Shown: piece after piece, positions 1 through 64,000 of the stretch
Layout of the letters: each line of letters opens with the position of its first letter
Numbering within the stretch: position 1 is the stretch's first letter
Assembly: GCA_945877405.1 (NCBI GenBank)
Contig: CAMCSA010000001.1
Span: 1-64,000 of the forward strand
Origin: an uncultured Erysipelotrichaceae bacterium
GTDB taxonomy: Bacteria > Bacillota_I > Bacilli_A > Erysipelotrichales > Erysipelotrichaceae
Direction of reading: 5' to 3'
Length of the DNA stretch: 64,000 bases
Translations under genes and position numbers: made by a program
The notes under the pieces: generated by a model
What the model saw: only the letters and a program-made list of their open reading frames with translations
Told to the model about the DNA's origin: nothing
Database searches by the model: none

Positions 1-257
1 ACATCGTTTCTTGGACTGAGTTCTTCTGCATACAGAACATTCTTTTCTGTTGTTGCAGCAATACCAACATGTTTGCTTCCTGCATCCATCCCTAGTGTTA
101 CTGGTTGTTTATAGCCAGAAGATCCGTAAATCAGTTGAATTGTGAAAGGATTTCTTTTTACTACAGCTGCCTTTCCATTCTGTAGAAGCACTCTTGCCTT
201 TCGTGGTTTGCACGACATAAGTGGCTCACCGTGCTTATTGATTACATAAACGTACAT
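1..257 (-). CDS. iscB: IscB-type RNA-guided HNH/RuvC nuclease, N-terminal part (runs off the window)
   Basis: The minus-strand frame starting at 257 encodes 85 residues before leaving the window. They begin with the N-terminal PLMP-type domain of IscB (GEPLMSCKPRKARVLLQNGK, then KRNPFTIQL) and run into the first RuvC motif, LGMDAGSKHVGIA, with its metal-binding aspartate. This is the order seen in IscB proteins such as OgeuIscB, the transposon-encoded ancestors of Cas9 that cut DNA guided by an omega RNA. The start ATG is preceded by an AAAGGACGG ribosome site that lies in the 3' end of the presumed omega RNA. The HNH insertion, the remaining RuvC motifs and any TnpA lie outside the window, so completeness is unknown. 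Confidence 0.9.
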   Translation of the reverse strand, partial: MYVYVINKHGEPLMSCKPRKARVLLQNGKAAVVKRNPFTIQLIYGSSGYKQPVTLGMDAGSKHVGIAATTEKNVLYAEELSPRND

Positions 258-518
258 ATGCCGTCCTTTCTATGTCAGATATATAACAGAGAATATAACT
301 CTGTTCAGCTTCTGACGAGCTGTAATAGAGCAGATTGCCATAATCTGCTCAGACACCATCGCCAATGTTATCTTTGCTTTTTATACATGCCACACTGTTC
401 CTACCTCTTAGAACTGTTTAATGACATACCACAGAGCTTCAGATTTGGTGTTACGTCCGAAGGTGTGATGACAAAGATAACGTAGTACCCTTAACGCATA
501 TGGCATTGCAAAGGTACT
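258..518 (-). ncRNA. Probable omega RNA scaffold for IscB
   Basis: This stretch directly upstream of iscB has no convincing gene but is full of paired segments. Read on the minus strand: a hairpin formed by 508-517 and 484-492 (agtacct/agggtact); a perfect 10-base long-range stem between 472-481 and 366-375 (gttatctttg/caaagataac) enclosing a multibranched core; a 9-bp hairpin 328-350 (gagcagatt/aatctgctc); and a terminal 7-bp hairpin 285-305 (aacagag/ctctgtt) just before the ribosome site. IscB omega RNAs are encoded immediately 5' of the nuclease gene, with a terminal hairpin overlapping the iscB ribosome site. The outer end is my estimate; the guide should be the roughly 16 bases beyond it. 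Confidence 0.72.
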
Positions 519-767
519 CAGGCTAGTCAACAAAGGCTTTTTCAAGCCTGTGGATTTATCCACGGGTTATTGACAACTTTTATACCTCACAAATATATGT
601 TATCTGCATGCATGCTTATACTATACATCATTCTATAGGCAATATGTGTTAAAAAGCGATATTGGAAGAACAGCCATACCTATTCTGCAAGATCAGAATC
701 CTGGCAGTCTATATTTTACTTTCCCAGCAGAAAATCACGAAGACTTATAAACTGAGCTGCCTTCACT
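519..767. other. Non-coding flank of the IscB element, presumed guide side
   Basis: No gene is visible. On the minus strand 549-534 forms a 6-bp hairpin with a GAAA tetraloop (aggctt/aagcct). The bases between this hairpin and the scaffold (about 519-533) are where an IscB guide would lie if the scaffold begins at the 508-517/484-492 stem. A TTATCCAC inverted repeat sits at about 551-565. The transposon end cannot be fixed without an empty-site comparison. Confidence 0.4.
615..642 (-). promoter_or_regulatory. Candidate promoter reading into the omega RNA
   Basis: On the minus strand TTGCCT (642-637), a 16-base spacer and TATAAG (620-615) resemble a sigma-A promoter. A transcript starting near 607 would run through the presumed guide, the scaffold and iscB. 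The match is moderate and untested. Confidence 0.35.
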
Positions 768-1113
768 TCATACCCCCTCACAAATCAATTCGTTGTACAG
801 GATGTTTTCCATCACCTGTATATTCAGAAGTCCCTCATTTCTGATGGATGGAAAAAGGAATCCATGTTCCACAAAATAGAATTTGAATCCGGATGCTGAC
901 TGATTTGAGATCATATTATGGTAATGCATTTCATGAATGATATGGGAACATTTCAGATAGTCAATGTATTTGCGGATCGTACTTTGAGAGATGTTGGAAA
1001 TTGCAGAGCTGCGACAGCTTTATTCCAGTTCAGAAATACTTTTCCGATACCCATTATGATAGGCAAGAACATATAACAGCACTGAAAGCTGTCTGATTCT
1101 GTAACAGTTCATA
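768..1113 (-). pseudogene. Decayed ATPase with DUF4143-type C-terminal domain
   Basis: Minus-strand translation gives LSVLLYVLAYHNGYRKSISE, a stop, then an uninterrupted stretch with STIRKYIDYLKCSHIIHEMH, FKFYFVEHGF and MENILYNELICEGV. This order (winged helix, KYxDYL, YxVxxG, ENxxYNEL) is the C-terminal half of the AAA-type ATPases with a DUF4143 domain. At least two lesions are seen: an internal TAA after ISELE, and a frameshift after NELI, where another frame continues as RGYEV as expected for the family. The Walker-bearing N-terminal part is not found; bases up to about 1200 give only a short peptide in the same direction. A dead remnant, probably left by rearrangement next to the IscB element. 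Confidence 0.7.
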
Positions 1114-1291
1114 CTTACCGATCTTTTTCATACCGGAAAGTATTTGATATTTCCGTTGTTTTTATGAGCATGTAACCATGCCAGTTCATCTTTTCTGATT
1201 GCTGTCATATATATGTATGTGTATTCTTCGCTTACAACATTGCAAAGAACACAGGGATCAAATACAATGCGCATCATGCATACAGCGAAAT

Positions 1292-1324
1292 CTAAAAAGA
1301 ACATGAACCACTTGATTCATGTTC
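1292..1324 (-). terminator. Rho-independent terminator after the BY-kinase gene
   Basis: On the minus strand gaacatgaa and ttcatgttc form a perfect 9-bp stem (1324-1316 with 1307-1299) with an 8-base loop, followed at once by TTTTT. It lies 7 bases past the stop of the gene at 1331-2005 and closes that operon. Confidence 0.85.
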
Positions 1325-1330
1325 AATGTA

Positions 1331-2005
1331 TTACTCGTTGTAATAACCGTAGTTTCCGTAATAGTAGGAATTTGTGTTGGACTTGGAAACCATATTCGGT
1401 ACAAGTCCAAGGATACGACAGTCATTTCGTTCCAATGTCTCAACACAATGTTTTGCTTCCTTACTCTTGATTGCACCGTCACGGATAACATAGATGACAC
1501 CATCTGCCATACGACCTGCAATGCATGCATCACCTGCTACGGATACAGGAGGTGTATCGATAATCACATATTCATACTTCTCTCTTGCCAATTTGAGAAT
1601 TTTTTCAAATGCAGGTGATGAGAGAATACCGCTTGGATCCGGTGGACATTTTCCACATGGGATCATATGCAGATTCGGATAGTTAGTATCGTACACAAGA
1701 TCCTCTGACTGACCGGTAACATATTCAGAAAGACCATTGATCTTAGTCTTATTTCCATTTAAATAGAAATAACGTTTGATATGACTCTTTCTCATATCAC
1801 AGTCAATAAACAGTGTTTTCTTATTGATAGAAGCAAAGGAAACTGCAGTATAGAAAGAAAGAACTGACTTTCCTTCTGATGGAGTAGTCGATGTAAATGA
1901 AATGACCTTCGTATCATTCATATACATGATATTTGAACGTAAGGCCTGAAAGGAATCAAGGATGCTTCCAGAGATACCCTTTAATTCAAGTTCCAGTGTC
2001 TGCAT
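1331..2005 (-). CDS. cpsD: CpsD/CapB-family bacterial tyrosine kinase (Wze)
   Basis: A 224-aa cytoplasmic P-loop kinase. The Walker A motif STTPSEGKS is near residue 40, Walker A' LFIDCDMR near 67, and the Walker B region YVIIDTPP near 145. The C-terminus is the tyrosine cluster SYYYGNYGYYNE, the autophosphorylation tail of BY-kinases that control capsule or exopolysaccharide export. It starts in a TAATG overlap with the upstream Wzz-like gene, which supplies the transmembrane activator, so the two proteins are translationally coupled and should form a complex at the membrane. AAAGGAAG is its ribosome site. Oddly, no polysaccharide synthesis genes follow; the operon stops at a strong terminator. 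What the pair serves is not visible here. Confidence 0.9.
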   Translation of the reverse strand: MQTLELELKGISGSILDSFQALRSNIMYMNDTKVISFTSTTPSEGKSVLSFYTAVSFASINKKTLFIDCDMRKSHIKRYFYLNGNKTKINGLSEYVTGQSEDLVYDTNYPNLHMIPCGKCPPDPSGILSSPAFEKILKLAREKYEYVIIDTPPVSVAGDACIAGRMADGVIYVIRDGAIKSKEAKHCVETLERNDCRILGLVPNMVSKSNTNSYYYGNYGYYNE

Positions 2006-2742
2006 TACTCTTTACTTCCTTTCTTGTTTGTGATTGCAAAGTTCAGACTCTTATCCTGACGGAAACTTGTCAGTACATGGTAACCAAGTACGCGTTCCAT
2101 CTTATCATTACTGTTGAGACGATCATCCAGTAATGACTTAGCGATTACATAACCACAGGACAGTACAAGTCCGATGAGCATACCCATCAGGATGTTCTTT
2201 GTATTGCTTGGGCTTACTTTCTTTTCGTTTGCGATCGCAGATTCAACAATATAAGGTTCCTTAACAACAACTTCGCGTACTGCATCAATTCCATATTCCA
2301 CATAAGAGTTGGCAATGTCTGCTGCTCGCTGCGGATCTGAATCCGTACATGTCACAACGATCATGTGAGTAGAACTTGGATTTGTGATAGTAACCTGTTC
2401 ATTCAGCTGTTCAACTGTCACATCCAGGTTTTCAGACTTGATAACACGCTTTACAACAGGACGACTTTTGAAGAATACTTCATAGTCAGGTGCCAGCTGG
2501 GTACCAACCTGCAATCCCTGTAACAGTTCACTTGTTGTAGAACCTTCCGATTTCAGGTAAATTGTGGCCTTTGCACTGTACATCGGAGTGGTAAAGAAGA
2601 ATGTATATACACTCGCAATAATTGTGGTAACAAGCGTTACCACAATTATCATTTTCCATCGATTTTTCAGTGCAAGAAACAATTCCTTCAGATCAATGAC
2701 ATCTTCATCCTGAGCTGCAAGTGTTTTATTTCCTGCATCCAT
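2005..2742 (-). CDS. cpsC: Wzz/CpsC-type polysaccharide co-polymerase, kinase activator
   Basis: A 245-aa membrane protein. A short cytoplasmic N-terminus (VIDLKELFLALKNRWKMI) leads to a first transmembrane helix near residues 33-53. The extracytoplasmic Wzz domain follows, and a second helix (ILMGMLIGLVLSCGYVIA) lies near 185-203 before a cytoplasmic tail that would contact the BY-kinase. This is the CpsC/CapA layout of Gram-positive bacteria, where chain-length control and kinase activation are carried by separate proteins. GGAG precedes the start. It lies 6 bases after the surface-protein gene and overlaps the kinase gene by one base. Confidence 0.9.
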   Translation of the reverse strand: MDAGNKTLAAQDEDVIDLKELFLALKNRWKMIIVVTLVTTIIASVYTFFFTTPMYSAKATIYLKSEGSTTSELLQGLQVGTQLAPDYEVFFKSRPVVKRVIKSENLDVTVEQLNEQVTITNPSSTHMIVVTCTDSDPQRAADIANSYVEYGIDAVREVVVKEPYIVESAIANEKKVSPSNTKNILMGMLIGLVLSCGYVIAKSLLDDRLNSNDKMERVLGYHVLTSFRQDKSLNFAITNKKGSKE

Positions 2743-2748
2743 CAGTGA

Positions 2749-3543
2749 TTACTCCTGATCTCTCTTCTTCAGTACAACTGCACCTGCAATTGCAACAACG
2801 ACTGCTGCACCTGCGAAGTAGAACATTGTGTTGTTTCTGACTGCTTCTACTGTGCCGTTAACTTCTGTATTTACGGATGGCTTTGTTACAGCTGTGCTGG
2901 CTTTAGCTGCTGGTACATATACTACAGCAACTGGAGAAAGGTCTTCGAATGTAGCTGTGATGGAGTCGTTAGCTGCATCTACTGCATCTGGAGCGATCAT
3001 TTCAAGAACATTTCTCTTTGTGGAGTAGTGCATAACGAATGCTTCACCACCGCTACTTACTGCTGCATTTAAGCCTGGAGCATTCAGAGTAGCTGTAATT
3101 GGGCCTTTAGGTTCTTCACCGTCTACAGTAATTGTCAAATCCTGGAATGGTGTCAGCATATTGACAGCGCTCATATCAACAATCTTGGAATTATCTGTAG
3201 TAGTAACAAATGTCTTACCATTGTCTTTCTTAACATTTTTTACTTCTGCACCACTTGTATTGATAACTTCATTAACTAAGTCATTAACCGTGATCTTTTC
3301 AGTTCCTTTACCAGAAACACTAGTAAGAGCAGAAACAACAGCTTTAGGTGTATCTGTGTTTTCAAAAGACAATTCCTGATCCAGTGTAGCTGTTACAGTA
3401 CCTGTAACAGGCTTACCATCAACCTTAATAGAGCTGTCGTCAACAATACCACCCTTTAATGGGCTTCCGTCTTCAGCGAATACTGGTGTTGCAAGAGCGA
3501 ATGCAAGACCACAGGCCATCAGACCCTTCATAAATTTGTTCAT
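2749..3543 (-). CDS. Secreted surface protein with C-terminal membrane anchor but no LPXTG
   Basis: About 264 aa. The ATG at 3543 is preferred over an ATG 18 bases upstream, because the ribosome site AGGGGG overlaps the latter. An N-terminal signal peptide (LMACGLAFALATPVFA) precedes a beta-rich ectodomain containing FEDLSPVAVVYVP, a phrase common in Bacillota surface proteins. The C-terminus is a single helix (FYFAGAAVVVAIAGAVVL) followed by KKRDQE. This is the hydrophobic-plus-charged end of a sortase substrate, yet no LPXTG-like pentapeptide precedes it; the region reads TEVNGTVEAVRNNT. It may simply stay membrane-anchored. First gene of the operon with cpsC and cpsD, so it may act in envelope polymer display. 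Function not recognised. Confidence 0.75.
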   Translation of the reverse strand: MNKFMKGLMACGLAFALATPVFAEDGSPLKGGIVDDSSIKVDGKPVTGTVTATLDQELSFENTDTPKAVVSALTSVSGKGTEKITVNDLVNEVINTSGAEVKNVKKDNGKTFVTTTDNSKIVDMSAVNMLTPFQDLTITVDGEEPKGPITATLNAPGLNAAVSSGGEAFVMHYSTKRNVLEMIAPDAVDAANDSITATFEDLSPVAVVYVPAAKASTAVTKPSVNTEVNGTVEAVRNNTMFYFAGAAVVVAIAGAVVLKKRDQE

Positions 3544-3589
3544 TGTGTTGTCCCCCTTCATAAATACCTTGGACGTATTATTTTATAAT

Positions 3590-3640
3590 TGTGTATTAGT
3601 ACACATCTATTAGTATAGATTCTCCTACCCTGAAAATCAA
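3590..3640 (-). promoter_or_regulatory. Promoter of the surface-protein/cpsC/cpsD operon with two tandem palindromes
   Basis: On the minus strand TTGATT (3640-3635), a 17-base spacer and TATACT (3617-3612) form a good sigma-A promoter. Two perfect 6-4-6 palindromes overlap it: atctat-tagt-atagat at 3605-3620 covers the -10 box, and tgtgta-ttag-tacaca at 3590-3605 covers the start point. Both contain TATTAGTA, and their centres are 15 bases apart. The arrangement looks like a double operator for a dimeric repressor; the regulator is not identified. Confidence 0.7.
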
Positions 3641-3714
3641 GAAATTATACAAAATTACATACCTGTTACAGGAAAGAAAATCTTACCCATTGAAACAAAG
3701 TTAATAGTATTTAA

Positions 3715-4650
3715 TTAATCGTAGTACAGATCAACGATCAGTTGAGGAAGTTTCTCTTCATCTACATTAAACTGTGTACGGAAACTGCCCTGTACCACTT
3801 CACCTGGCAACTGATATATATCATCAAATGTATAATCGATCACCATATCGAGAATATCTGATATTTCTGTCAGTTCAACATTTGTATATACGCGATCAGC
3901 AACATCAGATACACGATCCAAAGCCTTATCAAAATCACTGGTGATTAATGTCTTCAATGCATCCAGATAAGTATTCAGATATTCCTTCTGCCTCTCCATA
4001 CGGATTTCATTAGAACCGGAAATATCGGTATTTCTATGTCTGATGAATTCTTCTACATTAGATGCATCTACAGTGACAATACTTCCTTTTGTCCATTCCG
4101 GATTGACTTCTGCAAGCAGGTCATCTTTGACTTCTACCTGCATTGGACCGACAACATCCTGGATCAATGAAAGATCATCAAGTGCAATTGTCATGTAGTA
4201 TGTAATTGGAATGTTATGCAACAGTCTGCTGACAGCATCCTTTGTATACAGTGTTGACTGCTTAGTGCTTGTACCATACGCATATGATAAAGCAAGATAG
4301 CTCTTATCCCAGCCAAGGAAGTTATGTTCCAGGTCATAAATCTTGATATCAACATAAGCACTTCGATCAAGCTGCAAAATACGATACTGGCTGTTTTCAC
4401 GATCAAAACTGAGTAACAGAACAAAGTCAGACTGACCACCCTCTCCATCTCTTGTATCAACGCCTGTAATCAGGAAATTCATCAGATGGGAGTTATAGCT
4501 GTATTCCTTACCATCCACTGTATATGTATGGTAATCCTCATCTTCCCGCAAGGAAGAAGTCTGGCCGTCATTTGTTTTGATTCTGTTTGGTGTGCATGCG
4601 CATAATGTAAGGCATGTTGCTGCAGAAAGAAGCATTTTCAATAATTTCAT
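3715..4650 (-). CDS. LytR-CpsA-Psr (LCP) family lipoprotein
   Basis: A 311-aa protein. The N-terminus is a lipoprotein signal (MLLSAATCLTLCAC) with the modified cysteine near residue 19. The LCP domain follows: LITGVDTRDG near 60, SDFVLLLSFDRENSQYRILQ, then LDRSAYVDI with an arginine at the lipid-phosphate site, and RHRNTDISGSNEIRMERQ near 205 with the second conserved arginine cluster. LCP enzymes transfer glycan polymers from undecaprenyl carriers to peptidoglycan. Most LCP proteins are anchored by a transmembrane helix; a lipoprotein form is less usual. It has its own promoter and precedes the Wzz/kinase operon, fitting a role in attaching a surface glycan. AGGAGAG is the ribosome site. 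Confidence 0.8.
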   Translation of the reverse strand: MKLLKMLLSAATCLTLCACTPNRIKTNDGQTSSLREDEDYHTYTVDGKEYSYNSHLMNFLITGVDTRDGEGGQSDFVLLLSFDRENSQYRILQLDRSAYVDIKIYDLEHNFLGWDKSYLALSYAYGTSTKQSTLYTKDAVSRLLHNIPITYYMTIALDDLSLIQDVVGPMQVEVKDDLLAEVNPEWTKGSIVTVDASNVEEFIRHRNTDISGSNEIRMERQKEYLNTYLDALKTLITSDFDKALDRVSDVADRVYTNVELTEISDILDMVIDYTFDDIYQLPGEVVQGSFRTQFNVDEEKLPQLIVDLYYD

Positions 4651-4707
4651 AGTGCTCTCCTAGTACATCTGGAACAGAAGTTTCTGTTTCATGTGATGTT
4701 CTTCCAT

Positions 4708-4736
4708 ATTATATTGATTTCATATTCTTCTTACAA
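4708..4736 (-). promoter_or_regulatory. Promoter of the LCP gene
   Basis: Minus strand TTGTAA (4736-4731), a 17-base spacer and a perfect TATAAT (4713-4708), about 58 bases before the start codon. Confidence 0.75.
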
Positions 4737-4810
4737 GGAATCAATGACGAAACACATAAAAGAAAACAGGCTTCAGTGATTATGGTACATTACCAAAACG
4801 CCAAAGCCTG

Positions 4811-4933
4811 TCATTGTTCATACAGGTTCTTCAATGCGATTCCACCTTCAGTTTTCCATTCCGTATTCCCATTGGCACTGGCTCCTGTTACAAAATAGGC
4901 AGCTTTCGATAGAGAAGCAAACAGAATATCATC
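4811..4933 (-). pseudogene. DUF4357 domain fragment
   Basis: One minus-strand frame gives about 40 residues ending at a stop: DDILFASLSKAAYFVTGASA, then NGNTEWKTEGGIALKNLYEQ. This matches the DUF4357 pattern (SxSxAAxxVxGxxxNGxxEWK...G..L..L), a small C-terminal domain found in GIY-YIG and restriction-linked proteins. No start or upstream partner remains; it abuts the decayed recombinase. A C-terminal scrap of a lost defence or nuclease gene is the likeliest reading. Confidence 0.6.
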
Positions 4934-5531
4934 CGTTCATATATAATTTCTGATTTTTACCCTTTTCCAGTTCCTTGTTACGGATGGTATGAGCAGGACA
5001 GCTTGCAGTTGGCGTTGAAACGATCACGCTTCCTTTTCGATAGCTATATACGGTATACCATGGCACTTCTCCAAACCTGTATCTGTTCCGTAAGCCTCGC
5101 TTGATGTTTTCTGAGATGGAATGACTTTCTTCCTGTGCAAAAAACCCGCAAAGATTGTAAGCAGAAACTCTGATCCAAAACAGGATGTATCAATGCCTTC
5201 CTTTTCAAAATATACCGATACTTCCATATCCGTTAATTCCCTTGTATACCGCAGAGAATCTGCCGTATTTCTGGCAAATCTGGATACGGATTTGACCAGA
5301 ATCATGTCAATTCCATGATTCCTTGCTGCTTCCATCATCTTCTAAAAGGCAGGTCTGTTTTCACTCTGTGTACCAGTTAACCCTTCATCCGCAAAGATAT
5401 CGACTAACTTCCAGTCAGGATGACTGGCAATGATACGCTGAAACGATTCCATCTGCAGATCAAGGCTTTGCTACTGTACTTCTTGATCCGTTGATACTCT
5501 GCAGTATGCTGCTGCTTTCTTATTGATCATA
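4929..5531 (-). pseudogene. Serine recombinase remnant (second of a tandem pair)
   Basis: From an ATG at 5531 the frame reads INKKAAAYCRVSTDQEVQ, a stop, SLDLQMESFQRIIASHPDWK, VDIFADEGLTGTQSENRPAF, a stop, then KMMEAARNHGIDMILVKSVS, RFARNTADSL and SEFLLTIFAGF. These are the resolvase catalytic-domain motifs with the YCRVST serine intact. An extra base in a T run shifts the frame, after which it continues FAQEESHSISENIKRGLRNR, the linker helix of large serine recombinases, and stops near 4929. The recombinase domain and zinc ribbon are missing. Two nonsense mutations, one frameshift and the truncation make it inactive. Confidence 0.85.
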
Positions 5532-5582
5532 GAAGGATGTTCTTGATCAGACTGTAATGCCTTTCTGATGATACGCACGTTT

Positions 5583-6547
5583 TCATTGAGAGTGGATTGT
5601 TCGCTTACAGTTCCACACATACCGGTATTCCTCTTCCCAGCAGCAGCTGTGCCTGTTCAAAGTCACTTCGGCTGGATGATGATCCTGTAGATACTGCTGT
5701 TCTTTTTCTCCTTCGTTTTTCTTTCGTACATGATTGAGATAATCCACGGTATAGGATTTACGCGTCAATTGATCCCCTGCATAGGCTTCATTTGTCAGCA
5801 TTCCCATGACATTCCGTTTCGTCCACTTTCTTGTCACACCATGGATTTCCTCATATGCATTCATCTTTTCCGCAATGGCAGAACATGATTTCCAGCCAGA
5901 ATCAGTTCAAATACCATACGAACTCGATCTGCCTCATCCTCTTTGATATGCCATTGATAAATCCCATCGGTTGCTTCCCCTTCCCGTACATAGCCATAGA
6001 CAGCTGCTCGGATCGGATCCCCTTTTCTGTTACGATAGACCTGTGCCAGTGTAATATTCATAGAAGTGCTGTTGGACTCCTCTTGTGAAATGATGGCCAG
6101 AATCGATAACAGCAGATCAATGTTCTTTTCACTTGTATTCAGATTCTCTTTTTCAAAACATACCGGAATCCCAAGCTGATTGAGTTCTCTGACATATTCA
6201 ATACACTCTGCATAGTTTCTGGCAAACCGGGATACTGATCTGGTATGGATTTCATCCACCTTCCCTTTCCTGCAGTCATTCATCATCTTCAGAAATCCGG
6301 GTCTTTTACATGCCAGTCTGCCGGAGATTCCTTCATCCCCATAAATACCGATCAGCTCACAGTCTTCCCTGTTTTCAAATAATGCCTGATAATACCGCTT
6401 CTGCGCCTTACAGTAAAGATCCTGTTCCTCCTGCAGTGTTGATACACGACAATACGCCGCAATCCGTTTTTTCTTCACTCCTGAATCATAATGATCTGTT
6501 TTTGGATGCCTTATTCCTTCATGATGTACAGTTCTGATCTTTTCCAT
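5583..6547 (-). pseudogene. Large serine recombinase, frameshifted (first of a tandem pair)
   Basis: The start at 6547 follows GGAGGTG. The frame encodes the resolvase domain (RIAAYCRVSTLQEEQ, YGDEGISGR, RSVSRFARN, ILAIISQEES) and the beginning of the recombinase domain (YGYVREGE). It breaks near 5862; a second frame continues MNAYEEIHGVTRKWTKRNVM, MLTNEAYAGD and DHHPAE. A further shift leads to FEQAQLLLG, after which the C-terminal zinc ribbon and coiled coil are absent. Tandem pairs of such recombinases are the mobility module of many Bacillota elements. Both members here are dead, and no attachment sites could be recognised. Confidence 0.85.
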
Positions 6548-6645
6548 GCACACCTCCATTCCTGTCTGTACAATGATCAGGTAAAAACAATTGTATCGTG
6601 TTACGGGAAATCAGTAACATAGAGCCATCCATGATTGCACAGAAT

Positions 6646-6692
6646 AATCCCGGTATCAATGCATGCATCATGCACACATCCATACCGGGATT
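6646..6692. repeat. Long-stem inverted repeat between the recombinase remnant and the S8 gene
   Basis: aatcccggtat (6646-6656) and ataccgggatt (6682-6692) are perfect 11-base complements around a 25-base loop that is itself rich in gcatgca. It lies just after the S8 lipoprotein gene and could form a strong hairpin in its transcript, but no T run follows on the minus strand. A weak terminator or a protein-binding site are both possible. Confidence 0.55.
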
Positions 6693-6710
6693 TATTCATT
6701 TTATAATCGT

Positions 6711-7352
6711 TTACTTCTGTACTTCCTGCCTGGTGTGATACTTGCCTGAAGCAAACATGCCAGCCACCTTTGCACAGGCAACAGAAGTACCCTGTGCCTG
6801 TTTCCATGATCCATCAACAAACAGATCAACGCCAGTTACCATGCTGTAGGAAGCAGGATTACCATCACTGTCAAGTGCTCCAACACTGATCACTTCTTCA
6901 TAGCCTGCAGGAAACAGGGTATCTTTACGGTTTCCAACATTCCCCGCCGCAGCTACCATGACAATTCCTTTATCATCTGCACGTTGTATGACATCATGCA
7001 GTTCTTCACTTTCCATGATGGAAAATGCCATGCATATGATATCGACATCATATGTATCCATGCAGTCCTGGATTGCTTCAATCACATAGTCATTGACTCT
7101 TCGATCTTCACAACTGACTTTAAGAGGAACCAGTGAACAGTCTGGTGCAGCAGATAAGATGATTTCCGCAAGCATGCTGCCATGGCCTTTGTCATCCGTC
7201 GTATCCGTTGTGCCATCGATATAGTTATAACCAGTGATCACATTTCCATTGACTTCAGAAATACCGGAATCCAGTATCGCAACACGCATGGATTTTTTAT
7301 GACAGGCAGATAGACACAGGAGTGAAAACACACATACAAGAAGTTTTTTCAT
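6711..7352 (-). CDS. Compact subtilisin-like (S8) lipoprotein protease
   Basis: A 213-aa protein. A lipoprotein signal (LLVCVFSLLCLSAC) is followed at once by a subtilase fold: RVAILDSGI holds the catalytic aspartate near residue 28, DKGHGS the histidine near 58, AAAGN the oxyanion asparagine near 137, and GTSVACAKVAG the serine near 191. All catalytic residues are present. The domain is about 190 residues, well under the usual 260-300, and there is no I9-type propeptide. The protein should sit on the outer face of the membrane. It is the last gene of a four-gene operon and starts in an ATGA overlap with the gene before it. Processing or shedding of the giant proteins is a plausible job, by inference only. 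Confidence 0.85.
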   Translation of the reverse strand: MKKLLVCVFSLLCLSACHKKSMRVAILDSGISEVNGNVITGYNYIDGTTDTTDDKGHGSMLAEIILSAAPDCSLVPLKVSCEDRRVNDYVIEAIQDCMDTYDVDIICMAFSIMESEELHDVIQRADDKGIVMVAAAGNVGNRKDTLFPAGYEEVISVGALDSDGNPASYSMVTGVDLFVDGSWKQAQGTSVACAKVAGMFASGKYHTRQEVQK

Positions 7353-7780
7353 TGTTGCAGCAGATCTGTTTCCACCTGAATGGATTCAACGATTTCTTCC
7401 CCTTCATAACAGTCATAGCTGACCGTTACGGCTGTTTCATCTTCCCTGAATACACGTGAGAAGGTAATCGAAGAAGCCGAAGTACCAGGCTGCATCCTAT
7501 CACTCTGATAGAGGATCTTTCCAGATTCATCCATCATGGTAATCATCAGATCATAGCTGTTATCTGATGGATTAAGGATCAGCACATCCTGTTTCCTTTC
7601 CCCTTTGACGATGGAAATCTCATCCAGAATGGAGAGTACAATACTGTTTTCCACGACTGGTGAAGGCGGATCAGACCGGTTCATTAATGTAACCACACCT
7701 ATGACAGCTCCACCAGTCACAACACCAGCACCAACAAGCCAAGGCACTGCCGTTTTTGGAATCTTTATCTTGAAATCCAT
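7349..7780 (-). CDS. Small single-pass membrane protein of the giant-protein operon
   Basis: A 143-aa protein, family not recognised. A short basic N-terminus (MDFKIKIPK) is followed by one transmembrane helix (VPWLVGAGVVTGGAVIGVVT) near residues 12-31, then an outside domain of about 110 residues predicted to be beta-rich (DVLILNPSDNSYDLMITMMD; SITFSRVFREDETAVTVSY). The N-in orientation puts the domain outside. GGGAGAG lies before the start. It overlaps the 2629-aa gene by 16 bases and the S8 lipoprotein gene by 4, implying coupled synthesis. It could be the membrane tether or partner for the giant proteins, which lack anchors of their own; this is inference. Confidence 0.75.
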   Translation of the reverse strand: MDFKIKIPKTAVPWLVGAGVVTGGAVIGVVTLMNRSDPPSPVVENSIVLSILDEISIVKGERKQDVLILNPSDNSYDLMITMMDESGKILYQSDRMQPGTSASSITFSRVFREDETAVTVSYDCYEGEEIVESIQVETDLLQQ

Positions 7781-10700
7781 ACGTGCTCTCCCTTCTGTTT
7801 TTCATATGTCCATGTACCACCTGCTGATATCGTACCACTCTGCTGTCCATATGTAACGGATAAAGGAACAGAAGAAGTAATGGTACTGGAATCACCATCC
7901 GGGCTGATTGTAATCAGATATTGTGTACATACGGTAAACTCAGATGGAATGGATGGGGCATATACATCATTGCCTGCATACCTTGCCTGCACAACATATT
8001 CTTTTCCTGGTAATAATCCACTCACCTTTGTTCCCTGTAACCACTGTCCACCATTGACTCTGATCTGTACGTTACCTGCTTCACTATCTGTCATACCAAG
8101 TACTTCAATGACATCGTCTGTCGCAATGGCTGTAATCGATGGTGTTTCGACTGTCTTACGATCCAGTTGTGTGAGAATCTTCATGCTTTGCGCGGCATGA
8201 TGGTTGATACATGCTTCATCTGGAATGAAGGATGCATAGATGGATGTACCATCCAGCTTCATACCAGCAAGATCAATCTCACACTGACCATTGACAAGTG
8301 TCTTTCCACCGATCTTTGTTTCATCTTTGTACAGTTCGACTTTACCGGTTAATGGACGCAGATCCACACCCGTTACAGTCACACTGACTTTCAGCAGATC
8401 ATCTGCACTCAGATGCAATACCTTCATGAAATCATTCCATATACTGTCTTTCTTTAGTACAGCCACATCAATATTCGGATGGGCTTTTGTAATGGTAATG
8501 TTTTCCGTATCATTGGAAGTAATCACATAGTTGCGATTACCGCTTTCTGCTTTGACTTCATAGCTGCCAACATTCACAAGTCTTTCCTCACTGCGTAATA
8601 CTGCATTTACAGGATTACCGGAAACATCCGAATAGACAGCCTGCAGAGAATCCAGCTGATCAAAGCCTGTATAAGTAAGGGTCTGTGGACTGTTCCATGT
8701 CACAGATACGGATAATGGATGAATGACATACGGGAAGGATGTATCCGGGAATACATAATTTCTGTTGGATAAACCAGTTACAACAGCTGTATATGTTCCT
8801 GCTTCCACACCCTTATGGCCATCCAGCATGACTTCACAACGATCCCCTTCTTCCAGGTTGACAACCTGTGCGGTAATACCGGCTGTATTGCCATCGTATG
8901 TCTTTTCAGCCTTACCATCGATTCTGATCTTTGCCTGCTTTGGATTTACAGTCACTGTTTTTGAGCATGCTGTTGCGTTGTAATCCTCATCCTCATCCTT
9001 ATATGCTGTAATGACTGCTGTACCTGCAGAAACAATGACAGCCTGGTTATCTTCAATCCGGATGATGGATGGATCTGAACTGCTGTAATGCACTGCACCA
9101 TTTCCACTGCCACCACCTGTTTTCAGACGTAATGGATCATCACCATATACACATGTATCTACAACACCCAACTGCAGTGCATCCTGGGTTGCCTTAAGGT
9201 TTGCTGTTAACAGAATATCCGCAACAGCTGATGCCAGATACAGATCATTTTCCCTGTATCGGATTCGAATCGTACCCTTTGATAAGCCCTCAATGGTGTT
9301 GCCAATAACAGGATTCCATGTCTTTCCTCCATCCATACTGTATTCCATCGATTCATCCGTTCCATGAATGGAGCCGTCTTTGGAAACGGTAGAAGAAGGA
9401 TGTACAACAACAAGGTTCTGTGGCTGCGTGCGGTCTGCCTTATTGACTGACAGCACTGCCGTTACCTTCTGTGACTGATATGTTTCACTTTCAGGTGTCG
9501 TCATTGTAATCTGGAATGTACCAGCCTTACTTACGGTTAATAATGAGCCGGACAATGTACCCTCCCCACTTCCACCTGTGATTTTCCAGGATGGGTTACC
9601 GATGATTTCACCAGAGAATAAAGTACTGATATCAATCGGGGAACCATCGTAAGTCTGACTGCGATCTTCTCCAACCATCTGCGTTGTCAATTTTCTGACA
9701 ACAATAGTCATGGTTGCACGCAGATCATCCGTATTACGCATTTCTTTACCGTTCTGCAGAATACCATAAATTGTACAAGGACCGACCATCATGGAATGAT
9801 AGGCACCCTTATACCATGTAACCGGTACATCAGCCATGGATCCATCCCGCAGGTTTACAGTAACCTTTTCAGGTAATGGCATATCTTCAAATGCTGTACC
9901 AAGTGTTACAACAAAATCATCCACAGGCACAACAGAAACAATGTCGTTTCTGACTGTAAAGGTGAACTGTTGCTGCAAGGATACTTCTTTGACTTCTCCA
10001 TCATCATTCGTATAGCTGCCCTGTGCTGTAATGACAGCTGTAACAGCTTCGCCCATCTTCTGTTTTAATACGATGCTTTCATTTTCCATTGCCAGATACG
10101 GGTTATCTGAAATGGACCACTGAACAGAAAGACTGTCTGGTGCATGGGATACAGATGCATGTACAACTTGTGTACCAGGTTGTGCATCGGCAGAAATAAC
10201 CGTATCACTGACCTGAATTTCAGAAGGTGTAATCGAAGAATTCTGCACATTGACAACAAGCGTATTTTCCAGAACATAGCTGTCCGTCAGAGGATAGGAT
10301 GCACTTAATACAGCCTCTCCTTTGATTTTACCAGTCAGTACATGGTCATTTACCTGCACACTGCCACTGCCTGTCAGTATCTGTTCACTGATATTGTCTG
10401 AGCGTAACAGAATTGTTTTACCATTTGCCATCAGACAATAGTAGCTTAACTGCACTTCCTGACCGGTATACAGTGTCAGACTCTGATCGGTTGAAGATAT
10501 GATGTTGCCATTTGCCGCAATCAGCAGATCGGTTATGCCTGAAAATTCAGAAGGCATGACAGTTGCGCTCAGTTGCGTTTCATTGCCAGCCATATCCACT
10601 CCGATGACTGTAAGCGTTTCTACTGTTTCATTACCGTTACCATGATAGCTGAATGTTGCATTTTCTATCGGTACCTCCTGCCCATTGATATAAATACGAG

Positions 10701-13700
10701 TATTGGCCTCGGCTGTACCGGAAACCGTATAGGCTCCATCATATGAGAATACAACACTGTCAGATAACATCACTTCTGGTGGAGTTACATCACATTCAAC
10801 CGTAATGGTGTTTTCCGTATAGTCACCAGCACCATTGATCGCAATCACTTCAATGTTACTGCCACCTTCCGGTATGGTCAGATTATGTACTGTTGTACCA
10901 TTTTCTTCCAGTGTATATTCCTGAATGTTACCTGCTTCATCTGTGATATAAGCATCATCCAGTTTCATCAGATATGAAATGCTCTGATCCGATGTCATCT
11001 GCAGCAAGATTTCTTCACTGCTGACCTGTGTAGTGAATGAACCTTCCATCATCGTATCCTGACTGTTGTCTGCATTACTGTCCGTTCGCACAGAACAAGC
11101 CGGGTATTTTCCATTCACCGTATAACTCAGTTTTGCCGGGTTGCTTACTGGAAGCTCTTTTGCATCTGATATCAGTGGATCACTGTAATAATCCGTTCCA
11201 TTAACAGTTTTATATGCCGTTACAACAGCCTTATATTTCCTGCCTGGAATGACACCTTTTGTTACTGGTTCGTCTTCTGCAACTCTTTCACCCTGCTCGT
11301 TTTTGACAAAGCTGCCATCCGGATTCTTCTGATACTGAACCTCCTGATACACATAACCGAAATCAACTGTCGTTTCCGTGACTGCCATTCCGGATACACC
11401 ATCAATCTCATTCCCGTTTTCATCCGTCAACGTGACAAAGTAACCATCTGCACCTGCTACCGGATTCCAACAGATACGGAACTGTCCATCTCCACATGGT
11501 AAAACAGACAGATTTGTTACAGCAGAAGGTGTATTCGGATTGACCCATGTAAATACGGTATCTGTTAATGCAGAGGTCACCGCATTACCACTTTCATCAT
11601 TGACGACAAGCCGTACTGCATATGTACCACTTGCCAGTGTATCCGGTAAGGATACGGAAATGGAATCCGTCTTTTCATCTACGGATATGGATGCATCCGT
11701 AATCCTGAAGCCTGCCGGTTCAGCTGACATCATCTGAGCATAGTATTCGTTCCGCTGATCTTCTGATAAAACAGAAAGATCTTCTTCATCCAGTGTTACC
11801 GCATCATTGATTTCCTGCTGATTGACAAGATATACATCCACACTTGCACCATCACTCATATTCTGCAAGTTGCAGTCTGTTGTCAGCGTATGACCGTTCA
11901 GCTGTGGTGTACCTGCTGTAATGGATGAAGTTTCCTTTACTTCATGGGCAATCACATCCGCATCAATGTCATACTGGATCTTCCATGTACCATTCTGAGG
12001 TGATACTAAACCGATACCAAGCCAGTGCTCTTCCTTACCGCTTTGAGATTCATCTGCACCGATTGTCTGAATGATGCAGTTGTCATCTTTCTTCAGCTGA
12101 ATCTTATTACCGCTTGGATCAATGATTCTGATGTGATTCAGTACATTTTCACAGTCTTCATACTGTACCTGAATCAAAGAATAGTCGTTATCTTTGATTG
12201 TAACTTCTTCTACATTCCACTTTCCCTGAGTACCGGATGTTGTTTCCAGTGTCGTCATATTATCACCTAGCAACATGACACCACTGACATTTCCATCTCC
12301 AGTATCATAGGTAACCGATAATGCATTTTCAATGTCACCCTGCGGAATGGAGAATTCTTCTTCCAGATATTCCCAGTCATCAAAGAACTTCACTTTTCGA
12401 TCTGTCCAATAATAGCTGACAGATACCGGAATACCGATGACTCTGATACCGGTATAGACGCGATATGTGGAAAGCTCAGCCATGACAGCCATCACTTCCT
12501 TACCACCTACAAGCGGAACATATTTTGGAATGTAAATACCGGCATATGCCTTACCACCTAAGGAAAGATTACCGAAAATCGTATCCAGTCTTGGATCAGC
12601 AACAAACCAGAATCCGGCTTCTCCTCGAATGATACCAAGAATATTGATCTTGGATTCATAACCAAGGTCGACACATGGATAAACAGTACCATCTTCCATC
12701 TTTGTGCCATACAGCTTCAGATGGGCACCAACTTCCTCAAAGATCTTCAGTCCGATGATCTTGGCTTCTGCAGCTGTAAAGGAAATACCCTGTCCACCAA
12801 CCGACATGTCAATTTCATCCACCGTGAAGGTATACATCGTCGGGTCCGCATAGCCTGTATAAACAGACAACGTTGTCGGCGGGAAGATATTGAAATTGGA
12901 TTTGATCGTATCGTACAGTCCGGATACCCCACCACCGATTCTTGTCAGAAATCCTGCAACGGATAATGGAATCTTTACGACATCACCAGATGCAACAAAC
13001 TTCAGGCTGTCAGGATAGATCTTACCCGTATCTTCCTTGACTAAAGCAAGTTCCATTTCACATTCAAAGGCATCTCCAACCTTGACCTGTGCGCCTACCC
13101 CGATATACCAGCCATCATAATCAATGGAATTGATTTCAAAATTTGCACCAGCTCCACCGCTTGTAAACTTCGGTAAGGAATCATCGGTCAGATTGATGCC
13201 ACCTTCTGCCTTGACACCTTCCAGCTGTGCCGTAAGATCATCTTCATTGACACCATAGCGCATTTCTTCCAAATTCAAGGAAAGCAGATCATCTGTCTTC
13301 TTTCCTTCACCGACTGTGCTGTTAAGGTCATCACGCTTGGAATATTTTTCTTCTAATGGGGATGGCGTTTCATCACTATCATCACCTCCATTGGAAGCAT
13401 TGGACCACCAAGGCAGGGATACGGAAATGCTGCCACCAAGTGAAATTGTTTCTTCGCCGATGACCGCATTGGATACGCTGACCTGCATACCGGTCAGAGC
13501 ACCGACTGTTTTTGTCAGCTGTGTTCCGACTACACCTGCCGGTGTGATGATTTCCACATCTTCCGTTTCCTGATAATCATCCTTGATTTCACCAGAACCG
13601 ATATTGTCATTGAGATCTTCATTGTTGGAATCATCATCTTTACCACGTAATTCATAAATACACTCATCATTGAGGGCAATATAGAAATCACCCTGGTGGA

Positions 13701-15654
13701 ACTGATAATCTCCGACAAAAAGACTTCCATTACCACTCAGAATGAGCCCTGAATGGATATTGCCATACCACTTGTATCCGCTGAAAGCATCCCGGAACTG
13801 ATCCTGCAAAGATTCCACATGATCGTTGTAACGGGTAACTGTAATCACAGCATTTTGATTGAAATGATTCCGATACAGAATGGCGGAATTGATGGTTGCA
13901 CCATTTGCGATCGTATAGCTGATATGATCATTGAGTTCATATTCACCAATCGTACCACGGATTGTCAAAAGTGTTTCGAAGTCTTCCGGAATGGAGTCCT
14001 CTTCACTTTCCCCCACAGCAACATCATAAATCCAGTCACCATCTTCGTTTTTCGTACGACCGACATACATGACGCCATATTCTTTTGCTTCGTAGCGACG
14101 ATCATCACTCATCTCAAGTACAACATGCATGGAACCATACTGTTCACTCTGCAGGATAAGCTGATGGGAATGTGCTTTGTACGCAAAGTCTGCATTCGAT
14201 GGTAATGTCACTGTCAAAGTCGCATCATCCACAATGGTGATATCCCCTTTGGAAATGGATGTACTGTCACCGGTAACTTCATCCACAAGTTTCATTTCCC
14301 ATTGGTTATCACCCTTAAGGATTTCCATGCCTGTACCACGGATTGTCACCTTTTTATTCACGCTACCTGTATACAGTGTGGAAGGAGCAACCTCACTGAA
14401 GGATACCTGAGGCAATGCACCACTCTGTGCAGGTAAGATGATATATTTCAATCCTTCACTCAGAATGTCTTCATGGCTAACCTGAATACCTGCCTGTTCG
14501 ACGGATGTCTTTTCAACAATCGATGGATGGACATAGAATGTCACATCCTTTGTATCACCGGCAGAAATATCAACATACATTTCATCCTGCTGATCGATGA
14601 CACTTAGGTTTTCAGAAACACCAAGTTTCACAAGTACATCCTGTAATGTGTTCTCCGTATGATTTGTAATGGAAACCATGATTTCAAACGGATCATATCC
14701 AACCGCATAGCCGTCTCTTTCTTCATTGAGTGCAACTTTCTGCGGAGCACTAATCTGAATGGAAAGATCATCTGATCCTACCACATCAGAAATACTGCCG
14801 ATGCCATAATATGTCTCATAGGTGACCGTACCACCAGCATGTAAGGATTCCGGGTTATAGTACAGTGCTACTGCACTGTCTGCTCTGCCATATTCATTCT
14901 GATCCGTTGTAAAGTTCAGTAATGGATTGACTTCACATTCCCACTTTGTTTCCGCAAGGGTGTTATAGTGGGCAACGGTCATCTGATCCGGTTTTCTGCT
15001 GCCTTCCCAGCCATACAGGACACCACGTGAGCTGACATTGGCTGCCATCTTGCGGTCCATGGACTGCCAGACCATCGGAACATCATTTCCCATCAGTTCC
15101 TTTTCGTTTGTAATGTATTCTCTTCCAGCCAGTAATAAGGAACCATCGTTGGCACCAAGCATCGTATCGATGAGAATTCTTGATCCAAGAGATACTTCTG
15201 CGCCAGATCCATTGGATACTTCATAGCGGATACGGACATTGCCGACTTCCGGATCAGAAAAATCCGTAACAAGCTTTAATGTCTGTGTAACCTGTACCCC
15301 ATTGACCTGCCATACTGTAATAGCTGTGGAACCGGAAAGAACTGTAGAAGATACAATACCACCTTCATCTATATAATCATTACCAAAGATGTAATCTTCA
15401 CCATTGATCCTAAAAGTTGTAAAGGCTGTTTCCGGCACCTGATTGAAGAAAGTCAGGAAGGAATAGCGGTCTGTTGTTTTGGATGGCATACCATCCTGTG
15501 TCGATACCGCAAATCTTCCGGTTGTTTCACTGACATCCACCTGGATGATCGTATTACCTAAGGTCAGCGTTGCGTCTTCCTGTTTTGCCTGTACAGGTAA
15601 TACCTGCAGCATCACAACAAAGCTTAATAGAAACGCTGTCAGTTTCTTCCTCAT
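7765..15654 (-). CDS. Giant secreted multi-domain protein, 2629 aa
   Basis: A signal peptide (AFLLSFVVMLQVLPVQA) opens the protein. Regions by rough residue number: 25-420 beta-rich with conserved-looking PEVGNVRIRYEVSNGSGAEV; 420-520 an IPT/TIG-like fold (VSFSEVAPSTLYTGSVNKKV); 760-1160 an unfamiliar glycine- and aromatic-rich region (GLYDTIKSNFNIFPPTTLSV; FGNLSLGGKAYAGIYIPKYV); about 1390-1530 a fibronectin type III-like domain (FRICWNPVAGADGYFVTL); about 1600-1700 an Ig-like domain (VSGTAEANTRIYINGQEV). From about 1950 come YDG/MBG-type repeats (TYDGSPIDIS, TYDGNTAGITAQVV, LTYTGFDQLD). The C-terminus ends EKQKGEHVWISR, with no LPXTG, membrane helix, SLH or choline-binding repeat. AGGAGG precedes the ATG, which overlaps the previous gene by ATGA. 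Likely an adhesin or matrix protein. Confidence 0.85.
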   Translation of the reverse strand: MRKKLTAFLLSFVVMLQVLPVQAKQEDATLTLGNTIIQVDVSETTGRFAVSTQDGMPSKTTDRYSFLTFFNQVPETAFTTFRINGEDYIFGNDYIDEGGIVSSTVLSGSTAITVWQVNGVQVTQTLKLVTDFSDPEVGNVRIRYEVSNGSGAEVSLGSRILIDTMLGANDGSLLLAGREYITNEKELMGNDVPMVWQSMDRKMAANVSSRGVLYGWEGSRKPDQMTVAHYNTLAETKWECEVNPLLNFTTDQNEYGRADSAVALYYNPESLHAGGTVTYETYYGIGSISDVVGSDDLSIQISAPQKVALNEERDGYAVGYDPFEIMVSITNHTENTLQDVLVKLGVSENLSVIDQQDEMYVDISAGDTKDVTFYVHPSIVEKTSVEQAGIQVSHEDILSEGLKYIILPAQSGALPQVSFSEVAPSTLYTGSVNKKVTIRGTGMEILKGDNQWEMKLVDEVTGDSTSISKGDITIVDDATLTVTLPSNADFAYKAHSHQLILQSEQYGSMHVVLEMSDDRRYEAKEYGVMYVGRTKNEDGDWIYDVAVGESEEDSIPEDFETLLTIRGTIGEYELNDHISYTIANGATINSAILYRNHFNQNAVITVTRYNDHVESLQDQFRDAFSGYKWYGNIHSGLILSGNGSLFVGDYQFHQGDFYIALNDECIYELRGKDDDSNNEDLNDNIGSGEIKDDYQETEDVEIITPAGVVGTQLTKTVGALTGMQVSVSNAVIGEETISLGGSISVSLPWWSNASNGGDDSDETPSPLEEKYSKRDDLNSTVGEGKKTDDLLSLNLEEMRYGVNEDDLTAQLEGVKAEGGINLTDDSLPKFTSGGAGANFEINSIDYDGWYIGVGAQVKVGDAFECEMELALVKEDTGKIYPDSLKFVASGDVVKIPLSVAGFLTRIGGGVSGLYDTIKSNFNIFPPTTLSVYTGYADPTMYTFTVDEIDMSVGGQGISFTAAEAKIIGLKIFEEVGAHLKLYGTKMEDGTVYPCVDLGYESKINILGIIRGEAGFWFVADPRLDTIFGNLSLGGKAYAGIYIPKYVPLVGGKEVMAVMAELSTYRVYTGIRVIGIPVSVSYYWTDRKVKFFDDWEYLEEEFSIPQGDIENALSVTYDTGDGNVSGVMLLGDNMTTLETTSGTQGKWNVEEVTIKDNDYSLIQVQYEDCENVLNHIRIIDPSGNKIQLKKDDNCIIQTIGADESQSGKEEHWLGIGLVSPQNGTWKIQYDIDADVIAHEVKETSSITAGTPQLNGHTLTTDCNLQNMSDGASVDVYLVNQQEINDAVTLDEEDLSVLSEDQRNEYYAQMMSAEPAGFRITDASISVDEKTDSISVSLPDTLASGTYAVRLVVNDESGNAVTSALTDTVFTWVNPNTPSAVTNLSVLPCGDGQFRICWNPVAGADGYFVTLTDENGNEIDGVSGMAVTETTVDFGYVYQEVQYQKNPDGSFVKNEQGERVAEDEPVTKGVIPGRKYKAVVTAYKTVNGTDYYSDPLISDAKELPVSNPAKLSYTVNGKYPACSVRTDSNADNSQDTMMEGSFTTQVSSEEILLQMTSDQSISYLMKLDDAYITDEAGNIQEYTLEENGTTVHNLTIPEGGSNIEVIAINGAGDYTENTITVECDVTPPEVMLSDSVVFSYDGAYTVSGTAEANTRIYINGQEVPIENATFSYHGNGNETVETLTVIGVDMAGNETQLSATVMPSEFSGITDLLIAANGNIISSTDQSLTLYTGQEVQLSYYCLMANGKTILLRSDNISEQILTGSGSVQVNDHVLTGKIKGEAVLSASYPLTDSYVLENTLVVNVQNSSITPSEIQVSDTVISADAQPGTQVVHASVSHAPDSLSVQWSISDNPYLAMENESIVLKQKMGEAVTAVITAQGSYTNDDGEVKEVSLQQQFTFTVRNDIVSVVPVDDFVVTLGTAFEDMPLPEKVTVNLRDGSMADVPVTWYKGAYHSMMVGPCTIYGILQNGKEMRNTDDLRATMTIVVRKLTTQMVGEDRSQTYDGSPIDISTLFSGEIIGNPSWKITGGSGEGTLSGSLLTVSKAGTFQITMTTPESETYQSQKVTAVLSVNKADRTQPQNLVVVHPSSTVSKDGSIHGTDESMEYSMDGGKTWNPVIGNTIEGLSKGTIRIRYRENDLYLASAVADILLTANLKATQDALQLGVVDTCVYGDDPLRLKTGGGSGNGAVHYSSSDPSIIRIEDNQAVIVSAGTAVITAYKDEDEDYNATACSKTVTVNPKQAKIRIDGKAEKTYDGNTAGITAQVVNLEEGDRCEVMLDGHKGVEAGTYTAVVTGLSNRNYVFPDTSFPYVIHPLSVSVTWNSPQTLTYTGFDQLDSLQAVYSDVSGNPVNAVLRSEERLVNVGSYEVKAESGNRNYVITSNDTENITITKAHPNIDVAVLKKDSIWNDFMKVLHLSADDLLKVSVTVTGVDLRPLTGKVELYKDETKIGGKTLVNGQCEIDLAGMKLDGTSIYASFIPDEACINHHAAQSMKILTQLDRKTVETPSITAIATDDVIEVLGMTDSEAGNVQIRVNGGQWLQGTKVSGLLPGKEYVVQARYAGNDVYAPSIPSEFTVCTQYLITISPDGDSSTITSSVPLSVTYGQQSGTISAGGTWTYEKQKGEHVWISR

Positions 15655-18600
15655 CTTCCTTCCTCCTTTCCTGCATAAATTTCAAGTAAGACTGTCTGCC
15701 TCTCCTGATCACGGATCAGCATCGTATAATAGCCTGGTGTTTCAAATCGATAGCTTCCATCCAGAATTTCCTTACTGTAATCTTCTGTTACCAGTTTGAA
15801 ATCACCCTTTGGATGTTTTCCTTTGAGAATCTGAATGACCATGTTTTCATTGAATCCGGTTGTAACAAACGTATTACCGGACTGTTTCATATCGACACGA
15901 TGATCTGTAACAAGCACGCCATTTATGATCTGATGTGGTTGCTTTGGATCATAGACGGTTACCTGACGGGTTGTGGTTGTTTCATTGCCGGCAACATCCT
16001 TTGCATGATATGTGATTTCATAGATGCCTGGTGTATGAACATCGATATGATGCGCAACGGTCAATCCATCCGGATCCTTGTTTTCATCTTCCACGATGAC
16101 TCCTTCCAGCAGGTCGATTTCTTCATCGAGTGGGATTGCTGTGGTTGTCTCAGGTAATGTAATAGATGGAGCTGTGACATCAATCAGATCGGTTGTAAAG
16201 GTAACTTTGGTCTGATTGCCGGTTGTATCCTGAACCGTAAAGCTGATCGGCTCATTCTTTTCCAATACGTATGAAGCATGTTGAGTATCAGTTACTTCGA
16301 TCATTTCAGGCCATACAACATCTTCATCTGCCTCAAACATGACTTTTAAAGGCTGATTTAACAATGTATCCCGATCTGTTGTGATGCTGATTTCTGCAGC
16401 CTTTCGATCAATCCAGTCGACCTTTGCTTCGATTGTACCGATCTGTTCTCCCTTACCATCGGTATACTGATAGGTGAATGTGCCGTTTTCTTCAAACACA
16501 TGATATGCTGCACCATTATTATTGAGAATGACAATCTGTTCATCCCCAACTGCCTTCAGCTGAGCACTTACAGATGTGCTGATCGGATCCATTGTGGAAT
16601 AGACGACTTCCACTTCCGGCAGCTCAGTTGTAATCCAATCGACTTCAGCTTTCTGTTCAGTCGTATTACCGGCACGGTCCGTTGCCTTGAATACAAAGGT
16701 ACCATTCTCCTTGAATTCGTAGGTTGAAATACCATCTTCCCATTCTACTGTTTCATTGGCAAAGACAAGTGCAAATACATGGAATGGTGTTTTGCCTGTA
16801 TGTTCTGGCGTATACTGAATACTGATTTTTGGAGCAGTCTTATCAATCCATCTGCATGTATATGCATACTGACTCCTGTTGCCAGCACGATCATACAGTT
16901 CAAAAACATGCTCGCCATTTTCTTCAAATACATACACCAGATCATCTGCACCACTCTGTTGGTCGTAAGCGTGCAATGTAACGGTAACATTCTGATTGGT
17001 CCATGTATCATGATCTGCAGTCAGTATACCTGTTGGGGCAACAAGATCAATATGATCCACGGATACGGTAATGGAACCTTCCGTTCCAGCCTTGTTTCTG
17101 TAATGGAATGTATGAGAACCATTGGTATTGAATACATGACTGTAATCTTCTTCCATTGGAGAAAGAGAATCACGGAAGGAAAGCTTTGCTGTGACAGGCT
17201 GATTTGTCCAGTATGTATTCATGTCCTGCACAACACCATCCACTGTATATGTAACAAAAGGTACAATCTCATTCTTGTCAATGTTCGTTACTTCCACATG
17301 ATAACTGCCGATATTACCTGCTTCATCACGGAAGTAGAACATATATTCGCCATTTTCAGTAAATACATGCTGATCTCCATCTGGATCCACTTCATAGATT
17401 TCTTCATCTTCATGGATGATCTTTTTCAGATATGTAATATTGGAGGAATGATCATCCTTGGCGGCTATGCGAACCGCTACATCCTGATTTGTCCACTCTT
17501 TTGTGGAAAAGGATACATCATCTTTCGTACATGTCGGTACAACCGTATCAATACGGACTTCTGACTGTTGCGTTTCCAGTGTGTCCGATGCTTCATCATA
17601 CAGGTCATATTCCAGAACGCCCCATGTTTTGACGTGATATGTATGGTTCTGCGCATCGATGACTTCAATCTCATCACTGTTTTCACTGACATCCTTTTCA
17701 TTAAACCGCACTGCCTGGATTGTCTGTCCACCAATCGGTTCAATGATGACTTTCAGATCATGATTTACAGTAACAGAGCCATCGATTTCATGATCTTCAA
17801 GATCTTTGAAGATGACTTTTGTAGAAGTGATGGAATGATCAATCCATGTCACTTCAGCCATGAATTCACCTTCATTCCCTGCTTCATCCACAAATCGGAA
17901 CAGCTGTTTTCCATTATCCTGAAACAGGTATGACTGGTCCTTGACTTCCGGTTCAATGACAGTTACAGCCGATTCATCTTCAAATGTCCATCTGGCTTTG
18001 ACATACATACCTGTACGGGTAGATGGAGAATATGTCATATGCATGATTGGCGCTGTACAGTCAAGCTTTACCTTCAGTGACTGTGGTCTGGATCTGTTTC
18101 CAAGATCATCTTCACTGCATACTTCTACTGTATAAATGCCATCCATGTTTTCCAGTGTAAATGAGTTATCTGTTGTAGAAATCCATTCCATGGTTTCATT
18201 CCAGCGGTACAGATACTGCGCAAAATCATCTGACTGGCATTCCATTGTAAATGCTGCTGACTGGTGTGCTTTCTGATCTGCCTGTAAACTGGAAAGCGTA
18301 AAGGATGGTGCCTGATGATCAATGCAGTTGACTTCAGCCTGCATTTCAGACCTGTTACCGGCTTCATCAACACAGATGAACGTATGGCTTCCATTTTCTT
18401 CAAATACATGTTCCTGTTCCGTTACCCATGTACCTTCATTGCTTGTGGCAGTTACGGTAACCGGATCGGCTGTTCGCTCCGTTGTACTATAGGACAGACT
18501 GATGACAGGTGCTGTGATATCATAGATGATTTCAGCCTGCATGACTTCACTGACATTTCCAGCGACATCGCGGAATTTTGCTTCGATGTGATGTTTTCCT

Positions 18601-21215
18601 TCCACTGCTTCAAACTGGAACAGATAGGTATAGGCATAAGGCATCCAATCGGACCATTCTCCCTCTTCTTCTCTAATCTGCATTTCCATCCGTTCTGCAC
18701 GGATAAAATCATCCTGAACTTCATTTCTGATCACAACTGATGTGTCATTGGAATATCCGTTTCCATCATGTCGGATTGTTCCCTTTGGTGCTTCAATATC
18801 CTTACGGAATGGTTTTGATACTGCAGTTATGATGTTTCCACATCCATCCACAGCACGCACATGTACATACTGATCTCCTTCTTCGATTGAAACAGGAATG
18901 ATCAGAGAAGTTGGATCTTCCACTGTAATCATTTCCTCACTCACTTCAGGAGTATCACTGATCGCATATTCCACCTGTAAAAAGGAAGTTACTGTATTAT
19001 CATCTTCAATGACAACATGCACATCAAACCCAATATCCCCTGGCATTTCCGCATTTCCATCCGGTGTAAAACTCACCTCAGGTGCGGTATTGTCAATCTG
19101 ACATACCGTAGAGGCAGTTGCCTGATTCATCGCCGCATCACTTACACGTACTTCCAGTGTCCAATTACCATTTTCATTTTCCGGTGTTTCGATCAGATTC
19201 GTATCCGTTAATGTCATCCATGGCACATCTTCATCTGCCTGCTGAATCCATCTGTATTCCTTCTTTTCTACTGCAGTATGCTCATCTTCACTGATCAGCT
19301 GTACAACATGCTTTTTTGCATATCCATATGTATCACATGTCAAAGATACTTCCGGTGCATCCTGGTCTACAAGGATTTCTGTTTCCTGCGTTGCGAAATG
19401 ACCATGAGAATCTTCAGCACGCACTGTCAATGTATACTTCCCGGAAACAATTGGAAAAGGAACAGGTCCGTTTTCTTCCAGTTTGCCTGTCAAACTTTCT
19501 TTTCCTGTTTCTGCATCCTTCCATGTGTACGTAACATTCGGGTATGTTTCATCCTTGTCTGTGACAGTGACATCTGCACTGATATTATCCCCTTCAAACT
19601 TTGTGGAAGAGATCATGATTTCCGGTGCATTCAGATCAAAGTCAAACGGGTTTTCAATGGTGTATGGCTCACTGGTATTCCCTGTACGATCGGTACCGAT
19701 CACACTCAGATACCATTGTCCTTCTTCTTCCGGTACACCAGTCACAAAGACATCTTTGACTTCTTTTGCGTCCATCCACTCTGCAGGAAGTACAGATGCA
19801 TCCTTATGGAAACCATACTGAACATAAGAAACACCACATCCATCATCTTCAAGCTTCAGCTCTACCGTTCTGTTTTCATCATAGATGACTGCCTGATCTG
19901 ACCAGGATGATACATATGGTGCAGTCGTATCAATCCGCACACCAAAATCATCCATATATCCGATCCATTTTCCGATTGCTTCATTCAATCGGGTTGAATC
20001 CTCTGCAGACTGTCCCGCTTCATCCACGATACCCCGCAGGTTAAAGGAAGAAATACCCACAGCATCCACATCCATACCTTCACTGACATGGCTGATGAAA
20101 TCAGCTGTAGCTGTTGTTGTATCATCCGGTACATATACTGCAGTGGCACCATTTGAAAGTGTGATGGATGGACTTCCATTCACTTTGATGTTTTCATGGA
20201 AAGTCAGATGGAATACCATCTGATCTCCTGTCTTCAATACGGAATCTTTGGAAAAACCTTCCGAAGTAACCGATACAAGTTCCGGTGGTCTGTTATCCAT
20301 CCAGATTCTGCCGTTTTTTCCGACAAGCGAATTCAGATTGGAAATATCATCTTCACTCATTGATTTTGTTACTGAATTGGAGGCGCCATCTTTGAATGTA
20401 AAGGAAGATGTACCAAGTAAGGAAATTCTGTAATGATCCGATATGACTTCTCCGTTAGATGGAATGGTATATACGGCCTGTACAACACCTTTACCACTTA
20501 CATTATCAAAGGAATACTGAACAGCCTGATCCGAAACAGGTGAAAAAGTAAACTGTGGAATCGTATTCAAAGTTACATGTTCAGAAAACTGCATGGTATA
20601 TGTAATCTTTGTTCCAGCAGCATGATTTTCACTCAGCTGATTGCCATCATCTGTGGTTGCAGAAATAAAGGTAACAGATGGTCTGACAACATCTTTGATG
20701 GAAAGATTACAGTTTTCCGTTTCCAGAGCGCCTTTTGTACCGATATGGTTATAGACATAATAACGGATGTAGGCTGTATCCTTTGGAATGGTTTTATCAT
20801 TTACCGAAAGCGTATTCCAATGATGCTTTACTTTGTAGCTTTCACTTTTATGAGTCCACGACTGAATTGCCTTACCTGAACTGTTGTAGCATGTTACAGT
20901 CAGTTCTCTTGTATTGGTTCTAGATCCATTGGCACCAACACGTACAGAAGCACTCAGACGCAACTCTCCCTGATCACAACGTACTCTTGCGGCAGCATCG
21001 AGATAAATCAGCTGCGTCGTTGTCTGTGTCTTTTCTGAACTGGAATAATTGGAAAATGTCAGAAGATTCCTGTTATAGGAATTTTCATTCATTGTGATAT
21101 TACTGCCAAGCCGATCTGTGGCATGGACTTCCGTCAATGTAAAACATAATACAGACGCCATCCCGATCAGAAATGCCATTATCATCTTACCTGTATATCT
21201 TCCGGACTTTCTCAT
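15651..21215 (-). CDS. Giant secreted Ig-like repeat protein, about 1854 aa
   Basis: The ATG at 21215 is preferred: GAGG lies 5 bases before it, and an in-frame ATG at 21230 lacks a ribosome site. A signal peptide (MIMAFLIGMASVLCFTLTEVHA) precedes a lectin-like N-terminal region (LSASVRVGANGSRTNTRELT). A long run of Ig-like domains follows. At least seven share a signature HVFxENGxxxFxxxDxAGN then WID (for example HVFEENGSHTFICVDEAGN and YEFKENGTFVFKATDRAGN). Near the C-terminus is a DUF5011/HYR-type domain (TPGIYEITYHAKDVAGNETT). No cell-wall anchor is seen. First gene of the four-gene operon; its stop overlaps the start of the 2629-aa gene. No convincing promoter was found in the 135 bases upstream. 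Confidence 0.85.
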   Translation of the reverse strand: MRKSGRYTGKMIMAFLIGMASVLCFTLTEVHATDRLGSNITMNENSYNRNLLTFSNYSSSEKTQTTTQLIYLDAAARVRCDQGELRLSASVRVGANGSRTNTRELTVTCYNSSGKAIQSWTHKSESYKVKHHWNTLSVNDKTIPKDTAYIRYYVYNHIGTKGALETENCNLSIKDVVRPSVTFISATTDDGNQLSENHAAGTKITYTMQFSEHVTLNTIPQFTFSPVSDQAVQYSFDNVSGKGVVQAVYTIPSNGEVISDHYRISLLGTSSFTFKDGASNSVTKSMSEDDISNLNSLVGKNGRIWMDNRPPELVSVTSEGFSKDSVLKTGDQMVFHLTFHENIKVNGSPSITLSNGATAVYVPDDTTTATADFISHVSEGMDVDAVGISSFNLRGIVDEAGQSAEDSTRLNEAIGKWIGYMDDFGVRIDTTAPYVSSWSDQAVIYDENRTVELKLEDDGCGVSYVQYGFHKDASVLPAEWMDAKEVKDVFVTGVPEEEGQWYLSVIGTDRTGNTSEPYTIENPFDFDLNAPEIMISSTKFEGDNISADVTVTDKDETYPNVTYTWKDAETGKESLTGKLEENGPVPFPIVSGKYTLTVRAEDSHGHFATQETEILVDQDAPEVSLTCDTYGYAKKHVVQLISEDEHTAVEKKEYRWIQQADEDVPWMTLTDTNLIETPENENGNWTLEVRVSDAAMNQATASTVCQIDNTAPEVSFTPDGNAEMPGDIGFDVHVVIEDDNTVTSFLQVEYAISDTPEVSEEMITVEDPTSLIIPVSIEEGDQYVHVRAVDGCGNIITAVSKPFRKDIEAPKGTIRHDGNGYSNDTSVVIRNEVQDDFIRAERMEMQIREEEGEWSDWMPYAYTYLFQFEAVEGKHHIEAKFRDVAGNVSEVMQAEIIYDITAPVISLSYSTTERTADPVTVTATSNEGTWVTEQEHVFEENGSHTFICVDEAGNRSEMQAEVNCIDHQAPSFTLSSLQADQKAHQSAAFTMECQSDDFAQYLYRWNETMEWISTTDNSFTLENMDGIYTVEVCSEDDLGNRSRPQSLKVKLDCTAPIMHMTYSPSTRTGMYVKARWTFEDESAVTVIEPEVKDQSYLFQDNGKQLFRFVDEAGNEGEFMAEVTWIDHSITSTKVIFKDLEDHEIDGSVTVNHDLKVIIEPIGGQTIQAVRFNEKDVSENSDEIEVIDAQNHTYHVKTWGVLEYDLYDEASDTLETQQSEVRIDTVVPTCTKDDVSFSTKEWTNQDVAVRIAAKDDHSSNITYLKKIIHEDEEIYEVDPDGDQHVFTENGEYMFYFRDEAGNIGSYHVEVTNIDKNEIVPFVTYTVDGVVQDMNTYWTNQPVTAKLSFRDSLSPMEEDYSHVFNTNGSHTFHYRNKAGTEGSITVSVDHIDLVAPTGILTADHDTWTNQNVTVTLHAYDQQSGADDLVYVFEENGEHVFELYDRAGNRSQYAYTCRWIDKTAPKISIQYTPEHTGKTPFHVFALVFANETVEWEDGISTYEFKENGTFVFKATDRAGNTTEQKAEVDWITTELPEVEVVYSTMDPISTSVSAQLKAVGDEQIVILNNNGAAYHVFEENGTFTYQYTDGKGEQIGTIEAKVDWIDRKAAEISITTDRDTLLNQPLKVMFEADEDVVWPEMIEVTDTQHASYVLEKNEPISFTVQDTTGNQTKVTFTTDLIDVTAPSITLPETTTAIPLDEEIDLLEGVIVEDENKDPDGLTVAHHIDVHTPGIYEITYHAKDVAGNETTTTRQVTVYDPKQPHQIINGVLVTDHRVDMKQSGNTFVTTGFNENMVIQILKGKHPKGDFKLVTEDYSKEILDGSYRFETPGYYTMLIRDQERQTVLLEIYAGKEEGR

Positions 21216-21312
21216 ACGTACCTCACTCATCGCATGTGGAATTCAATCATAGTCTAACATGAATAAAACGTGCGGAATGTGCCGGGGAACGAGTCGATGT
21301 TTTACAGGAATG

Positions 21313-21343
21313 AAAAAAGCAGAAGTGAATGACTCACCTCTGC
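21313..21343 (-). terminator. leuS terminator
   Basis: Minus strand gcagaggtga and ttcacttctgc pair (21343-21334 with 21329-21319), followed by TTTTTT. It lies 8 bases past the leuS stop. Confidence 0.85.
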
Positions 21344-21350
21344 CTGTATG

Positions 21351-23738
21351 TTATTTAGCAACAATGTTGACGATCTTACCAGGAACGACAATCACCTTCT
21401 TAACTTCCAGTCCTTCCAGGTTTCTCTGCACTGCTTCCTGCTGTAATGCGATGGATTCAATTACCTTTTTATCTTCATCCTTGTTGACTTCGATTGTTGT
21501 TCTGAGCTTTCCATTGATCTGTACAGCCATCTTGACTGTATTGACAACAAGCTTTGATTCATCTGCTGTCGGCCATGCATCATAGCTCATATCTGTTTCC
21601 CCTGTAATCATCTGATTCATTTCTTCACAGACATGTGGAGCAATCGGATACAGCAGACGGATAAAGGAAACAAACATATCGCGATTGACCTTACCAAGCT
21701 TATATACATCATTGATGAAGATCATCATCTGAGAAATCGCCGTATTGAAGTTCAATGACTCATAGTCTTCTGTAACCTTCTTCACAGTAAAGTTGAAGGA
21801 ATAATCCAGTTCAGGAGTAGCTTCATCACAAAGCATGCCAGATTCATTAACTCTCCATACACGTTCCAGCCACTTTCTTGCCCCATCCATTCCCTTAGTG
21901 GACCAAGGCTTGGAAGAATTCAGAGGACCCATGAACATTTCATACAGTCTCAATGCATCTGCACCATGGGATGCGACAAGTTCATCCGGATTGACAACAT
22001 TACCAAGAGACTTGGACATCTTGATGCCGTTTTCACCAAGGATCATACCCTGATGATAGAGCTTCTTGAATGGTTCATCATTGAATACGACACCACAGTC
22101 TCTGAGTACCTTGTACCAGAAACGGGAATACAGCAGATGAAGAACAGCATGTTCTGCCCCACCGATATAAAGATCTACCGGCATCCAGTGTTCAATCAGC
22201 TTCGGATCAGCCAGAGCTTTGTCGTTATGTGGATCCAGGTATCTTAAGAAGTACCAGCATGAGCCAGCCCATTGAGGCATTGTATTGGTTTCTCTTTTAC
22301 CCTTGACTCCATCAATCTCAACATTCAGCCATTCTGTTGCGTTAGCAAGTGGAGATTCACCATCTTCGCTTGGCTGATAGTTTGTCACAGCTGGAAGTTC
22401 TAAAGGCAGATCATCTGTGGAAACAGTCTTCATTGTGCCATCTTCCATATGAATGATCGGAATTGGTTCACCCCAGTAACGCTGTCTGGAGAACAGCCAG
22501 TCACGCAGTTTATACTGCACCTTGGCATGGCCACAACCGTTTTCTTCCAGCCATCTGATCATTGTATCGATGGCTGTCTGCTTATCCATACCATCCAGGA
22601 ATCCGGAATTGATATGCACACCATCTTCTGTCCAGGCTTCAACTTCAATGTTGCCTCCTTCCAGAACCGGAATGATTTCAAGATTGAACTTCTTTGCGAA
22701 TTCATAGTCTCTTGTATCATGAGCAGGAACTGCCATGATGGCTCCTGTTCCATAGCTTGCTAATACATAGTCGGAAATCCAGATCGGAATCTTCTTTCCA
22801 TTCACCGGATTAATCGCATATGCTCCTGTGAATACACCAGTCTTATCCTTGTTCAGATCCGTTCTTTCAAGATCAGACTTTGTCGCACATGCTTTCTGGT
22901 ATGCTTCTACTGCATCCTTCTGCTCCTGTGTTGTAATGGCATTTACAAACGGATGTTCTGGAGACATGACGCAGTAAGTAGCACCAAATAGCGTATCACA
23001 TCTTGTTGTATAGACAGTAAATACCTTATCTGTGCCATCAATATGGAAATCCACTTCTGCACCGGTTGATTTGCCGATCCAGTTTTTCTGCATTTCTTTT
23101 GTGGATTCCGGCCAGTCTACCTGATCGAGATCTTCCAGCAACTCTTCTGCATAGGCAGTGATTTTCAGAACCCACTGTCTCATATTTCTGCGGACGACCG
23201 GGTTACCATGTTCACTCTTACCATCCGTTACTTCTTCATTGGCAAGAACTGCCTTTTCTGCAGGACACCAGTTGACAGGCATTTCCGCTACATAAGCCAG
23301 TCCCTTATTGTAAAGCTGCAGGAAAATCCACTGTGTCCATTTATAGTATTCTGCATCACAGGTACGGATTTCTCTGTCCCAGTCATAGGAGAAACCTATT
23401 GCCTTGAGCTGTTCACGGAAGTGATCGATGTTGGCATATGTGAATTCTCCTGGATGGTGGCCCGTCTTTAAGGCAAACTGTTCTGCCGGCAGACCAAAGG
23501 CATCAAATCCCATCGGATGCATGACATTATAGCCCTGCATACGCTTCATTCTTGCCATGATGTCAGTTGCTGTATAACTTTCCGGATGACCTACATGAAG
23601 TCCCTGTCCACTTGGATACGGGAACATATCCATAACAAAGTACTTCGGTTTTGAAAAGTCATAGGCATCCGTTTTATACGTGCTGTTTTCTTCCCAGTAA
23701 TTCTGCCACTTTTTTTCAATGGTCTTATGATCGTACAT
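21351..23738 (-). CDS. leuS: Leucyl-tRNA synthetase
   Basis: A 795-aa class I synthetase that charges tRNA-Leu. [15 protein letters not shown] holds the HIGH-type motif near residue 48, and GIKMSKSLG is the KMSKS loop near 575. The CP1 editing domain lies between them ([40 protein letters not shown], with the T-rich and D residues that hydrolyse mischarged tRNA). The C-terminal anticodon-binding and tail domains are complete ([14 protein letters not shown]). The length is normal for bacteria. GAGGAGG precedes the start. Expression is governed by the T-box leader just upstream. Confidence 0.97.
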
Positions 23739-23760
23739 GTTAAATCCTCCTCTATATAAT

Positions 23761-23985
23761 AAAAGACGTCCAGATCTTCATCTAAGGACGTCTTGAATCA
23801 ACGCGGTACCACCTTAGTTCATATATCCAGTGATATATGCCCTTCATTCTATGCTGATAACGCATGCATTGCGGTCACTCGCAGGCTGAGTCACTGGTTT
23901 TTTCCGCTCCGGATTTCACCCGTATTCCGTCTCTCTTTGCCGGTCTGATCAGCTACTGGTCCTGTTCAACGTAACGCATTTATAT
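23761..23985 (-). promoter_or_regulatory. T-box leader of leuS (tRNA-Leu sensing)
   Basis: Minus strand elements in canonical order: AGTA, AGAGA, GGTGAAA of stem I, then GTGACTCA, in which CTC (23890-23888) is the likely leucine specifier codon. After a linker comes AAGGTGGTACCGCG, the T-box sequence of the antiterminator (about 23816-23803). The competing terminator aagacgtcc/ggacgtctttt follows at 23761-23796. Uncharged tRNA-Leu should stabilise the antiterminator and turn leuS on. An extended -10 (TGTGATAAT) upstream near 23990 may be its promoter. Confidence 0.93.
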
Positions 23986-24037
23986 TATCACAGCACATCT
24001 GTTTTGAAAACAGCTTCTTTTCTGTCTTTGACGGGTT

Positions 24038-24043
24038 TATAAT
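24038..24043 (+). promoter_or_regulatory. -10 box before the amidotransferase-like gene
   Basis: A perfect TATAAT 29 bases before the start codon. The best -35 at the right spacing is a poor TTCTTT (24015-24020), so the promoter may be weak or activated. Confidence 0.4.
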
Positions 24044-24071
24044 GACATCCATAGGGAAAGAAGGAAAACAT

Positions 24072-24779
24072 ATGAAACGACCACTGATCGCATTAAGCGC
24101 AAGAAACCAGACAGCCAATCCGGATAATCCAATCCGCTCTGATAACAGCTCCTATTTTGAATATGTCAGTGCAGGAGGTGGTCTTCCATGTATTGCATTT
24201 GTCAAAGATGAAGATGAAGCAGAGCAGATCGCACATACTTTTGATGGACTGCTGTTAACCGGTGGTGAAGACTGCGACCCTGCCTTATATGGAGAAGAAA
24301 ACACAAAATCAGAAGTCATTGATTCTGATCTTGAACAGAGTGATATCCTGTTATACAACGCCTTTGTCAAGGCAGGTAAACCTGTAATGGGGATCTGTCG
24401 AGGCATTCAGATCATTGCTGTATGCAATGGAGCAAAACTGATTCAGCATATACCGGATGTATTCCATACCGGGCATGCACAGAATCAGATGAATCCACCA
24501 CGCGGCAGAAATGATACATGCCACAATGTCAGATTTGTTGCAGGAACAAGAATCGGTAAGCTGATGGGTGAATGCCATCCGGTTAACTCCTATCATCATC
24601 AGGCATTAGAACAATGCCCTGAGGGGTTTACTGTCAGCGGGTACAGTGAAGAAGGTATTATTGAAGCCATTGAAAAAGATCATGTGATTGCGGTTCAGTG
24701 GCATCCTGAACGCCTCCTCCATGATCCTGCTCATCTTTCCATCATGCAAAGCTTTATTGATGAATGTTCATCTTGTTAA
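24072..24779 (+). CDS. Peptidase C26 / gamma-glutamyl-GABA hydrolase-like amidotransferase
   Basis: About 235 aa from the ATG at 24072, chosen because GAAGGAAAACAT precedes it. It is a class I glutamine amidotransferase-fold hydrolase of the PuuD type: GLLLTGGEDCDPALYGEE, the nucleophile elbow MGICRGIQI with catalytic cysteine near residue 105, NSYHHQAL, and the catalytic HPE motif VQWHPERL near 217. PuuD splits gamma-glutamyl-GABA in putrescine breakdown, but the family also acts on other gamma-glutamyl amides, and no putrescine genes are nearby. It is divergent from leuS. Its last 12 bases overlap the convergent HAD gene. Confidence 0.85.
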   Translation: MKRPLIALSARNQTANPDNPIRSDNSSYFEYVSAGGGLPCIAFVKDEDEAEQIAHTFDGLLLTGGEDCDPALYGEENTKSEVIDSDLEQSDILLYNAFVKAGKPVMGICRGIQIIAVCNGAKLIQHIPDVFHTGHAQNQMNPPRGRNDTCHNVRFVAGTRIGKLMGECHPVNSYHHQALEQCPEGFTVSGYSEEGIIEAIEKDHVIAVQWHPERLLHDPAHLSIMQSFIDECSSC

Positions 24780-25532
24780 TCCTACCAGGTCCTCCACGAT
24801 ATAATCGGGGTGGATTTTTTCATTCATGCCTTCATTGACAATGGATCTGCCTTCTGTGACATATACAGTCGTCATCCCTTTGTTCAGCCATGGAATGATA
24901 TCCCTTTGGAAGGATGTACCAACTGCCACAATTGAAGATGCTTCCACATTCAGATAGCGGATGACCATATCCAGATACAGTGGAGATCCCATTCCAAAAT
25001 GAATGGCATCCGTACCGGTCGCATATTCGAGCATTGTAACTAGAGCCCCATTGCCGATCATCTTTTGGCTGTCCACAACCTGTCTTCTGCGATCATCCAC
25101 ACTGACAAGAATGCCTCCATCTTCAATCATGGCACCGACTTCACAATAGTCTTCATATGTCAGACTGCGATCCATCCCAAAAAAGATGAAATCCGGGTGC
25201 ATTCGATCCAGTGTATAACCTGCTTTATTCACAGCTTCCCTTACTCCATCCCCACCAATCACCGCAGCTCTGTTTTTTTCCATATAACGGGAAGAAAGAA
25301 AATCCACAGCAGCCATGGAACTTGTATACAGGTTGGCATGGCGGAATACGGAAAATCCGGCATTTCTCATTTCCACGATCATTTTCTCACGTGTCTTACC
25401 ACTCTGTTGAGACATGACCGCAAAAGGAACCTGTTGGCGATATAACAGATCAAGCAGTTCAACTGCTCCTTTTTTCGGACTGCCGTTTCTGATCAGACAG
25501 TCCATTGTAAAAAGATATGTGCTTTTCATCAT
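24768..25532 (-). CDS. HAD-IIA (NagD-like) protein with lost catalytic residues
   Basis: A 254-aa protein with the HAD-IIA layout: N-terminal Rossmann core, type IIA cap (residues about 75-180) and C-terminal core. The usual DxDG motif I reads LFTMDCLIRNG, so the nucleophile aspartate is threonine, although the second aspartate remains. Motif IV, usually GDxxxTD, reads VGTSFQRDI, so the first metal-binding aspartate is also threonine. Motif III may be the lysine near 185. These two losses suggest it is not a phosphatase; a regulatory or binding role is possible. It has no clear ribosome site. It is divergent from the phosphoesterase gene 30-57 bases away. Confidence 0.75.
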   Translation of the reverse strand: MMKSTYLFTMDCLIRNGSPKKGAVELLDLLYRQQVPFAVMSQQSGKTREKMIVEMRNAGFSVFRHANLYTSSMAAVDFLSSRYMEKNRAAVIGGDGVREAVNKAGYTLDRMHPDFIFFGMDRSLTYEDYCEVGAMIEDGGILVSVDDRRRQVVDSQKMIGNGALVTMLEYATGTDAIHFGMGSPLYLDMVIRYLNVEASSIVAVGTSFQRDIIPWLNKGMTTVYVTEGRSIVNEGMNEKIHPDYIVEDLVGLTR

Positions 25533-25589
25533 AACAATATTCTATCAAACCTTGGCTAGCATGTGAAAGAGTATGGTATCATTATTTCC

Positions 25590-26477
25590 ATGCAGAAGAA
25601 TACCGTAACAAAGATTCTGATTGTCATCCTAGCAGTGCTGATGGTTGTTGGTGGAACCGTTATTGATGCATTATGGCTGGCTCCCAAACGACTCAATGTC
25701 CGTCAGGAAACGATTCAGAATGAAAAAATACCAGAAACCTTGAATGACATGCGGATCTGTTATTTGACAGATCTTGACTATGGTTTATTTGTCGATGAAC
25801 AAAGACTCACTCAGATCATAGAACAGATCAATGCAACCGGGGCTGATATCGTCATCTTCGGTGGAGACCTGTATGAAGATACCATCACGCCGAATGAAAA
25901 AGGAAACAGTATTCTGAAAGAAGCCCTGTCATCCATTGAAGCACCTTATGGCAAATTTGCCGTATATGGCGACCATGATACCGATACGGTTGAAAACAAG
26001 GCAATGATTGATGAGATCTATGCATCTTCCGGGTTTGAAGTCATCAGTGATGCATCCCTTTCCCTGCATAAAGGAACATCAGCTTCCATTACACTCGTAG
26101 GAGTGAATCATGGAATGAAAGAAGCTGCCGATATACAGAGTGCCTATGCCAATGTATCAGCCAACAATTTCGTCATGACAGTCTGCCATACACCTGACAG
26201 TGCAGATCTTGTACCTGCAGATCTGACCGACTATATGCTTGCAGGCCATTCTCATGGTGGACAGGCAAATCTTGGATTCATTGCTTTGGATACCCCGGCA
26301 ATGGCTGTCAGCTATCTTGCTGGAAAACATGTCATACGTGAATCCTTTACCCTGGATATATCCAGTGGAGTCGGCACAACAATCAAGAATGTACGCTTCA
26401 TGACAGGAAATGAAATTGTTGTATATCGATTCATTCACAAGGAAAAAGAAGTTGAAAAAACAAAAACGGCAGAATAG
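25590..26477 (+). CDS. Membrane-anchored metallophosphoesterase (YaeI-like)
   Basis: About 295 aa. The ATG at 25590 starts the signal-anchor (ILIVILAVLMVVGGTVIDAL); an in-frame GTG at 25563 is an alternative. The calcineurin-like fold shows FGGDLY (metal-bridging aspartate), YGDHDTD in place of GNHD, and the C-terminal GHSHGGQ. Motif I, normally DxH, reads LTDLDYG: the histidine is an aspartate, and the asparagine of GNHD is also replaced. Membrane-tethered relatives include YaeI/YkuE-type enzymes. Altered metal ligands may change metal or substrate preference, or abolish activity. It ends at a shared terminator. Confidence 0.8.
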   Translation: MQKNTVTKILIVILAVLMVVGGTVIDALWLAPKRLNVRQETIQNEKIPETLNDMRICYLTDLDYGLFVDEQRLTQIIEQINATGADIVIFGGDLYEDTITPNEKGNSILKEALSSIEAPYGKFAVYGDHDTDTVENKAMIDEIYASSGFEVISDASLSLHKGTSASITLVGVNHGMKEAADIQSAYANVSANNFVMTVCHTPDSADLVPADLTDYMLAGHSHGGQANLGFIALDTPAMAVSYLAGKHVIRESFTLDISSGVGTTIKNVRFMTGNEIVVYRFIHKEKEVEKTKTAE

Positions 26478-26490
26478 GAACTGCCGTTTT
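26463..26490. terminator. Bidirectional terminator between phosphoesterase and antitoxin genes
   Basis: aaaacggcag/ctgccgtttt, a perfect 10-bp stem with an 8-base loop. It overlaps the phosphoesterase stop and is flanked by A and T runs on both sides. Confidence 0.8.
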
Positions 26491-26514
26491 ATTGAACTCA
26501 ATGTTATTTCTTTC

Positions 26515-27564
26515 TTAGGAAATCTGATATTTCTGTTTGAGATGATTTAGTCTATTATAGCTAATAATTTTCTCTGATTGCAGTCTTCCAATCACTATAC
26601 CAGGTGCAATATCACAATCTTCAGCAAACTTAGTTATCCTTCTTTCAGAGAAATCTTTCTCGGCAACCAGTATTTTGAAAGGACCTGAAGGGATCAGTGT
26701 TTCACTTGCCCATCTGTCGGCATCTTTTTCCTCAAGATCCGATGTACCACCTGTCTTACCTACATGACCAAGTATTACATGGGCCAGTTCATGAAACAAA
26801 CTGAACCAGAATTTATCAGCATCCTTCCCTCTTACAGTCAATCCAATTACAACCTTGTTCCCATCCAAAAAAGATGCCCCTTGTAAAAAAGAACCTTTCA
26901 GATGAGGTAGATAAACGAGCGCAATTCCACATTTTGCAAGTATCTCTTTTAGGTCTGAACTAAACTGATCAGGCTGTAATAAAGTCATTTTCCTAATTTC
27001 TGGTACACTATCAATCAGTCTCTGTACGTTAATTGGAGATGTATGCATATCACGTGCTACAATTTTTACCTCCTGTGCCCAAGCCATTAAAGCAAGGTCA
27101 CCTTTTTCTGTAATCGCTAGTCTTCGACAGGCTAGACAGGTTATCTTTTCATTTCCAAGCAATGAAAGACTTACTACTTCAAAAAACTTTCTCAAATTCA
27201 TCACTCGTTCATGAATATCCTTAGTAGAAGCTATCCACCCCAGCTTGGACATTTCAACATACGGAAGTTTTCTTGCGATAATAATATCCGCATCCATTGC
27301 GTTTTCTGCTTCTGCCCTGATAACCTTCTCTCTGTAAATTGCCTCCAAACGATTCCAAAACTCTGCAGGAACACCCAAAACCATTTCCAATTTGTATGCT
27401 GTTTCATGTGTAAGTTGAACACTACCATTGATCAGCTTACTTATATGCTTTTCAGACATCTCCATTCTACTTGAAAACTCCTTCTGACTCATACCTCTCT
27501 CATCTAGCTGTTCTTTTATCGTAACTCCAGGTGGTGTTGCAATAAAACTACGACTTTTCACCAT
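26515..27564 (-). CDS. higA: XRE-family antitoxin fused to an ImmA/IrrE metallopeptidase domain
   Basis: A 349-aa protein. Residues about 13-70 form a HigA/VapI-type helix-turn-helix (GMSQKEFSSRMEMSEKHISK, with LGVPAEFW after it). The C-terminal half is an ImmA/IrrE zinc peptidase: FHELAHVILGH holds HExxH near residue 260, and EEKDADRWASETLIP carries the downstream acidic ligand. Such fusions occur as HigA-like antitoxins and as regulators that cleave repressors. CGGAGGG is a good ribosome site. It lies 27 bases after the frameshifted toxin gene in the same transcript, whose twin operators should be its DNA target. Confidence 0.88.
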   Translation of the reverse strand: MVKSRSFIATPPGVTIKEQLDERGMSQKEFSSRMEMSEKHISKLINGSVQLTHETAYKLEMVLGVPAEFWNRLEAIYREKVIRAEAENAMDADIIIARKLPYVEMSKLGWIASTKDIHERVMNLRKFFEVVSLSLLGNEKITCLACRRLAITEKGDLALMAWAQEVKIVARDMHTSPINVQRLIDSVPEIRKMTLLQPDQFSSDLKEILAKCGIALVYLPHLKGSFLQGASFLDGNKVVIGLTVRGKDADKFWFSLFHELAHVILGHVGKTGGTSDLEEKDADRWASETLIPSGPFKILVAEKDFSERRITKFAEDCDIAPGIVIGRLQSEKIISYNRLNHLKQKYQIS

Positions 27565-27591
27565 AAAACTACCCTCCGTTTTTCTTAAAAC

Positions 27592-27887
27592 TTAATGATA
27601 ATCAACAATTTCCATAATCTTTACAATTTGAATTTCTTCGCCCGTCTTTTCAAATACAAGTCTGTATGGATGAATTAGATCCAGTGCAAACTGACCTTTT
27701 CTGTCTCCATGCAATGGATGACACCTGCCAATTTTCAATACTATCATCGTTTCAACACTATCTGCCGCACTGATCTGATCAATGCGCAGATGAATCTTTC
27801 TGCCATTTCCTTTCCATATGCTTTCTCAGCATCTTTTGCTACTGTACAGATTTTTCTGATCTGTTTGTTTCGATAAGAGATCTGCAA
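27592..27887 (-). pseudogene. higB: HigB-type toxin with one frameshift
   Basis: From a TTG at 27887 (AGGTG 5 bases before) the frame reads QISYRNKQIRKICTVAKDAE, then KAYGKEMAE. It then fails after 13 more unrelated residues. The -1 frame continues perfectly from KIHLRIDQISAADSVETMIV through GRCHPLHGDRKGQFALDLIH and PYRLVFEKTGEE to a stop at 27592. This is a full HigB/RelE-fold killer with its conserved GRCHPLxGDRxGQ and HPYRL motifs. One added A in the AAA of GCAGAAAG restores it. So the toxin is broken by a single base, or the site is a programmed slip, or it is a sequencing error. The antitoxin behind it is intact. Confidence 0.85.
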
Positions 27888-27904
27888 ACAATCACCTCTT
27901 TCAT

Positions 27905-27976
27905 ATTTACCTATGAGGTAAATTAATAATATCATTTCGTTTTTTTTCGTCAATATATTTTTACCTGAAAGGTTAA
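27905..27976 (-). promoter_or_regulatory. higBA promoter flanked by two operators
   Basis: Minus strand TTGACG (27953-27948), a 16-base spacer and TATTAT (27931-27926). Two palindromes frame it: tttacc-tatga-ggtaaa at 27906-27922 just after the -10, and tttacc-tgaaa-ggttaa at 27960-27976 just before the -35. Each has a TTTACCT half and a 5-base centre, and their centres are 54 bases apart. Binding by the antitoxin, perhaps looping, would give autoregulation. Confidence 0.75.
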
Positions 27977-28003
27977 TTATGAGTTAAGAATTAAAAGCAA
28001 ATT

Positions 28004-28031
28004 AAAACGACAGATTCGTTTCTGCCGTTTT
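28004..28031 (-). terminator. Terminator after the M20-like gene
   Basis: Minus strand aaaacggcag and ctgtcgtttt pair (one G-T) around an 8-base loop and overlap the stop codon at 28030. The arms resemble those of the 26463 terminator. Confidence 0.6.
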
Positions 28032-29148
28032 ACCTTTTCTGATCCAGTAACAGTTTTTCATAAAAACAGATCGTTAAAGAAGATGAATCAACCACTCCAT
28101 TTACCATAGGAGCAAAATGCATGACACTGCATCCGATATGAATATCTTTCTGCTGTGATAAAGCCATGCGATATGGAATAATCGGCATCAGATGATCAGA
28201 AGCATGCAATGCATTTACAATCCGATCATACAGTTCATGGTTCATTAGCCAGTCACTAAAACCTCTGCTTTTTCCCATGTCCGTAAATACAATACCTGAT
28301 TTCTGCCCATGATCACATAGAATTTTGACATCCTTTTCAACATCTTCCAGCGTTTCATCCCATACGATCACAGTATCGCCATCATGGATGATCTGCGGAT
28401 AGAAATAGGGTGTAAAGACAGGCAGTTTTCTGAGCAGATTTTCTGTTTTTGCCTTCCATGTCATTCCTTCTGATTTTGGATGCAGTTGACTCATGAGTAA
28501 CTGGAACAACCTGGCTCTTTCTTCTGTTCGAACAGGCGGAAAGATTTTCTGTGGTTTCTGCTCCACAAGCCAGTCATATTCATCTGTATCCCCCTGAATC
28601 TGCAGAATCATTTGTGATAATGATCCTGTACCGATCATTGCACATAATGGATCATGATCAGAAATATTCATGAATCCCGAATCATCCACAATGACACCAT
28701 AGAATGGTTCCCCTGTTGTTTTCATACGGTACAGAATCTGTTCATTCAGATGCATGTCATCTGTTACCTGCAATACTTCAAAGCTGTTAGCAGGACAGGC
28801 ATTAGCCGCAAAGATCTGACTGCATGCCTGCATGAAAGCAGAATAAGACTGCTCATGATAAAAAACAAACAGCAGCTTCCTGTCTGACTTTACTGCACCA
28901 CGCCATACAAGAAATGCGGTTCCGGTACGTTCATCCTTTTCAAAAGCAATTGCCAACTGTGGCCATTTTAAAGAATATTCCCGATCCTCCATCATGGTAT
29001 GACAGTTGGAAGAAATCGTATGATCTGATGCAGGTACATTCAGATGCACATTCTGAAAGAATAGTCCTTTTCTATAGGAAAGCAGAAACAGACACGATAC
29101 AGCTACCACAATGATGCAGATCCAAAGAATCACAAACATCTCATTCAT
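28030..29148 (-). CDS. Membrane protein, possibly a degenerate M20 peptidase
   Basis: About 372 aa from the ATG at 29148 (GGGAGG before it, 4-base overlap with trmN6). An N-terminal helix (MFVILWICIIVVAVSCLFLL) anchors it. The rest has no sure family. Its layout recalls PM20D1/carboxypeptidase S-type M20 enzymes: TAFLVWRGAVKSDRKLLFVF where they have the metal histidine strand, GEPFYGVIVDDSG near the catalytic glutamate site, and IIPYRMALSQQKDIHIGCSV near MHFAPMVNG, like their C-terminal PY...TDxR...RFxP. The metal ligands themselves are absent or moved. If the relation holds it is a pseudopeptidase. It ends a run of genes from dnaE. Confidence 0.5.
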   Translation of the reverse strand: MNEMFVILWICIIVVAVSCLFLLSYRKGLFFQNVHLNVPASDHTISSNCHTMMEDREYSLKWPQLAIAFEKDERTGTAFLVWRGAVKSDRKLLFVFYHEQSYSAFMQACSQIFAANACPANSFEVLQVTDDMHLNEQILYRMKTTGEPFYGVIVDDSGFMNISDHDPLCAMIGTGSLSQMILQIQGDTDEYDWLVEQKPQKIFPPVRTEERARLFQLLMSQLHPKSEGMTWKAKTENLLRKLPVFTPYFYPQIIHDGDTVIVWDETLEDVEKDVKILCDHGQKSGIVFTDMGKSRGFSDWLMNHELYDRIVNALHASDHLMPIIPYRMALSQQKDIHIGCSVMHFAPMVNGVVDSSSLTICFYEKLLLDQKR

Positions 29149-29819
29149 ACCTGTTCCTCCCATCCATAGGAGTTCCGATCATCCAGAAATGCAGGTGGTT
29201 CAATCTTTGTTTCTCCCTTTTTTTTCTTCTGAAATTCCAGAAGAACTGTTTTTGCCTGTTTCTTTTTGGATGCATAGGCAATCCGCATGCGATTACAGAA
29301 CAAACCGTATTTTTGTGCAACAGTAAACACATGGAACAGGTCCGTCGGTCGATATACCATCTCAAACCTGCCATTGTCTTTTAACAGTCGCTTCACATGC
29401 TTCATCAGATCTTCCAGACTCAGATATTCTTCATGCCTTGCTGCACGAAGATATCTGTTTTCATTTTTCAGATGATTGCTTTGGGTATGAAAATATGGCG
29501 GATTGCATACAATCAGATCAAACGGATCACTTTCAAATTCCTGCAGACTGGATACTGTAAATCTCATATCAATGTGATTGTATTCGGCATTGATGCGTGC
29601 TGTTTCAATCACTTCTTCAAACAGATCAATGCCATGCAGGTAACATGGATGAAATCTTGAAGCATACAGAAGAAGAGCTCCGTTATTGGTACCGATATCC
29701 AATACGCGATCTTTCCTTTTTACATGCATGAAACAGCCCAGCAGTTCTGTATCACTGTTGGCGTGAAACATGTCCGGATGCTGAATGATCTGACAGTCTA
29801 TCCCATGCAGGTAATCCAT
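29145..29819 (-). CDS. trmN6: tRNA1(Val) adenine-N6 methyltransferase-like protein
   Basis: About 224 aa. The ATG at 29819 follows GAAAGGGG and starts 14 bases past the histidine-kinase stop; longer starts would overlap that gene. It is a Rossmann SAM-dependent methyltransferase: VLDIGTNNGAL (SAM loop) near residue 43 and DLIVCNPPYFH, the N6-adenine-type NPPY motif, near 108. HSxxH-like segments and RMRIAYASKKKQAKTVLLEF complete the YfiC/TrmN6 pattern. This enzyme methylates A37 of tRNA1(Val) in enterics; the Bacillota homologues (YabB) share the fold. The C-terminal 4 bases overlap the next gene. Confidence 0.85.
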   Translation of the reverse strand: MDYLHGIDCQIIQHPDMFHANSDTELLGCFMHVKRKDRVLDIGTNNGALLLYASRFHPCYLHGIDLFEEVIETARINAEYNHIDMRFTVSSLQEFESDPFDLIVCNPPYFHTQSNHLKNENRYLRAARHEEYLSLEDLMKHVKRLLKDNGRFEMVYRPTDLFHVFTVAQKYGLFCNRMRIAYASKKKQAKTVLLEFQKKKKGETKIEPPAFLDDRNSYGWEEQV

Positions 29820-29832
29820 AGGCAATCCCCTT

Positions 29833-31275
29833 TCATTTCTGTTTCTCAGGTATTTCAAAATAGAATAAAGATCCTCTGTTTTCAGAAGATACGACACCAT
29901 AGCCACATCCAAGTGTCTCCGCTATGGATTTGACAATTGCCAGTCCAAGTCCGGTTGAATTCATGTTTCTTCTAAATGTCCGGCTGGATTTATAATAACG
30001 ATCCCAGATATATGGAAGTTCTTCTTCCTTGATTCCTTCGCCCTGATCTTCCACTTCAATACGGATGACATGTTTCGTCCTGGATGCAAAGGCACGAATC
30101 GTTACCGCATTGCCAGAAGGTGTATGTTTGATCGCATTGGACAGATAGTTCTGAATGACTCTAGCGATCTTGATATCATCCGTTACAACATACAGACTCT
30201 CTGGCAGATCTACATGCAGAATAACCCCAGCATTATGAATCATGGTACGATTGAGTTCTATGATCTCATTGATCTTTGCACAAAGATCCACTTCTTCTTC
30301 ATGGATTTCAATATTGCCTGACTGCATTGCGGTAAGCTGATTCATGTCACTGATCAGCATGGACATGTATTCGGTTTCCCGGATGATGACATTCAGATGC
30401 TTTTCTCTTTTTTCCGGCTTATCACCGGAGATATCACGGATCATTTCCGCATAGGCTCTGATATCGGTTAATGGTGTACGGATATCATGAGACAGGTTGG
30501 CAATCAGATCACGACGTAATGTATCAATTTTCTGCAGCTGATTGGTGGCTTTATTCAAAGTGGAAGCTAGCTGACGTGTTTCAGTAAAGCTGCCGCCATC
30601 AAACCGGGCAGAGTAATCCGCCTTTGCCAGCTTACCTGCTTCCTTCTGCATATTGACAATCGGTTTTGTAATCTTGCGGGAATAGAAATAGGCAAATGCA
30701 GAAGCAAAGATCATGACAATGATCGTAAAGATAAAATACTGCGACAGAAATACGGAATAGGCTGCATAAACAGGATCAAGTGAGGAATTGACAAACAAAT
30801 AATAGGTACTTAATGGTGCATTAACCTTTGTTCCATATACCATCATCTGTTCATTTGTAATATCTGATACAAAAGTCAGAGAATAATCCGTACCGGAAAG
30901 TTCCATTTCCTGGCGAAGCTCATCCATGTCATGCAACTGGGATGGTTTACGTGACTCAGACGCATTGAAAATACAACCTACACCAAGGCTGTCTGCCTGG
31001 AATATGACCTTGCCTCTTGTGTTATACATGACAACACAGGCATCATTGTTGATGGTTTCCGTAACGGCTCTGCCTATCCCATCATCATTTGCGTTGACAC
31101 TCAGATAATCCGCAATATCATCTGCGATATTATGAATCGCACGCATTTTGGCATTGCGGTAATATGGACCGATAAATCCGATCTGCAATATACCAAGACT
31201 TAATACAATGCCTACTGCAGCCGTAAAGAAGGCGAGCCAGAAACGGAAACGGATTCCATGCAGATCAGGCTTCAA
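29833..31275 (-). CDS. Sensor histidine kinase
   Basis: A 480-aa membrane kinase. TM1 lies near residues 10-32, an outside sensor near 33-165, TM2 (YFIFTIIVMIFASAFAYFYS) near 170-190, and a HAMP linker follows. HisKA has LIANLSHDIRTPLTD, with the phosphorylated histidine near 268. HATPase motifs are NYLSNAIKHT (N box), VEDQGEGI (G1) and STGLGLAIVKS (G2). The start appears to be TTG at 31275 inside the 3' end of the response-regulator gene (11-base overlap), since no ATG is available before TM1. Partner of the regulator upstream; the stimulus is unknown. Confidence 0.93.
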   Translation of the reverse strand: MKPDLHGIRFRFWLAFFTAAVGIVLSLGILQIGFIGPYYRNAKMRAIHNIADDIADYLSVNANDDGIGRAVTETINNDACVVMYNTRGKVIFQADSLGVGCIFNASESRKPSQLHDMDELRQEMELSGTDYSLTFVSDITNEQMMVYGTKVNAPLSTYYLFVNSSLDPVYAAYSVFLSQYFIFTIIVMIFASAFAYFYSRKITKPIVNMQKEAGKLAKADYSARFDGGSFTETRQLASTLNKATNQLQKIDTLRRDLIANLSHDIRTPLTDIRAYAEMIRDISGDKPEKREKHLNVIIRETEYMSMLISDMNQLTAMQSGNIEIHEEEVDLCAKINEIIELNRTMIHNAGVILHVDLPESLYVVTDDIKIARVIQNYLSNAIKHTPSGNAVTIRAFASRTKHVIRIEVEDQGEGIKEEELPYIWDRYYKSSRTFRRNMNSTGLGLAIVKSIAETLGCGYGVVSSENRGSLFYFEIPEKQK

Positions 31276-31930
31276 ACTTGTAACCCATTCCTCTCACAGT
31301 GACGATATGTTCACGATATGGCCCAAGATTTCTTCTGAGCATCTTGATATGTGTATCAACCGTACGATCATCTCCGAAATAATCGAAGTTCCATACTTCT
31401 TCCAGCAGTTTCTGACGGCTCATCGCTACATTCGGATTCTGTACCAGATACAGAAGAAGGTCAATTTCCTTTGGTGTCAAAGGTGCCTTCTTTCCATCCA
31501 CAGATACCGATCTGCCTGGCACGTCAATGACAAGTCCGTCAAACTTCATGATTTCCTGACCTGTATGCTTCTTGCCTCTTTCCAGAATCACGCGGATTCG
31601 AGCCATCAGTTCCTTTGGTGAAAACGGCTTGACGACATAATCATCCACACCAAGTTCAAATCCGAACAGCTTGTCATATTCTTCCGTACGTGCACTCAGA
31701 ATGATGATCGGAGATTCCGATACCTTTCTGATTTCCCGACATGCTGAAAAACCATCCAGACGAGGCATCATCACATCCAGAATGATGCAGTCATAATGAT
31801 TGTTTTTCACTTTTTCGATGGCTTCAAAACCATCCTGTGCCTCATCGGCATCATATCCGTTCAGTTCTGCATATTCTCTTACAACCTCACGGATGTTTTC
31901 TTCATCATCTACAATCAGTAATCTTGTCAT
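31265..31930 (-). CDS. OmpR/PhoB-family response regulator
   Basis: A 221-aa protein. The receiver domain (1-120) has the acidic pocket VDDEEN, phospho-acceptor CIILDVMMP near residue 53, and the lysine in DDYVVKPFS near 103. The winged-helix effector domain (125-221) has LTPKEIDLLLYLVQNPN, DYFGDDRTVDTHIKMLRRNL and the terminal VRGMGYKFEA. It overlaps dnaE by 4 bases and the kinase gene by 11, so the pair is co-transcribed with a replication gene, which is unusual. GGAAGGAG precedes the start. Confidence 0.95.
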   Translation of the reverse strand: MTRLLIVDDEENIREVVREYAELNGYDADEAQDGFEAIEKVKNNHYDCIILDVMMPRLDGFSACREIRKVSESPIIILSARTEEYDKLFGFELGVDDYVVKPFSPKELMARIRVILERGKKHTGQEIMKFDGLVIDVPGRSVSVDGKKAPLTPKEIDLLLYLVQNPNVAMSRQKLLEEVWNFDYFGDDRTVDTHIKMLRRNLGPYREHIVTVRGMGYKFEA

Positions 31931-34900
31931 CGACCTGTCTCCTTCCCTATAGACTGGATATCTTCTGCAATCAAATATCCTTCCCCTGTCATTTTAGCAC
32001 GAAAAACGATATAACTGCCCCTTGTCAATATGGAATTATACCGCATATACTGCATCGGCATGACCCGTAACTCCATTGTTGCGGTTTCATCTGCCAGTGT
32101 ACAGAAAGCCATCATGCTTCCTTTTTTTGTTCTGTGTTCCCGAACGGAACGGATCTGGGCAAAGCTGTTGACGATTCCCACACGACCTTCAAAGTAATTT
32201 AATGTCGGCAAAGAGATCCTTTTTTCCTGTCGAATTGCTGCGATTCTCGATGGACCAAGGGTAAAGCCGAACACAGCCCGTTCCGCTTCATTTCTGACAT
32301 CCATGTCTTCTGCCTTACGGATGATGGCTGGAGGAGAAATCAGACTCAGGTCGATCCGCGTCTGACCATCCCGATCAATCCGCACAAGATCGCTGTAACG
32401 CAATACATCGTCCAGTGCTTCCTTCATCGTCAGTCTGTTATAGTCAAACACATCTAGCGCACCACCATCGATCAGTGCTTCCAGATTGGATCGGGATACT
32501 CTGTACATCGATATTCTTGTCACAAAATCAATATAATCTCTGTATGGGCCGCCTTTTTCTCTTTCTTCCATGATCGCAGAAGCAATCGAAGATCCGATGG
32601 AAGAGATTGCCTGAAATGGCAACGTGATGGAAGCTGCATCATGAATGCATGTCTTTGTGGAAACATTGACATCCGGATAACAGATTGTAATCTTCCTTCT
32701 TCTGCACTCATCAATATACTGACCTGTCTTCTTCTGATCACCAATACAGCTGTTCAATAAAGCCGTATAGAAATGCAATGGATAATGTGCCTTCAGCCAT
32801 GCCAGCTGACAGGCAATCACAGAATAGGCAATCGCATGCGATTTATTGAAACCATATCCTGCAAACTGTTCAATCAGCCCGAACATCTTTTCTCCCAGTT
32901 CCATTGTGTGTCCGTTTTTCACACACCCCTGTAGGAATTCACCTTTCATCGACTGCATGACATTCATGTTTTTTTTAGAGATGGCACGTCGCAGAATATC
33001 CGCTTTAGAAAGCGGGAATCCGGCCATCACCTTTGCACATTCCATGACCTGTTCCTGGTAGATCATGATACCATATGTACTTTTCAATACAGGTATCATT
33101 TCCCGACATGGATAGACAATGGAAGAAGGATCTTTCCTGTTTGCCAGATATTCAGGTATATGCATGGAAGAAGAAGGACGATACAGAGCCATTGCACAGG
33201 CAATATCATCCATATTGGACGGTTTCATTCTGCGTAACAGATTCTTCATGCCTTCTGATTCAAACTGGAAGATACCGGTCGTATCACCATGGGCAAATAC
33301 GCTGCATGTTTTCACGTCACATAATGGAATATGATTCAGCTGGAAGGAAGGATTTTCTTTCTGCACTTCCTTTACGATCTCATCAATGATGCTCAGATTG
33401 CGTAATCCAAGGAAGTCCATTTTGATGAGCCCTCTTTCTTCCAGATATTCCATTGTAAACTGGCTTGTCAGCAGGTCTGAATTGAAAGAAGCTGTCGGTA
33501 CTGCCTGATACAGCGGCACACCTGACATGATGATACCAGCAGCATGAATGCTTTCATGGCGTGGCAGGCCTTCAATTGATTGTGCCATATTGAATAACTG
33601 CTGATACAAAGAGCGGGACCGGATTGTTGAGCGAAACCTTGCTTCCTGTTGATATGCGATGGAAAGAGTCATACCGACTCTGTTTGGAATCATCTTGGAA
33701 AGCGTATCGATTTCTCTTGGAGAGATTCCCATCGCTTTTCCGACATCACGGATTGCCTGACGGGCACCAAACGTCCCAAATGTGATAATGGAACATACAT
33801 GTTCTCTGCCGTATTTTGATACGACATAGGAAATGATTTCTTCTCTTCGGTTATCTGGAATATCGGTATCGATATCCGGTAATGTCACACGTTCTGGATT
33901 GAGAAAGCGTTCAAACAGCAGACCATACTGTAAAGGATCCACCATTGTAATACCAAGGCAATAAGCTGTAAGAGATCCCGCCGCACTGCCTCGACCAGGA
34001 CCGATATTGATGCCATGGCTTCTGCCATAGCGGATAAAGTCATATACAATCAGAAAGTAATCCGCAAATCCCATGTTGCAGATGACATCCAGTTCATATT
34101 TCAGTCTGTCAATATAGGCACGCGTCGGCTGATTCCCACTTCTTTTCTTAAGACCTGCATAGGCAAGTGAGCGCAGATACTGCTGAGCACTTACCCCTTG
34201 TGGTAATGGGTATTTCGGTAATCCTGCCTTTGGCAATACATAATCTGCCCGACACATCGACGCAAGCTCATCCGTTCTGGCCAGATCATCTGCTGCATAT
34301 AATGTTGCCATTTCTGCAGGGGATAACAGCCATCTGCCCTGTATGTTAGGCAAAGATGCATCTGATAAAGGAAGTCCGCTTTGAATGGAAGAAAGTACAC
34401 GCAATGTACTGGAATCATTGCGGTTGAGATAATATACACGGTTTACCGCAACCGTACGGATGCCGTTTTTCTGACATAACCGTTTCAAAACCGCATTCCT
34501 GTTTTTCCAAAGGCTTGCTTCCTGATAGGATAAGGCAATATCAAATGGTGGCAGCTCCTGTTTCATGATGGAAAGCTTCTGATCAACAGCCTCATACATT
34601 TCCTGCACAAGCTCTCCATCTGCCCATCCACCTTCCCCATAGGCAATGATGATACACCCTTCCGATAACGATACAAACTGCTGTGTCGTACACATCTTCT
34701 GTTTTGTATCATTGATCAAAGAGGAAAGCTTCATCAGATTCTGATACCCACGGTTATCCCTGCTTAATAAAAGAAACGGAATCTTTTCCTCATGATAACT
34801 GACATCCACTTCCATACCGATGATGCCTCTGATGCCATCCTGTTTACAGGCATGCAGAAAAGCGGCTGCACCATACAGTACATTATGGTCACACAGCGCG

Positions 34901-35004
34901 CATGTATCATAGCCTTTTTCCTTGAGTGCCTTCATCAGATCGGGCATACGGATCGTACTTTTCATCAGCGTATAGCTGGAAGTCAGACTCAGGTGAACTG
35001 TCAT
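31927..35004 (-). CDS. dnaE: DNA polymerase III alpha subunit (DnaE type)
   Basis: About 1025 aa from the ATG at 35004, where the PHP domain begins (VHLSLTSSYTLMKSTIRMPD); upstream in-frame codons lie over the divergent degV promoter. Domains: PHP (1-270); catalytic Pol3 palm and fingers with GPGRGSAAGSLTAYCLGIT near 355 and the metal motif TLPDIDTDIPDNRR near 405; helix-hairpin-helix near 800; OB fold near 930 (GRVGIVNSFAQI). There is no exonuclease domain, so this is the DnaE type, not PolC. A perfect TATAAT lies only 6 bases before the ATG, so the mRNA may be nearly leaderless. It heads a run with the two-component genes. Confidence 0.95.
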   Translation of the reverse strand: MTVHLSLTSSYTLMKSTIRMPDLMKALKEKGYDTCALCDHNVLYGAAAFLHACKQDGIRGIIGMEVDVSYHEEKIPFLLLSRDNRGYQNLMKLSSLINDTKQKMCTTQQFVSLSEGCIIIAYGEGGWADGELVQEMYEAVDQKLSIMKQELPPFDIALSYQEASLWKNRNAVLKRLCQKNGIRTVAVNRVYYLNRNDSSTLRVLSSIQSGLPLSDASLPNIQGRWLLSPAEMATLYAADDLARTDELASMCRADYVLPKAGLPKYPLPQGVSAQQYLRSLAYAGLKKRSGNQPTRAYIDRLKYELDVICNMGFADYFLIVYDFIRYGRSHGINIGPGRGSAAGSLTAYCLGITMVDPLQYGLLFERFLNPERVTLPDIDTDIPDNRREEIISYVVSKYGREHVCSIITFGTFGARQAIRDVGKAMGISPREIDTLSKMIPNRVGMTLSIAYQQEARFRSTIRSRSLYQQLFNMAQSIEGLPRHESIHAAGIIMSGVPLYQAVPTASFNSDLLTSQFTMEYLEERGLIKMDFLGLRNLSIIDEIVKEVQKENPSFQLNHIPLCDVKTCSVFAHGDTTGIFQFESEGMKNLLRRMKPSNMDDIACAMALYRPSSSMHIPEYLANRKDPSSIVYPCREMIPVLKSTYGIMIYQEQVMECAKVMAGFPLSKADILRRAISKKNMNVMQSMKGEFLQGCVKNGHTMELGEKMFGLIEQFAGYGFNKSHAIAYSVIACQLAWLKAHYPLHFYTALLNSCIGDQKKTGQYIDECRRRKITICYPDVNVSTKTCIHDAASITLPFQAISSIGSSIASAIMEEREKGGPYRDYIDFVTRISMYRVSRSNLEALIDGGALDVFDYNRLTMKEALDDVLRYSDLVRIDRDGQTRIDLSLISPPAIIRKAEDMDVRNEAERAVFGFTLGPSRIAAIRQEKRISLPTLNYFEGRVGIVNSFAQIRSVREHRTKKGSMMAFCTLADETATMELRVMPMQYMRYNSILTRGSYIVFRAKMTGEGYLIAEDIQSIGKETGR

Positions 35005-35010
35005 ATGCCT

Positions 35011-35016
35011 ATTATA
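35011..35016 (-). promoter_or_regulatory. -10 box very close to the dnaE start
   Basis: Minus strand TATAAT ends 6 bases before the ATG, with no good -35 at 16-18 bases. Transcription would start at or inside the start codon. No ribosome site is seen either. Confidence 0.45.
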
Positions 35017-35070
35017 TAACAAAGATGGAGGAATTATATTTTTACCATCCACAACTTTCACACAATTGGG

Positions 35071-35079
35071 TGGTATAAT
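35071..35079 (+). promoter_or_regulatory. Extended -10 promoter of degV
   Basis: TGGTATAAT, a TGn-extended perfect -10, lies 20 bases before the degV ATG, with GCGAGGTG between them as the ribosome site. No -35 is needed for this class. Confidence 0.65.
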
Positions 35080-35098
35080 ACCTTGCGAGGTGAAAACC

Positions 35099-35953
35099 AT
35101 GAAAATAGCTTATGTTACAGACAGTGGTACAGGAAAGTCCATTTCCCAGCATGCCAGTGATGGTATCATTTCCGTTCCACTTCAGATCAGTGATGAAAAT
35201 ACGACCTGGCAGGACATGGAAACTCTGTCCGTTTCTGAAATGATATCCCTGTTACGGGAAGGCCATGCCTTTACCACTTCACAGCCATCCTATGGACTTG
35301 TTGAGGAATGCTTTGAAAGTCTGAAGGCACAGGGTGTTGATCTGATCATTGCAGTTCCTATCTGCAATGGTCTTTCCGGAACTATTTCCACCTTCACTTC
35401 CATCGCGGAAAACCTTGGAATGAAGATCATCTGTGTCGACTGTTATGTCACAGCCGTCGTGGAAGACTATCTGGTTCATCGCATCAGACAGGCACAGCAG
35501 ATGGGCATGGATCAGCTGGATATCCAGGTTCTGTGTGATAAGATTATCACTTCAACAAATACGCTGATCATCCCGGAAACACTGGATCAGCTGATTCGAG
35601 GAGGCAGACTGACTCCTGTTGCGGCAAAGCTTGGTAAACTGCTTAAGATTACCCCTGTGCTGCAGATCAACAAGAAAACATCCGGCAGAATTGATACGCT
35701 GGATAAAGTGCGTACTTTCCGCAAAGCACTCTCACGTGCCATGGAACAGATGGAAGCAGATCATGTTGGTGAAGAAGACAACTGGTCCATTACCATCGCT
35801 CATGTTGATAACCTGACCATGGCAGAAACACTGAAACAGCAGATGGAAGAAAGATTCCCGAAAGCTTCCATTGATGTCATTCCTCTGTGTTCCCCTGTTG
35901 CGGCACACACTGGCCTTGGAAGTATCTGCATTCAGTATTTCAGAAAGTTCTGA
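35099..35953 (+). CDS. DegV family fatty-acid-binding protein
   Basis: About 284 aa. Start at 35099 (MKIAYVTDSG) after GCGAGGTG. DegV hallmarks: VTDSGTG at the N-terminus, FTTSQPSYG near residue 62 (lipid carboxylate site), VPICNGLSGTISTFTSIAE near 85, and a C-terminal HVDN and GLGSICIQYF. FakB proteins of this family bind acyl chains and hand them to a FakA kinase; no FakA is in the window, so the partner must be elsewhere. Single gene with its own promoter and terminator. Confidence 0.9.
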   Translation: MKIAYVTDSGTGKSISQHASDGIISVPLQISDENTTWQDMETLSVSEMISLLREGHAFTTSQPSYGLVEECFESLKAQGVDLIIAVPICNGLSGTISTFTSIAENLGMKIICVDCYVTAVVEDYLVHRIRQAQQMGMDQLDIQVLCDKIITSTNTLIIPETLDQLIRGGRLTPVAAKLGKLLKITPVLQINKKTSGRIDTLDKVRTFRKALSRAMEQMEADHVGEEDNWSITIAHVDNLTMAETLKQQMEERFPKASIDVIPLCSPVAAHTGLGSICIQYFRKF

Positions 35954-35967
35954 ACTTTCACATGTAT

Positions 35968-36004
35968 GACGCGGAGAACACTGTTTTTCCGTCGTCTCTT
36001 TTTT
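35968..36004 (+). terminator. degV terminator
   Basis: gacgcgga and tccgtcgtc pair imperfectly and are followed by TCTTTTTT, 15 bases past the degV stop. Confidence 0.6.
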
Positions 36005-36025
36005 ATAGGGAGGTAACAGACAGAT

Positions 36026-38530
36026 ATGTTAAATGATGGTAACAGCCAGAACAAAGACGAATCTGTAGAAAAAAGAAAACGGCAGATCATCCGCAGAAAC
36101 AGACTTCGTAAGATCGCAAACGGCATCATGATCTGTATTCTGTGTATCTATATGGCAGCAGGGGTTGTCGGCATTACGCTCTTGCAGAAACTGACCGATG
36201 ATATCCCGTCACTCGATCTTTCAAAACTGAAAAGTGAAGAGTCCACAGTCATCTATGATGCGGATGATCGTGTGATTACAGAAGTCGGTACATATTACAG
36301 ACAGAACATCACATATGAGGACTGCCCGGAATCTCTTGTGGATGCATTCCTTGCGATTGAAGATTCCCGTTATTTCACACATAATGGATTTGATATACCA
36401 CGTTTTTCCAAGTCCATTATCAATACATTTGTACATGGTGATATGCAGGGTGGTTCCACCTTTACGATGCAACTTGTCAAAAACTCCTATTTTTCCATTG
36501 AAGATGGAGAGAAGAGTACAGAACGTAAAGCGACCATCCGTTATAAGGTACAACAGATTCTGATGTCCATGCAGCTGGAAACAAAGATGGACAAAAAAGA
36601 AATCTTTGCCCTGTATGTCAACAAGGTCAACTTCGGTGACCGCATCCGTGGTGTGCAGAAAGCATCCCAGTATTACTTCGGTAAGGATGTCAGCGAGCTT
36701 TCTCTCAGTGAATCCGCAATGCTTGCAGGAATTGTAAATCTGCCAAACCGTTATAACCCATATTATTATCTTGATTATGCCACAACCCGCAGAAACCAGG
36801 TTCTGGATCTGATGAAGCTGCACGGTTACATATCCCAGCAGGAATATGATCTTGCTTCCTCCATTGCCGTAGAAGATCTGCTCAGTGGTAGCAAAAGCAT
36901 GAATACGGACAACATGCAGTATGCAGAATATACCGATGTCGTATTACAGGAAGCACTTGCCTTAACAGGTAAGGACCCTGTCCTGCATGGCATGGAAATC
37001 CATACGGGGCTGATCCGGAATGTACAGGATACAATTGAATCAATTGAAAACGGTACATATGGCATTAACTTCAACAATGATACGATGCAGACAGCCATCA
37101 TCAGTATTGATAACACCAATGGTGAAATAGTCGGTATTGGTGGAGGCAGAAACTACAATGGCGGTGCAATGCTGCTCAACCGTGCCACATCCATGTACAA
37201 GCAGCCAGGCTCCACAATCAAACCGGTTCTCAGTTATGCTCTGGCATTTGAATACCTTGGCTATTCACTGGATGAAATCCTGATGGACAAGCCGGTCTCC
37301 TTCCCTGCTGAAGAAAGAGTACTGGTCAATGCCAATGGCAAATATGCCGGTGAAATCACGCTTAAGGAAGCAGTCGCAAGATCACTGAACATCCCTGCCA
37401 TTCTGACACTGGAAAAGGTCACTTCCAAAATCGGAGGTCAGGCTGTTGTTGATTACATGCAGTCCATCGGTCTATCCACTGCCAGTGCGGAAAACTATCA
37501 CATGTCCTATGCCATCGGAGGTAACCTTCTGGAATCAACCGTTTTGGAAATGGCTGGTGCACATGCAGCAATCATCAACCATGGTGTATACAATAAACCA
37601 CATACCATCCGTAAACTGATTACAACCGATGGCACTACGTATATGCCAGAAGGTCAGGATGTAAAAGTACTTTCATCCGGCAGTGCATGGCTGACATCAC
37701 AGTTAATGAAAAACAATGTTGATGTCGGTTATCAGATCTTCAACTATATGGGTGTACTGCAGAAAAGCTATCCAGTGTATGCCAAGACCGGTACAACAGA
37801 CTGGGGCGAAGACGGTCTGCAGTATGGCATCCCGATTGGTGTCATGAAAGATAAATGGATGATTGCTTCCACTTCCAACTATACAAATGCCGTATGGCTT
37901 GGCTGGGATAAGGCAATCGCAGGTGGAAACACATACTTTACAACATGGATGGATTCACAGAATCTCACAGGACAGATCAACCTGTCATTACTGAATGCTC
38001 AGGAAACAATAACAGGTGCTGACCTTTCTGGAGTAGCACGTCCGGATGATGTCGTTGATGTTACCTATCAGAAAGGCACATGGCCGCATATTACCGGTGG
38101 CTCCTCCTATAACACAATCACATCTCAGGTATCCACAACAGGTTTAGCCAACACACCATCTGCAGACAATACGGATGTCATGCAGTCATTGTCCGCAAGC
38201 ATCTACAACAACATTCTCTATATCACATGGGGTGGTAAGAAAGGCTGTGGTGGAGGCTCCATCGATATTTCATTGAAAGATGGAAACAGAGTCAAACAGT
38301 CCGCTAATGGGGCCTGCCTTGCCAATACGTATTCTGCTTACCCATATAACACAAAATACTCTGCCGATGTCTATATCGATGATGCCCTGTATTATTCCGT
38401 TACAAGTGACGATGGAACATACAGCGGTTATTCCCAAATGCCGGAAGGCTCAACGATCAAGGTATGCGGCTGGGTCAGAAAAAACGGTAAGGTTACCAAC
38501 ACACAATGCGTAACTGCCGGACAGTTCTGA
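36026..38530 (+). CDS. Class A penicillin-binding protein
   Basis: An 834-aa bifunctional cell-wall enzyme. A basic cytoplasmic tail leads to one membrane helix near residues 33-55. The GT51 glycosyltransferase domain has AIEDSRYFTHNGFD (catalytic glutamate near 111), GGSTFTMQLVKN and the following RKATIRYKVQQILMSMQLET. The transpeptidase domain has MYKQPGSTIKPVLSY with active serine (STIK) near 394, and YAKTGTTDWG (KTG) near 590. A serine- and glycine-rich tail of about 150 residues follows, as in PBP1a-type enzymes. It polymerises glycan strands and cross-links peptides outside the membrane. GGGAGG lies before the ATG. Confidence 0.95.
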   Translation: MLNDGNSQNKDESVEKRKRQIIRRNRLRKIANGIMICILCIYMAAGVVGITLLQKLTDDIPSLDLSKLKSEESTVIYDADDRVITEVGTYYRQNITYEDCPESLVDAFLAIEDSRYFTHNGFDIPRFSKSIINTFVHGDMQGGSTFTMQLVKNSYFSIEDGEKSTERKATIRYKVQQILMSMQLETKMDKKEIFALYVNKVNFGDRIRGVQKASQYYFGKDVSELSLSESAMLAGIVNLPNRYNPYYYLDYATTRRNQVLDLMKLHGYISQQEYDLASSIAVEDLLSGSKSMNTDNMQYAEYTDVVLQEALALTGKDPVLHGMEIHTGLIRNVQDTIESIENGTYGINFNNDTMQTAIISIDNTNGEIVGIGGGRNYNGGAMLLNRATSMYKQPGSTIKPVLSYALAFEYLGYSLDEILMDKPVSFPAEERVLVNANGKYAGEITLKEAVARSLNIPAILTLEKVTSKIGGQAVVDYMQSIGLSTASAENYHMSYAIGGNLLESTVLEMAGAHAAIINHGVYNKPHTIRKLITTDGTTYMPEGQDVKVLSSGSAWLTSQLMKNNVDVGYQIFNYMGVLQKSYPVYAKTGTTDWGEDGLQYGIPIGVMKDKWMIASTSNYTNAVWLGWDKAIAGGNTYFTTWMDSQNLTGQINLSLLNAQETITGADLSGVARPDDVVDVTYQKGTWPHITGGSSYNTITSQVSTTGLANTPSADNTDVMQSLSASIYNNILYITWGGKKGCGGGSIDISLKDGNRVKQSANGACLANTYSAYPYNTKYSADVYIDDALYYSVTSDDGTYSGYSQMPEGSTIKVCGWVRKNGKVTNTQCVTAGQF

Positions 38531-38542
38531 GTTTCTTTACAA

Positions 38543-38574
38543 AAGGTGCGATAATCACAGATCGCACCTTTTTT
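38543..38574 (+). terminator. Terminator of the PBP gene
   Basis: aaggtgcgat/atcgcacctt, a perfect 10-bp stem with an 8-base loop, then TTTT. It lies 13 bases past the stop. Confidence 0.9.
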
Positions 38575-38694
38575 CGTACGTAATATCACCTGGCTATCCC
38601 CGTACCATCTTTTTCAATCACACACTGTAAACTAACCTGAAAAGTACCTTGACCATATTGAAAATGATCTGTTCCATTTTCTGTTCTTCAAGGC

Positions 38695-38722
38695 ACCAAA
38701 AAAGCGGACTGCATTGTCCGCT
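38695..38722 (-). terminator. gpsA operon terminator
   Basis: Minus strand agcggac/gtccgct stem with a 6-base loop, then TTTTTT. It touches the gpsA stop at 38722. The 120 bases between this and the PBP terminator hold no gene I can see. Confidence 0.9.
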
Positions 38723-39720
38723 TACGATTCCATTTCAGATTTGAGGCTTCTGCCCATTAATGCAGAGATTGCTTCTGCAGGAGATTTGCCTTCATACAGT
38801 ACTGCATAGACTTCATTGACAATTGGCATTTCAATGCCTTCTACCTTAGCCTGTTCATATACGACCTTGCATGCAGCAACTCCTTCTACCGTCCTTTTGT
38901 TTTCTTTCCAAAAGTTTTCTGCACTGCCGTCCTTACCGATCTGCAGACCTGCTGTAAAGTTACGAGAATGCATGGAAGTACATGTGACAATCAGATCTCC
39001 GACGCCATCCAAGCCAAGATATGTTTCTGCCTTGCCACCATGCGCTACACCATAACGTGTCATTTCAGCAAGACCTCTTGTCATCAAAGCTGCTCGTGCG
39101 TTATCTCCCTGGCCAACTCCTTCCAGGATACCAGAAGCAATTGCCATGACATTTTTGAGTGCCACACCGATTTCAGCACCGATGACATCGGTATTCCGAT
39201 AGACACGGAAATAGCTGTTGGAGAACAGTTCCTGAATCATCTGTGCCTGCTGTTCATTGTCAGATACCGCATTGACAGATGTCAGCATGCGCAGAATCAC
39301 TTCTTCAGCATGAGATGGACCGATTAAAGATACAATGGCCTTCCGCATGGAAGATGGAATGATGCGTTCCATCACCACAGACAGTCTTTCATGTGTCACA
39401 GGATGGAACCCTTTCGCAACATTGATAAATGTCACCGGATGATCCAGAAGCGGAGCAATCTGTTCCACAACACTTTCCAGTGCCATGACCGGTACTGCGA
39501 TCAGAATCACATCTGCATCTTTGACACAGCTGATGTCCTGTGTCGCATGCACATCATGGTTCATTTCCACTTCAAAATATTTTGAATTGTGATGGTTATT
39601 TTCAATATCATTGACTTCAGCTGCATCAATTCCCCACATCATGACATCATGACCATTATCAGCCACAACCTGTGCCAGTGCTGAGCCCCAGCTGCCTGTT
39701 CCAAGTATTCTGATTTTCAT
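38722..39720 (-). CDS. gpsA: Glycerol-3-phosphate dehydrogenase, NAD(P)+
   Basis: A 332-aa cytosolic enzyme reducing dihydroxyacetone phosphate to sn-glycerol-3-phosphate for phospholipids. N-terminal Rossmann motif ILGTGSWGSALAQVVADNGH, substrate region FINVAKGFHP and GPSHAEEV, active-site lysine in EIGVALKNVMAIASG near residue 190, and GLAEMTRYG and GLDGVGDLIVTC further on. The length is typical. Its ATG overlaps the der stop by one base (TAATG), so it is coupled. Last gene of the unit cmk-der-gpsA. Confidence 0.96.
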   Translation of the reverse strand: MKIRILGTGSWGSALAQVVADNGHDVMMWGIDAAEVNDIENNHHNSKYFEVEMNHDVHATQDISCVKDADVILIAVPVMALESVVEQIAPLLDHPVTFINVAKGFHPVTHERLSVVMERIIPSSMRKAIVSLIGPSHAEEVILRMLTSVNAVSDNEQQAQMIQELFSNSYFRVYRNTDVIGAEIGVALKNVMAIASGILEGVGQGDNARAALMTRGLAEMTRYGVAHGGKAETYLGLDGVGDLIVTCTSMHSRNFTAGLQIGKDGSAENFWKENKRTVEGVAACKVVYEQAKVEGIEMPIVNEVYAVLYEGKSPAEAISALMGRSLKSEMES

Positions 39721-41033
39721 TAATCACCCACCTTCTTTCTTGCGATAATGCGGATTGGCGTACCTTCCAGATCAAAGGCACCACGCAATGTATTTTCAAT
39801 AAATCTCTGGTATGTAAAATGCATCAGCTTCGGATCATTACAGGATAGTACGAATGTCGGAGGCTGTACTGCAACCTGTGTTGCATAATAGATTCTGAAT
39901 CTTTTACCGTTTCTTGCTGGGGCAGGAGTCGTAATCTGCGAATCCGCAATGACTTCATTGAGAATGTTTGTCGGAATTCTGCGGCATGTATTTTCAAATA
40001 CACGATCTACTTCAGGAATGATCGTATCAACTCTCTGTCCTGTTTTTGCGGATACATAGATGATCGGTGCATAAGACAGATATCCGAATTCCGCACGGAT
40101 CTTTTCCGTAAAGCGGTTCATCGTCTTATCATCCTTTTCTACCGCATCCCATTTATTGACCACAATGATGACAGGTTTGCCAGCTTCACAGGCATACCCG
40201 GCAACATGCTTGTCCTGCTCGCGGATACCGGCTTCTCCATCAATCAGGAATAAAGCCACATCACAACGTTCAATCGCGCTCATCGCACGCAATACGGAAT
40301 ACTTTTCAACCGATTCATAAACTCTGCCTCTTTTGCGGATACCAGCCGTATCAACAATGACATAAGGCCTGCCATTTACCGTAAAAGGTGTATCAATCGC
40401 ATCTCGCGTTGTGCCCATGATGTTGGAAACAATGGAACGTTCTTCTCTCAGTACTGCATTGACAAGAGAAGACTTGCCGACATTCGGTTCGCCAATGACC
40501 GCAATATGAATTCCTTCATATTCTGCCTGGGCAAGTTCTTTCGGCATTGCTTCAAGGCAGGCATCCAGCACATCTCCGATTCCGATGCCATGAATGCCGG
40601 AACATGCAATCGGATCACCGATTCCTAGGTTGTAGAATTCATAGATATTCATCAGTCTTTCCTGCGAGTCAATCTGATTGACCGCAACAACGACAGGCTT
40701 ATGAGATTTCTGAAGCAATCCGGCAATATAGCTGTCATCATCTGACATGCCGGTTTTTCCATCACATACCATCAGAATGACATCCGCTTCATCAATGGCT
40801 ATTTCAACCTGTGCTTGAATTTCTTTCTGGAATGGCTGATCTTCCAGCTGAATTCCACCTGTATCAATGATACGGAATGGCCTTCCTGTCCATTCTGCAC
40901 TGGAGTAGATTCTGTCTCTTGTCACTCCTGGTGTATCTTCAACAATTGACAGACGCTTACCGGCAATACGGTTGAAAATGGTTGATTTTCCTACATTCGG
41001 TTTACCGACAATCGCAATTGTACCGATTCTCAT
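39720..41033 (-). CDS. der: Ribosome-assembly GTPase Der (EngA)
   Basis: A 437-aa double GTPase needed for 50S subunit maturation. The first G domain has GKPNVGKST near residue 10, DTGG near 56 and NQID near 118. The second has GEPNVGKSSLVN near 183, DTAGI near 230 and NKWD near 295. The C-terminal KH-like domain closes with GTPIRIIARKK. It starts in an ATGA overlap with cmk, an order widely kept in Bacillota. Confidence 0.97.
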   Translation of the reverse strand: MRIGTIAIVGKPNVGKSTIFNRIAGKRLSIVEDTPGVTRDRIYSSAEWTGRPFRIIDTGGIQLEDQPFQKEIQAQVEIAIDEADVILMVCDGKTGMSDDDSYIAGLLQKSHKPVVVAVNQIDSQERLMNIYEFYNLGIGDPIACSGIHGIGIGDVLDACLEAMPKELAQAEYEGIHIAVIGEPNVGKSSLVNAVLREERSIVSNIMGTTRDAIDTPFTVNGRPYVIVDTAGIRKRGRVYESVEKYSVLRAMSAIERCDVALFLIDGEAGIREQDKHVAGYACEAGKPVIIVVNKWDAVEKDDKTMNRFTEKIRAEFGYLSYAPIIYVSAKTGQRVDTIIPEVDRVFENTCRRIPTNILNEVIADSQITTPAPARNGKRFRIYYATQVAVQPPTFVLSCNDPKLMHFTYQRFIENTLRGAFDLEGTPIRIIARKKVGD

Positions 41034-41704
41034 TCATCCTCCTTTGTGACATAAGGTTCTGCAAGTGCCCAAATGGCATCGCATACCTGCTGTATTGTCA
41101 TATCTGATGTATCAATTTCCACAGCACCTGGTGCCTTTGTCAATGGAGAGGCACTGCGGTGTGTATCCTGATAATCCCTCTGTTCAATTTCCTTTGTGAT
41201 TGTTTCTAGACTCTCACTTGGAATACCGGAAGCAATGTTCTGATCATATCTTCTTTTTGCACGCGCTGCAGCACTGGCTGTCATGAATACCTTCACCTGA
41301 GCATCCGGTAATACAACCGTACCGATGTCTCTGCCATCCATGATGAAACCACCTTCCTGTGCCATCTGCTTCTGACGTGCTACAAGGTCAGCTCTGACAC
41401 CTGGGTGTTTTGAGATGGCACTTGCCGCAAGAGAAATTTCATCTGTGCGGATTCTAGATGTCACCTCATTTCCATCCAGATATACGCCACCTTCGGGTGT
41501 CAGTCTGATCGTCGTATCCTTTAACATGTCACAGATTGTCTGTTCATCTTCCAGATCAATTCCTGTATTTTTTGCTTTCATACCTGTACATCTGTACATG
41601 GCACCTGTATCAAGATGTACATAATGCAGCTTTTCTGCAAGCTTTTTCGCAATCGTGCTTTTTCCTGCTGCACTTGGTCCATCAATTGCAATATTGATTT
41701 TCAT
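41030..41704 (-). CDS. cmk: Cytidylate kinase
   Basis: A 224-aa enzyme phosphorylating CMP and dCMP. P loop IDGPSAAGKSTIAKKLAE near residue 8, HLDTGAMYR near 30, MDGRDIGTVVLPDA near 100, and the lid R-rich segment ARAKRRYDQN. GTGAGGT lies before the ATG. It overlaps der by 4 bases and sits 9 bases after an unknown tail-anchored gene. Confidence 0.96.
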   Translation of the reverse strand: MKINIAIDGPSAAGKSTIAKKLAEKLHYVHLDTGAMYRCTGMKAKNTGIDLEDEQTICDMLKDTTIRLTPEGGVYLDGNEVTSRIRTDEISLAASAISKHPGVRADLVARQKQMAQEGGFIMDGRDIGTVVLPDAQVKVFMTASAAARAKRRYDQNIASGIPSESLETITKEIEQRDYQDTHRSASPLTKAPGAVEIDTSDMTIQQVCDAIWALAEPYVTKEDE

Positions 41705-41713
41705 CTGTTTACC

Positions 41714-42619
41714 TCACTTGGAAGTCACGATCCAATAGATCACAACACCCAGAATCACCATTAACGCAATGATCAGGATGACAAGTACGATGTTGAGAAT
41801 CCGATTGGTCTGACGCATTTTATTTGTTACTTCGCTGAGATTGTCTTCATAATCATCCAGCTGTGCACGCATCTGTGCTGTTTCATTCAGCAGCTGCTGC
41901 CTTGTATTTCTTTCAGCTTCCAGATGTCTGTTGAATGTATCATCCGACATACTTCGAGCTGGTTCTGCAGGTATGGCTGGTGGTGTATCATCCTCGGTTC
42001 TGGAGCTGCCATTGACAAGGTTCTGCACTTCCGCCATGATATCTTCTCGCGTCATAGCTGGAGAATGATAATCATCTGTCTGCGCCTGCATGCGGTCCGT
42101 ATCAGCATTTGCATCCGCAGACTGTGATACAAATGGACTTTCCACTGGTGGCACAGGGGAAGATTTGCGTGGATATGGTCTAGATGGAGCAGGTTTTGGC
42201 TGTTCCTGCTCCAAGGAGCGTAGAATATTGATCTGCGTATTTTCACTTGCCGCATTTCCCTGTTCAATATTGTATTTCTTGACTTCGTTGATATAACGGT
42301 CCAGATAATCTGTACCGAATGTGTCTTCCTGTTCATTCAGACGGGATACAGGAGAAGGTTGAGACTGTGGATTGATTCTTGCAGACTGAGTACGGCGCAG
42401 TGGTTTTGAATCAGATGCCTCAAATGTATTTCTGGCATGTACTGGAGAATAATGATCTGCAGAAAAATGATCCGGTACAGAGAAGTTGTCCGCATCAATT
42501 CTGTTCAGCCGGTTTGCAAAATCAGCAAGATCCCGACTTTCATAGGCATTGGAACCAGTGTCGCTCTGCAGTTTTGCGCGCAGGTCCCTGTATTTTTCAT
42601 ATCTTGATAACTGAGCCAT
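41714..42619 (-). CDS. Unknown tail-anchored protein with coiled coil
   Basis: About 301 aa from the ATG at 42619, preceded by AGAGGT; the codons MMEEVN upstream are part of that leader. I do not recognise the family. The N-terminus (AQLSRYEKYRDLRAKLQ) resembles cell-division or cytoskeleton-linked proteins of Bacillota only loosely. The middle is long, low-complexity and rich in S, P, Q and charged residues. A coiled coil (RHLEAERNTRQQLLNETAQM) lies near 225-265, and one helix (LNIVLVILIIALMVILGVVI) at the very C-terminus anchors it, leaving the bulk in the cytoplasm. It is first in the unit ahead of cmk and der. A membrane-linked scaffold is possible. Confidence 0.7.
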   Translation of the reverse strand: MAQLSRYEKYRDLRAKLQSDTGSNAYESRDLADFANRLNRIDADNFSVPDHFSADHYSPVHARNTFEASDSKPLRRTQSARINPQSQPSPVSRLNEQEDTFGTDYLDRYINEVKKYNIEQGNAASENTQINILRSLEQEQPKPAPSRPYPRKSSPVPPVESPFVSQSADANADTDRMQAQTDDYHSPAMTREDIMAEVQNLVNGSSRTEDDTPPAIPAEPARSMSDDTFNRHLEAERNTRQQLLNETAQMRAQLDDYEDNLSEVTNKMRQTNRILNIVLVILIIALMVILGVVIYWIVTSK

Positions 42620-42690
42620 ATTTACCTCTTCCATCACACATTATAGCATGCCAGCCACCAAAATACACCGACCCGTCTAAGACGTCAACA

Positions 42691-42717
42691 AAAAAGTATG
42701 GGTGACCAGCCCATACT
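42691..42717 (-). terminator. ribU terminator
   Basis: Minus strand aagtatggg/cccatactt, a perfect 9-bp stem with a 7-base loop, then TTTTTTG. Confidence 0.88.
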
Positions 42718-42746
42718 TGAGACATTTCAGAAAGAATACTCTTTTT

Positions 42747-43346
42747 TTATCGATGCAGAATCGGTGATACGTGCTTGTAGATCAGAGCTGTCAATACGGA
42801 AATGATGACACCCTTGACAACATTGAATGGCACTACTGCAAACATGCAGAATGTCCAGATATCACTGATCCATGGACAGATTGCTGAACCCATGCCGATA
42901 ATGACATCCATCGGCATATTGTACAGTGTGGAATACATCGGTAACATGACTAACGCATTGACAACAGCACCTGCTGCAGCCATGACCAGAGTACCAACAG
43001 CCATACCGATGATAGCACTCTTTTTTGTCTTGTTGTGGTGATAGATTGCACTGGCAGTTGCCGTGAATAATGCACCGATGACAAAGTTGGCAAATTCGCC
43101 GACATAAGCTGTACCAGAACCTGTAAAGATGATATTGAGAATATTCTTGAGTGCTTCAATCATCACTGCAGCAAGCGGGCCCATGGAAAAGCCACCCAGA
43201 AGTACAGCCAATTCAGAAAAGTCAAGCTTGTAGAAGCTTGGTGCAATCGGAAGCGGGAATTCAATCAGCATCAGTACGACTGCAAGTCCACTGAGAATGC
43301 CGATCTTCGCCATGCCCTTTGGGGAAAATACTGTTTTTGTGTTCAT
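42747..43346 (-). CDS. ribU: ECF transporter riboflavin-binding S component
   Basis: About 199 aa from the ATG at 43346 (GGAGAAACCGAA before it). Around six hydrophobic helices. The RibU signature FPLPIAPSFYKLDFSELAVL near residue 28 and GPLAAVMIEALKNILNIIF follow in the expected order, then GTAYVGEFANFVIG. It captures riboflavin for an energy-coupling factor module encoded elsewhere. The FMN riboswitch directly upstream confirms the vitamin. Confidence 0.94.
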   Translation of the reverse strand: MNTKTVFSPKGMAKIGILSGLAVVLMLIEFPLPIAPSFYKLDFSELAVLLGGFSMGPLAAVMIEALKNILNIIFTGSGTAYVGEFANFVIGALFTATASAIYHHNKTKKSAIIGMAVGTLVMAAAGAVVNALVMLPMYSTLYNMPMDVIIGMGSAICPWISDIWTFCMFAVVPFNVVKGVIISVLTALIYKHVSPILHR

Positions 43347-43379
43347 TTCGGTTTCTCCTTTTCTTCTCCGTTTCAAATA

Positions 43380-43544
43380 AAAACGGAGGTTACAAAGATA
43401 AACCTCCGGGTACGTCAAAACGCTTAAAATAATGGATAATCTCTTCCATCCAGCCTTTACTGTCGCCCCTGGAATTTCACCAGATCATGCTTTTGCAAGC
43501 TCGCGGGGTATACCGCCGGTCGGGAATTGCACCCTGCCCTGAGT
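43380..43544 (-). promoter_or_regulatory. FMN riboswitch (RFN element) with terminator
   Basis: Minus strand 43544-43433 carries the conserved RFN elements in order: AGGGCAGGGTG, ATTCCCGACCGGCGGTA, CCCGCGAGC, GGTGAAATTCC, GGGGCGACAGTA and GATGGAAGAGAT. A terminator follows at 43409-43380 (cggaggtt/aacctccg then TTTTT). High FMN should favour termination and lower ribU expression. Confidence 0.96.
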
Positions 43545-43556
43545 TTTATCTTCTAC

Positions 43557-43584
43557 ATTATACGTCCAACCGTATTAAAATCAA
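43557..43584 (-). promoter_or_regulatory. Promoter of the ribU riboswitch transcript
   Basis: Minus strand TTGATT (43584-43579), a 16-base spacer and TATAAT (43562-43557). It begins in the stop region of the kinase gene upstream. Confidence 0.72.
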
Positions 43585-44552
43585 CCTCTTTCCACAAGAA
43601 ACTGAACAACTTCTGCTTCTGTCGGCATAACGCGTAATGCACCTTTTCGTGTTGTCACAATCGATGCTGCCGCATTTGCAAACGTCAATCCCTGCACAAG
43701 GGTGTTTTCATCCAGATTGTCAATACCATGATCCAGAATCATCTTCAGCACACAGGCACAGAATGTATCCCCTGCCCCTGTTGTTTCAATGGTTCCTTCC
43801 TGCAGGTAGGCTGGTACATCGACTCTGATTGTACGTGTACATGCTCTGCTGCCATCTGGCCCCATGGATAAGGTAATCAGCTTCAGATTCGGATATGTTT
43901 TAAACAGGAAGTCAATGCCTTCCTGATAATCCTGTTTTCCGGTAAACCAGACGATCTCATTATCAGAAATCTTCAGATAATCACACTGCTGCATGCCCCA
44001 GTCAATCTGCTGCTTTGCTTCATCCAGGCTTTTCCATAACGGTTCTCTCAGATTAGGATCAAAGGAAATCAGACATTCAGCATTTTTTGCTGCAGCAATG
44101 GCACGATGGGTTGCAGTGCGCACTGGCTCATCGGTTAAGGAAAGTGATCCGAAATGGAAAATTCTGCTGTTTTCAATCAACTCAGTATTGACTTCTTCCT
44201 CATGCAGCATGATATCTGCACCAGGGTTGCGATAGAAAGAAAAATCTCTGTCTCCATTTTCCTTTTTCAGCACAAGTGCAAGTGTTGTATGAACAGCATA
44301 ATCAAAGCAGAGTCCACTGCCATCAATTCCCTGCTGTCTGATCGTTTCATCCAGCATGTGTCCAAAACCATCATCCCCTACCTTACCGATAAAGGCAGTC
44401 GAAGCACCAAGACGCTGCAGCATGGAAAGCACATTGCATGGAGCTCCACCTGGATTTGCTTCCAGAAGCGGATTCCCCTGTTCAGATTTTCCTGAATCCG
44501 TAAAGTCAATCAGCAGCTCACCTAAAGCTGTCACATCATATTTTCTGTCCAT
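43581..44552 (-). CDS. PfkB-family sugar kinase, probable fructokinase
   Basis: A 323-aa ribokinase-fold kinase. N-terminal ALGELLIDFTDSG, the GG switch NPGGAPCNVLSMLQRLG near residue 33, FIGKVGDDGFG near 54, and the catalytic base motif TTGAGDTFCACVL near 260 (GAGD aspartate). DPNLREPLW matches fructokinases (ScrK/FrK) more than ribokinase. It would phosphorylate fructose or a similar sugar. No transporter or sucrose gene is next to it. Confidence 0.88.
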   Translation of the reverse strand: MDRKYDVTALGELLIDFTDSGKSEQGNPLLEANPGGAPCNVLSMLQRLGASTAFIGKVGDDGFGHMLDETIRQQGIDGSGLCFDYAVHTTLALVLKKENGDRDFSFYRNPGADIMLHEEEVNTELIENSRIFHFGSLSLTDEPVRTATHRAIAAAKNAECLISFDPNLREPLWKSLDEAKQQIDWGMQQCDYLKISDNEIVWFTGKQDYQEGIDFLFKTYPNLKLITLSMGPDGSRACTRTIRVDVPAYLQEGTIETTGAGDTFCACVLKMILDHGIDNLDENTLVQGLTFANAAASIVTTRKGALRVMPTEAEVVQFLVERG

Positions 44553-44597
44553 AAGTTTTAACCTCTTTGCAGAAATTATATCAGCTTTATTCAGAAG

Positions 44598-45443
44598 TCA
44601 TTGAATCAGTTTTGTGAAAACGGAAAGCTGGTTTTCAATAATCTGCATTACCTGGTATCCACATGGAATTCCTGCAAATACACCTGTTGCATATGCAAGC
44701 CAGATGGGCGTTTTCCATTTACGGATATACAGATAAATGCTGTAGGCATCCACAAGAACCATTAACCCGATCAGCCCGAAGCTTGCAGCCATAGCATATT
44801 CCATCTTGTTGTAAGTCAATACTGCTGCCAATACCGATATGACCATCATAAACGGCATGGCATGGGTACGGGTATCATAGACTTCATTCACTCTGTACAT
44901 GGTCTGCGTCATTTTGGATACAACCGATCCTGCACACAATGCTGCCAGTTCCAGCAATAAGCCCGTACAGGCAATCAATACCATCATCATACACTGCATG
45001 GAAAACGGTACAACCGCATAGGAGAATGCGTGCGCATTGATTCTTTCCGCCATCCATGCAGAAGGAATCCAGCCGATACAAAGCCATACACATAAGGAAG
45101 CCAGTATGCTTCCAATCCATGTATATTCCACAAAACAACTGCGATAAGAACGCTGCATGCCACCGATTGGATTGATTAGAAGTCCCAACAATCCCATATG
45201 CGGCTGCCTTGCCTGTAATTCAATCAGTTTCTGCGTTCGGATCTTTCTTTTCTGACGCTTTGTCAGTGGTTTACTGTCTTCTGCCTTTTCCTGTTTCTGA
45301 TGAATCGGAAGAATTGTCAAAGGCTGAATTTCTTCTTTGGCTTCCTTCTTCCCTTTGACAAGATGGTATGGAACATGCCTGTACGCAACAGCCCTTTTAT
45401 GCCGTTGTACCGGTGTCATTGTTCTTCTTTTTCCATAAAACAT
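44598..45443 (-). CDS. Unknown polytopic membrane protein
   Basis: About 281 aa from the ATG at 45443, with GGAGGAAGC before it. A basic, cytoplasmic N-terminal 85 residues (KPLTKRQKRKIRTQKLIELQ) precede about six hydrophobic helices (for instance YTWIGSILASLCVWLCIGWI and MMMVLIACTGLLLELAALCA). The arrangement recalls Yip1-like bacterial membrane proteins, but the match is weak. It lies between efp and the kinase gene, same strand, without a clear functional link. Confidence 0.65.
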   Translation of the reverse strand: MFYGKRRTMTPVQRHKRAVAYRHVPYHLVKGKKEAKEEIQPLTILPIHQKQEKAEDSKPLTKRQKRKIRTQKLIELQARQPHMGLLGLLINPIGGMQRSYRSCFVEYTWIGSILASLCVWLCIGWIPSAWMAERINAHAFSYAVVPFSMQCMMMVLIACTGLLLELAALCAGSVVSKMTQTMYRVNEVYDTRTHAMPFMMVISVLAAVLTYNKMEYAMAASFGLIGLMVLVDAYSIYLYIRKWKTPIWLAYATGVFAGIPCGYQVMQIIENQLSVFTKLIQ

Positions 45444-45494
45444 AAAGCTTCCTCCAATCGATAAAATGTGTTCCAATGGAACACATTTCAGATG

Positions 45495-46052
45495 TTATGC
45501 TCTGCCGTTGTACTTGCCGTCTGCTGTAGAGATGACAACCATTTCGCCATTTTGGATGAAAAGCGGAACCTTGATGGACAGCCCTGTTTCCAGTACGGCA
45601 TTCTTCTGTGCGGAAGTTGCTGTATCACCCTTGACTGCCTGTTCACATTCTGTAATCTGCAATGTGACCTTATCCGGAAGGATAACACCAAGTACTTCAT
45701 TTTCATACATGGAAATTGTGACGTTATCATTCGGCTTCATGAACTGCATTTCCCATGTCAGTCTGTCCTTGCTGATTTCAATCTGTTCATATGTTTCATT
45801 GTCCATGAATACAAGAGATGTACCATCATCATACAGATACTGCATGGCTTTCTTGTCAACATGTGCCAGTTCTACCTTGTCACCACCTGTAAAGGACATT
45901 TCATTGATGACGCCAGTACGGACATTTTTGACCTTGATCTTGACAATCATCTGTCTCATTGCTGTTTTGTTTAAAGCCAGATTCAGAACCTGATAAATAT
46001 TACCTTCATATTCAAAGTTGGAACCTGGTTTGAGATCATTTACAATAATCAT
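45495..46052 (-). CDS. efp: Elongation factor P with an atypical tip loop
   Basis: A 185-aa three-domain EF-P that rescues ribosomes stalled at polyproline. Domain I spans 1-65, the OB domains 66-185 (GDTATSAQKNAVLETGL in the last). The tip loop, normally PGKGxA with a modified K or R, reads LNKTAMRQM in NLALNKTAMRQMIVKIKVKN. Aligning from KVKNVRTG puts methionine or its arginine neighbour at the modified site. I recall this NKTAMRQ type from Mollicutes. No modifying enzyme gene is in the window. GGCAGGT precedes the start. Confidence 0.93.
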   Translation of the reverse strand: MIIVNDLKPGSNFEYEGNIYQVLNLALNKTAMRQMIVKIKVKNVRTGVINEMSFTGGDKVELAHVDKKAMQYLYDDGTSLVFMDNETYEQIEISKDRLTWEMQFMKPNDNVTISMYENEVLGVILPDKVTLQITECEQAVKGDTATSAQKNAVLETGLSIKVPLFIQNGEMVVISTADGKYNGRA

Positions 46053-46103
46053 TCTGTTTACCTGCCTGTTCTTCTAAACATTTTAGTGGAAACAGACGTG
46101 TTG

Positions 46104-46454
46104 TCAATGGATGATGGTATAGGAAACAATAAAAGTCATCTCTTCATTCACTTCAATCAGAATCAGATCTTCACCACTGTATGCGCTGATCATATGCGTG
46201 GATGGGTTATAGTCATAAGGAGAAACATCGATATTACCATCTTCATCTGTGCAGTTTTTCAATCGACATCGCACATCAGCAATCACCAGAGCATGCCTTG
46301 AAAAATCCCTGCTATATGCCTCCATGTTTTCCATTGTAGCCATCGTATTGGAAACATTGATGGAAACAACCATCGTAATCGTACATACATAAAGCAGAAC
46401 AAGAAGAAACCATGCACTGATGAATCCATTACTGCAATGCGATGATTCTTTCAT
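46104..46454 (-). CDS. comGG: ComGG-like minor pseudopilin
   Basis: About 116 aa from the ATG at 46454 (a longer reading frame upstream lies within comGF). The N-terminus SNGFISAWFLLVLLYVCTIT has a prepilin-type G-F cleavage site and hydrophobic helix. The rest is a short soluble domain (CRLKNCTDEDGNIDVSPYDY). Position is the main support: last gene of the comG set, overlapping comGF by 26 bases. Confidence 0.7.
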   Translation of the reverse strand: MKESSHCSNGFISAWFLLVLLYVCTITMVVSINVSNTMATMENMEAYSRDFSRHALVIADVRCRLKNCTDEDGNIDVSPYDYNPSTHMISAYSGEDLILIEVNEEMTFIVSYTIIH

Positions 46455-46824
46455 GGAGTTTACCATCTCTTTCATAGATGCATGCAATGGTATTTCCATT
46501 ATCCTGGAAGGATACTGAATCCACATCCACAAGCATGATCTGCGTTCCTGGCTGAATGATGAGATTACCATTTACCATACGCAGTTTCATCTGCCTGCCC
46601 TGATGGGTAAAGTACAGAGTGTCGTCGGTAGTGATGAAATCATCACAGATGATCAGGATTCTGCGTAACTGGGCAAGTGCGATCTCGTCCTGTACATCCT
46701 GTGATGACTGCATGGATCGGATCACAACCGCAATAGAAGCAGTAACGATCTGCACCATGACAACAACCACAAGCATGGTTAACAGGAAGTCCTGCAGGAT
46801 GAATCCGTTTCTTCTGTGATGCAT
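46429..46824 (-). CDS. comGF: ComGF-like minor pseudopilin
   Basis: A 131-aa protein. RRNGFILQDFLLTMLVVVVM gives a prepilin leader and helix. The soluble part matches ComGF: LRRILIICDDFITTDDTLYF, THQGRQMKLRMVNGNLIIQP and GTQIMLVDVDSVSFQDNGN. It overlaps comGE by about 46 bases and comGG by 26. It should help assemble the competence pseudopilus. Confidence 0.82.
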   Translation of the reverse strand: MHHRRNGFILQDFLLTMLVVVVMVQIVTASIAVVIRSMQSSQDVQDEIALAQLRRILIICDDFITTDDTLYFTHQGRQMKLRMVNGNLIIQPGTQIMLVDVDSVSFQDNGNTIACIYERDGKLHERIIALQ

Positions 46825-47012
46825 ACCTCACATCCATTCCAATTTGAAAATGTACTGATTTCATTTTCTACCATACGTTGCCTTGCATGTTCGCTGATTT
46901 GCTGTGAGCGCACCTTAGCAACAACAATGGAAGTACAAAGAGAAACAATGATGGTTGTAATGATGACCGCAAGCAGTCCCTCTGGCAGAAACAGAGCCTC
47001 ATTTTTCAACAA
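46779..47012 (-). CDS. comGE: ComGE-like minor pseudopilin
   Basis: About 77 aa. The likely start is a TTG at 47012 (or 47009), 8 bases after AGGAGG; the GTG at 47021 overlaps the ribosome site. KNEALFLPEGLLAVIITTII provides the hydrophobic helix, with a glutamate before the helix but no clear glycine cleavage site. Identified mostly by operon position. Confidence 0.65.
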   Translation of the reverse strand: MLKNEALFLPEGLLAVIITTIIVSLCTSIVVAKVRSQQISEHARQRMVENEISTFSNWNGCEVCITEETDSSCRTSC

Positions 47013-47283
47013 GTCGTCCACCTCCTAGTTCGATAACAATATCATGATGGTCAAAGTGTACCGTTCTGGGGTACGGTACATTGCCTGCTCCATTGAAGCT
47101 GACTCTTTGCCCATCCTGACTGACATACTCATTGCCGATGCCATAGCGGATTGCCTGCGATTGAGCAAGTAGATAGCCAGAAGAAAATGTGTGCCAGGAC
47201 GTATCAATATTGACTTGCACTGGCGGGGTAATCAGTGATAACAGACTGACACCAAATACAATGATAAGCAACTGTGCTAGCAT
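46999..47283 (-). CDS. comGD: ComGD-like pseudopilin
   Basis: About 94 aa from the ATG at 47283, in a TAATG overlap with comGC. It starts directly with the helix MLAQLLIIVFGVSLLSLI and has no prepilin leader. An in-frame upstream start at 47337 would add GDG before IMLAQLLIIVF, which mimics the G-FTLLE cleavage pattern, but would overlap comGC by 55 bases. Which start is used is undecided. The soluble part (LLAQSQAIRYGIGNEYVSQD) fits ComGD only in a general way. Confidence 0.65.
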   Translation of the reverse strand: MLAQLLIIVFGVSLLSLITPPVQVNIDTSWHTFSSGYLLAQSQAIRYGIGNEYVSQDGQRVSFNGAGNVPYPRTVHFDHHDIVIELGGGRLVEK

Positions 47284-47600
47284 TATTCCATCACCGCCTG
47301 TCCACCGACAATCTTCAAAGATCTTGATCCATCGCACGATAACTGATCTTCACTCAATAAGCCGGCACTCACAAGATCACCAGCTGAACCAGGGTATTCC
47401 CCATATTCCAGCTTGTATTCCAGAATTGCTGCATCTGCTACCTTTTCAATGGCGGTACACCCCTTCTGGTTGACAATGCCAAGTGTTTTCTGAATGTTAG
47501 GCACACTCAGAAGAAAGAGTACGGAAATGATGATCACAACAATCGTCATTTCAAGAAGTGTAAATCCTTTTTTTGTGTTTCTTTTTATTGTTTCAGACAT
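47283..47600 (-). CDS. comGC: ComGC major competence pseudopilin
   Basis: About 105 aa. The ATG at 47600 follows GGAGG. NTKKGFTLLEMTIVVIIISV is a perfect class 3 prepilin signal (K-K-G then FTLLE), cleaved by the prepilin peptidase ComC. Two cysteines (QKGCTAIEK; QLSCDGS) may form the disulfide known in ComGC. It is the main subunit of the DNA-uptake pilus outside the membrane. Confidence 0.94.
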   Translation of the reverse strand: MSETIKRNTKKGFTLLEMTIVVIIISVLFLLSVPNIQKTLGIVNQKGCTAIEKVADAAILEYKLEYGEYPGSAGDLVSAGLLSEDQLSCDGSRSLKIVGGQAVME

Positions 47601-47616
47601 AAAAATGCCTCCTTTC

Positions 47617-48672
47617 CTAAAGCGTTCCAAGCATCTGCATCGGTAACATCAGTACCTGATAGACAACAACGATCACAACCCCGACTGCGATATAGGAAAC
47701 AAGCTGCACAGACAGTGCAAACCGCTGTATCCTTCTTTTTGTACGGATCTCAGTCATCTGCAGATACCCATGCATCATCTGCCTGCAGGAGGAAGACTGC
47801 ACAGCTGTTGCAAAAAAACGAAGCAAGGCTTCTTCCACACCGGCAATCTTCATTGCTTCCATCATGCCTTCCCCTTTTTCCATTAACCAGTCCAGCTGCA
47901 GGGCAATATGTGATACAAGCGGATATCCTTTCAGGTCCATCAGAATATGCATCGTATCTCGTGTTGCCATTCCGTTTTCAAGACAGGAAACAAAGAAGAA
48001 AGCAAAGTCACGGGATGCCTGTTGAACAAGCAGGTTTTCCGGAAACCGATCAATCAGAAAACGGTATGTCGATACGATATTGGTTCGATGCAGGCAGATA
48101 ACACAGACAACTGTACAGATGACAGAAGCCACCATGACACATACATCCAGAAAACTGATTACCTGCTGTAAAACAATATACAGATGCAGATCCACATCAA
48201 ATCCATCTGCCATCCGTAACATCGATGGAAATACGACAAGATTGAATACCAGTAATCCGATACACATACCAATCCCAAGCAGAATCGGATACACAAGCTT
48301 TCCAATCATCTCATTCCGTTCCGTTTCCTTCTGCCTGACGATTGTTCTGGATGCCTTTAAAGCAGTGGACAATGACATGTAGTGAATAAATACTCCAAAA
48401 CAGAAACGGTAATCCATTGGCAGATATGCACTCAGATATTCCCCCACATCATTCCCTGCTTCCATATTGCCAAGCAGATCCATGACGATTGGATGCATAT
48501 GGGTATCATCCAGTAACCGTAATGCATCCCGAAATGAAAACCCGCTGTCCAGTAATGTAATCAGGGAATCACATTCTTCCTTTGTGAAAGATCGGCCGTG
48601 ACTGCCATGCTTCAACCTTGAAGGAATCCAGGAAGTCTGCTTCTGCCTGCTGGAGTGTGATGAATGATTCAT
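47617..48672 (-). CDS. comGB: ComGB polytopic membrane protein of the competence pilus
   Basis: About 351 aa from the ATG at 48672, with AAGGA 7 bases before it, giving a 104-base overlap with comGA; later starts are possible. It is a GspF/PilC-type platform protein: two repeats of a helical domain (FTKEECDSLITLLDSGFSFR near 30; LLVQQASRDFAFFFVSCLEN near 220) and three membrane helices, including LVYPILLGIGMCIGLLVFNL and a C-terminal LVSYIAVGVVIVVVYQVL. It anchors pilus assembly in the membrane with ComGA. Confidence 0.9.
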   Translation of the reverse strand: MNHSSHSSRQKQTSWIPSRLKHGSHGRSFTKEECDSLITLLDSGFSFRDALRLLDDTHMHPIVMDLLGNMEAGNDVGEYLSAYLPMDYRFCFGVFIHYMSLSTALKASRTIVRQKETERNEMIGKLVYPILLGIGMCIGLLVFNLVVFPSMLRMADGFDVDLHLYIVLQQVISFLDVCVMVASVICTVVCVICLHRTNIVSTYRFLIDRFPENLLVQQASRDFAFFFVSCLENGMATRDTMHILMDLKGYPLVSHIALQLDWLMEKGEGMMEAMKIAGVEEALLRFFATAVQSSSCRQMMHGYLQMTEIRTKRRIQRFALSVQLVSYIAVGVVIVVVYQVLMLPMQMLGTL

Positions 48673-49567
48673 CGAGTGTTCCTTTTTCCATAAACTGCCT
48701 GATCTGCTTTTCATCCATGATTTCATAAATACCTGTCAGTCCTCCTTTCCTGTCATCAATTAGTTTCTGACATGAGATGCCTCTGACTACATCCTTGAGA
48801 TGATACTCCTTGACACCTAAATCCATGAGTCGATACAGAGCTGTTTTCGTATCCGGGGCATGAATCGATGTCACAACAAGATGCCCTGTGAGTGCACTGC
48901 GGACAGCCATCGAGGCAGCCTGTTCATCACGGATCTCACCAATCATGATAATATCCGGATCCTGGCGCATGAATTCACGGATTCCCTGAGCATAGCTCAG
49001 ATTCCTTTCCTCATTGACCTGTACCTGCATGAATCCCTCATGAAAGATTTCAATCGGATCTTCAAGTGTAACGATCTTCTTACCGGAAACACTTTCCAGC
49101 ATCGTATACAGCGAAGTTGTCTTACCAGAGCCAGTTGCTCCAGACAGTACAACCAGTCCATCATGAAGTGACATGACATGATGCATCCATGCATGTACAC
49201 GTGGGTCCTGACTCAAGGATTCAATTGTCATCTTTGTACTCAGATCCAGGATTCGCAATACCCCGGATACATTGACGGCTGAAGGCATGATGTGATACCG
49301 CAATGACAGCGATGTTCCATTCACCTTTTCTGTAAATGCACCAGATTGTGGACGTCCATGGGCAGAAACATCCAGATTTGCACGGTATGCAAGATAATGA
49401 AACAGCTTCTCATCACCTTTTTTTGGTTTCAGCTGTTCCATGATTCCCTTTACACGCATTTCAATCCGCAGCATCTGCCTCTCACCTGTCTTCTTCATTT
49501 CAAAGTGGATATCACTGACCCGATAGCGGATCGCAATATCCAGAATTTCAATCAGTCTTTCTTTCAT
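48569..49567 (-). CDS. comGA: ComGA competence pilus ATPase
   Basis: About 332 aa from the ATG at 49567 after GAGGTGG. A GspE/PilB secretion ATPase: LSGATGSGKTTSLYTML (Walker A near residue 142), VTLEDPIE (Asp box), RQDPDIIMIGEIRDEQAASM (Walker B) and a His box in VVTSIHAPDTKTAL. The N-terminal N2-like domain is short and the zinc tetracysteine is absent, as in ComGA. It drives pseudopilus assembly for DNA uptake. First gene of the comG operon; no ComK- or ComX-type box was recognised upstream. Confidence 0.94.
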   Translation of the reverse strand: MKERLIEILDIAIRYRVSDIHFEMKKTGERQMLRIEMRVKGIMEQLKPKKGDEKLFHYLAYRANLDVSAHGRPQSGAFTEKVNGTSLSLRYHIMPSAVNVSGVLRILDLSTKMTIESLSQDPRVHAWMHHVMSLHDGLVVLSGATGSGKTTSLYTMLESVSGKKIVTLEDPIEIFHEGFMQVQVNEERNLSYAQGIREFMRQDPDIIMIGEIRDEQAASMAVRSALTGHLVVTSIHAPDTKTALYRLMDLGVKEYHLKDVVRGISCQKLIDDRKGGLTGIYEIMDEKQIRQFMEKGTLDESFITLQQAEADFLDSFKVEAWQSRPIFHKGRM

Positions 49568-49612
49568 TTGCACCACCTCTACAGATACTTATTACCCAAA
49601 TTTCTGAAAAAC

Positions 49613-49650
49613 ATAAAAAAAAGATGAAGAAAGTGAAATTTCCTCATCTT
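49613..49650 (-). terminator. Terminator between the MBL gene and comGA
   Basis: Minus strand aagatgaggaaa/tttcttcatctt with a short loop, then a run of T. It overlaps the MBL stop, so comG probably has its own promoter in the 40 bases that follow. Confidence 0.85.
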
Positions 49651-50258
49651 CAGATCCCATATCTACCAGACAGATATGGATTGTTTTTCTTTTCCTCTAA
49701 CAGTGTGGTTGAAGGACCATGCCCTGGTAAGACATGATAATCTGTTTCCAGAGCCATCAGTTTCTGTAAGGATTCCTTCATCTTTTCAGGATCGGAATCC
49801 GAAAGATCCGTCCTTCCAATGCTGCCATAGAATAAAGTATCTCCGGAAAACATGACATCCTGCATCAGCAGACAGACACAACCCTGTGTATGCCCTGGTG
49901 TTTCCAGCACATCCAGATGAAACCCATTTACATCAATGGATGATTCCATTGGTGTGATCTTTGCATGCAGACCGGTCGCAAATGCATGCATCCGATAGTG
50001 ATCCGGATCAACAAGAGGAAAATCATCCTGATGCAGATAAACCGGACATCCATACTTCTTCACCAAAGCATCAACCGCATTTACATGGTCCTGGTGTCCA
50101 TGGGTCAGAACAATGGCTTCTACGGTTTCCTCAGCACTGATGTCAGAGGCAATGATTTCAGGATGTCCCCCTGGATCTACGATCAGAACATGTCCATCCT
50201 GATGTACGACATATACATTTTCCTGATACATGCCAACAGGCAGAATACTGATTTTCAT
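49650..50258 (-). CDS. MBL-fold hydrolase (YqgX / glyoxalase II-like)
   Basis: A 202-aa metallo-beta-lactamase-fold enzyme. LTHGHQDHVNAVDAL supplies the HxHxDH motif near residue 53, TPGHTQGCVCLL the next histidine near 125, SGDTLFYGSIGRTDL the bridging aspartate near 143, and VLPGHGPSTTL the last. It lacks the C-terminal glyoxalase II domain, so it resembles short YqgX-type enzymes that act on glutathione- or bacillithiol-like thioesters. The same neighbour precedes comG in Bacillus. No good ribosome site precedes the ATG. Confidence 0.87.
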   Translation of the reverse strand: MKISILPVGMYQENVYVVHQDGHVLIVDPGGHPEIIASDISAEETVEAIVLTHGHQDHVNAVDALVKKYGCPVYLHQDDFPLVDPDHYRMHAFATGLHAKITPMESSIDVNGFHLDVLETPGHTQGCVCLLMQDVMFSGDTLFYGSIGRTDLSDSDPEKMKESLQKLMALETDYHVLPGHGPSTTLLEEKKNNPYLSGRYGI

Positions 50259-50263
50259 GAATA

Positions 50264-50291
50264 TGCAAAAAAAATAAGCCGGGGCTTATTT
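50264..50291 (-). terminator. rpmG terminator
   Basis: aaataagcc/ggcttattt, a 9-bp stem with a 2-base loop (or 8 bp with 4), then TTTTTTTT on the minus strand. It overlaps the rpmG stop and ends 5 bases before the MBL start codon. Confidence 0.85.
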
Positions 50292-50438
50292 CTTCTCCTT
50301 ATGCAGAGTCATCTTATTGCAGCGTGGGCAGTACTTCTTGATTTCCATCTTTTCTGTATGCTTACGCTTGTTTCTTGTACCGATGTAGTTTTCTTCCTTA
50401 CAGACAGTACACTTGAATGTAATATTTTCTCTAGGCAT
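50286..50438 (-). CDS. rpmG: Ribosomal protein L33
   Basis: A 50-aa protein starting [20 protein letters not shown] at 50438 after CAGGAGGT. A longer open frame upstream is not real. [11 protein letters not shown] and [13 protein letters not shown] give the two CxxC pairs of a zinc ribbon, so this is the zinc-binding (C+) form. It is a small subunit of the 50S ribosome near the E site. It has a good promoter and its own terminator. Confidence 0.96.
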
Positions 50439-50468
50439 GATGTACCTCCTGACCTTTAACGCATGATG

Positions 50469-50497
50469 AGTATACCATAAACGGATCGGATTTCCAA
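50469..50497 (-). promoter_or_regulatory. rpmG promoter
   Basis: Minus strand TTGGAA (50497-50492), a 17-base spacer and TATACT (50474-50469), 31 bases before the rpmG start. Confidence 0.78.
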
Positions 50498-50575
50498 GCA
50501 TTTCATCAGCTGATTTACTGTAACAGATATTTTCGTACGATGTCAATAAAAAACAGCAACCATCACACGATTTCA

Positions 50576-50584
50576 TGCGATAAT
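50576..50584 (+). promoter_or_regulatory. Extended -10 of ispG
   Basis: TGCGATAAT is a TGn-extended -10 box 20 bases before the ATG. GGAGGT lies between as ribosome site. No clear -35. Confidence 0.55.
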
Positions 50585-50603
50585 ACATATGGAGGTCCCA
50601 TAT

Positions 50604-51674
50604 ATGAAACGAATTGAAACAAGACCAATCTATGTCGGTGGAGTTCAGATCGGCGGACAGAACAGATGTGTTCTGCAGTCGATGACAAATGTGCCGGCTA
50701 AAAATGTAGAAGCAACCGTGGAACAGATCAATAAACTGGAAAAAAGCGGTTGTGAAATTGCAAGAATTGCAGTATTGGATGAAGAAGATGCAAGAGCAAT
50801 TCCTGCCATCAAAGCAAAAACAAATCTGCCGATTGTTGCAGATATTCATTTCAATCATCTGCTTGCTTTAATTGCTGTGGAAGGTGGCGTTGATGCCATC
50901 CGTATCAATCCCGGTAATATTGGTTCTGCAGAAAAGACAAAAGCAGTTGTTGAAGCATGTAAAGCCCATCACATTCCGATCCGGATCGGGATCAACGGCG
51001 GCTCTTTGGAAAAGCAGTTTCTTGAACAGTATGGCGGCATCTGTGCGGAAGCAATGATTGCCAGTGCTGACCGCCATGTCAGGATTCTTGAAGACTTGGA
51101 TTTCCATGATATATGCCTGTCTTTCAAGTCCAGTAATGTGGAGCTGACAGTCAAGGTATATGAAATGGCGGCTGAACATTATCCATACCCTCTTCACCTT
51201 GGTGTAACAGAGGCAGGTGGATTTACAGAATCTGCCGTCAAATCTTCTGCTGCCCTTGGTATCCTTCTGCATGAAGGCATCGGTGATACGATCCGCGTAT
51301 CCGTATCTGCCCCACCAGAAGATGAGCTGATTATCGGCAGACAGCTATTGAAGGCATTTGATCTGATTGAAGGTGTACCAGATCTGATTTCCTGCCCGAC
51401 TTGTGGCCGTATTCAGTACAACATGCTTCCACTTGTAAAGGAAATGGAAGAATACCTGGCTGGAATCCATGAAGACATTACAGTCGCCATCATGGGATGC
51501 CCGGTCAATGGAATCCAGGAAGCAGGAAGAGCTGATGTCGGTATTGCCGGTGCATATGATTCCGGCATCCTGTTCCGTAAGGGTGAAGTTGTCCGTACCG
51601 TACCACAGGCTGAAATCAAAGATGCATTGATCGCAGAAATCGAAAAAATCATTGCCGAAAAACACGCACAGTAA
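50604..51674 (+). CDS. ispG: 4-hydroxy-3-methylbut-2-enyl diphosphate synthase
   Basis: About 356 aa from the ATG at 50604 with GGAGGT 7 bases before. An iron-sulfur enzyme of the MEP isoprenoid route that makes HMBPP from MEcPP. N-terminal TIM barrel: [50 protein letters not shown]. The C-terminal 4Fe-4S domain has [12 protein letters not shown] (two cysteines) and [19 protein letters not shown] (the third). The next enzyme, IspH, lies 3.3 kb away in this window. Confidence 0.97.
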
Positions 51675-51678
51675 TATG

Positions 51679-51711
51679 CATGCCGTTATTTCCGATAACG
51701 GCATTTTCATT
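51679..51711 (+). terminator. ispG terminator
   Basis: atgccgttat/ataacggcat, a 10-bp stem with a tight loop, then TTTCATTT, 5 bases past the stop. Confidence 0.8.
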
Positions 51712-51728
51712 TGAAAGAAAAAAATGCA

Positions 51729-52679
51729 TCACTGCAGTGATACATCAGATACAATATGGCGATATACAATTTCATTCAGATCTGCCATTACTTTTTCTCC
51801 ATAAGAGCCAAGAGATGTCAATACGACAATGGTGTATGGAATACTGCCATCAACAAATCCGACGCTGTTGCATGCATCCTCATAGCTGCCGTATTTCTGA
51901 GGCATGGAAATGGAAATATTTCCATCGAGAAACCGTCCGGGTTCCGCCTCTTCCATGATGTCAATCAGATGTGCATATCTTTCTTTGTTTTCATACAGGT
52001 GGTTGACAACATCAGACATGACGGCTGCACATGTAATATTGTCATAGGTGTAAAACTCCTGACAATCCACATCCGTATATGCCATCATTGCATTTTTATA
52101 ACCAAGCCATCCACCCATGTATTCAAACAGAATATGTCCTGCAGAATTATCGGAGTATGCAATCATGATATCAAGCAGATCCCCTAAAGGAACATTGCTG
52201 CCCGGACTGTATAAAGACAGAAGGTAACCATAATCCTCAATCATCGAATATGCAAAGTAAAACAGGCTTTCCCGCGTATACACACCTTCATCAATCAGAT
52301 CTTCATAGAGCATGGCAAGTGGAAGCTTGTATACACTGGCTGCGAAAAAGTCCGTTTCCTCATTGAATGTATAGATTTCATGGTTATCAAGATCCGTAAT
52401 CCGATATGAAATGGACTGCTCATCCAGACCATGTTGAAACAGGTATTCATCCAGTTCCTTCTGTAATGAAAGATCTCTTGGACGGATCAGCACATCTTCT
52501 GTTATGGATTCTTCTGTTATGGATTCTTCTGTTATGGATTCTTCTGTTTCTTCATTTTTTGGTGTCTGCTGATCAAAGAAACCAGGAAAAGAAGAAAAGA
52601 TCAGTACGGAAAGAATCACAGTAATCAGCACGGACATGCCAAGCAATGCCTGTACTGTTCTTTCAATCACTCGTTTCAT
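51729..52679 (-). CDS. Membrane-anchored class A beta-lactamase-like serine hydrolase
   Basis: A 316-aa protein. One helix near residues 10-31 (LLGMSVLITVILSVLIFSSF) anchors it outside the cell. A linker holds the pentapeptide repeat ITEES three times, from a 15-bp DNA repeat. The catalytic fold has SxxK as AASVYKLPLAM near 117, SDN as IAYSDNSAG near 170, and KYG near 260 in place of KTG. Class A lactamases keep an omega-loop ExxxN glutamate that I cannot place with certainty, so true resistance activity is doubtful; a D,D-peptidase-like role is equally possible. Confidence 0.82.
   Translation of the reverse strand: MKRVIERTVQALLGMSVLITVILSVLIFSSFPGFFDQQTPKNEETEESITEESITEESITEDVLIRPRDLSLQKELDEYLFQHGLDEQSISYRITDLDNHEIYTFNEETDFFAASVYKLPLAMLYEDLIDEGVYTRESLFYFAYSMIEDYGYLLSLYSPGSNVPLGDLLDIMIAYSDNSAGHILFEYMGGWLGYKNAMMAYTDVDCQEFYTYDNITCAAVMSDVVNHLYENKERYAHLIDIMEEAEPGRFLDGNISISMPQKYGSYEDACNSVGFVDGSIPYTIVVLTSLGSYGEKVMADLNEIVYRHIVSDVSLQ
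52501..52545 (+). repeat. Three perfect 15-bp tandem repeats
   Basis: gttatggattcttct occurs three times in a row, with a partial copy before it. It encodes ITEES units in the linker of the serine hydrolase on the minus strand. The unit length is a multiple of three, so copy changes alter linker length without a frameshift. Confidence 0.95.
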
Positions 52680-52722
52680 TTGCCATTCCTCCCTTTTACA
52701 ACAGTACCTATTCTACCACCTG

Positions 52723-52754
52723 AAAAAAGCTGAAACACAGGAATTTCAGCTTTT
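52723..52754 (-). terminator. nfo terminator
   Basis: aagctgaaa/tttcagctt around an 8-base loop. Minus strand T run at 52728-52723. It overlaps the nfo stop at 52746. T residues on the other side make it symmetrical, but no gene arrives from the left. Confidence 0.82.
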
Positions 52755-53585
52755 ATTCATAATCCGTTCAATTTCTTCCTTATATGGAGCTTTACCATCG
52801 ATGTATGGCGTTTCCAAAATTTTTGGAACAGATGCAGTCCTTGGATTATGGGCAATTGCGCATAGTGTTTCAAAACCGATCATGCCATCACCAATATTGG
52901 CATGTCTGTCTTTTCTTGCCCCTTTTACATTTTTGGAGTCATTCAGATGAATGACATGCAGATGAGAAAGACCGATGTAATGATCAAATTCATCCAGCAC
53001 TGCATCAAAATTTCTAAGATCATATCCGGCATCATGGATATGACATGTATCCAGACATACTCCATAACGGTCACTCTGTTTTAAGCCAGAAAGAATTTCT
53101 GCAAGCTGTTCAAAACGGAACCCGATCTCACTTCCCTTGCCTGCCATTGTTTCAAGACAGACGATCACACCTTCTGGAATATCAGATGCATTCAGATGCT
53201 TGATGGCAGTTGTGATCCCCGTATCCAGATCTGTGGTTGTATAACTGCCAGGATGCAGAACAAGTAGTCCAGCCCCGATCTGTTTTGTTCTTTGCGCATC
53301 ACCATTCAGGAAACTGACCGCAAGCTCACCGACTTCCGGTTTGATGGAATTAGCCGGATTGATGATATAAGGTGCATGAACAATCAGATTGCGTGCATCA
53401 AGACCATGTTCCTTCATCATCTGATGTGCTTCTTCAATCCGCATCTTTTGAGTCTCAATCCGCTTTGTATTCTGAGGAGCACCCGTATACAGCATCATTG
53501 CATTGGCACCATAGGACAGTGTTTCCTTTACTGCACCAACAAGGTATTCCGGCGCTTTCATCTGTACATGAGAACCGATGATCAT
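52746..53585 (-). CDS. nfo: Deoxyribonuclease IV (AP endonuclease)
   Basis: A 279-aa TIM-barrel enzyme cleaving abasic DNA at three zinc ions. IGSHVQMKAPEYLVGAVKET at the start, NLIVHAPYIINPAN near 68, LLVLHPGSYTTTD near 105, VCLETMAGKGSEIG near 143, GVCLDTCHIHDAGYD near 172 and HLNDSKNVKGARKDRHANIG near 215 supply the metal ligands. It is the full family length. It starts in a 4-base overlap with the helicase gene upstream. Confidence 0.96.
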   Translation of the reverse strand: MIIGSHVQMKAPEYLVGAVKETLSYGANAMMLYTGAPQNTKRIETQKMRIEEAHQMMKEHGLDARNLIVHAPYIINPANSIKPEVGELAVSFLNGDAQRTKQIGAGLLVLHPGSYTTTDLDTGITTAIKHLNASDIPEGVIVCLETMAGKGSEIGFRFEQLAEILSGLKQSDRYGVCLDTCHIHDAGYDLRNFDAVLDEFDHYIGLSHLHVIHLNDSKNVKGARKDRHANIGDGMIGFETLCAIAHNPRTASVPKILETPYIDGKAPYKEEIERIMNKS

Positions 53586-54955
53586 TTCTGATTTTCCCTT
53601 TCCTGACGGGCACGTTCTCTATACATTGCCTTCTTTTCTTCTCTGATCTTACTGCGGATCAGATCTCTTTTCTTACGGCGATAGATACGTTCGATTTCCT
53701 GTTTTCTCTTTTTCTTGTAGCCAGGCTTGACCTTCGTATTTTTCTTGTTGTTGTAGGCCATTGTGATCTTCTTATCGAGCTCATCATCTTCCTGTCTGCG
53801 GTATTTCTGACCATAAGGACGTAGATCCTGCCATCCTTCTTTTCTGTAACGTCTATGTTCAAAACGGATACCACGATTCTTCAATGAACGGATCGCAGCA
53901 TCATCTTCTTCATGATACATCGCATAACATGTACCGGTAGAACCGGCTCTGCCTGTTCGACCTGCACGATGCACATAGTATTCCAGATCTTCCGGGAATC
54001 CACAGGAAATGACATGAGATACTTCACCGATATCAATACCACGTGCCGCAATATCCGTACATACGACATACGTATGACGTGCATCCGCAATTTCCTTCAT
54101 GGACTGCTTTCTTTTTCTGCTTGTCAGATCACCATGCATCTCAGTAACATCAATTCCATCCTGACGTAACTGCTCTGCAATCTCACCTGCCTCCTTACGT
54201 GTATTGGCAAAGATCAGACATACAAACGGGTTGAAACCTGGAAGAATGGATTCAATGACTTCACTGTATGTATGATGGTAACAAGGCACAAGGACATGTG
54301 TGATATCCGGATTGAAACGGACCCGTTCGCCAATCTGCTTTGTCAGAGGATGGTGCATGTACTTGCGGATGAACGGTTTGAGCTGATCCGGCATGGTTGC
54401 AGAAAAAGCAAGCATTTGCAGATCTTCTTTCATTCTTCCCGCAAACGCATCGATTTCATCCAGAAAACCGAATTCCAGTGTCATGTCCGCTTCATCCACA
54501 ACAAGCATATCCGCGTTTTCAATGCGCAATACACCTGCATTCAGAAACAGATCCTTGATTCTGCCTGGTGTACCGATTGCCACATGTGGAAGACTTTTCT
54601 TTAATGCTTCAATATCTCGATCACGATCTTCCCCACCGACATATAATCCAACACGGATATCAGGATTGATGGAAGACATCACTTTTGCATTTTCATAAAT
54701 CTGACGTGCCAGTTCACGGGTTGGTGCCGTAATGACTGCCTGCACACGATTATCACCCGGATTCAGTTTTTCCATGATCGGAATCAGATAAGCGTGTGTC
54801 TTACCGGAACCGGTCGCAGATAAGCCGATCAGATCCTTGCCCCGTAAGGCATCCGGAATAATTTCTTCCTGAATCGGTGTAGGTTCCTTGAAATGATTGA
54901 CAGCAATCAGCTGTCTTGTACCCTCTTTGAGGTTAAAATCTTCAAATTTTTTCAT
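53582..54955 (-). CDS. DEAD-box RNA helicase
   Basis: About 457 aa from the ATG at 54955, preceded by AGGTG. Q motif (FKEPTPIQEEIIP), motif I SATGSGKTHAYLIP near residue 50, Ia PTRELARQI, II VVDEADM near 150, III SATMP, then V DIAARGIDIGEVSH and VI HRAGRTGRAG. A very basic tail (KNTKVKPGYKKKRKQEIERI) should bind RNA. It resembles the CshB/YqfR cold-shock helicases, which in Bacillus also sit beside nfo. It is divergent from ispH by 50 bases. Confidence 0.93.
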   Translation of the reverse strand: MKKFEDFNLKEGTRQLIAVNHFKEPTPIQEEIIPDALRGKDLIGLSATGSGKTHAYLIPIMEKLNPGDNRVQAVITAPTRELARQIYENAKVMSSINPDIRVGLYVGGEDRDRDIEALKKSLPHVAIGTPGRIKDLFLNAGVLRIENADMLVVDEADMTLEFGFLDEIDAFAGRMKEDLQMLAFSATMPDQLKPFIRKYMHHPLTKQIGERVRFNPDITHVLVPCYHHTYSEVIESILPGFNPFVCLIFANTRKEAGEIAEQLRQDGIDVTEMHGDLTSRKRKQSMKEIADARHTYVVCTDIAARGIDIGEVSHVISCGFPEDLEYYVHRAGRTGRAGSTGTCYAMYHEEDDAAIRSLKNRGIRFEHRRYRKEGWQDLRPYGQKYRRQEDDELDKKITMAYNNKKNTKVKPGYKKKRKQEIERIYRRKKRDLIRSKIREEKKAMYRERARQERENQK

Positions 54956-55005
54956 AAAATCACCTATAATACTATGTATCAGTTTCAAATACGGAAAGGA
55001 GCGTC

Positions 55006-55914
55006 ATGGAAATCATCAGTGTTATCCCAAGAGGATATTGTCAAGGCGTTGTGCGCGCCATTCAGATCGCACGTCAGACTGCTCAGGCAAATCGTGGTAC
55101 AAAGGTCACGATGCTTGGCATGATTGTCCATAACCAGTATGTTGTGGATGCCTGCAGAAAAGAAGGCATCGAATTTGTGGAGGACCCGTCTAAAACACGG
55201 GAAGAGCTTTTAGATGAAATCGATGAAGGCATCGTCATCTTTACAGCTCATGGCATTTCTCCATCCGTCCGCAACAAAGCTGAACAGAAAGGTCTGAAAG
55301 TTGTGGATGCTTCCTGCAAGGATGTCATCCGTACCCACCAGCTTGTCACATCCGCCATTGAAGATGGCATGGATGTTCTGTATATCGGAAAGAAAGGTCA
55401 TCCCGAATCGGAAGGTACGATCGGCCTTTCACAGCGCGTACATCTTATCACATGTGCGGAAGATGTCAAAAAATATCCGCATCTGTCCCGTGTTTTCATT
55501 ACCAATCAGACGACATTATCATTGAATGATACATCTTCCATTATTGAAGCCTGCCTTGCAATGTACCCGGATGCTGTGGTCGCAAAGGAAATATGCAATG
55601 CGACAACCATCCGCCAGCAGGCTGTCATGAAACTCAAGGATGTGGATCTTCTGATTGTTGTCGGTGATCCACGCTCCAACAATTCCAATCAGCTTGCCAG
55701 AATCGGTAAGGAATCCGGTATTGCGGAAAGCCTGCTGATTGAAAGTGCCCAGTCATTAACAGAGCAGATGATTGCAGGAAAAAACCGCATTGCCGTCACA
55801 AGTGGCTCATCCACACCAAATGAACTGACATCTCAGGTCATTGACTGCCTGAAGCAGTATGCATCCACCGGGATCTTTGAAAAGCCGGATCCTATTGAGG
55901 CATCCCTTCTTTAA
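55006..55914 (+). CDS. ispH: 4-hydroxy-3-methylbut-2-enyl diphosphate reductase
   Basis: A 302-aa iron-sulfur enzyme making IPP and DMAPP, the last step of the MEP pathway. Cluster cysteines: PRGYCQGVVRAIQ near residue 12, VDASCKDVIRTHQ near 103 and AKEICNATTIRQQAV near 200. HGISPSVRN and HPESEGTIG carry active-site histidines. AAAGGAGCG precedes the ATG. Its last 23 bases overlap the convergent pseudouridine-synthase gene. Confidence 0.96.
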   Translation: MEIISVIPRGYCQGVVRAIQIARQTAQANRGTKVTMLGMIVHNQYVVDACRKEGIEFVEDPSKTREELLDEIDEGIVIFTAHGISPSVRNKAEQKGLKVVDASCKDVIRTHQLVTSAIEDGMDVLYIGKKGHPESEGTIGLSQRVHLITCAEDVKKYPHLSRVFITNQTTLSLNDTSSIIEACLAMYPDAVVAKEICNATTIRQQAVMKLKDVDLLIVVGDPRSNNSNQLARIGKESGIAESLLIESAQSLTEQMIAGKNRIAVTSGSSTPNELTSQVIDCLKQYASTGIFEKPDPIEASLL

Positions 55915-56587
55915 GATCTGCGATCTCTTCCGCTGTTAATGGGCGATATTCTCCTGGCTTCAGATTATCATCCAGCCTGAGATTTTTCATCCGCAGTCTT
56001 TTCAGATAAACGACCTTATCTCCAAGAGATTCAAAAACCATCTTAATCTCGTGATACTTGCCTTCCTGAATGATCAGATGGCATGAAGTATCCGAGATTT
56101 TTTCATATTTTGCCGGTCGATAGGATATGGACTGAAATGTGATTCCTTCTTCAATCCGACAGATATCATCCATCGTTAATGGCAGTTTATGTTCCACATA
56201 ATATTCCTTTTCCACATGATGATGAGGACTTAACAGATGATGTGCCAAAGGCCCATCATTTGTCATCAACAGCAGTCCTTCCGTATCCTTGTCCAGCCTG
56301 CCACAAGGAAACATGCCCTTATAGTCTGGAATCAGATCCATCACAGTCGGTACATTGCCTTTTGTAGCTGAGATATAACCGGCCGGTTTATTGAGCATCA
56401 GATATACATATTCTTCATAGATCAGCCTGTTGCCATCCAGTTCAATGACATCCTCATATGGATCAATTTGCATGCTGCTGTGCTTTGCGGTTACTCCATT
56501 GACAGTTACTCTGCCATCCTTCACCAGTTTTTTCACCTGGGATCTTGTGCCTGCATGGGCATCCGATAACATCCTGTCCAGTCTCAT
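55892..56587 (-). CDS. RsuA/RluB-family rRNA pseudouridine synthase
   Basis: About 231 aa from the ATG at 56587; a longer frame upstream lies in the lipoprotein gene. An S4 RNA-binding domain (LDRMLSDAHAGTRSQVKKLV) occupies residues 1-60. The catalytic domain has FPCGRLDKDTEGLLLMTNDG, whose aspartate near residue 103 is the nucleophile, and SCHLIIQEGKYHEIKMVFES. The short uninterrupted layout suits RsuA/RluB enzymes that modify one rRNA uridine. It overlaps the lipoprotein gene by 4 bases. Confidence 0.93.
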   Translation of the reverse strand: MRLDRMLSDAHAGTRSQVKKLVKDGRVTVNGVTAKHSSMQIDPYEDVIELDGNRLIYEEYVYLMLNKPAGYISATKGNVPTVMDLIPDYKGMFPCGRLDKDTEGLLLMTNDGPLAHHLLSPHHHVEKEYYVEHKLPLTMDDICRIEEGITFQSISYRPAKYEKISDTSCHLIIQEGKYHEIKMVFESLGDKVVYLKRLRMKNLRLDDNLKPGEYRPLTAEEIADLKEGMPQ

Positions 56588-57102
56588 TGTTCTTCTCCCT
56601 GCAGCGATAAGGCATGCTGAATATAGGCTGACATCTGGGATCCATCCGAGCTTTTCCATCTGACCAGGATCAGAAGATCGATATGATCTTCTTCGCTGTT
56701 TCCGGAGATGGAAATACCCTTGACATAACCGGCATCATAATTGACCTGTCCTGGTACAAGACTGACGCGATCTTCAAAGATTCCAAAGCTTGGCACCATT
56801 TTTTCACATTCCTCATACGGGATGCTGTTTTCCACCGCAATCATCATCACGTTATACATTGCGATGGTCGGTTCATCCAGGATGACATAATAGCGGTAAC
56901 CATCACCTTCAACCTGTGTCATTTCATAGCTGAGCGTAAAATATTCACTTGCATCCGCATAATGTCCATTTCCAAGTACTTCTGTGTAATATGTTTCGTA
57001 TGCATCGATGCGGGAAAGGTACAGATCTTCCTGTGAGGACTTCATCGTACATCCTGTGCATAAAGCCATGCATAACATTGTCAACATCCATTTTCTTTTC
57101 AT
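56584..57102 (-). CDS. Unknown lipoprotein
   Basis: A 172-aa protein. MLTMLCMALCTGC is a lipoprotein signal with the lipobox cysteine near residue 18. The mature domain (YETYYTEVLGNGHYADASEY; TMSYEMT-like helices) is not recognised. It includes YNVMMIAVENSIPYEECEKM, and the end (DLLILVRWKSSDGSQMSAYI) is beta-rich. It ends in an ATG overlap with the pseudouridine-synthase gene. A TATAAT sits 26 bases before the start, just after the tyrS terminator. Confidence 0.65.
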   Translation of the reverse strand: MKRKWMLTMLCMALCTGCTMKSSQEDLYLSRIDAYETYYTEVLGNGHYADASEYFTLSYEMTQVEGDGYRYYVILDEPTIAMYNVMMIAVENSIPYEECEKMVPSFGIFEDRVSLVPGQVNYDAGYVKGISISGNSEEDHIDLLILVRWKSSDGSQMSAYIQHALSLQGEEQ

Positions 57103-57125
57103 AAAAACCTCAATAAAATTATAAC

Positions 57126-57150
57126 AAAAAAGAGAAGATTTCCTCTTCCC
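57126..57150 (-). terminator. tyrS terminator
   Basis: Minus strand gggaagagga and tcttctc form a short stem followed by TTTTTT, directly after the tyrS stop. Confidence 0.7.
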
Positions 57151-57155
57151 TTTTA

Positions 57156-58418
57156 TCAGAACGTCAGCAGATACCAGTTCTTCTTACCTTTTCTGATGAT
57201 TGTAAACTCCTGATTGATCGCATCCGCCTGCGTCAAAACTGTATCTATAGCTGTCGTTTTTTCGCCATTGACAGATACGGAGCCCTGCTGAATCAGTCTT
57301 CTTGCATCACCCTTGGACTTGCAGATGGAAGAAGCAACAAGCGCATCAATCAGTGTAGTGCCATCTTCAATCTGTGTTCTGACCGCATCACTCAGACCTT
57401 CTTTGATTTCTTCTGGTGAAAGCTTCATGATATCACCATGGAAGAATGTTTCCGTAATGCGCTGTGCCTTGGCAAGACCATCTTCACCATGAACAAGAAC
57501 AGTCAGCTCTTCTGCCAGTGCCTTCTGCGCTTCTCGCAACTGTGGCTCTGTCTTCACCTTTTCTTCCAGTGCCATGATTTCTTCCGGACTTCTTAAGGAA
57601 AGTCTCTTCAGATAATCAACGATATCACTGTCAGGTGTATTCAGCCAGAACTGATAGAATTCATACGCATTTGTACGCTGTGGATCAAGCCATACATTCT
57701 TTCCTTCAGACTTGCCGAACTTGGAACCATCACTCTTTGTGATTAATGGTGAAGTAACACCCCATACCTTTGCCTGATCGCCTTCTACCTTACGGATCAG
57801 TTCCATACCACTGGTCAGATTTCCCCACTGATCAGATCCACCGATCTGAATCCGGCATCCGTATTTCTGATACAGTGTCAGAAAATCCATTGCCTGCAGA
57901 ATCGTATAGGAGAATTCCGTATAGGAAAGACCGGAGTCCAGTCTTTTCTTGATCGTATCTTTCTGCAGCATGTAGGCAATGTTGAACAGCTTGCCATAGT
58001 CACGCAGATAATCCAGCAATGACATTTCACCAAGCCAGTTGTTGTTGTTTTCCATAATGGCTGCATTATCACCATCAAACTTCAGAAACATTGCCAGCTG
58101 ATGTCTGATGCATTCCGCATTGTGCAGAACTTCTTCATGAGTCAGAAGTTTACGTTCTGTTGTCGGACGTGGATCACCGATCATCCCTGTAAAACCACCA
58201 CATAAGGCAATCGGTGTATGACCTGCATTCTGATATCTGCGCAGCAGTATGATCTGCTGCAGATGTCCGACATGGAGGGAGTCGGCTGTAGGGTCAAAAC
58301 CACAATAAACGGTTGTTGGAGACTTGACCGTTTCCACAAGACCATCCAGGTCTGTCACATCCTTGACAAGACCTCTCCATTTCAGTTCTTCAATAAATTC
58401 CATAAGATTCCTTTCCAA
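57156..58418 (-). CDS. tyrS: Tyrosyl-tRNA synthetase
   Basis: A 420-aa class I synthetase. DPTADSLHVGHLQQI holds the HIGH motif near residue 48, GSDQWGNLTSG the tyrosine pocket near 195, and KFGKSEGKN the KMSKS-like loop near 232. The C-terminal S4 domain (SKGDARRLIQQGSVSVNGEK) binds the tRNA. Typical TyrS length. Controlled by the T-box upstream. Confidence 0.97.
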   Translation of the reverse strand: MERNLMEFIEELKWRGLVKDVTDLDGLVETVKSPTTVYCGFDPTADSLHVGHLQQIILLRRYQNAGHTPIALCGGFTGMIGDPRPTTERKLLTHEEVLHNAECIRHQLAMFLKFDGDNAAIMENNNNWLGEMSLLDYLRDYGKLFNIAYMLQKDTIKKRLDSGLSYTEFSYTILQAMDFLTLYQKYGCRIQIGGSDQWGNLTSGMELIRKVEGDQAKVWGVTSPLITKSDGSKFGKSEGKNVWLDPQRTNAYEFYQFWLNTPDSDIVDYLKRLSLRSPEEIMALEEKVKTEPQLREAQKALAEELTVLVHGEDGLAKAQRITETFFHGDIMKLSPEEIKEGLSDAVRTQIEDGTTLIDALVASSICKSKGDARRLIQQGSVSVNGEKTTAIDTVLTQADAINQEFTIIRKGKKNWYLLTF

Positions 58419-58431
58419 AGACGCATAGAAA

Positions 58432-58650
58432 AAGCGTCCTTTTCATTCTAAGGACGCTTGCACGCGGTACCACCTTAGTTTATGCATGTCACATGCATAC
58501 ACTCAAACCATTAACGCAGGATCACGCCATACCTTTTGAGATATGGAGCTCCAAGGTGTATTCACACTCATCTGTCCCAGTTCTTTCCACCAGCCAGAAC
58601 TTCTCTAAGCAGACATAATCAGGTTACTTTTCCTCTTCTTTGCCCGTATT
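58432..58650 (-). promoter_or_regulatory. T-box leader of tyrS (tRNA-Tyr sensing)
   Basis: Minus strand order: AGTA, AGAGA, GGTGGAAAG of stem I, then GTGAATACACC, in which TAC (58560-58558) is the tyrosine specifier. The T-box AAGGTGGTACCGCG follows at about 58477-58464. The terminator gcgtcctta...aaggacgcttttt ends it at 58432. Uncharged tRNA-Tyr should switch tyrS on. Confidence 0.95.
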
Positions 58651-58654
58651 TAAT

Positions 58655-58683
58655 ACTTTACTTTTGAAGCTGTGATTTGTCAA
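58655..58683 (-). promoter_or_regulatory. tyrS promoter, overlapping the ccpA stop codon
   Basis: Minus strand TTGACA (58683-58678), a 17-base spacer and TAAAGT (58660-58655). The -35 box contains the ccpA TGA stop (58680-58682), so the two units abut with no terminator between them. Confidence 0.78.
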
Positions 58684-59678
58684 TCCTTAGTCGACTGACG
58701 TGGGGTAAACAGATAGCTGAGTTCCATGGAATCCTCTACCTGTTCCTCTTCACTGTTCTGCAGCATCTTTGTCATGACACGCATGGATACAGCACCAAGG
58801 TCATAACTTGGAATGGAGAAGGAAGAAATCTGCGGTCTTACCATGGAGTTATATTTCGTATCAATGACGCATACGACTTCCATCTGATCCGGTACGTTAA
58901 TACCATTTTCTTTTGCAGCATTGATGACAGCCATTGCCTGTGAATCTCTGTAACCGATCACAAGATCATAGCTGTTGTTTTCAAAATGTCTGCGCAGGAA
59001 TGCATATGAAGTACGGTATTCAGCCGGAATCTTCAGGAATCCGTCAAATTTCAGACCTTTGGCAGCAAATGCCTTTTCGGCACCCTTGATCATACGCTGG
59101 CAGACAGATGGATTCTTTCTGTCTTCCACAATCGCAATCTTCTGTTTTCCTTCTTCCAGATACTTGCATGTCAGCTCAAAAATTGCCTTTTCAAAGTCAA
59201 CATAGGTAGAGCAGATCTTCGGTCCGGATACCTGATTGCCGATAACAACAATCGGAATGTTATATCTGCCAAGCTCGGAAAGATCATCGATTGTCAGTTT
59301 GTCATCATAGATGACAACACCATCCACATGAGATTTGATGATGTTTTCAATGACACCGGATACATCCGTAATACCAGCTGTAATTGTATGCAGCATGATA
59401 TTGTAGTTATAGATCTTTGCCACATCAATCAGACCGTTGATGATCTGACCTGTATACGTAAAGGATGCTTCCGGCACAACAAGTCCGATCGTTGTTGTCT
59501 TCTGTAAAGCAAGTCCCTGTGCAATGGCATTCGGCTTGTAGCCAAGCTTGTCAACAGCTGCCTGAACACGATCTCTTGTCGGCCCTTTGACAACATTGGA
59601 TCCGTTAATGACACGGGATACGGTAGCTAAGGAAACGCCAGCTTCCTTGGCTACATCATAAATGGTTACTCTTTTCAT
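58680..59678 (-). CDS. ccpA: CcpA-like LacI-family regulator
   Basis: A 332-aa DNA-binding repressor/activator. The N-terminal helix-turn-helix VTIYDVAKEAGVSLATVSRV and hinge GYKPNAIAQGLALQKTTTIG match CcpA closely. The periplasmic-binding-type core follows (GLIDVAKIYNYNIMLHT; YVDFEKAIFELTCKYLEEGK). CcpA with HPr-Ser-P binds cre sites in response to sugar supply. A perfect cre palindrome lies 1.1 kb upstream in front of the coiled-coil pair. Start at MKRVTIYD with only a weak AGGT before it. Confidence 0.88.
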   Translation of the reverse strand: MKRVTIYDVAKEAGVSLATVSRVINGSNVVKGPTRDRVQAAVDKLGYKPNAIAQGLALQKTTTIGLVVPEASFTYTGQIINGLIDVAKIYNYNIMLHTITAGITDVSGVIENIIKSHVDGVVIYDDKLTIDDLSELGRYNIPIVVIGNQVSGPKICSTYVDFEKAIFELTCKYLEEGKQKIAIVEDRKNPSVCQRMIKGAEKAFAAKGLKFDGFLKIPAEYRTSYAFLRRHFENNSYDLVIGYRDSQAMAVINAAKENGINVPDQMEVVCVIDTKYNSMVRPQISSFSIPSYDLGAVSMRVMTKMLQNSEEEQVEDSMELSYLFTPRQSTKD

Positions 59679-59702
59679 ACAATTATACTACCTGTACCTC
59701 AA

Positions 59703-60371
59703 TCAGTCTTTTCTGCCAAACAGATCCTTCAAAGATTCTGCTCCTTTATTCACGAATTCAGATGCCTTCGTCTTTGCTTTGGTGATTGTCTGCTGGACAT
59801 CTTCACGGTTCACAAATTCATTGACTTCTTCTACAACTTTACGTGTACCTTCTTCAAAAGCCTTCGTTGCTGTCTGGCATGCTTCATGCAGTGTTTCCTT
59901 TGTGTCATCATTGATATGATCGCTGATGTATTCCCCTGCCTTTTTTGCCTGCTGGTTGACTTTTTCCGCAGCAGCCTTCATGGCATCTACTGCCTTTTCG
60001 GTATTTTCCTGAGTCTTCGGATCCTGTCTGATTTCATCAATCTTTTCTTTTGTCATTGTCACTGCCTTCATTGCATTATCCTTGATGTAGGCAATTGTCT
60101 TAGCAAGATCAGCATTTTCGGAAAGATCTTCTGCCTTTGCCCTGATTTCATCAATGGATGCAGAAACGATTTCCTTTGCGGATTCTGTGAATGCGGCAAT
60201 CTTTTCACCAGCATCCTTTTCTTCACTTTCCTGTGCCTTTTCCTGTTCTTCTGTCAGTTCTTCAATCTTTTTTTTCAGATCTGCAACTGTCTGTTCGATG
60301 GATTCAATCGGTTCATGTTCCTGACTGCTTTTTTCCTGTTCCATCATTTCAGGTTCTCTGTTTTCACTCAT
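59703..60371 (-). CDS. Coiled-coil, apolipoprotein-like cytoplasmic protein
   Basis: A 222-aa highly charged protein with no hydrophobic segment. Long amphipathic helices (QTVADLKKKIEELTEEQEKA; NTEKAVDAMKAAAEKVNQQA) resemble YtxH/LEA-type stress proteins, but no defined family is recognised. It overlaps the DUF948-like gene by 8 bases and shares its promoter and cre site. It may pair with that membrane protein. ACAGGAGGC precedes the ATG. Confidence 0.68.
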   Translation of the reverse strand: MSENREPEMMEQEKSSQEHEPIESIEQTVADLKKKIEELTEEQEKAQESEEKDAGEKIAAFTESAKEIVSASIDEIRAKAEDLSENADLAKTIAYIKDNAMKAVTMTKEKIDEIRQDPKTQENTEKAVDAMKAAAEKVNQQAKKAGEYISDHINDDTKETLHEACQTATKAFEEGTRKVVEEVNEFVNREDVQQTITKAKTKASEFVNKGAESLKDLFGRKD

Positions 60372-60741
60372 GTGATGCCTCCTGTGGTTTTGGATTATTG
60401 TTGAGGTCAGCCTCTGGCTCTTCCTTCACTGCTGCCTGGAATCTGGCAATTCCTTCATTCGCCATTTCCGTTGCCTTATCAACAAGACTTCCGGCCTTAT
60501 CATGTACCTTGTCCAGTGTGTGGCTGTACTTCACAGCTGTATCCAGTGGTGCCTGTACCTTGTCAATACTCTGATTTACTTTCTGAAGCGTCGGATCCAG
60601 TGACTGAATGGTATGATTGACTGTATCCATAAGCGTAGCAAGTTTTTTCAGAAAGATGCATAGAAACACCAGGGCAACTGCTCCCAGGATCGGAAGAAGC
60701 TGACCGCAGACCACCTGTAAATCTGCCAATAATGCGTCCAT
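60364..60741 (-). CDS. DUF948-like membrane protein
   Basis: A 125-aa protein. An N-terminal helix (LLPILGAVALVFLCIFL) near residues 14-30 is followed by a helical domain with KLATLMDTVNHTIQSLDPTL, the DUF948 pattern of repeated V, L and N, and a charged tail. Similar Bacillota proteins occur beside YtxH-type genes and respond to stress. CAGGAGG before the ATG. Driven by the promoter with the cre site. Confidence 0.75.
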   Translation of the reverse strand: MDALLADLQVVCGQLLPILGAVALVFLCIFLKKLATLMDTVNHTIQSLDPTLQKVNQSIDKVQAPLDTAVKYSHTLDKVHDKAGSLVDKATEMANEGIARFQAAVKEEPEADLNNNPKPQEASHE

Positions 60742-60773
60742 ATGATACCTCCTGTCAATAAAAGTTCCATTTC

Positions 60774-60823
60774 ATTATAAGATGGAAATGTAAATTTTTC
60801 AATACATGTTAGCGCTAACATGT
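60774..60823 (-). promoter_or_regulatory. Promoter with a perfect cre palindrome upstream of the -35
   Basis: Minus strand TTGAAA (60802-60797), a 17-base spacer and TATAAT (60779-60774) form a strong promoter. A 20-base perfect palindrome lies at 60804-60823; its core TGTTAGCGCTAACA fits the CcpA cre consensus. Its centre is about 46 bases before the likely start, where CcpA usually activates rather than represses. Confidence 0.85.
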
Positions 60824-60840
60824 AAACATTTTCACAACAC

Positions 60841-60869
60841 AAAAATCTGCACCATATCACAGTGCAGAT
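60841..60869 (-). terminator. recO terminator
   Basis: atctgcac/gtgcagat stem with a 9-base loop and TTTTT on the minus strand. It touches the recO stop and ends the phoH-to-recO cluster. Confidence 0.85.
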
Positions 60870-61600
60870 CATATTTTCTGATACAGATCAAAGGTATGTA
60901 ACGGTGCTCCTGTATGTAATCGGACTACCCTGACAAGCTGTTCAACATCTTTTTCTGTTGCCTTTGTGGAAGCAAGCAGAACATTACAATGGTGCATTCC
61001 TGCCTTATTGATCAGCCGGAACCGCTTCAGATCAGCCGGATCCCAGGAAGCTGCTTTCTCAAGCATCATATGATGCATGCATAAAAAACCGCCATCTTTG
61101 AAGGAAAAGGATGTAACCTTTGTATCATTGCATATGACACATCCATCTACATGTAAACCAAAGCCAAGATCCTCTAACAGCTGGGCAAGAAATGCACTTA
61201 CTACTGTATCGGGATGCTTTCCTTCATCCAGCAGTGTCAGTGCCATCAGCAGATGATCATACACATCTGTGCACGACTCCCCTTCTTCCAATAGTGACTG
61301 TACTGCTTCACAGATCAGATTTCCAGCTACTCCAGCCTTCAGATCCATCTTCATATGACGGAACAGGTGCACTATAGTTGCTGTGCGCATCTTCTGCATG
61401 GAACGGTTTTCCTTGTGATCATATAAAATCATGCAGTGCGTACACGGCTGAATATTTCTGCCGTTTTTACTTGTTACCTTTCGTACTCCCTGGCCAACAA
61501 ATGCCATCTTTCCATGTTCTTTGCTGAGGATATGAATGATCGCATCATTTTCTCTGTAATCACTTAAGGACAGAACAACTGCTTCAATCTCTTCATTCAT
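60869..61600 (-). CDS. recO: DNA repair protein RecO
   Basis: About 243 aa from the ATG at 61600 (MNEEIEAVVLSLSDYRENDA), overlapping era by 8 bases. N-terminal OB fold with LSKEHGKMAFVGQGVRK. The zinc-finger region has CVICND near residue 158 and FLCMHH near 177. RecO loads RecA at gaps with RecR. Length normal. It follows era, as in many Bacillota. Confidence 0.93.
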   Translation of the reverse strand: MNEEIEAVVLSLSDYRENDAIIHILSKEHGKMAFVGQGVRKVTSKNGRNIQPCTHCMILYDHKENRSMQKMRTATIVHLFRHMKMDLKAGVAGNLICEAVQSLLEEGESCTDVYDHLLMALTLLDEGKHPDTVVSAFLAQLLEDLGFGLHVDGCVICNDTKVTSFSFKDGGFLCMHHMMLEKAASWDPADLKRFRLINKAGMHHCNVLLASTKATEKDVEQLVRVVRLHTGAPLHTFDLYQKI

Positions 61601-62486
61601 CGCGGAATGCACCGCCATAGCCATATTCCGAAATACGGGCATCTTTCATGCGCCAGTCATCTTCCACTCTGACAAACAGTTCCAGGAATACTTTTCGACC
61701 AAGCAGTTTTTCGATATCTGCTCTTGCGGCAGTGCCGATTCTTTTGAGCATGGATCCCTGCTTACCGATCATGATACCCTTCTGTCCCTTTTTTTCAACA
61801 AGGATGGTTGCCTGAATGTAGCAGGCATCCTTTCTAAACTCCTTGTTGTCAATGCGTACTGCTGTAGCATGTGGTACTTCTTCCTGTGTACAATGAAGCA
61901 CTTTTTCCCGGATCAGTTCCGCAATACGGAAGTTTTCCGCACCATCAGATATCATGGATTGCGGATAGAGCAGACCACCTTCAGGCAGATATTGCTTTGT
62001 AGTTTCAATCAGATCCGCAAAGCTGCGTGTAAACTTGGCAGAAAGCGGGAAGTATTCCGCAAATTCAAATCTGGAAGACCAGGTCAGAAGATTGTCCATA
62101 ACCTTCTGTTGTGGCATCTTATCCACTTTATTAAGAATCAGAAATACAGGCAGACCTGTATTTTTAACCGCATCCAGAACAAACTGGTCCCCTTTTCCAA
62201 AAGGAACGGAACCATCGGTTACAAGATAGATGACATCCACACCCTGAATGACATCAAATGCTTCCCGGTTCATTCTTGTTTCCAGTCTGACCTTCGGTTT
62301 ATGGATGCCTGGAATATCCGTAAAGACAATCTGCACATCTTCATCCGTGTAGATGCCTCTGATTTCTGATCTTGTTGTCTGTGGTTTATCAGATACAATC
62401 GCAACCTTTTCACCAACCAGTGAATTGATTAATGTACTCTTACCTGCATTAGGTCTACCGGCTAATGCGACAAATCCGCTTCTCAT
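61593..62486 (-). CDS. era: GTPase Era
   Basis: About 297 aa from the ATG at 62486. G domain: GRPNAGKSTLINSLVGEKVA near residue 10, TDIPGIHKPK near 58 and NKVDKM near 120. KH domain at the C-terminus with ILVEKKGQKGIMIGKQGSML near 222. It binds the 3' end of 16S rRNA for 30S maturation. It overlaps cdd by 4 bases and recO by 8. Confidence 0.97.
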   Translation of the reverse strand: MRSGFVALAGRPNAGKSTLINSLVGEKVAIVSDKPQTTRSEIRGIYTDEDVQIVFTDIPGIHKPKVRLETRMNREAFDVIQGVDVIYLVTDGSVPFGKGDQFVLDAVKNTGLPVFLILNKVDKMPQQKVMDNLLTWSSRFEFAEYFPLSAKFTRSFADLIETTKQYLPEGGLLYPQSMISDGAENFRIAELIREKVLHCTQEEVPHATAVRIDNKEFRKDACYIQATILVEKKGQKGIMIGKQGSMLKRIGTAARADIEKLLGRKVFLELFVRVEDDWRMKDARISEYGYGGAFRDE

Positions 62487-62881
62487 TGCAGGTCCTCCTG
62501 TGTAAAGGCATACGGCAACAGATCTTTGACCGTAAGATCCAGATTTTCCTTTCCATTGGACATATATACCGGTGTATCCATGGCCAGCAGTTCCGCCATG
62601 ACCTGACGGCATATACCACATGGTGTGGCAATTGTTTCTCCATCTGCTACAATGGCAATCGCTTCAATATCCTCTTTTCGCACACCATTGGAATAGGCGG
62701 AAAACATCGCACTCCGCTCAGCACAGTTGGTTGCACCATAGGAAGCATTTTCAATATTTGCTCCATAGAATACCTTTCCATCCCGACATGCAACTGCTGC
62801 ACCGACATGGAATTGTGAATATGGGGCATAGCTGTTTTTCATTGCCTGAAAAGCATGATCAATCAGTTCCTTACGATTCAT
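62483..62881 (-). CDS. cdd: Cytidine deaminase
   Basis: About 132 aa from the ATG at 62881. NSYAPYSQFHVGAAV near residue 13, the catalytic CAERSA (cysteine and glutamate) near 53, and PCGICRQ near 87 for the zinc. It converts cytidine to uridine in pyrimidine salvage. It overlaps ybeY by 11 bases. Diacylglycerol kinase, often found between ybeY and cdd in Bacillota, is absent here. Confidence 0.96.
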   Translation of the reverse strand: MNRKELIDHAFQAMKNSYAPYSQFHVGAAVACRDGKVFYGANIENASYGATNCAERSAMFSAYSNGVRKEDIEAIAIVADGETIATPCGICRQVMAELLAMDTPVYMSNGKENLDLTVKDLLPYAFTQEDLQ

Positions 62882-63341
62882 AAGATTCTCCATTTCTGTC
62901 AATAATCGGATCAAGAATTTCATCCTGCAAAGCAAACATGACCTTCTCTTCTTCCGGCTTCATATGGTCATAGCCAAGACAATGCAGCATGCCATGGGTA
63001 AACAGGAACGCAATTTCTCTGTCATAGGAATGTCCATACTGTCTTGCCTGTTTTGCGGCATATTCGATATTGATGAAAATATCACCAAGATCATTCATGC
63101 CTTCCATCATTTCATCATCCATATCATCTCTGATCGCAAAGGAGATGACATCCGTCGGACGATCAATCCCACGATAGTCTTTGTTGATCGTGTGGATCGT
63201 ACGGGAGCGAACAAAGGTCACACTCAGTTCATAATCCTGCGGCAGATCCAGTCTTTTTTCAGCACTGGCAGCGATTGTGTCAAACAGGTCTTGAAAGGTG
63301 TTGACATCCTGATTTGTCCTGTTATAGATCGTAATATACAT
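62871..63341 (-). CDS. ybeY: Endoribonuclease YbeY
   Basis: A 156-aa zinc RNase for 16S rRNA 3' maturation. LFTHGMLHCLGYDH holds the HxxxHxxxxxH ligands near residue 117, and TDVISFAIRD lies near 65. It is next to phoH, the usual arrangement, 3 bases downstream of it. Confidence 0.96.
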   Translation of the reverse strand: MYITIYNRTNQDVNTFQDLFDTIAASAEKRLDLPQDYELSVTFVRSRTIHTINKDYRGIDRPTDVISFAIRDDMDDEMMEGMNDLGDIFINIEYAAKQARQYGHSYDREIAFLFTHGMLHCLGYDHMKPEEEKVMFALQDEILDPIIDRNGESYES

Positions 63342-63344
63342 GAC

Positions 63345-64000
63345 TCATTCCCCCTTTGCGAAAGATGCGTAGCGTTCAATGATTTTCTGAACAAGCGGAT
63401 GACGGACAACATCATCACTGCTCAGATGAATGATTTCAATCTCATCGATATCTCGCAGAATATGTTCTGCCTCAATCAGACCACTGCGGATGTTACCGGA
63501 AAGATCAATCTGGGTCACATCCCCTGTCACAATCATCCTTGAATGAAATCCAAGTCGGGTAAGAAACATCTTCATCTGTGATGTCGTCGTATTCTGTGCT
63601 TCATCCAGAATCACAAAGGCATCGTCCAGTGTACGTCCTCTCATATAGGCAAGCGGTGCTATTTCAATGGTACCTTTTTCCATCAGTACCTCCACCTTTT
63701 CTGCTCCCAGCAGATCATGCAGAGCATCATATAAAGGCGTCAGATATGGATCCACCTTTTCCTTGAGATCTCCTGGCAGAAAGCCGAGATTCTCTCCTGC
63801 CTCAACCGCAGGGCGGGTCAGAACAATGCGTCTGACATCTCCTTTGCGCAATGCTGTCACTGCTGCAGCAACCGCAAGATAGGTTTTACCGGTTCCAGCA
63901 GGCCCGATTGCAAATGTAATGGAAGAACGTTCCATTGCTCGAGCAAAAGCAAGCTGTCCCTTTGTTTTCGGACAGATCGGTTTCCCGTTTGCTGTGCGGC
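63345..64000 (-). CDS. phoH: PhoH-family ATPase, N-terminus outside the window
   Basis: At least 218 aa are visible; the frame is open through the right edge ([20 protein letters not shown] before the first ATG at 63935), so the gene starts beyond 64000. P loop [18 protein letters not shown], then [20 protein letters not shown] and [20 protein letters not shown] (Walker B), then [10 protein letters not shown]. This is the PhoH/PhoL type linked to YbeY in rRNA processing. The first gene of a cluster with ybeY, cdd, era and recO. Confidence 0.96.

Follow-up and report, generated by a model that had tools for sequence, protein, structure and literature searches.

A predicted four-gene surface operon combining two anchorless giant proteins with a membrane-tethered P2-family protein and a compact subtilisin-like lipoprotein in an uncultured Erysipelotrichaceae bacterium

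WxL clusters of Lactobacillales and Enterococcus encode a set of secreted surface proteins that includes a large one, together with a membrane-anchored Ig-fold protein, WxLIP (DUF916-DUF3324), that is proposed to bind and stabilize these proteins (PMC10599100, PMC1534035). The dentilisin genes of Treponema denticola, prcB-prcA-prtP, form one operon, and PrcA is cleaved only when the subtilisin-like lipoprotein PrtP is present (PMC8167434). The locus described here lies on the minus strand of a 64,000-nucleotide window, the whole stretch of DNA that was analyzed, from an uncultured Erysipelotrichaceae bacterium. It encodes two giant secreted proteins (P0004 and P0003), a small membrane-tethered protein with an Ig-like ectodomain (P0002), and a compact lipoprotein of the subtilisin family (P0001). 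The original prediction, made from the sequence of the same locus, knew of no named system of this composition. That statement was too strong for the principle, which has precedents in both dentilisin and WxL clusters, and it stands for the exact four-part combination, which is neither a WxL cluster nor dentilisin.

As in a WxL cluster, genes for large secreted proteins of the cell surface stand beside one for an Ig-like protein anchored in the membrane, P0002. However, the giants contain no Pfam WxL domain, and the W-x-L motif is absent from P0003 and present in P0004 as two scattered, non-C-terminal copies. Neither P0002 nor its relatives match DUF916 or DUF3324 in Pfam, the transmembrane (TM) segment of P0002 is N-terminal where that of WxLIP is C-terminal, and the operon adds an S8 lipoprotein. 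The likeness to dentilisin is that a single operon encodes a subtilisin-like lipoprotein along with a surface protein and a small partner that is anchored, but P0001 scores 13 bits against the PrtP profile NF033595 (cut-off, 300), has no prodomain or C-terminal extension, and is accompanied by giants and a TM protein, whereas the dentilisin partners are lipoproteins. QhpE (NF049966), which shares the S8 core and has a length similar to that of P0001, gave the best NCBIfam score at 82.4 bits, yet this is below the cut-off of 165; type VII mycosin (TIGR03921) also shares the S8 core, but the score was 70.1 against a cut-off of 278.75. P0001 differs from both in being a lipoprotein encoded in an unrelated operon. 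By analogy, the operon would work most like a WxL/WxLIP cluster combined with a dentilisin-type protease, yet its sequences fall outside the criteria of either.

The four open reading frames, in the order P0004, P0003, P0002, and P0001, encode 1,854 to 1,859, 2,629, 143, and 213 amino acids and overlap by 4, 16, and 4 nucleotides, so the overlapping arrangement noticed originally was borne out. For P0004 (15651..21215 on the minus strand, as are all features below, with a longer call to 21230), the ATG at 21215 (1,854 amino acids) is preferred over that at 21230 (1,859 amino acids) because a GTGAGGT Shine-Dalgarno sequence lies 4 to 5 nucleotides upstream of it. A strong Shine-Dalgarno sequence for P0003 (7765..15654), GGAGGAAGG, is located within the end of P0004, and P0002 (7349..7780) has its own, AAGGGAG. 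No Shine-Dalgarno sequence lies near the start of P0001 (6711..7352); the distant GGTGG, together with an ATGA stop-start overlap with P0002, suggests that translation of P0001 is coupled to that of P0002. The upstream neighbor, leuS, ends in a clear intrinsic terminator (21317..21345) that separates it from the operon, and a strong hairpin just 3' of P0001 (6642..6697; -36.2 kcal/mol, z -6.3) probably marks the point at which transcription of the operon ends. With the leuS terminator on one side and this hairpin on the other, the operon is well delimited, and we infer that the four genes are cotranscribed.

Both giants begin with a signal peptide, ending at VHA before T in P0004 and at VQA before K in P0003, and in each protein this is the most hydrophobic 19-mer. 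Neither has a C-terminal hydrophobic stretch or the LPxTG-TM-K/R tail of sortase-anchored adhesins. P0004 opens with a beta-sandwich-like N-terminus followed by many Ig-like repeats, with Big_13, Bact_surface_Ig-like, Big_3_2, and Big_3_3 above their Pfam cut-offs and OmpL47-type repeats above the NCBIfam cut-off. In P0003, which carries Ig/fn3-like repeats, Big_4 is above its Pfam cut-off, and fn3, MBG_2, and Glucodextran_B are matched below cut-off. The giants are thus, as had been predicted, secreted proteins with adhesin-type domains and no anchor; of their description as Ig/MBG proteins, the Ig part holds, and the MBG match in P0003 stays below cut-off.

A search of 316 genomes of the order with P0004 found nine other genomes with proteins whose similarity to it is confined to the repeats (E as low as 1e-34), most of them standing alone. 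Each of these relatives ends in its own C-terminal TM segment, which P0004 lacks, a difference that fits anchoring in trans; those checked are carbohydrate-binding proteins with NPCBM and F5/8C domains. No orthologue of P0003 was found in relatives. Its first 1,334 amino acids had one weak match in the order sample (295 genomes), to the N-terminal region of a 2,512-amino-acid protein from the same genus (genome G281; 29% identity to the N-terminal beta region of P0003), and no match in 395 class genomes. A phage or plasmid origin of P0003 was rejected, as these 1,334 amino acids had no match among viral contigs, phages, and plasmids.

We propose, tentatively and with chances that we place somewhat short of even, that these genes form an accessory surface-complex operon in which P0002 acts in trans to hold or stabilize the giants, which have no anchor, and the lipoprotein protease is responsible for their trimming or release. 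Secretion of two giant Ig-repeat proteins without an anchor of their own is a step that can be seen from the sequence. P0002 would bind one giant or both, holding or stabilizing them where the wall faces the membrane, and P0001, presumed active on arrival without a propeptide or calcium site A, would clip a giant or P0002 so that the assembly is matured or released. Support for this model comes from the tight overlaps, the presence at every internal junction of either a Shine-Dalgarno sequence or stop-start coupling, and the hairpins at both ends, as well as from the membership of P0002 in a family whose genes adjoin those for secreted proteins. That the locus represents a surface assembly of a new type, in which a small, tethered Ig-like protein holds anchorless giant adhesins in trans and a lipoprotein subtilase of the same operon, constitutively active and free of a propeptide, releases or matures them, is unlikely. 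If the model proposed above holds, a gut-type Firmicute would display and release proteins of 200 to 280 kDa independently of sortase, with the release enzyme built in.

The fourth protein was originally described as a lipoprotein protease with all of its catalytic residues, and this was confirmed. P0001 has the lipobox LSAC17 and an intact catalytic set, D28, H57, N138 (the oxyanion Asn), and S190, and its score of 76.5 bits against PF00082 (cut-off, 21.8; E = 2.8e-21) assigns it to the peptidase S8, or subtilase, family. The protein begins right at the first catalytic strand, without a propeptide, and continues for only 23 residues beyond S190, without a C-terminal extension. The calcium-A loop is absent, the stretch from H57 to K78 having the length of a calcium-loop deletion, and the best PDB matches were engineered subtilisin BPN' variants of 266 to 272 residues (59 to 63 bits, versus ~45 bits for 275-residue forms). 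Calcium-loop deletions of this kind allow subtilisin to fold without its propeptide, and P0001 may likewise fold without a propeptide or calcium site A. The predicted structure of P0001 had a pLDDT of 53 and was set aside.

No stand-alone orthologue of P0001 was found in 70 genus genomes, 60 relatives, and 395 class genomes, and a contig scan with P0001 returned only distant S8 domains. One stand-alone S8 lipoprotein of 260 amino acids was present in genome G039, in a comF-like neighborhood with no P2 gene and no giants. In the genus, P0001 is most closely related to S8 domains that form part of large multidomain surface proteins of ~1,150 to 2,050 amino acids, where subtilases are surface enzymes themselves. 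Together with the NPCBM and F5/8C domains of the P0004 repeat homologues, this points to a possible, if doubtful, alternative in which the operon is an accessory surface operon whose protease does not process the giants: these would bind glycan or a host or food matrix, and P0001 would degrade outside proteins or serve in surface quality control. The compact form of P0001, free of propeptide and C-terminal extensions, and its stop-start coupling to the tether gene argue against such independence and suggest production in step with P0002.

P0002 has a single TM, or signal-anchor, segment (7682..7747; residues ~12 to 33), and an N-in, C-out topology is expected because K3, K5, and K9 precede it. 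Its ectodomain (7352..7645; residues 46 to 143) is confidently predicted to be an all-beta Ig-like domain (pLDDT ~84 to 95), in agreement with the membrane-tethered ectodomain seen originally. No family in Pfam or NCBIfam covers P0002, and the relatives detected within the order belong to an uncurated Bacillota family, defined here as P2. A profile of P0002 and three relatives (A2) matched 24 of 295 genomes of the order, and further members occur in Listeria, on an Enterococcus mundtii plasmid (pLDW-8), and on viral (IMG/VR) contigs. Against a P2 profile built without it, P0002 scored 50.4 bits, and the best of 1,000 shuffles reached 9.0; judged by this profile, P0002 is a true P2 member. It is also diverged, with ~15 to 24% identity to its relatives, and two motifs, IPG and the usual Cys-Tyr-Phe, have been lost. 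A match to P0002 in genome G018 was rejected as an antisense artifact within a LysR gene. Also rejected was the possibility that P0002 is a frameshifted C-terminal anchor of P0003, as it has its own Shine-Dalgarno sequence and its relatives are independent genes.

At 18 of the 24 P2 loci, the same loci on which the domain profile was iterated, P2 directly adjoins a secreted protein with one common uncurated beta domain, which we named IPA from the pattern Y-x-IPA...AG-x-Y. The clean test is therefore given by loci left out of the profile, and at the held-out P2 loci on viral contigs an IPA protein was adjacent in four of four (E 1e-8 to 1e-12); 12 unrelated loci of the order had neither P2 nor the IPA domain. 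IPA may form a small protein or be part of larger ones, also as the C-terminal domain. The large IPA proteins include BspA-type LRR proteins in Listeria and Enterococcus and a 1,938-amino-acid protein in genome G104, whose gene overlaps P2 by 4 nucleotides. Because a secreted beta-domain protein adjoins P2 at these 18 loci and at all four held-out loci, the family fits a role as the membrane-side partner of secreted surface proteins, and by analogy the P2-IPA pair looks like a WxL-type anchoring pair. P0002 thus points to a widespread, uncurated two-gene module, found in Erysipelotrichales-type genomes, Listeria, Enterococcus, and virus-like contigs, that stands without the operon model and is amenable to testing in laboratory species.

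The operon resembles P2-IPA modules in that P0002 belongs to the P2 family, whose members adjoin small or very large secreted proteins, but it departs from them in several respects. Neither P0003 nor P0004 matched the IPA profile, and hhalign gave a probability of <1% on both C-termini; a hidden IPA domain in the giants was rejected after these HMM and hhalign searches. None was detected elsewhere in the same genome, in a search run without a positive control. P2 is usually 5' of its secreted partner, whereas P0002 is 3' of the giants and is followed by the S8 lipoprotein gene. The original prediction had pointed to a conserved pairing of the 143-amino-acid protein and the S8 lipoprotein beside giants, and no S8 gene occurs at any P2 locus, whether among the 24 loci or the four held-out loci on viral contigs. 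This result weakens the model of tethering and processing and favors a protease that does not act on the giants; the missing IPA domain, the unlike gene order, the divergence of P0002, and the absence of a cleavage site that could be named weaken the model further.

A distinctly unlikely role for P0002 is to help the giants fold, as a chaperone tethered to the membrane, or to serve as a platform for their assembly, acting by strand donation as proposed for the DUF916 part of WxLIP, rather than to be a final anchor, with P0001 clearing misfolded or stalled giants. The ectodomain is Ig-like and has weak Foldseek matches to the pilus chaperones FimC, DraB, CsuC, SafB, and Caf1M (E 0.008 to 0.04, TM ~0.35 to 0.46), and the relatives of P0002 come before their secreted partners in the operon. 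However, the Foldseek matches as a whole are weak and generically Ig-like (E 0.001 to 0.04, none below E 0.001), the Ig fold is nonspecific, and the usual partner domain, IPA, is missing from the giants.

Returning to the model of giants held in trans and processed by P0001, the co-occurrence in other genomes that would be expected of a conserved system was not seen: none of the other genomes searched contained these four genes together, which weakens the model, and since there are no orthologues, cleavage or association of the products has no comparative support. Of the surface assembly with its own enzyme that was originally envisaged, the parts, their topology, and the fit of the P0002 family to a membrane partner hold, and a recurring association of the genes does not. 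Relatives have different genes after leuS, commonly scpA/scpB, so the operon appears as an accessory insertion; as judged from these comparisons it is accessory and, within what was searched, unique to this species, and it was probably acquired. Serine-recombinase fragments lie 3' of the operon, followed by an LCP/Wzz/Wze capsule-type locus.

It is very unlikely that the locus is instead a decaying or recombined island, inserted recently, whose genes do not yet function together or have ceased to do so, and in which the giants lost their C-terminal anchors, the tether is a diverged orphan, and the protease was captured. Occurrence in one genome, the different genes after leuS in relatives, the position of the recombinase fragments directly downstream, and the loss of conserved family residues from P0002 are consistent with such an origin. 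However, over the 14.5 kb all four reading frames are intact, their start signals are good, and they overlap. Decay should leave stops in reading frames of 1,859 and 2,629 codons, and unbroken runs of this length are far above chance expectation. The GC content of the operon, 0.41 to 0.44, is also like that of its surroundings.

The tether of the operon, P0002, belongs to a family of tethered Ig-like proteins, P2, whose gene usually adjoins that of a secreted protein carrying a beta domain shared among these partners (IPA), as seen across loci L067-L081, L093-L096, and L142-L146. This uncurated two-gene module occurs in Bacillota, on an Enterococcus mundtii conjugative plasmid, and on viral contigs, and none of the Pfam or NCBIfam models matches P2 or IPA in the members tested. 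Together, the P2 and IPA proteins look like a WxL-type pair. One genome, G113, has two P2 paralogues in tandem (L071, 8063-9598), at ~253 to 256 amino acids each versus the usual 150 to 180. The PLSDB entry "plasmid unnamed" from Listeria monocytogenes FDAARGOS_57 (NZ_CP030101.1; L094) has a length of 2.9 Mb and is evidently a chromosome record.

Two adjacent giant transmembrane-anchored surface proteins, of 1,447 and 1,501 amino acids, are encoded in another genome, G086 (L165, 8836-17832). Repeats of the giant P0004 are present in one of them, and this tandem pair is accompanied by neither tether nor protease.

The operon's own protease, P0001 (6711-7352), appears to be a natural subtilase lacking both the calcium-A loop and a propeptide, a layout close to that of engineered BPN' deletion variants. 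Folding without a propeptide could usefully be tested on this natural enzyme.

Directly adjoining the operon downstream are fragments of two serine recombinases (5024-6559, minus strand), with resolvase domains interrupted by stops and frameshifts, possibly the trace of an operon insertion event. The start of a capsule/exopolysaccharide locus (1331-4650, minus strand) encodes a LytR-CpsA-Psr protein, Wzz, a Wze-like tyrosine kinase, and a secreted, transmembrane-anchored 270-amino-acid protein belonging to no Pfam family (2749-3561, minus strand).
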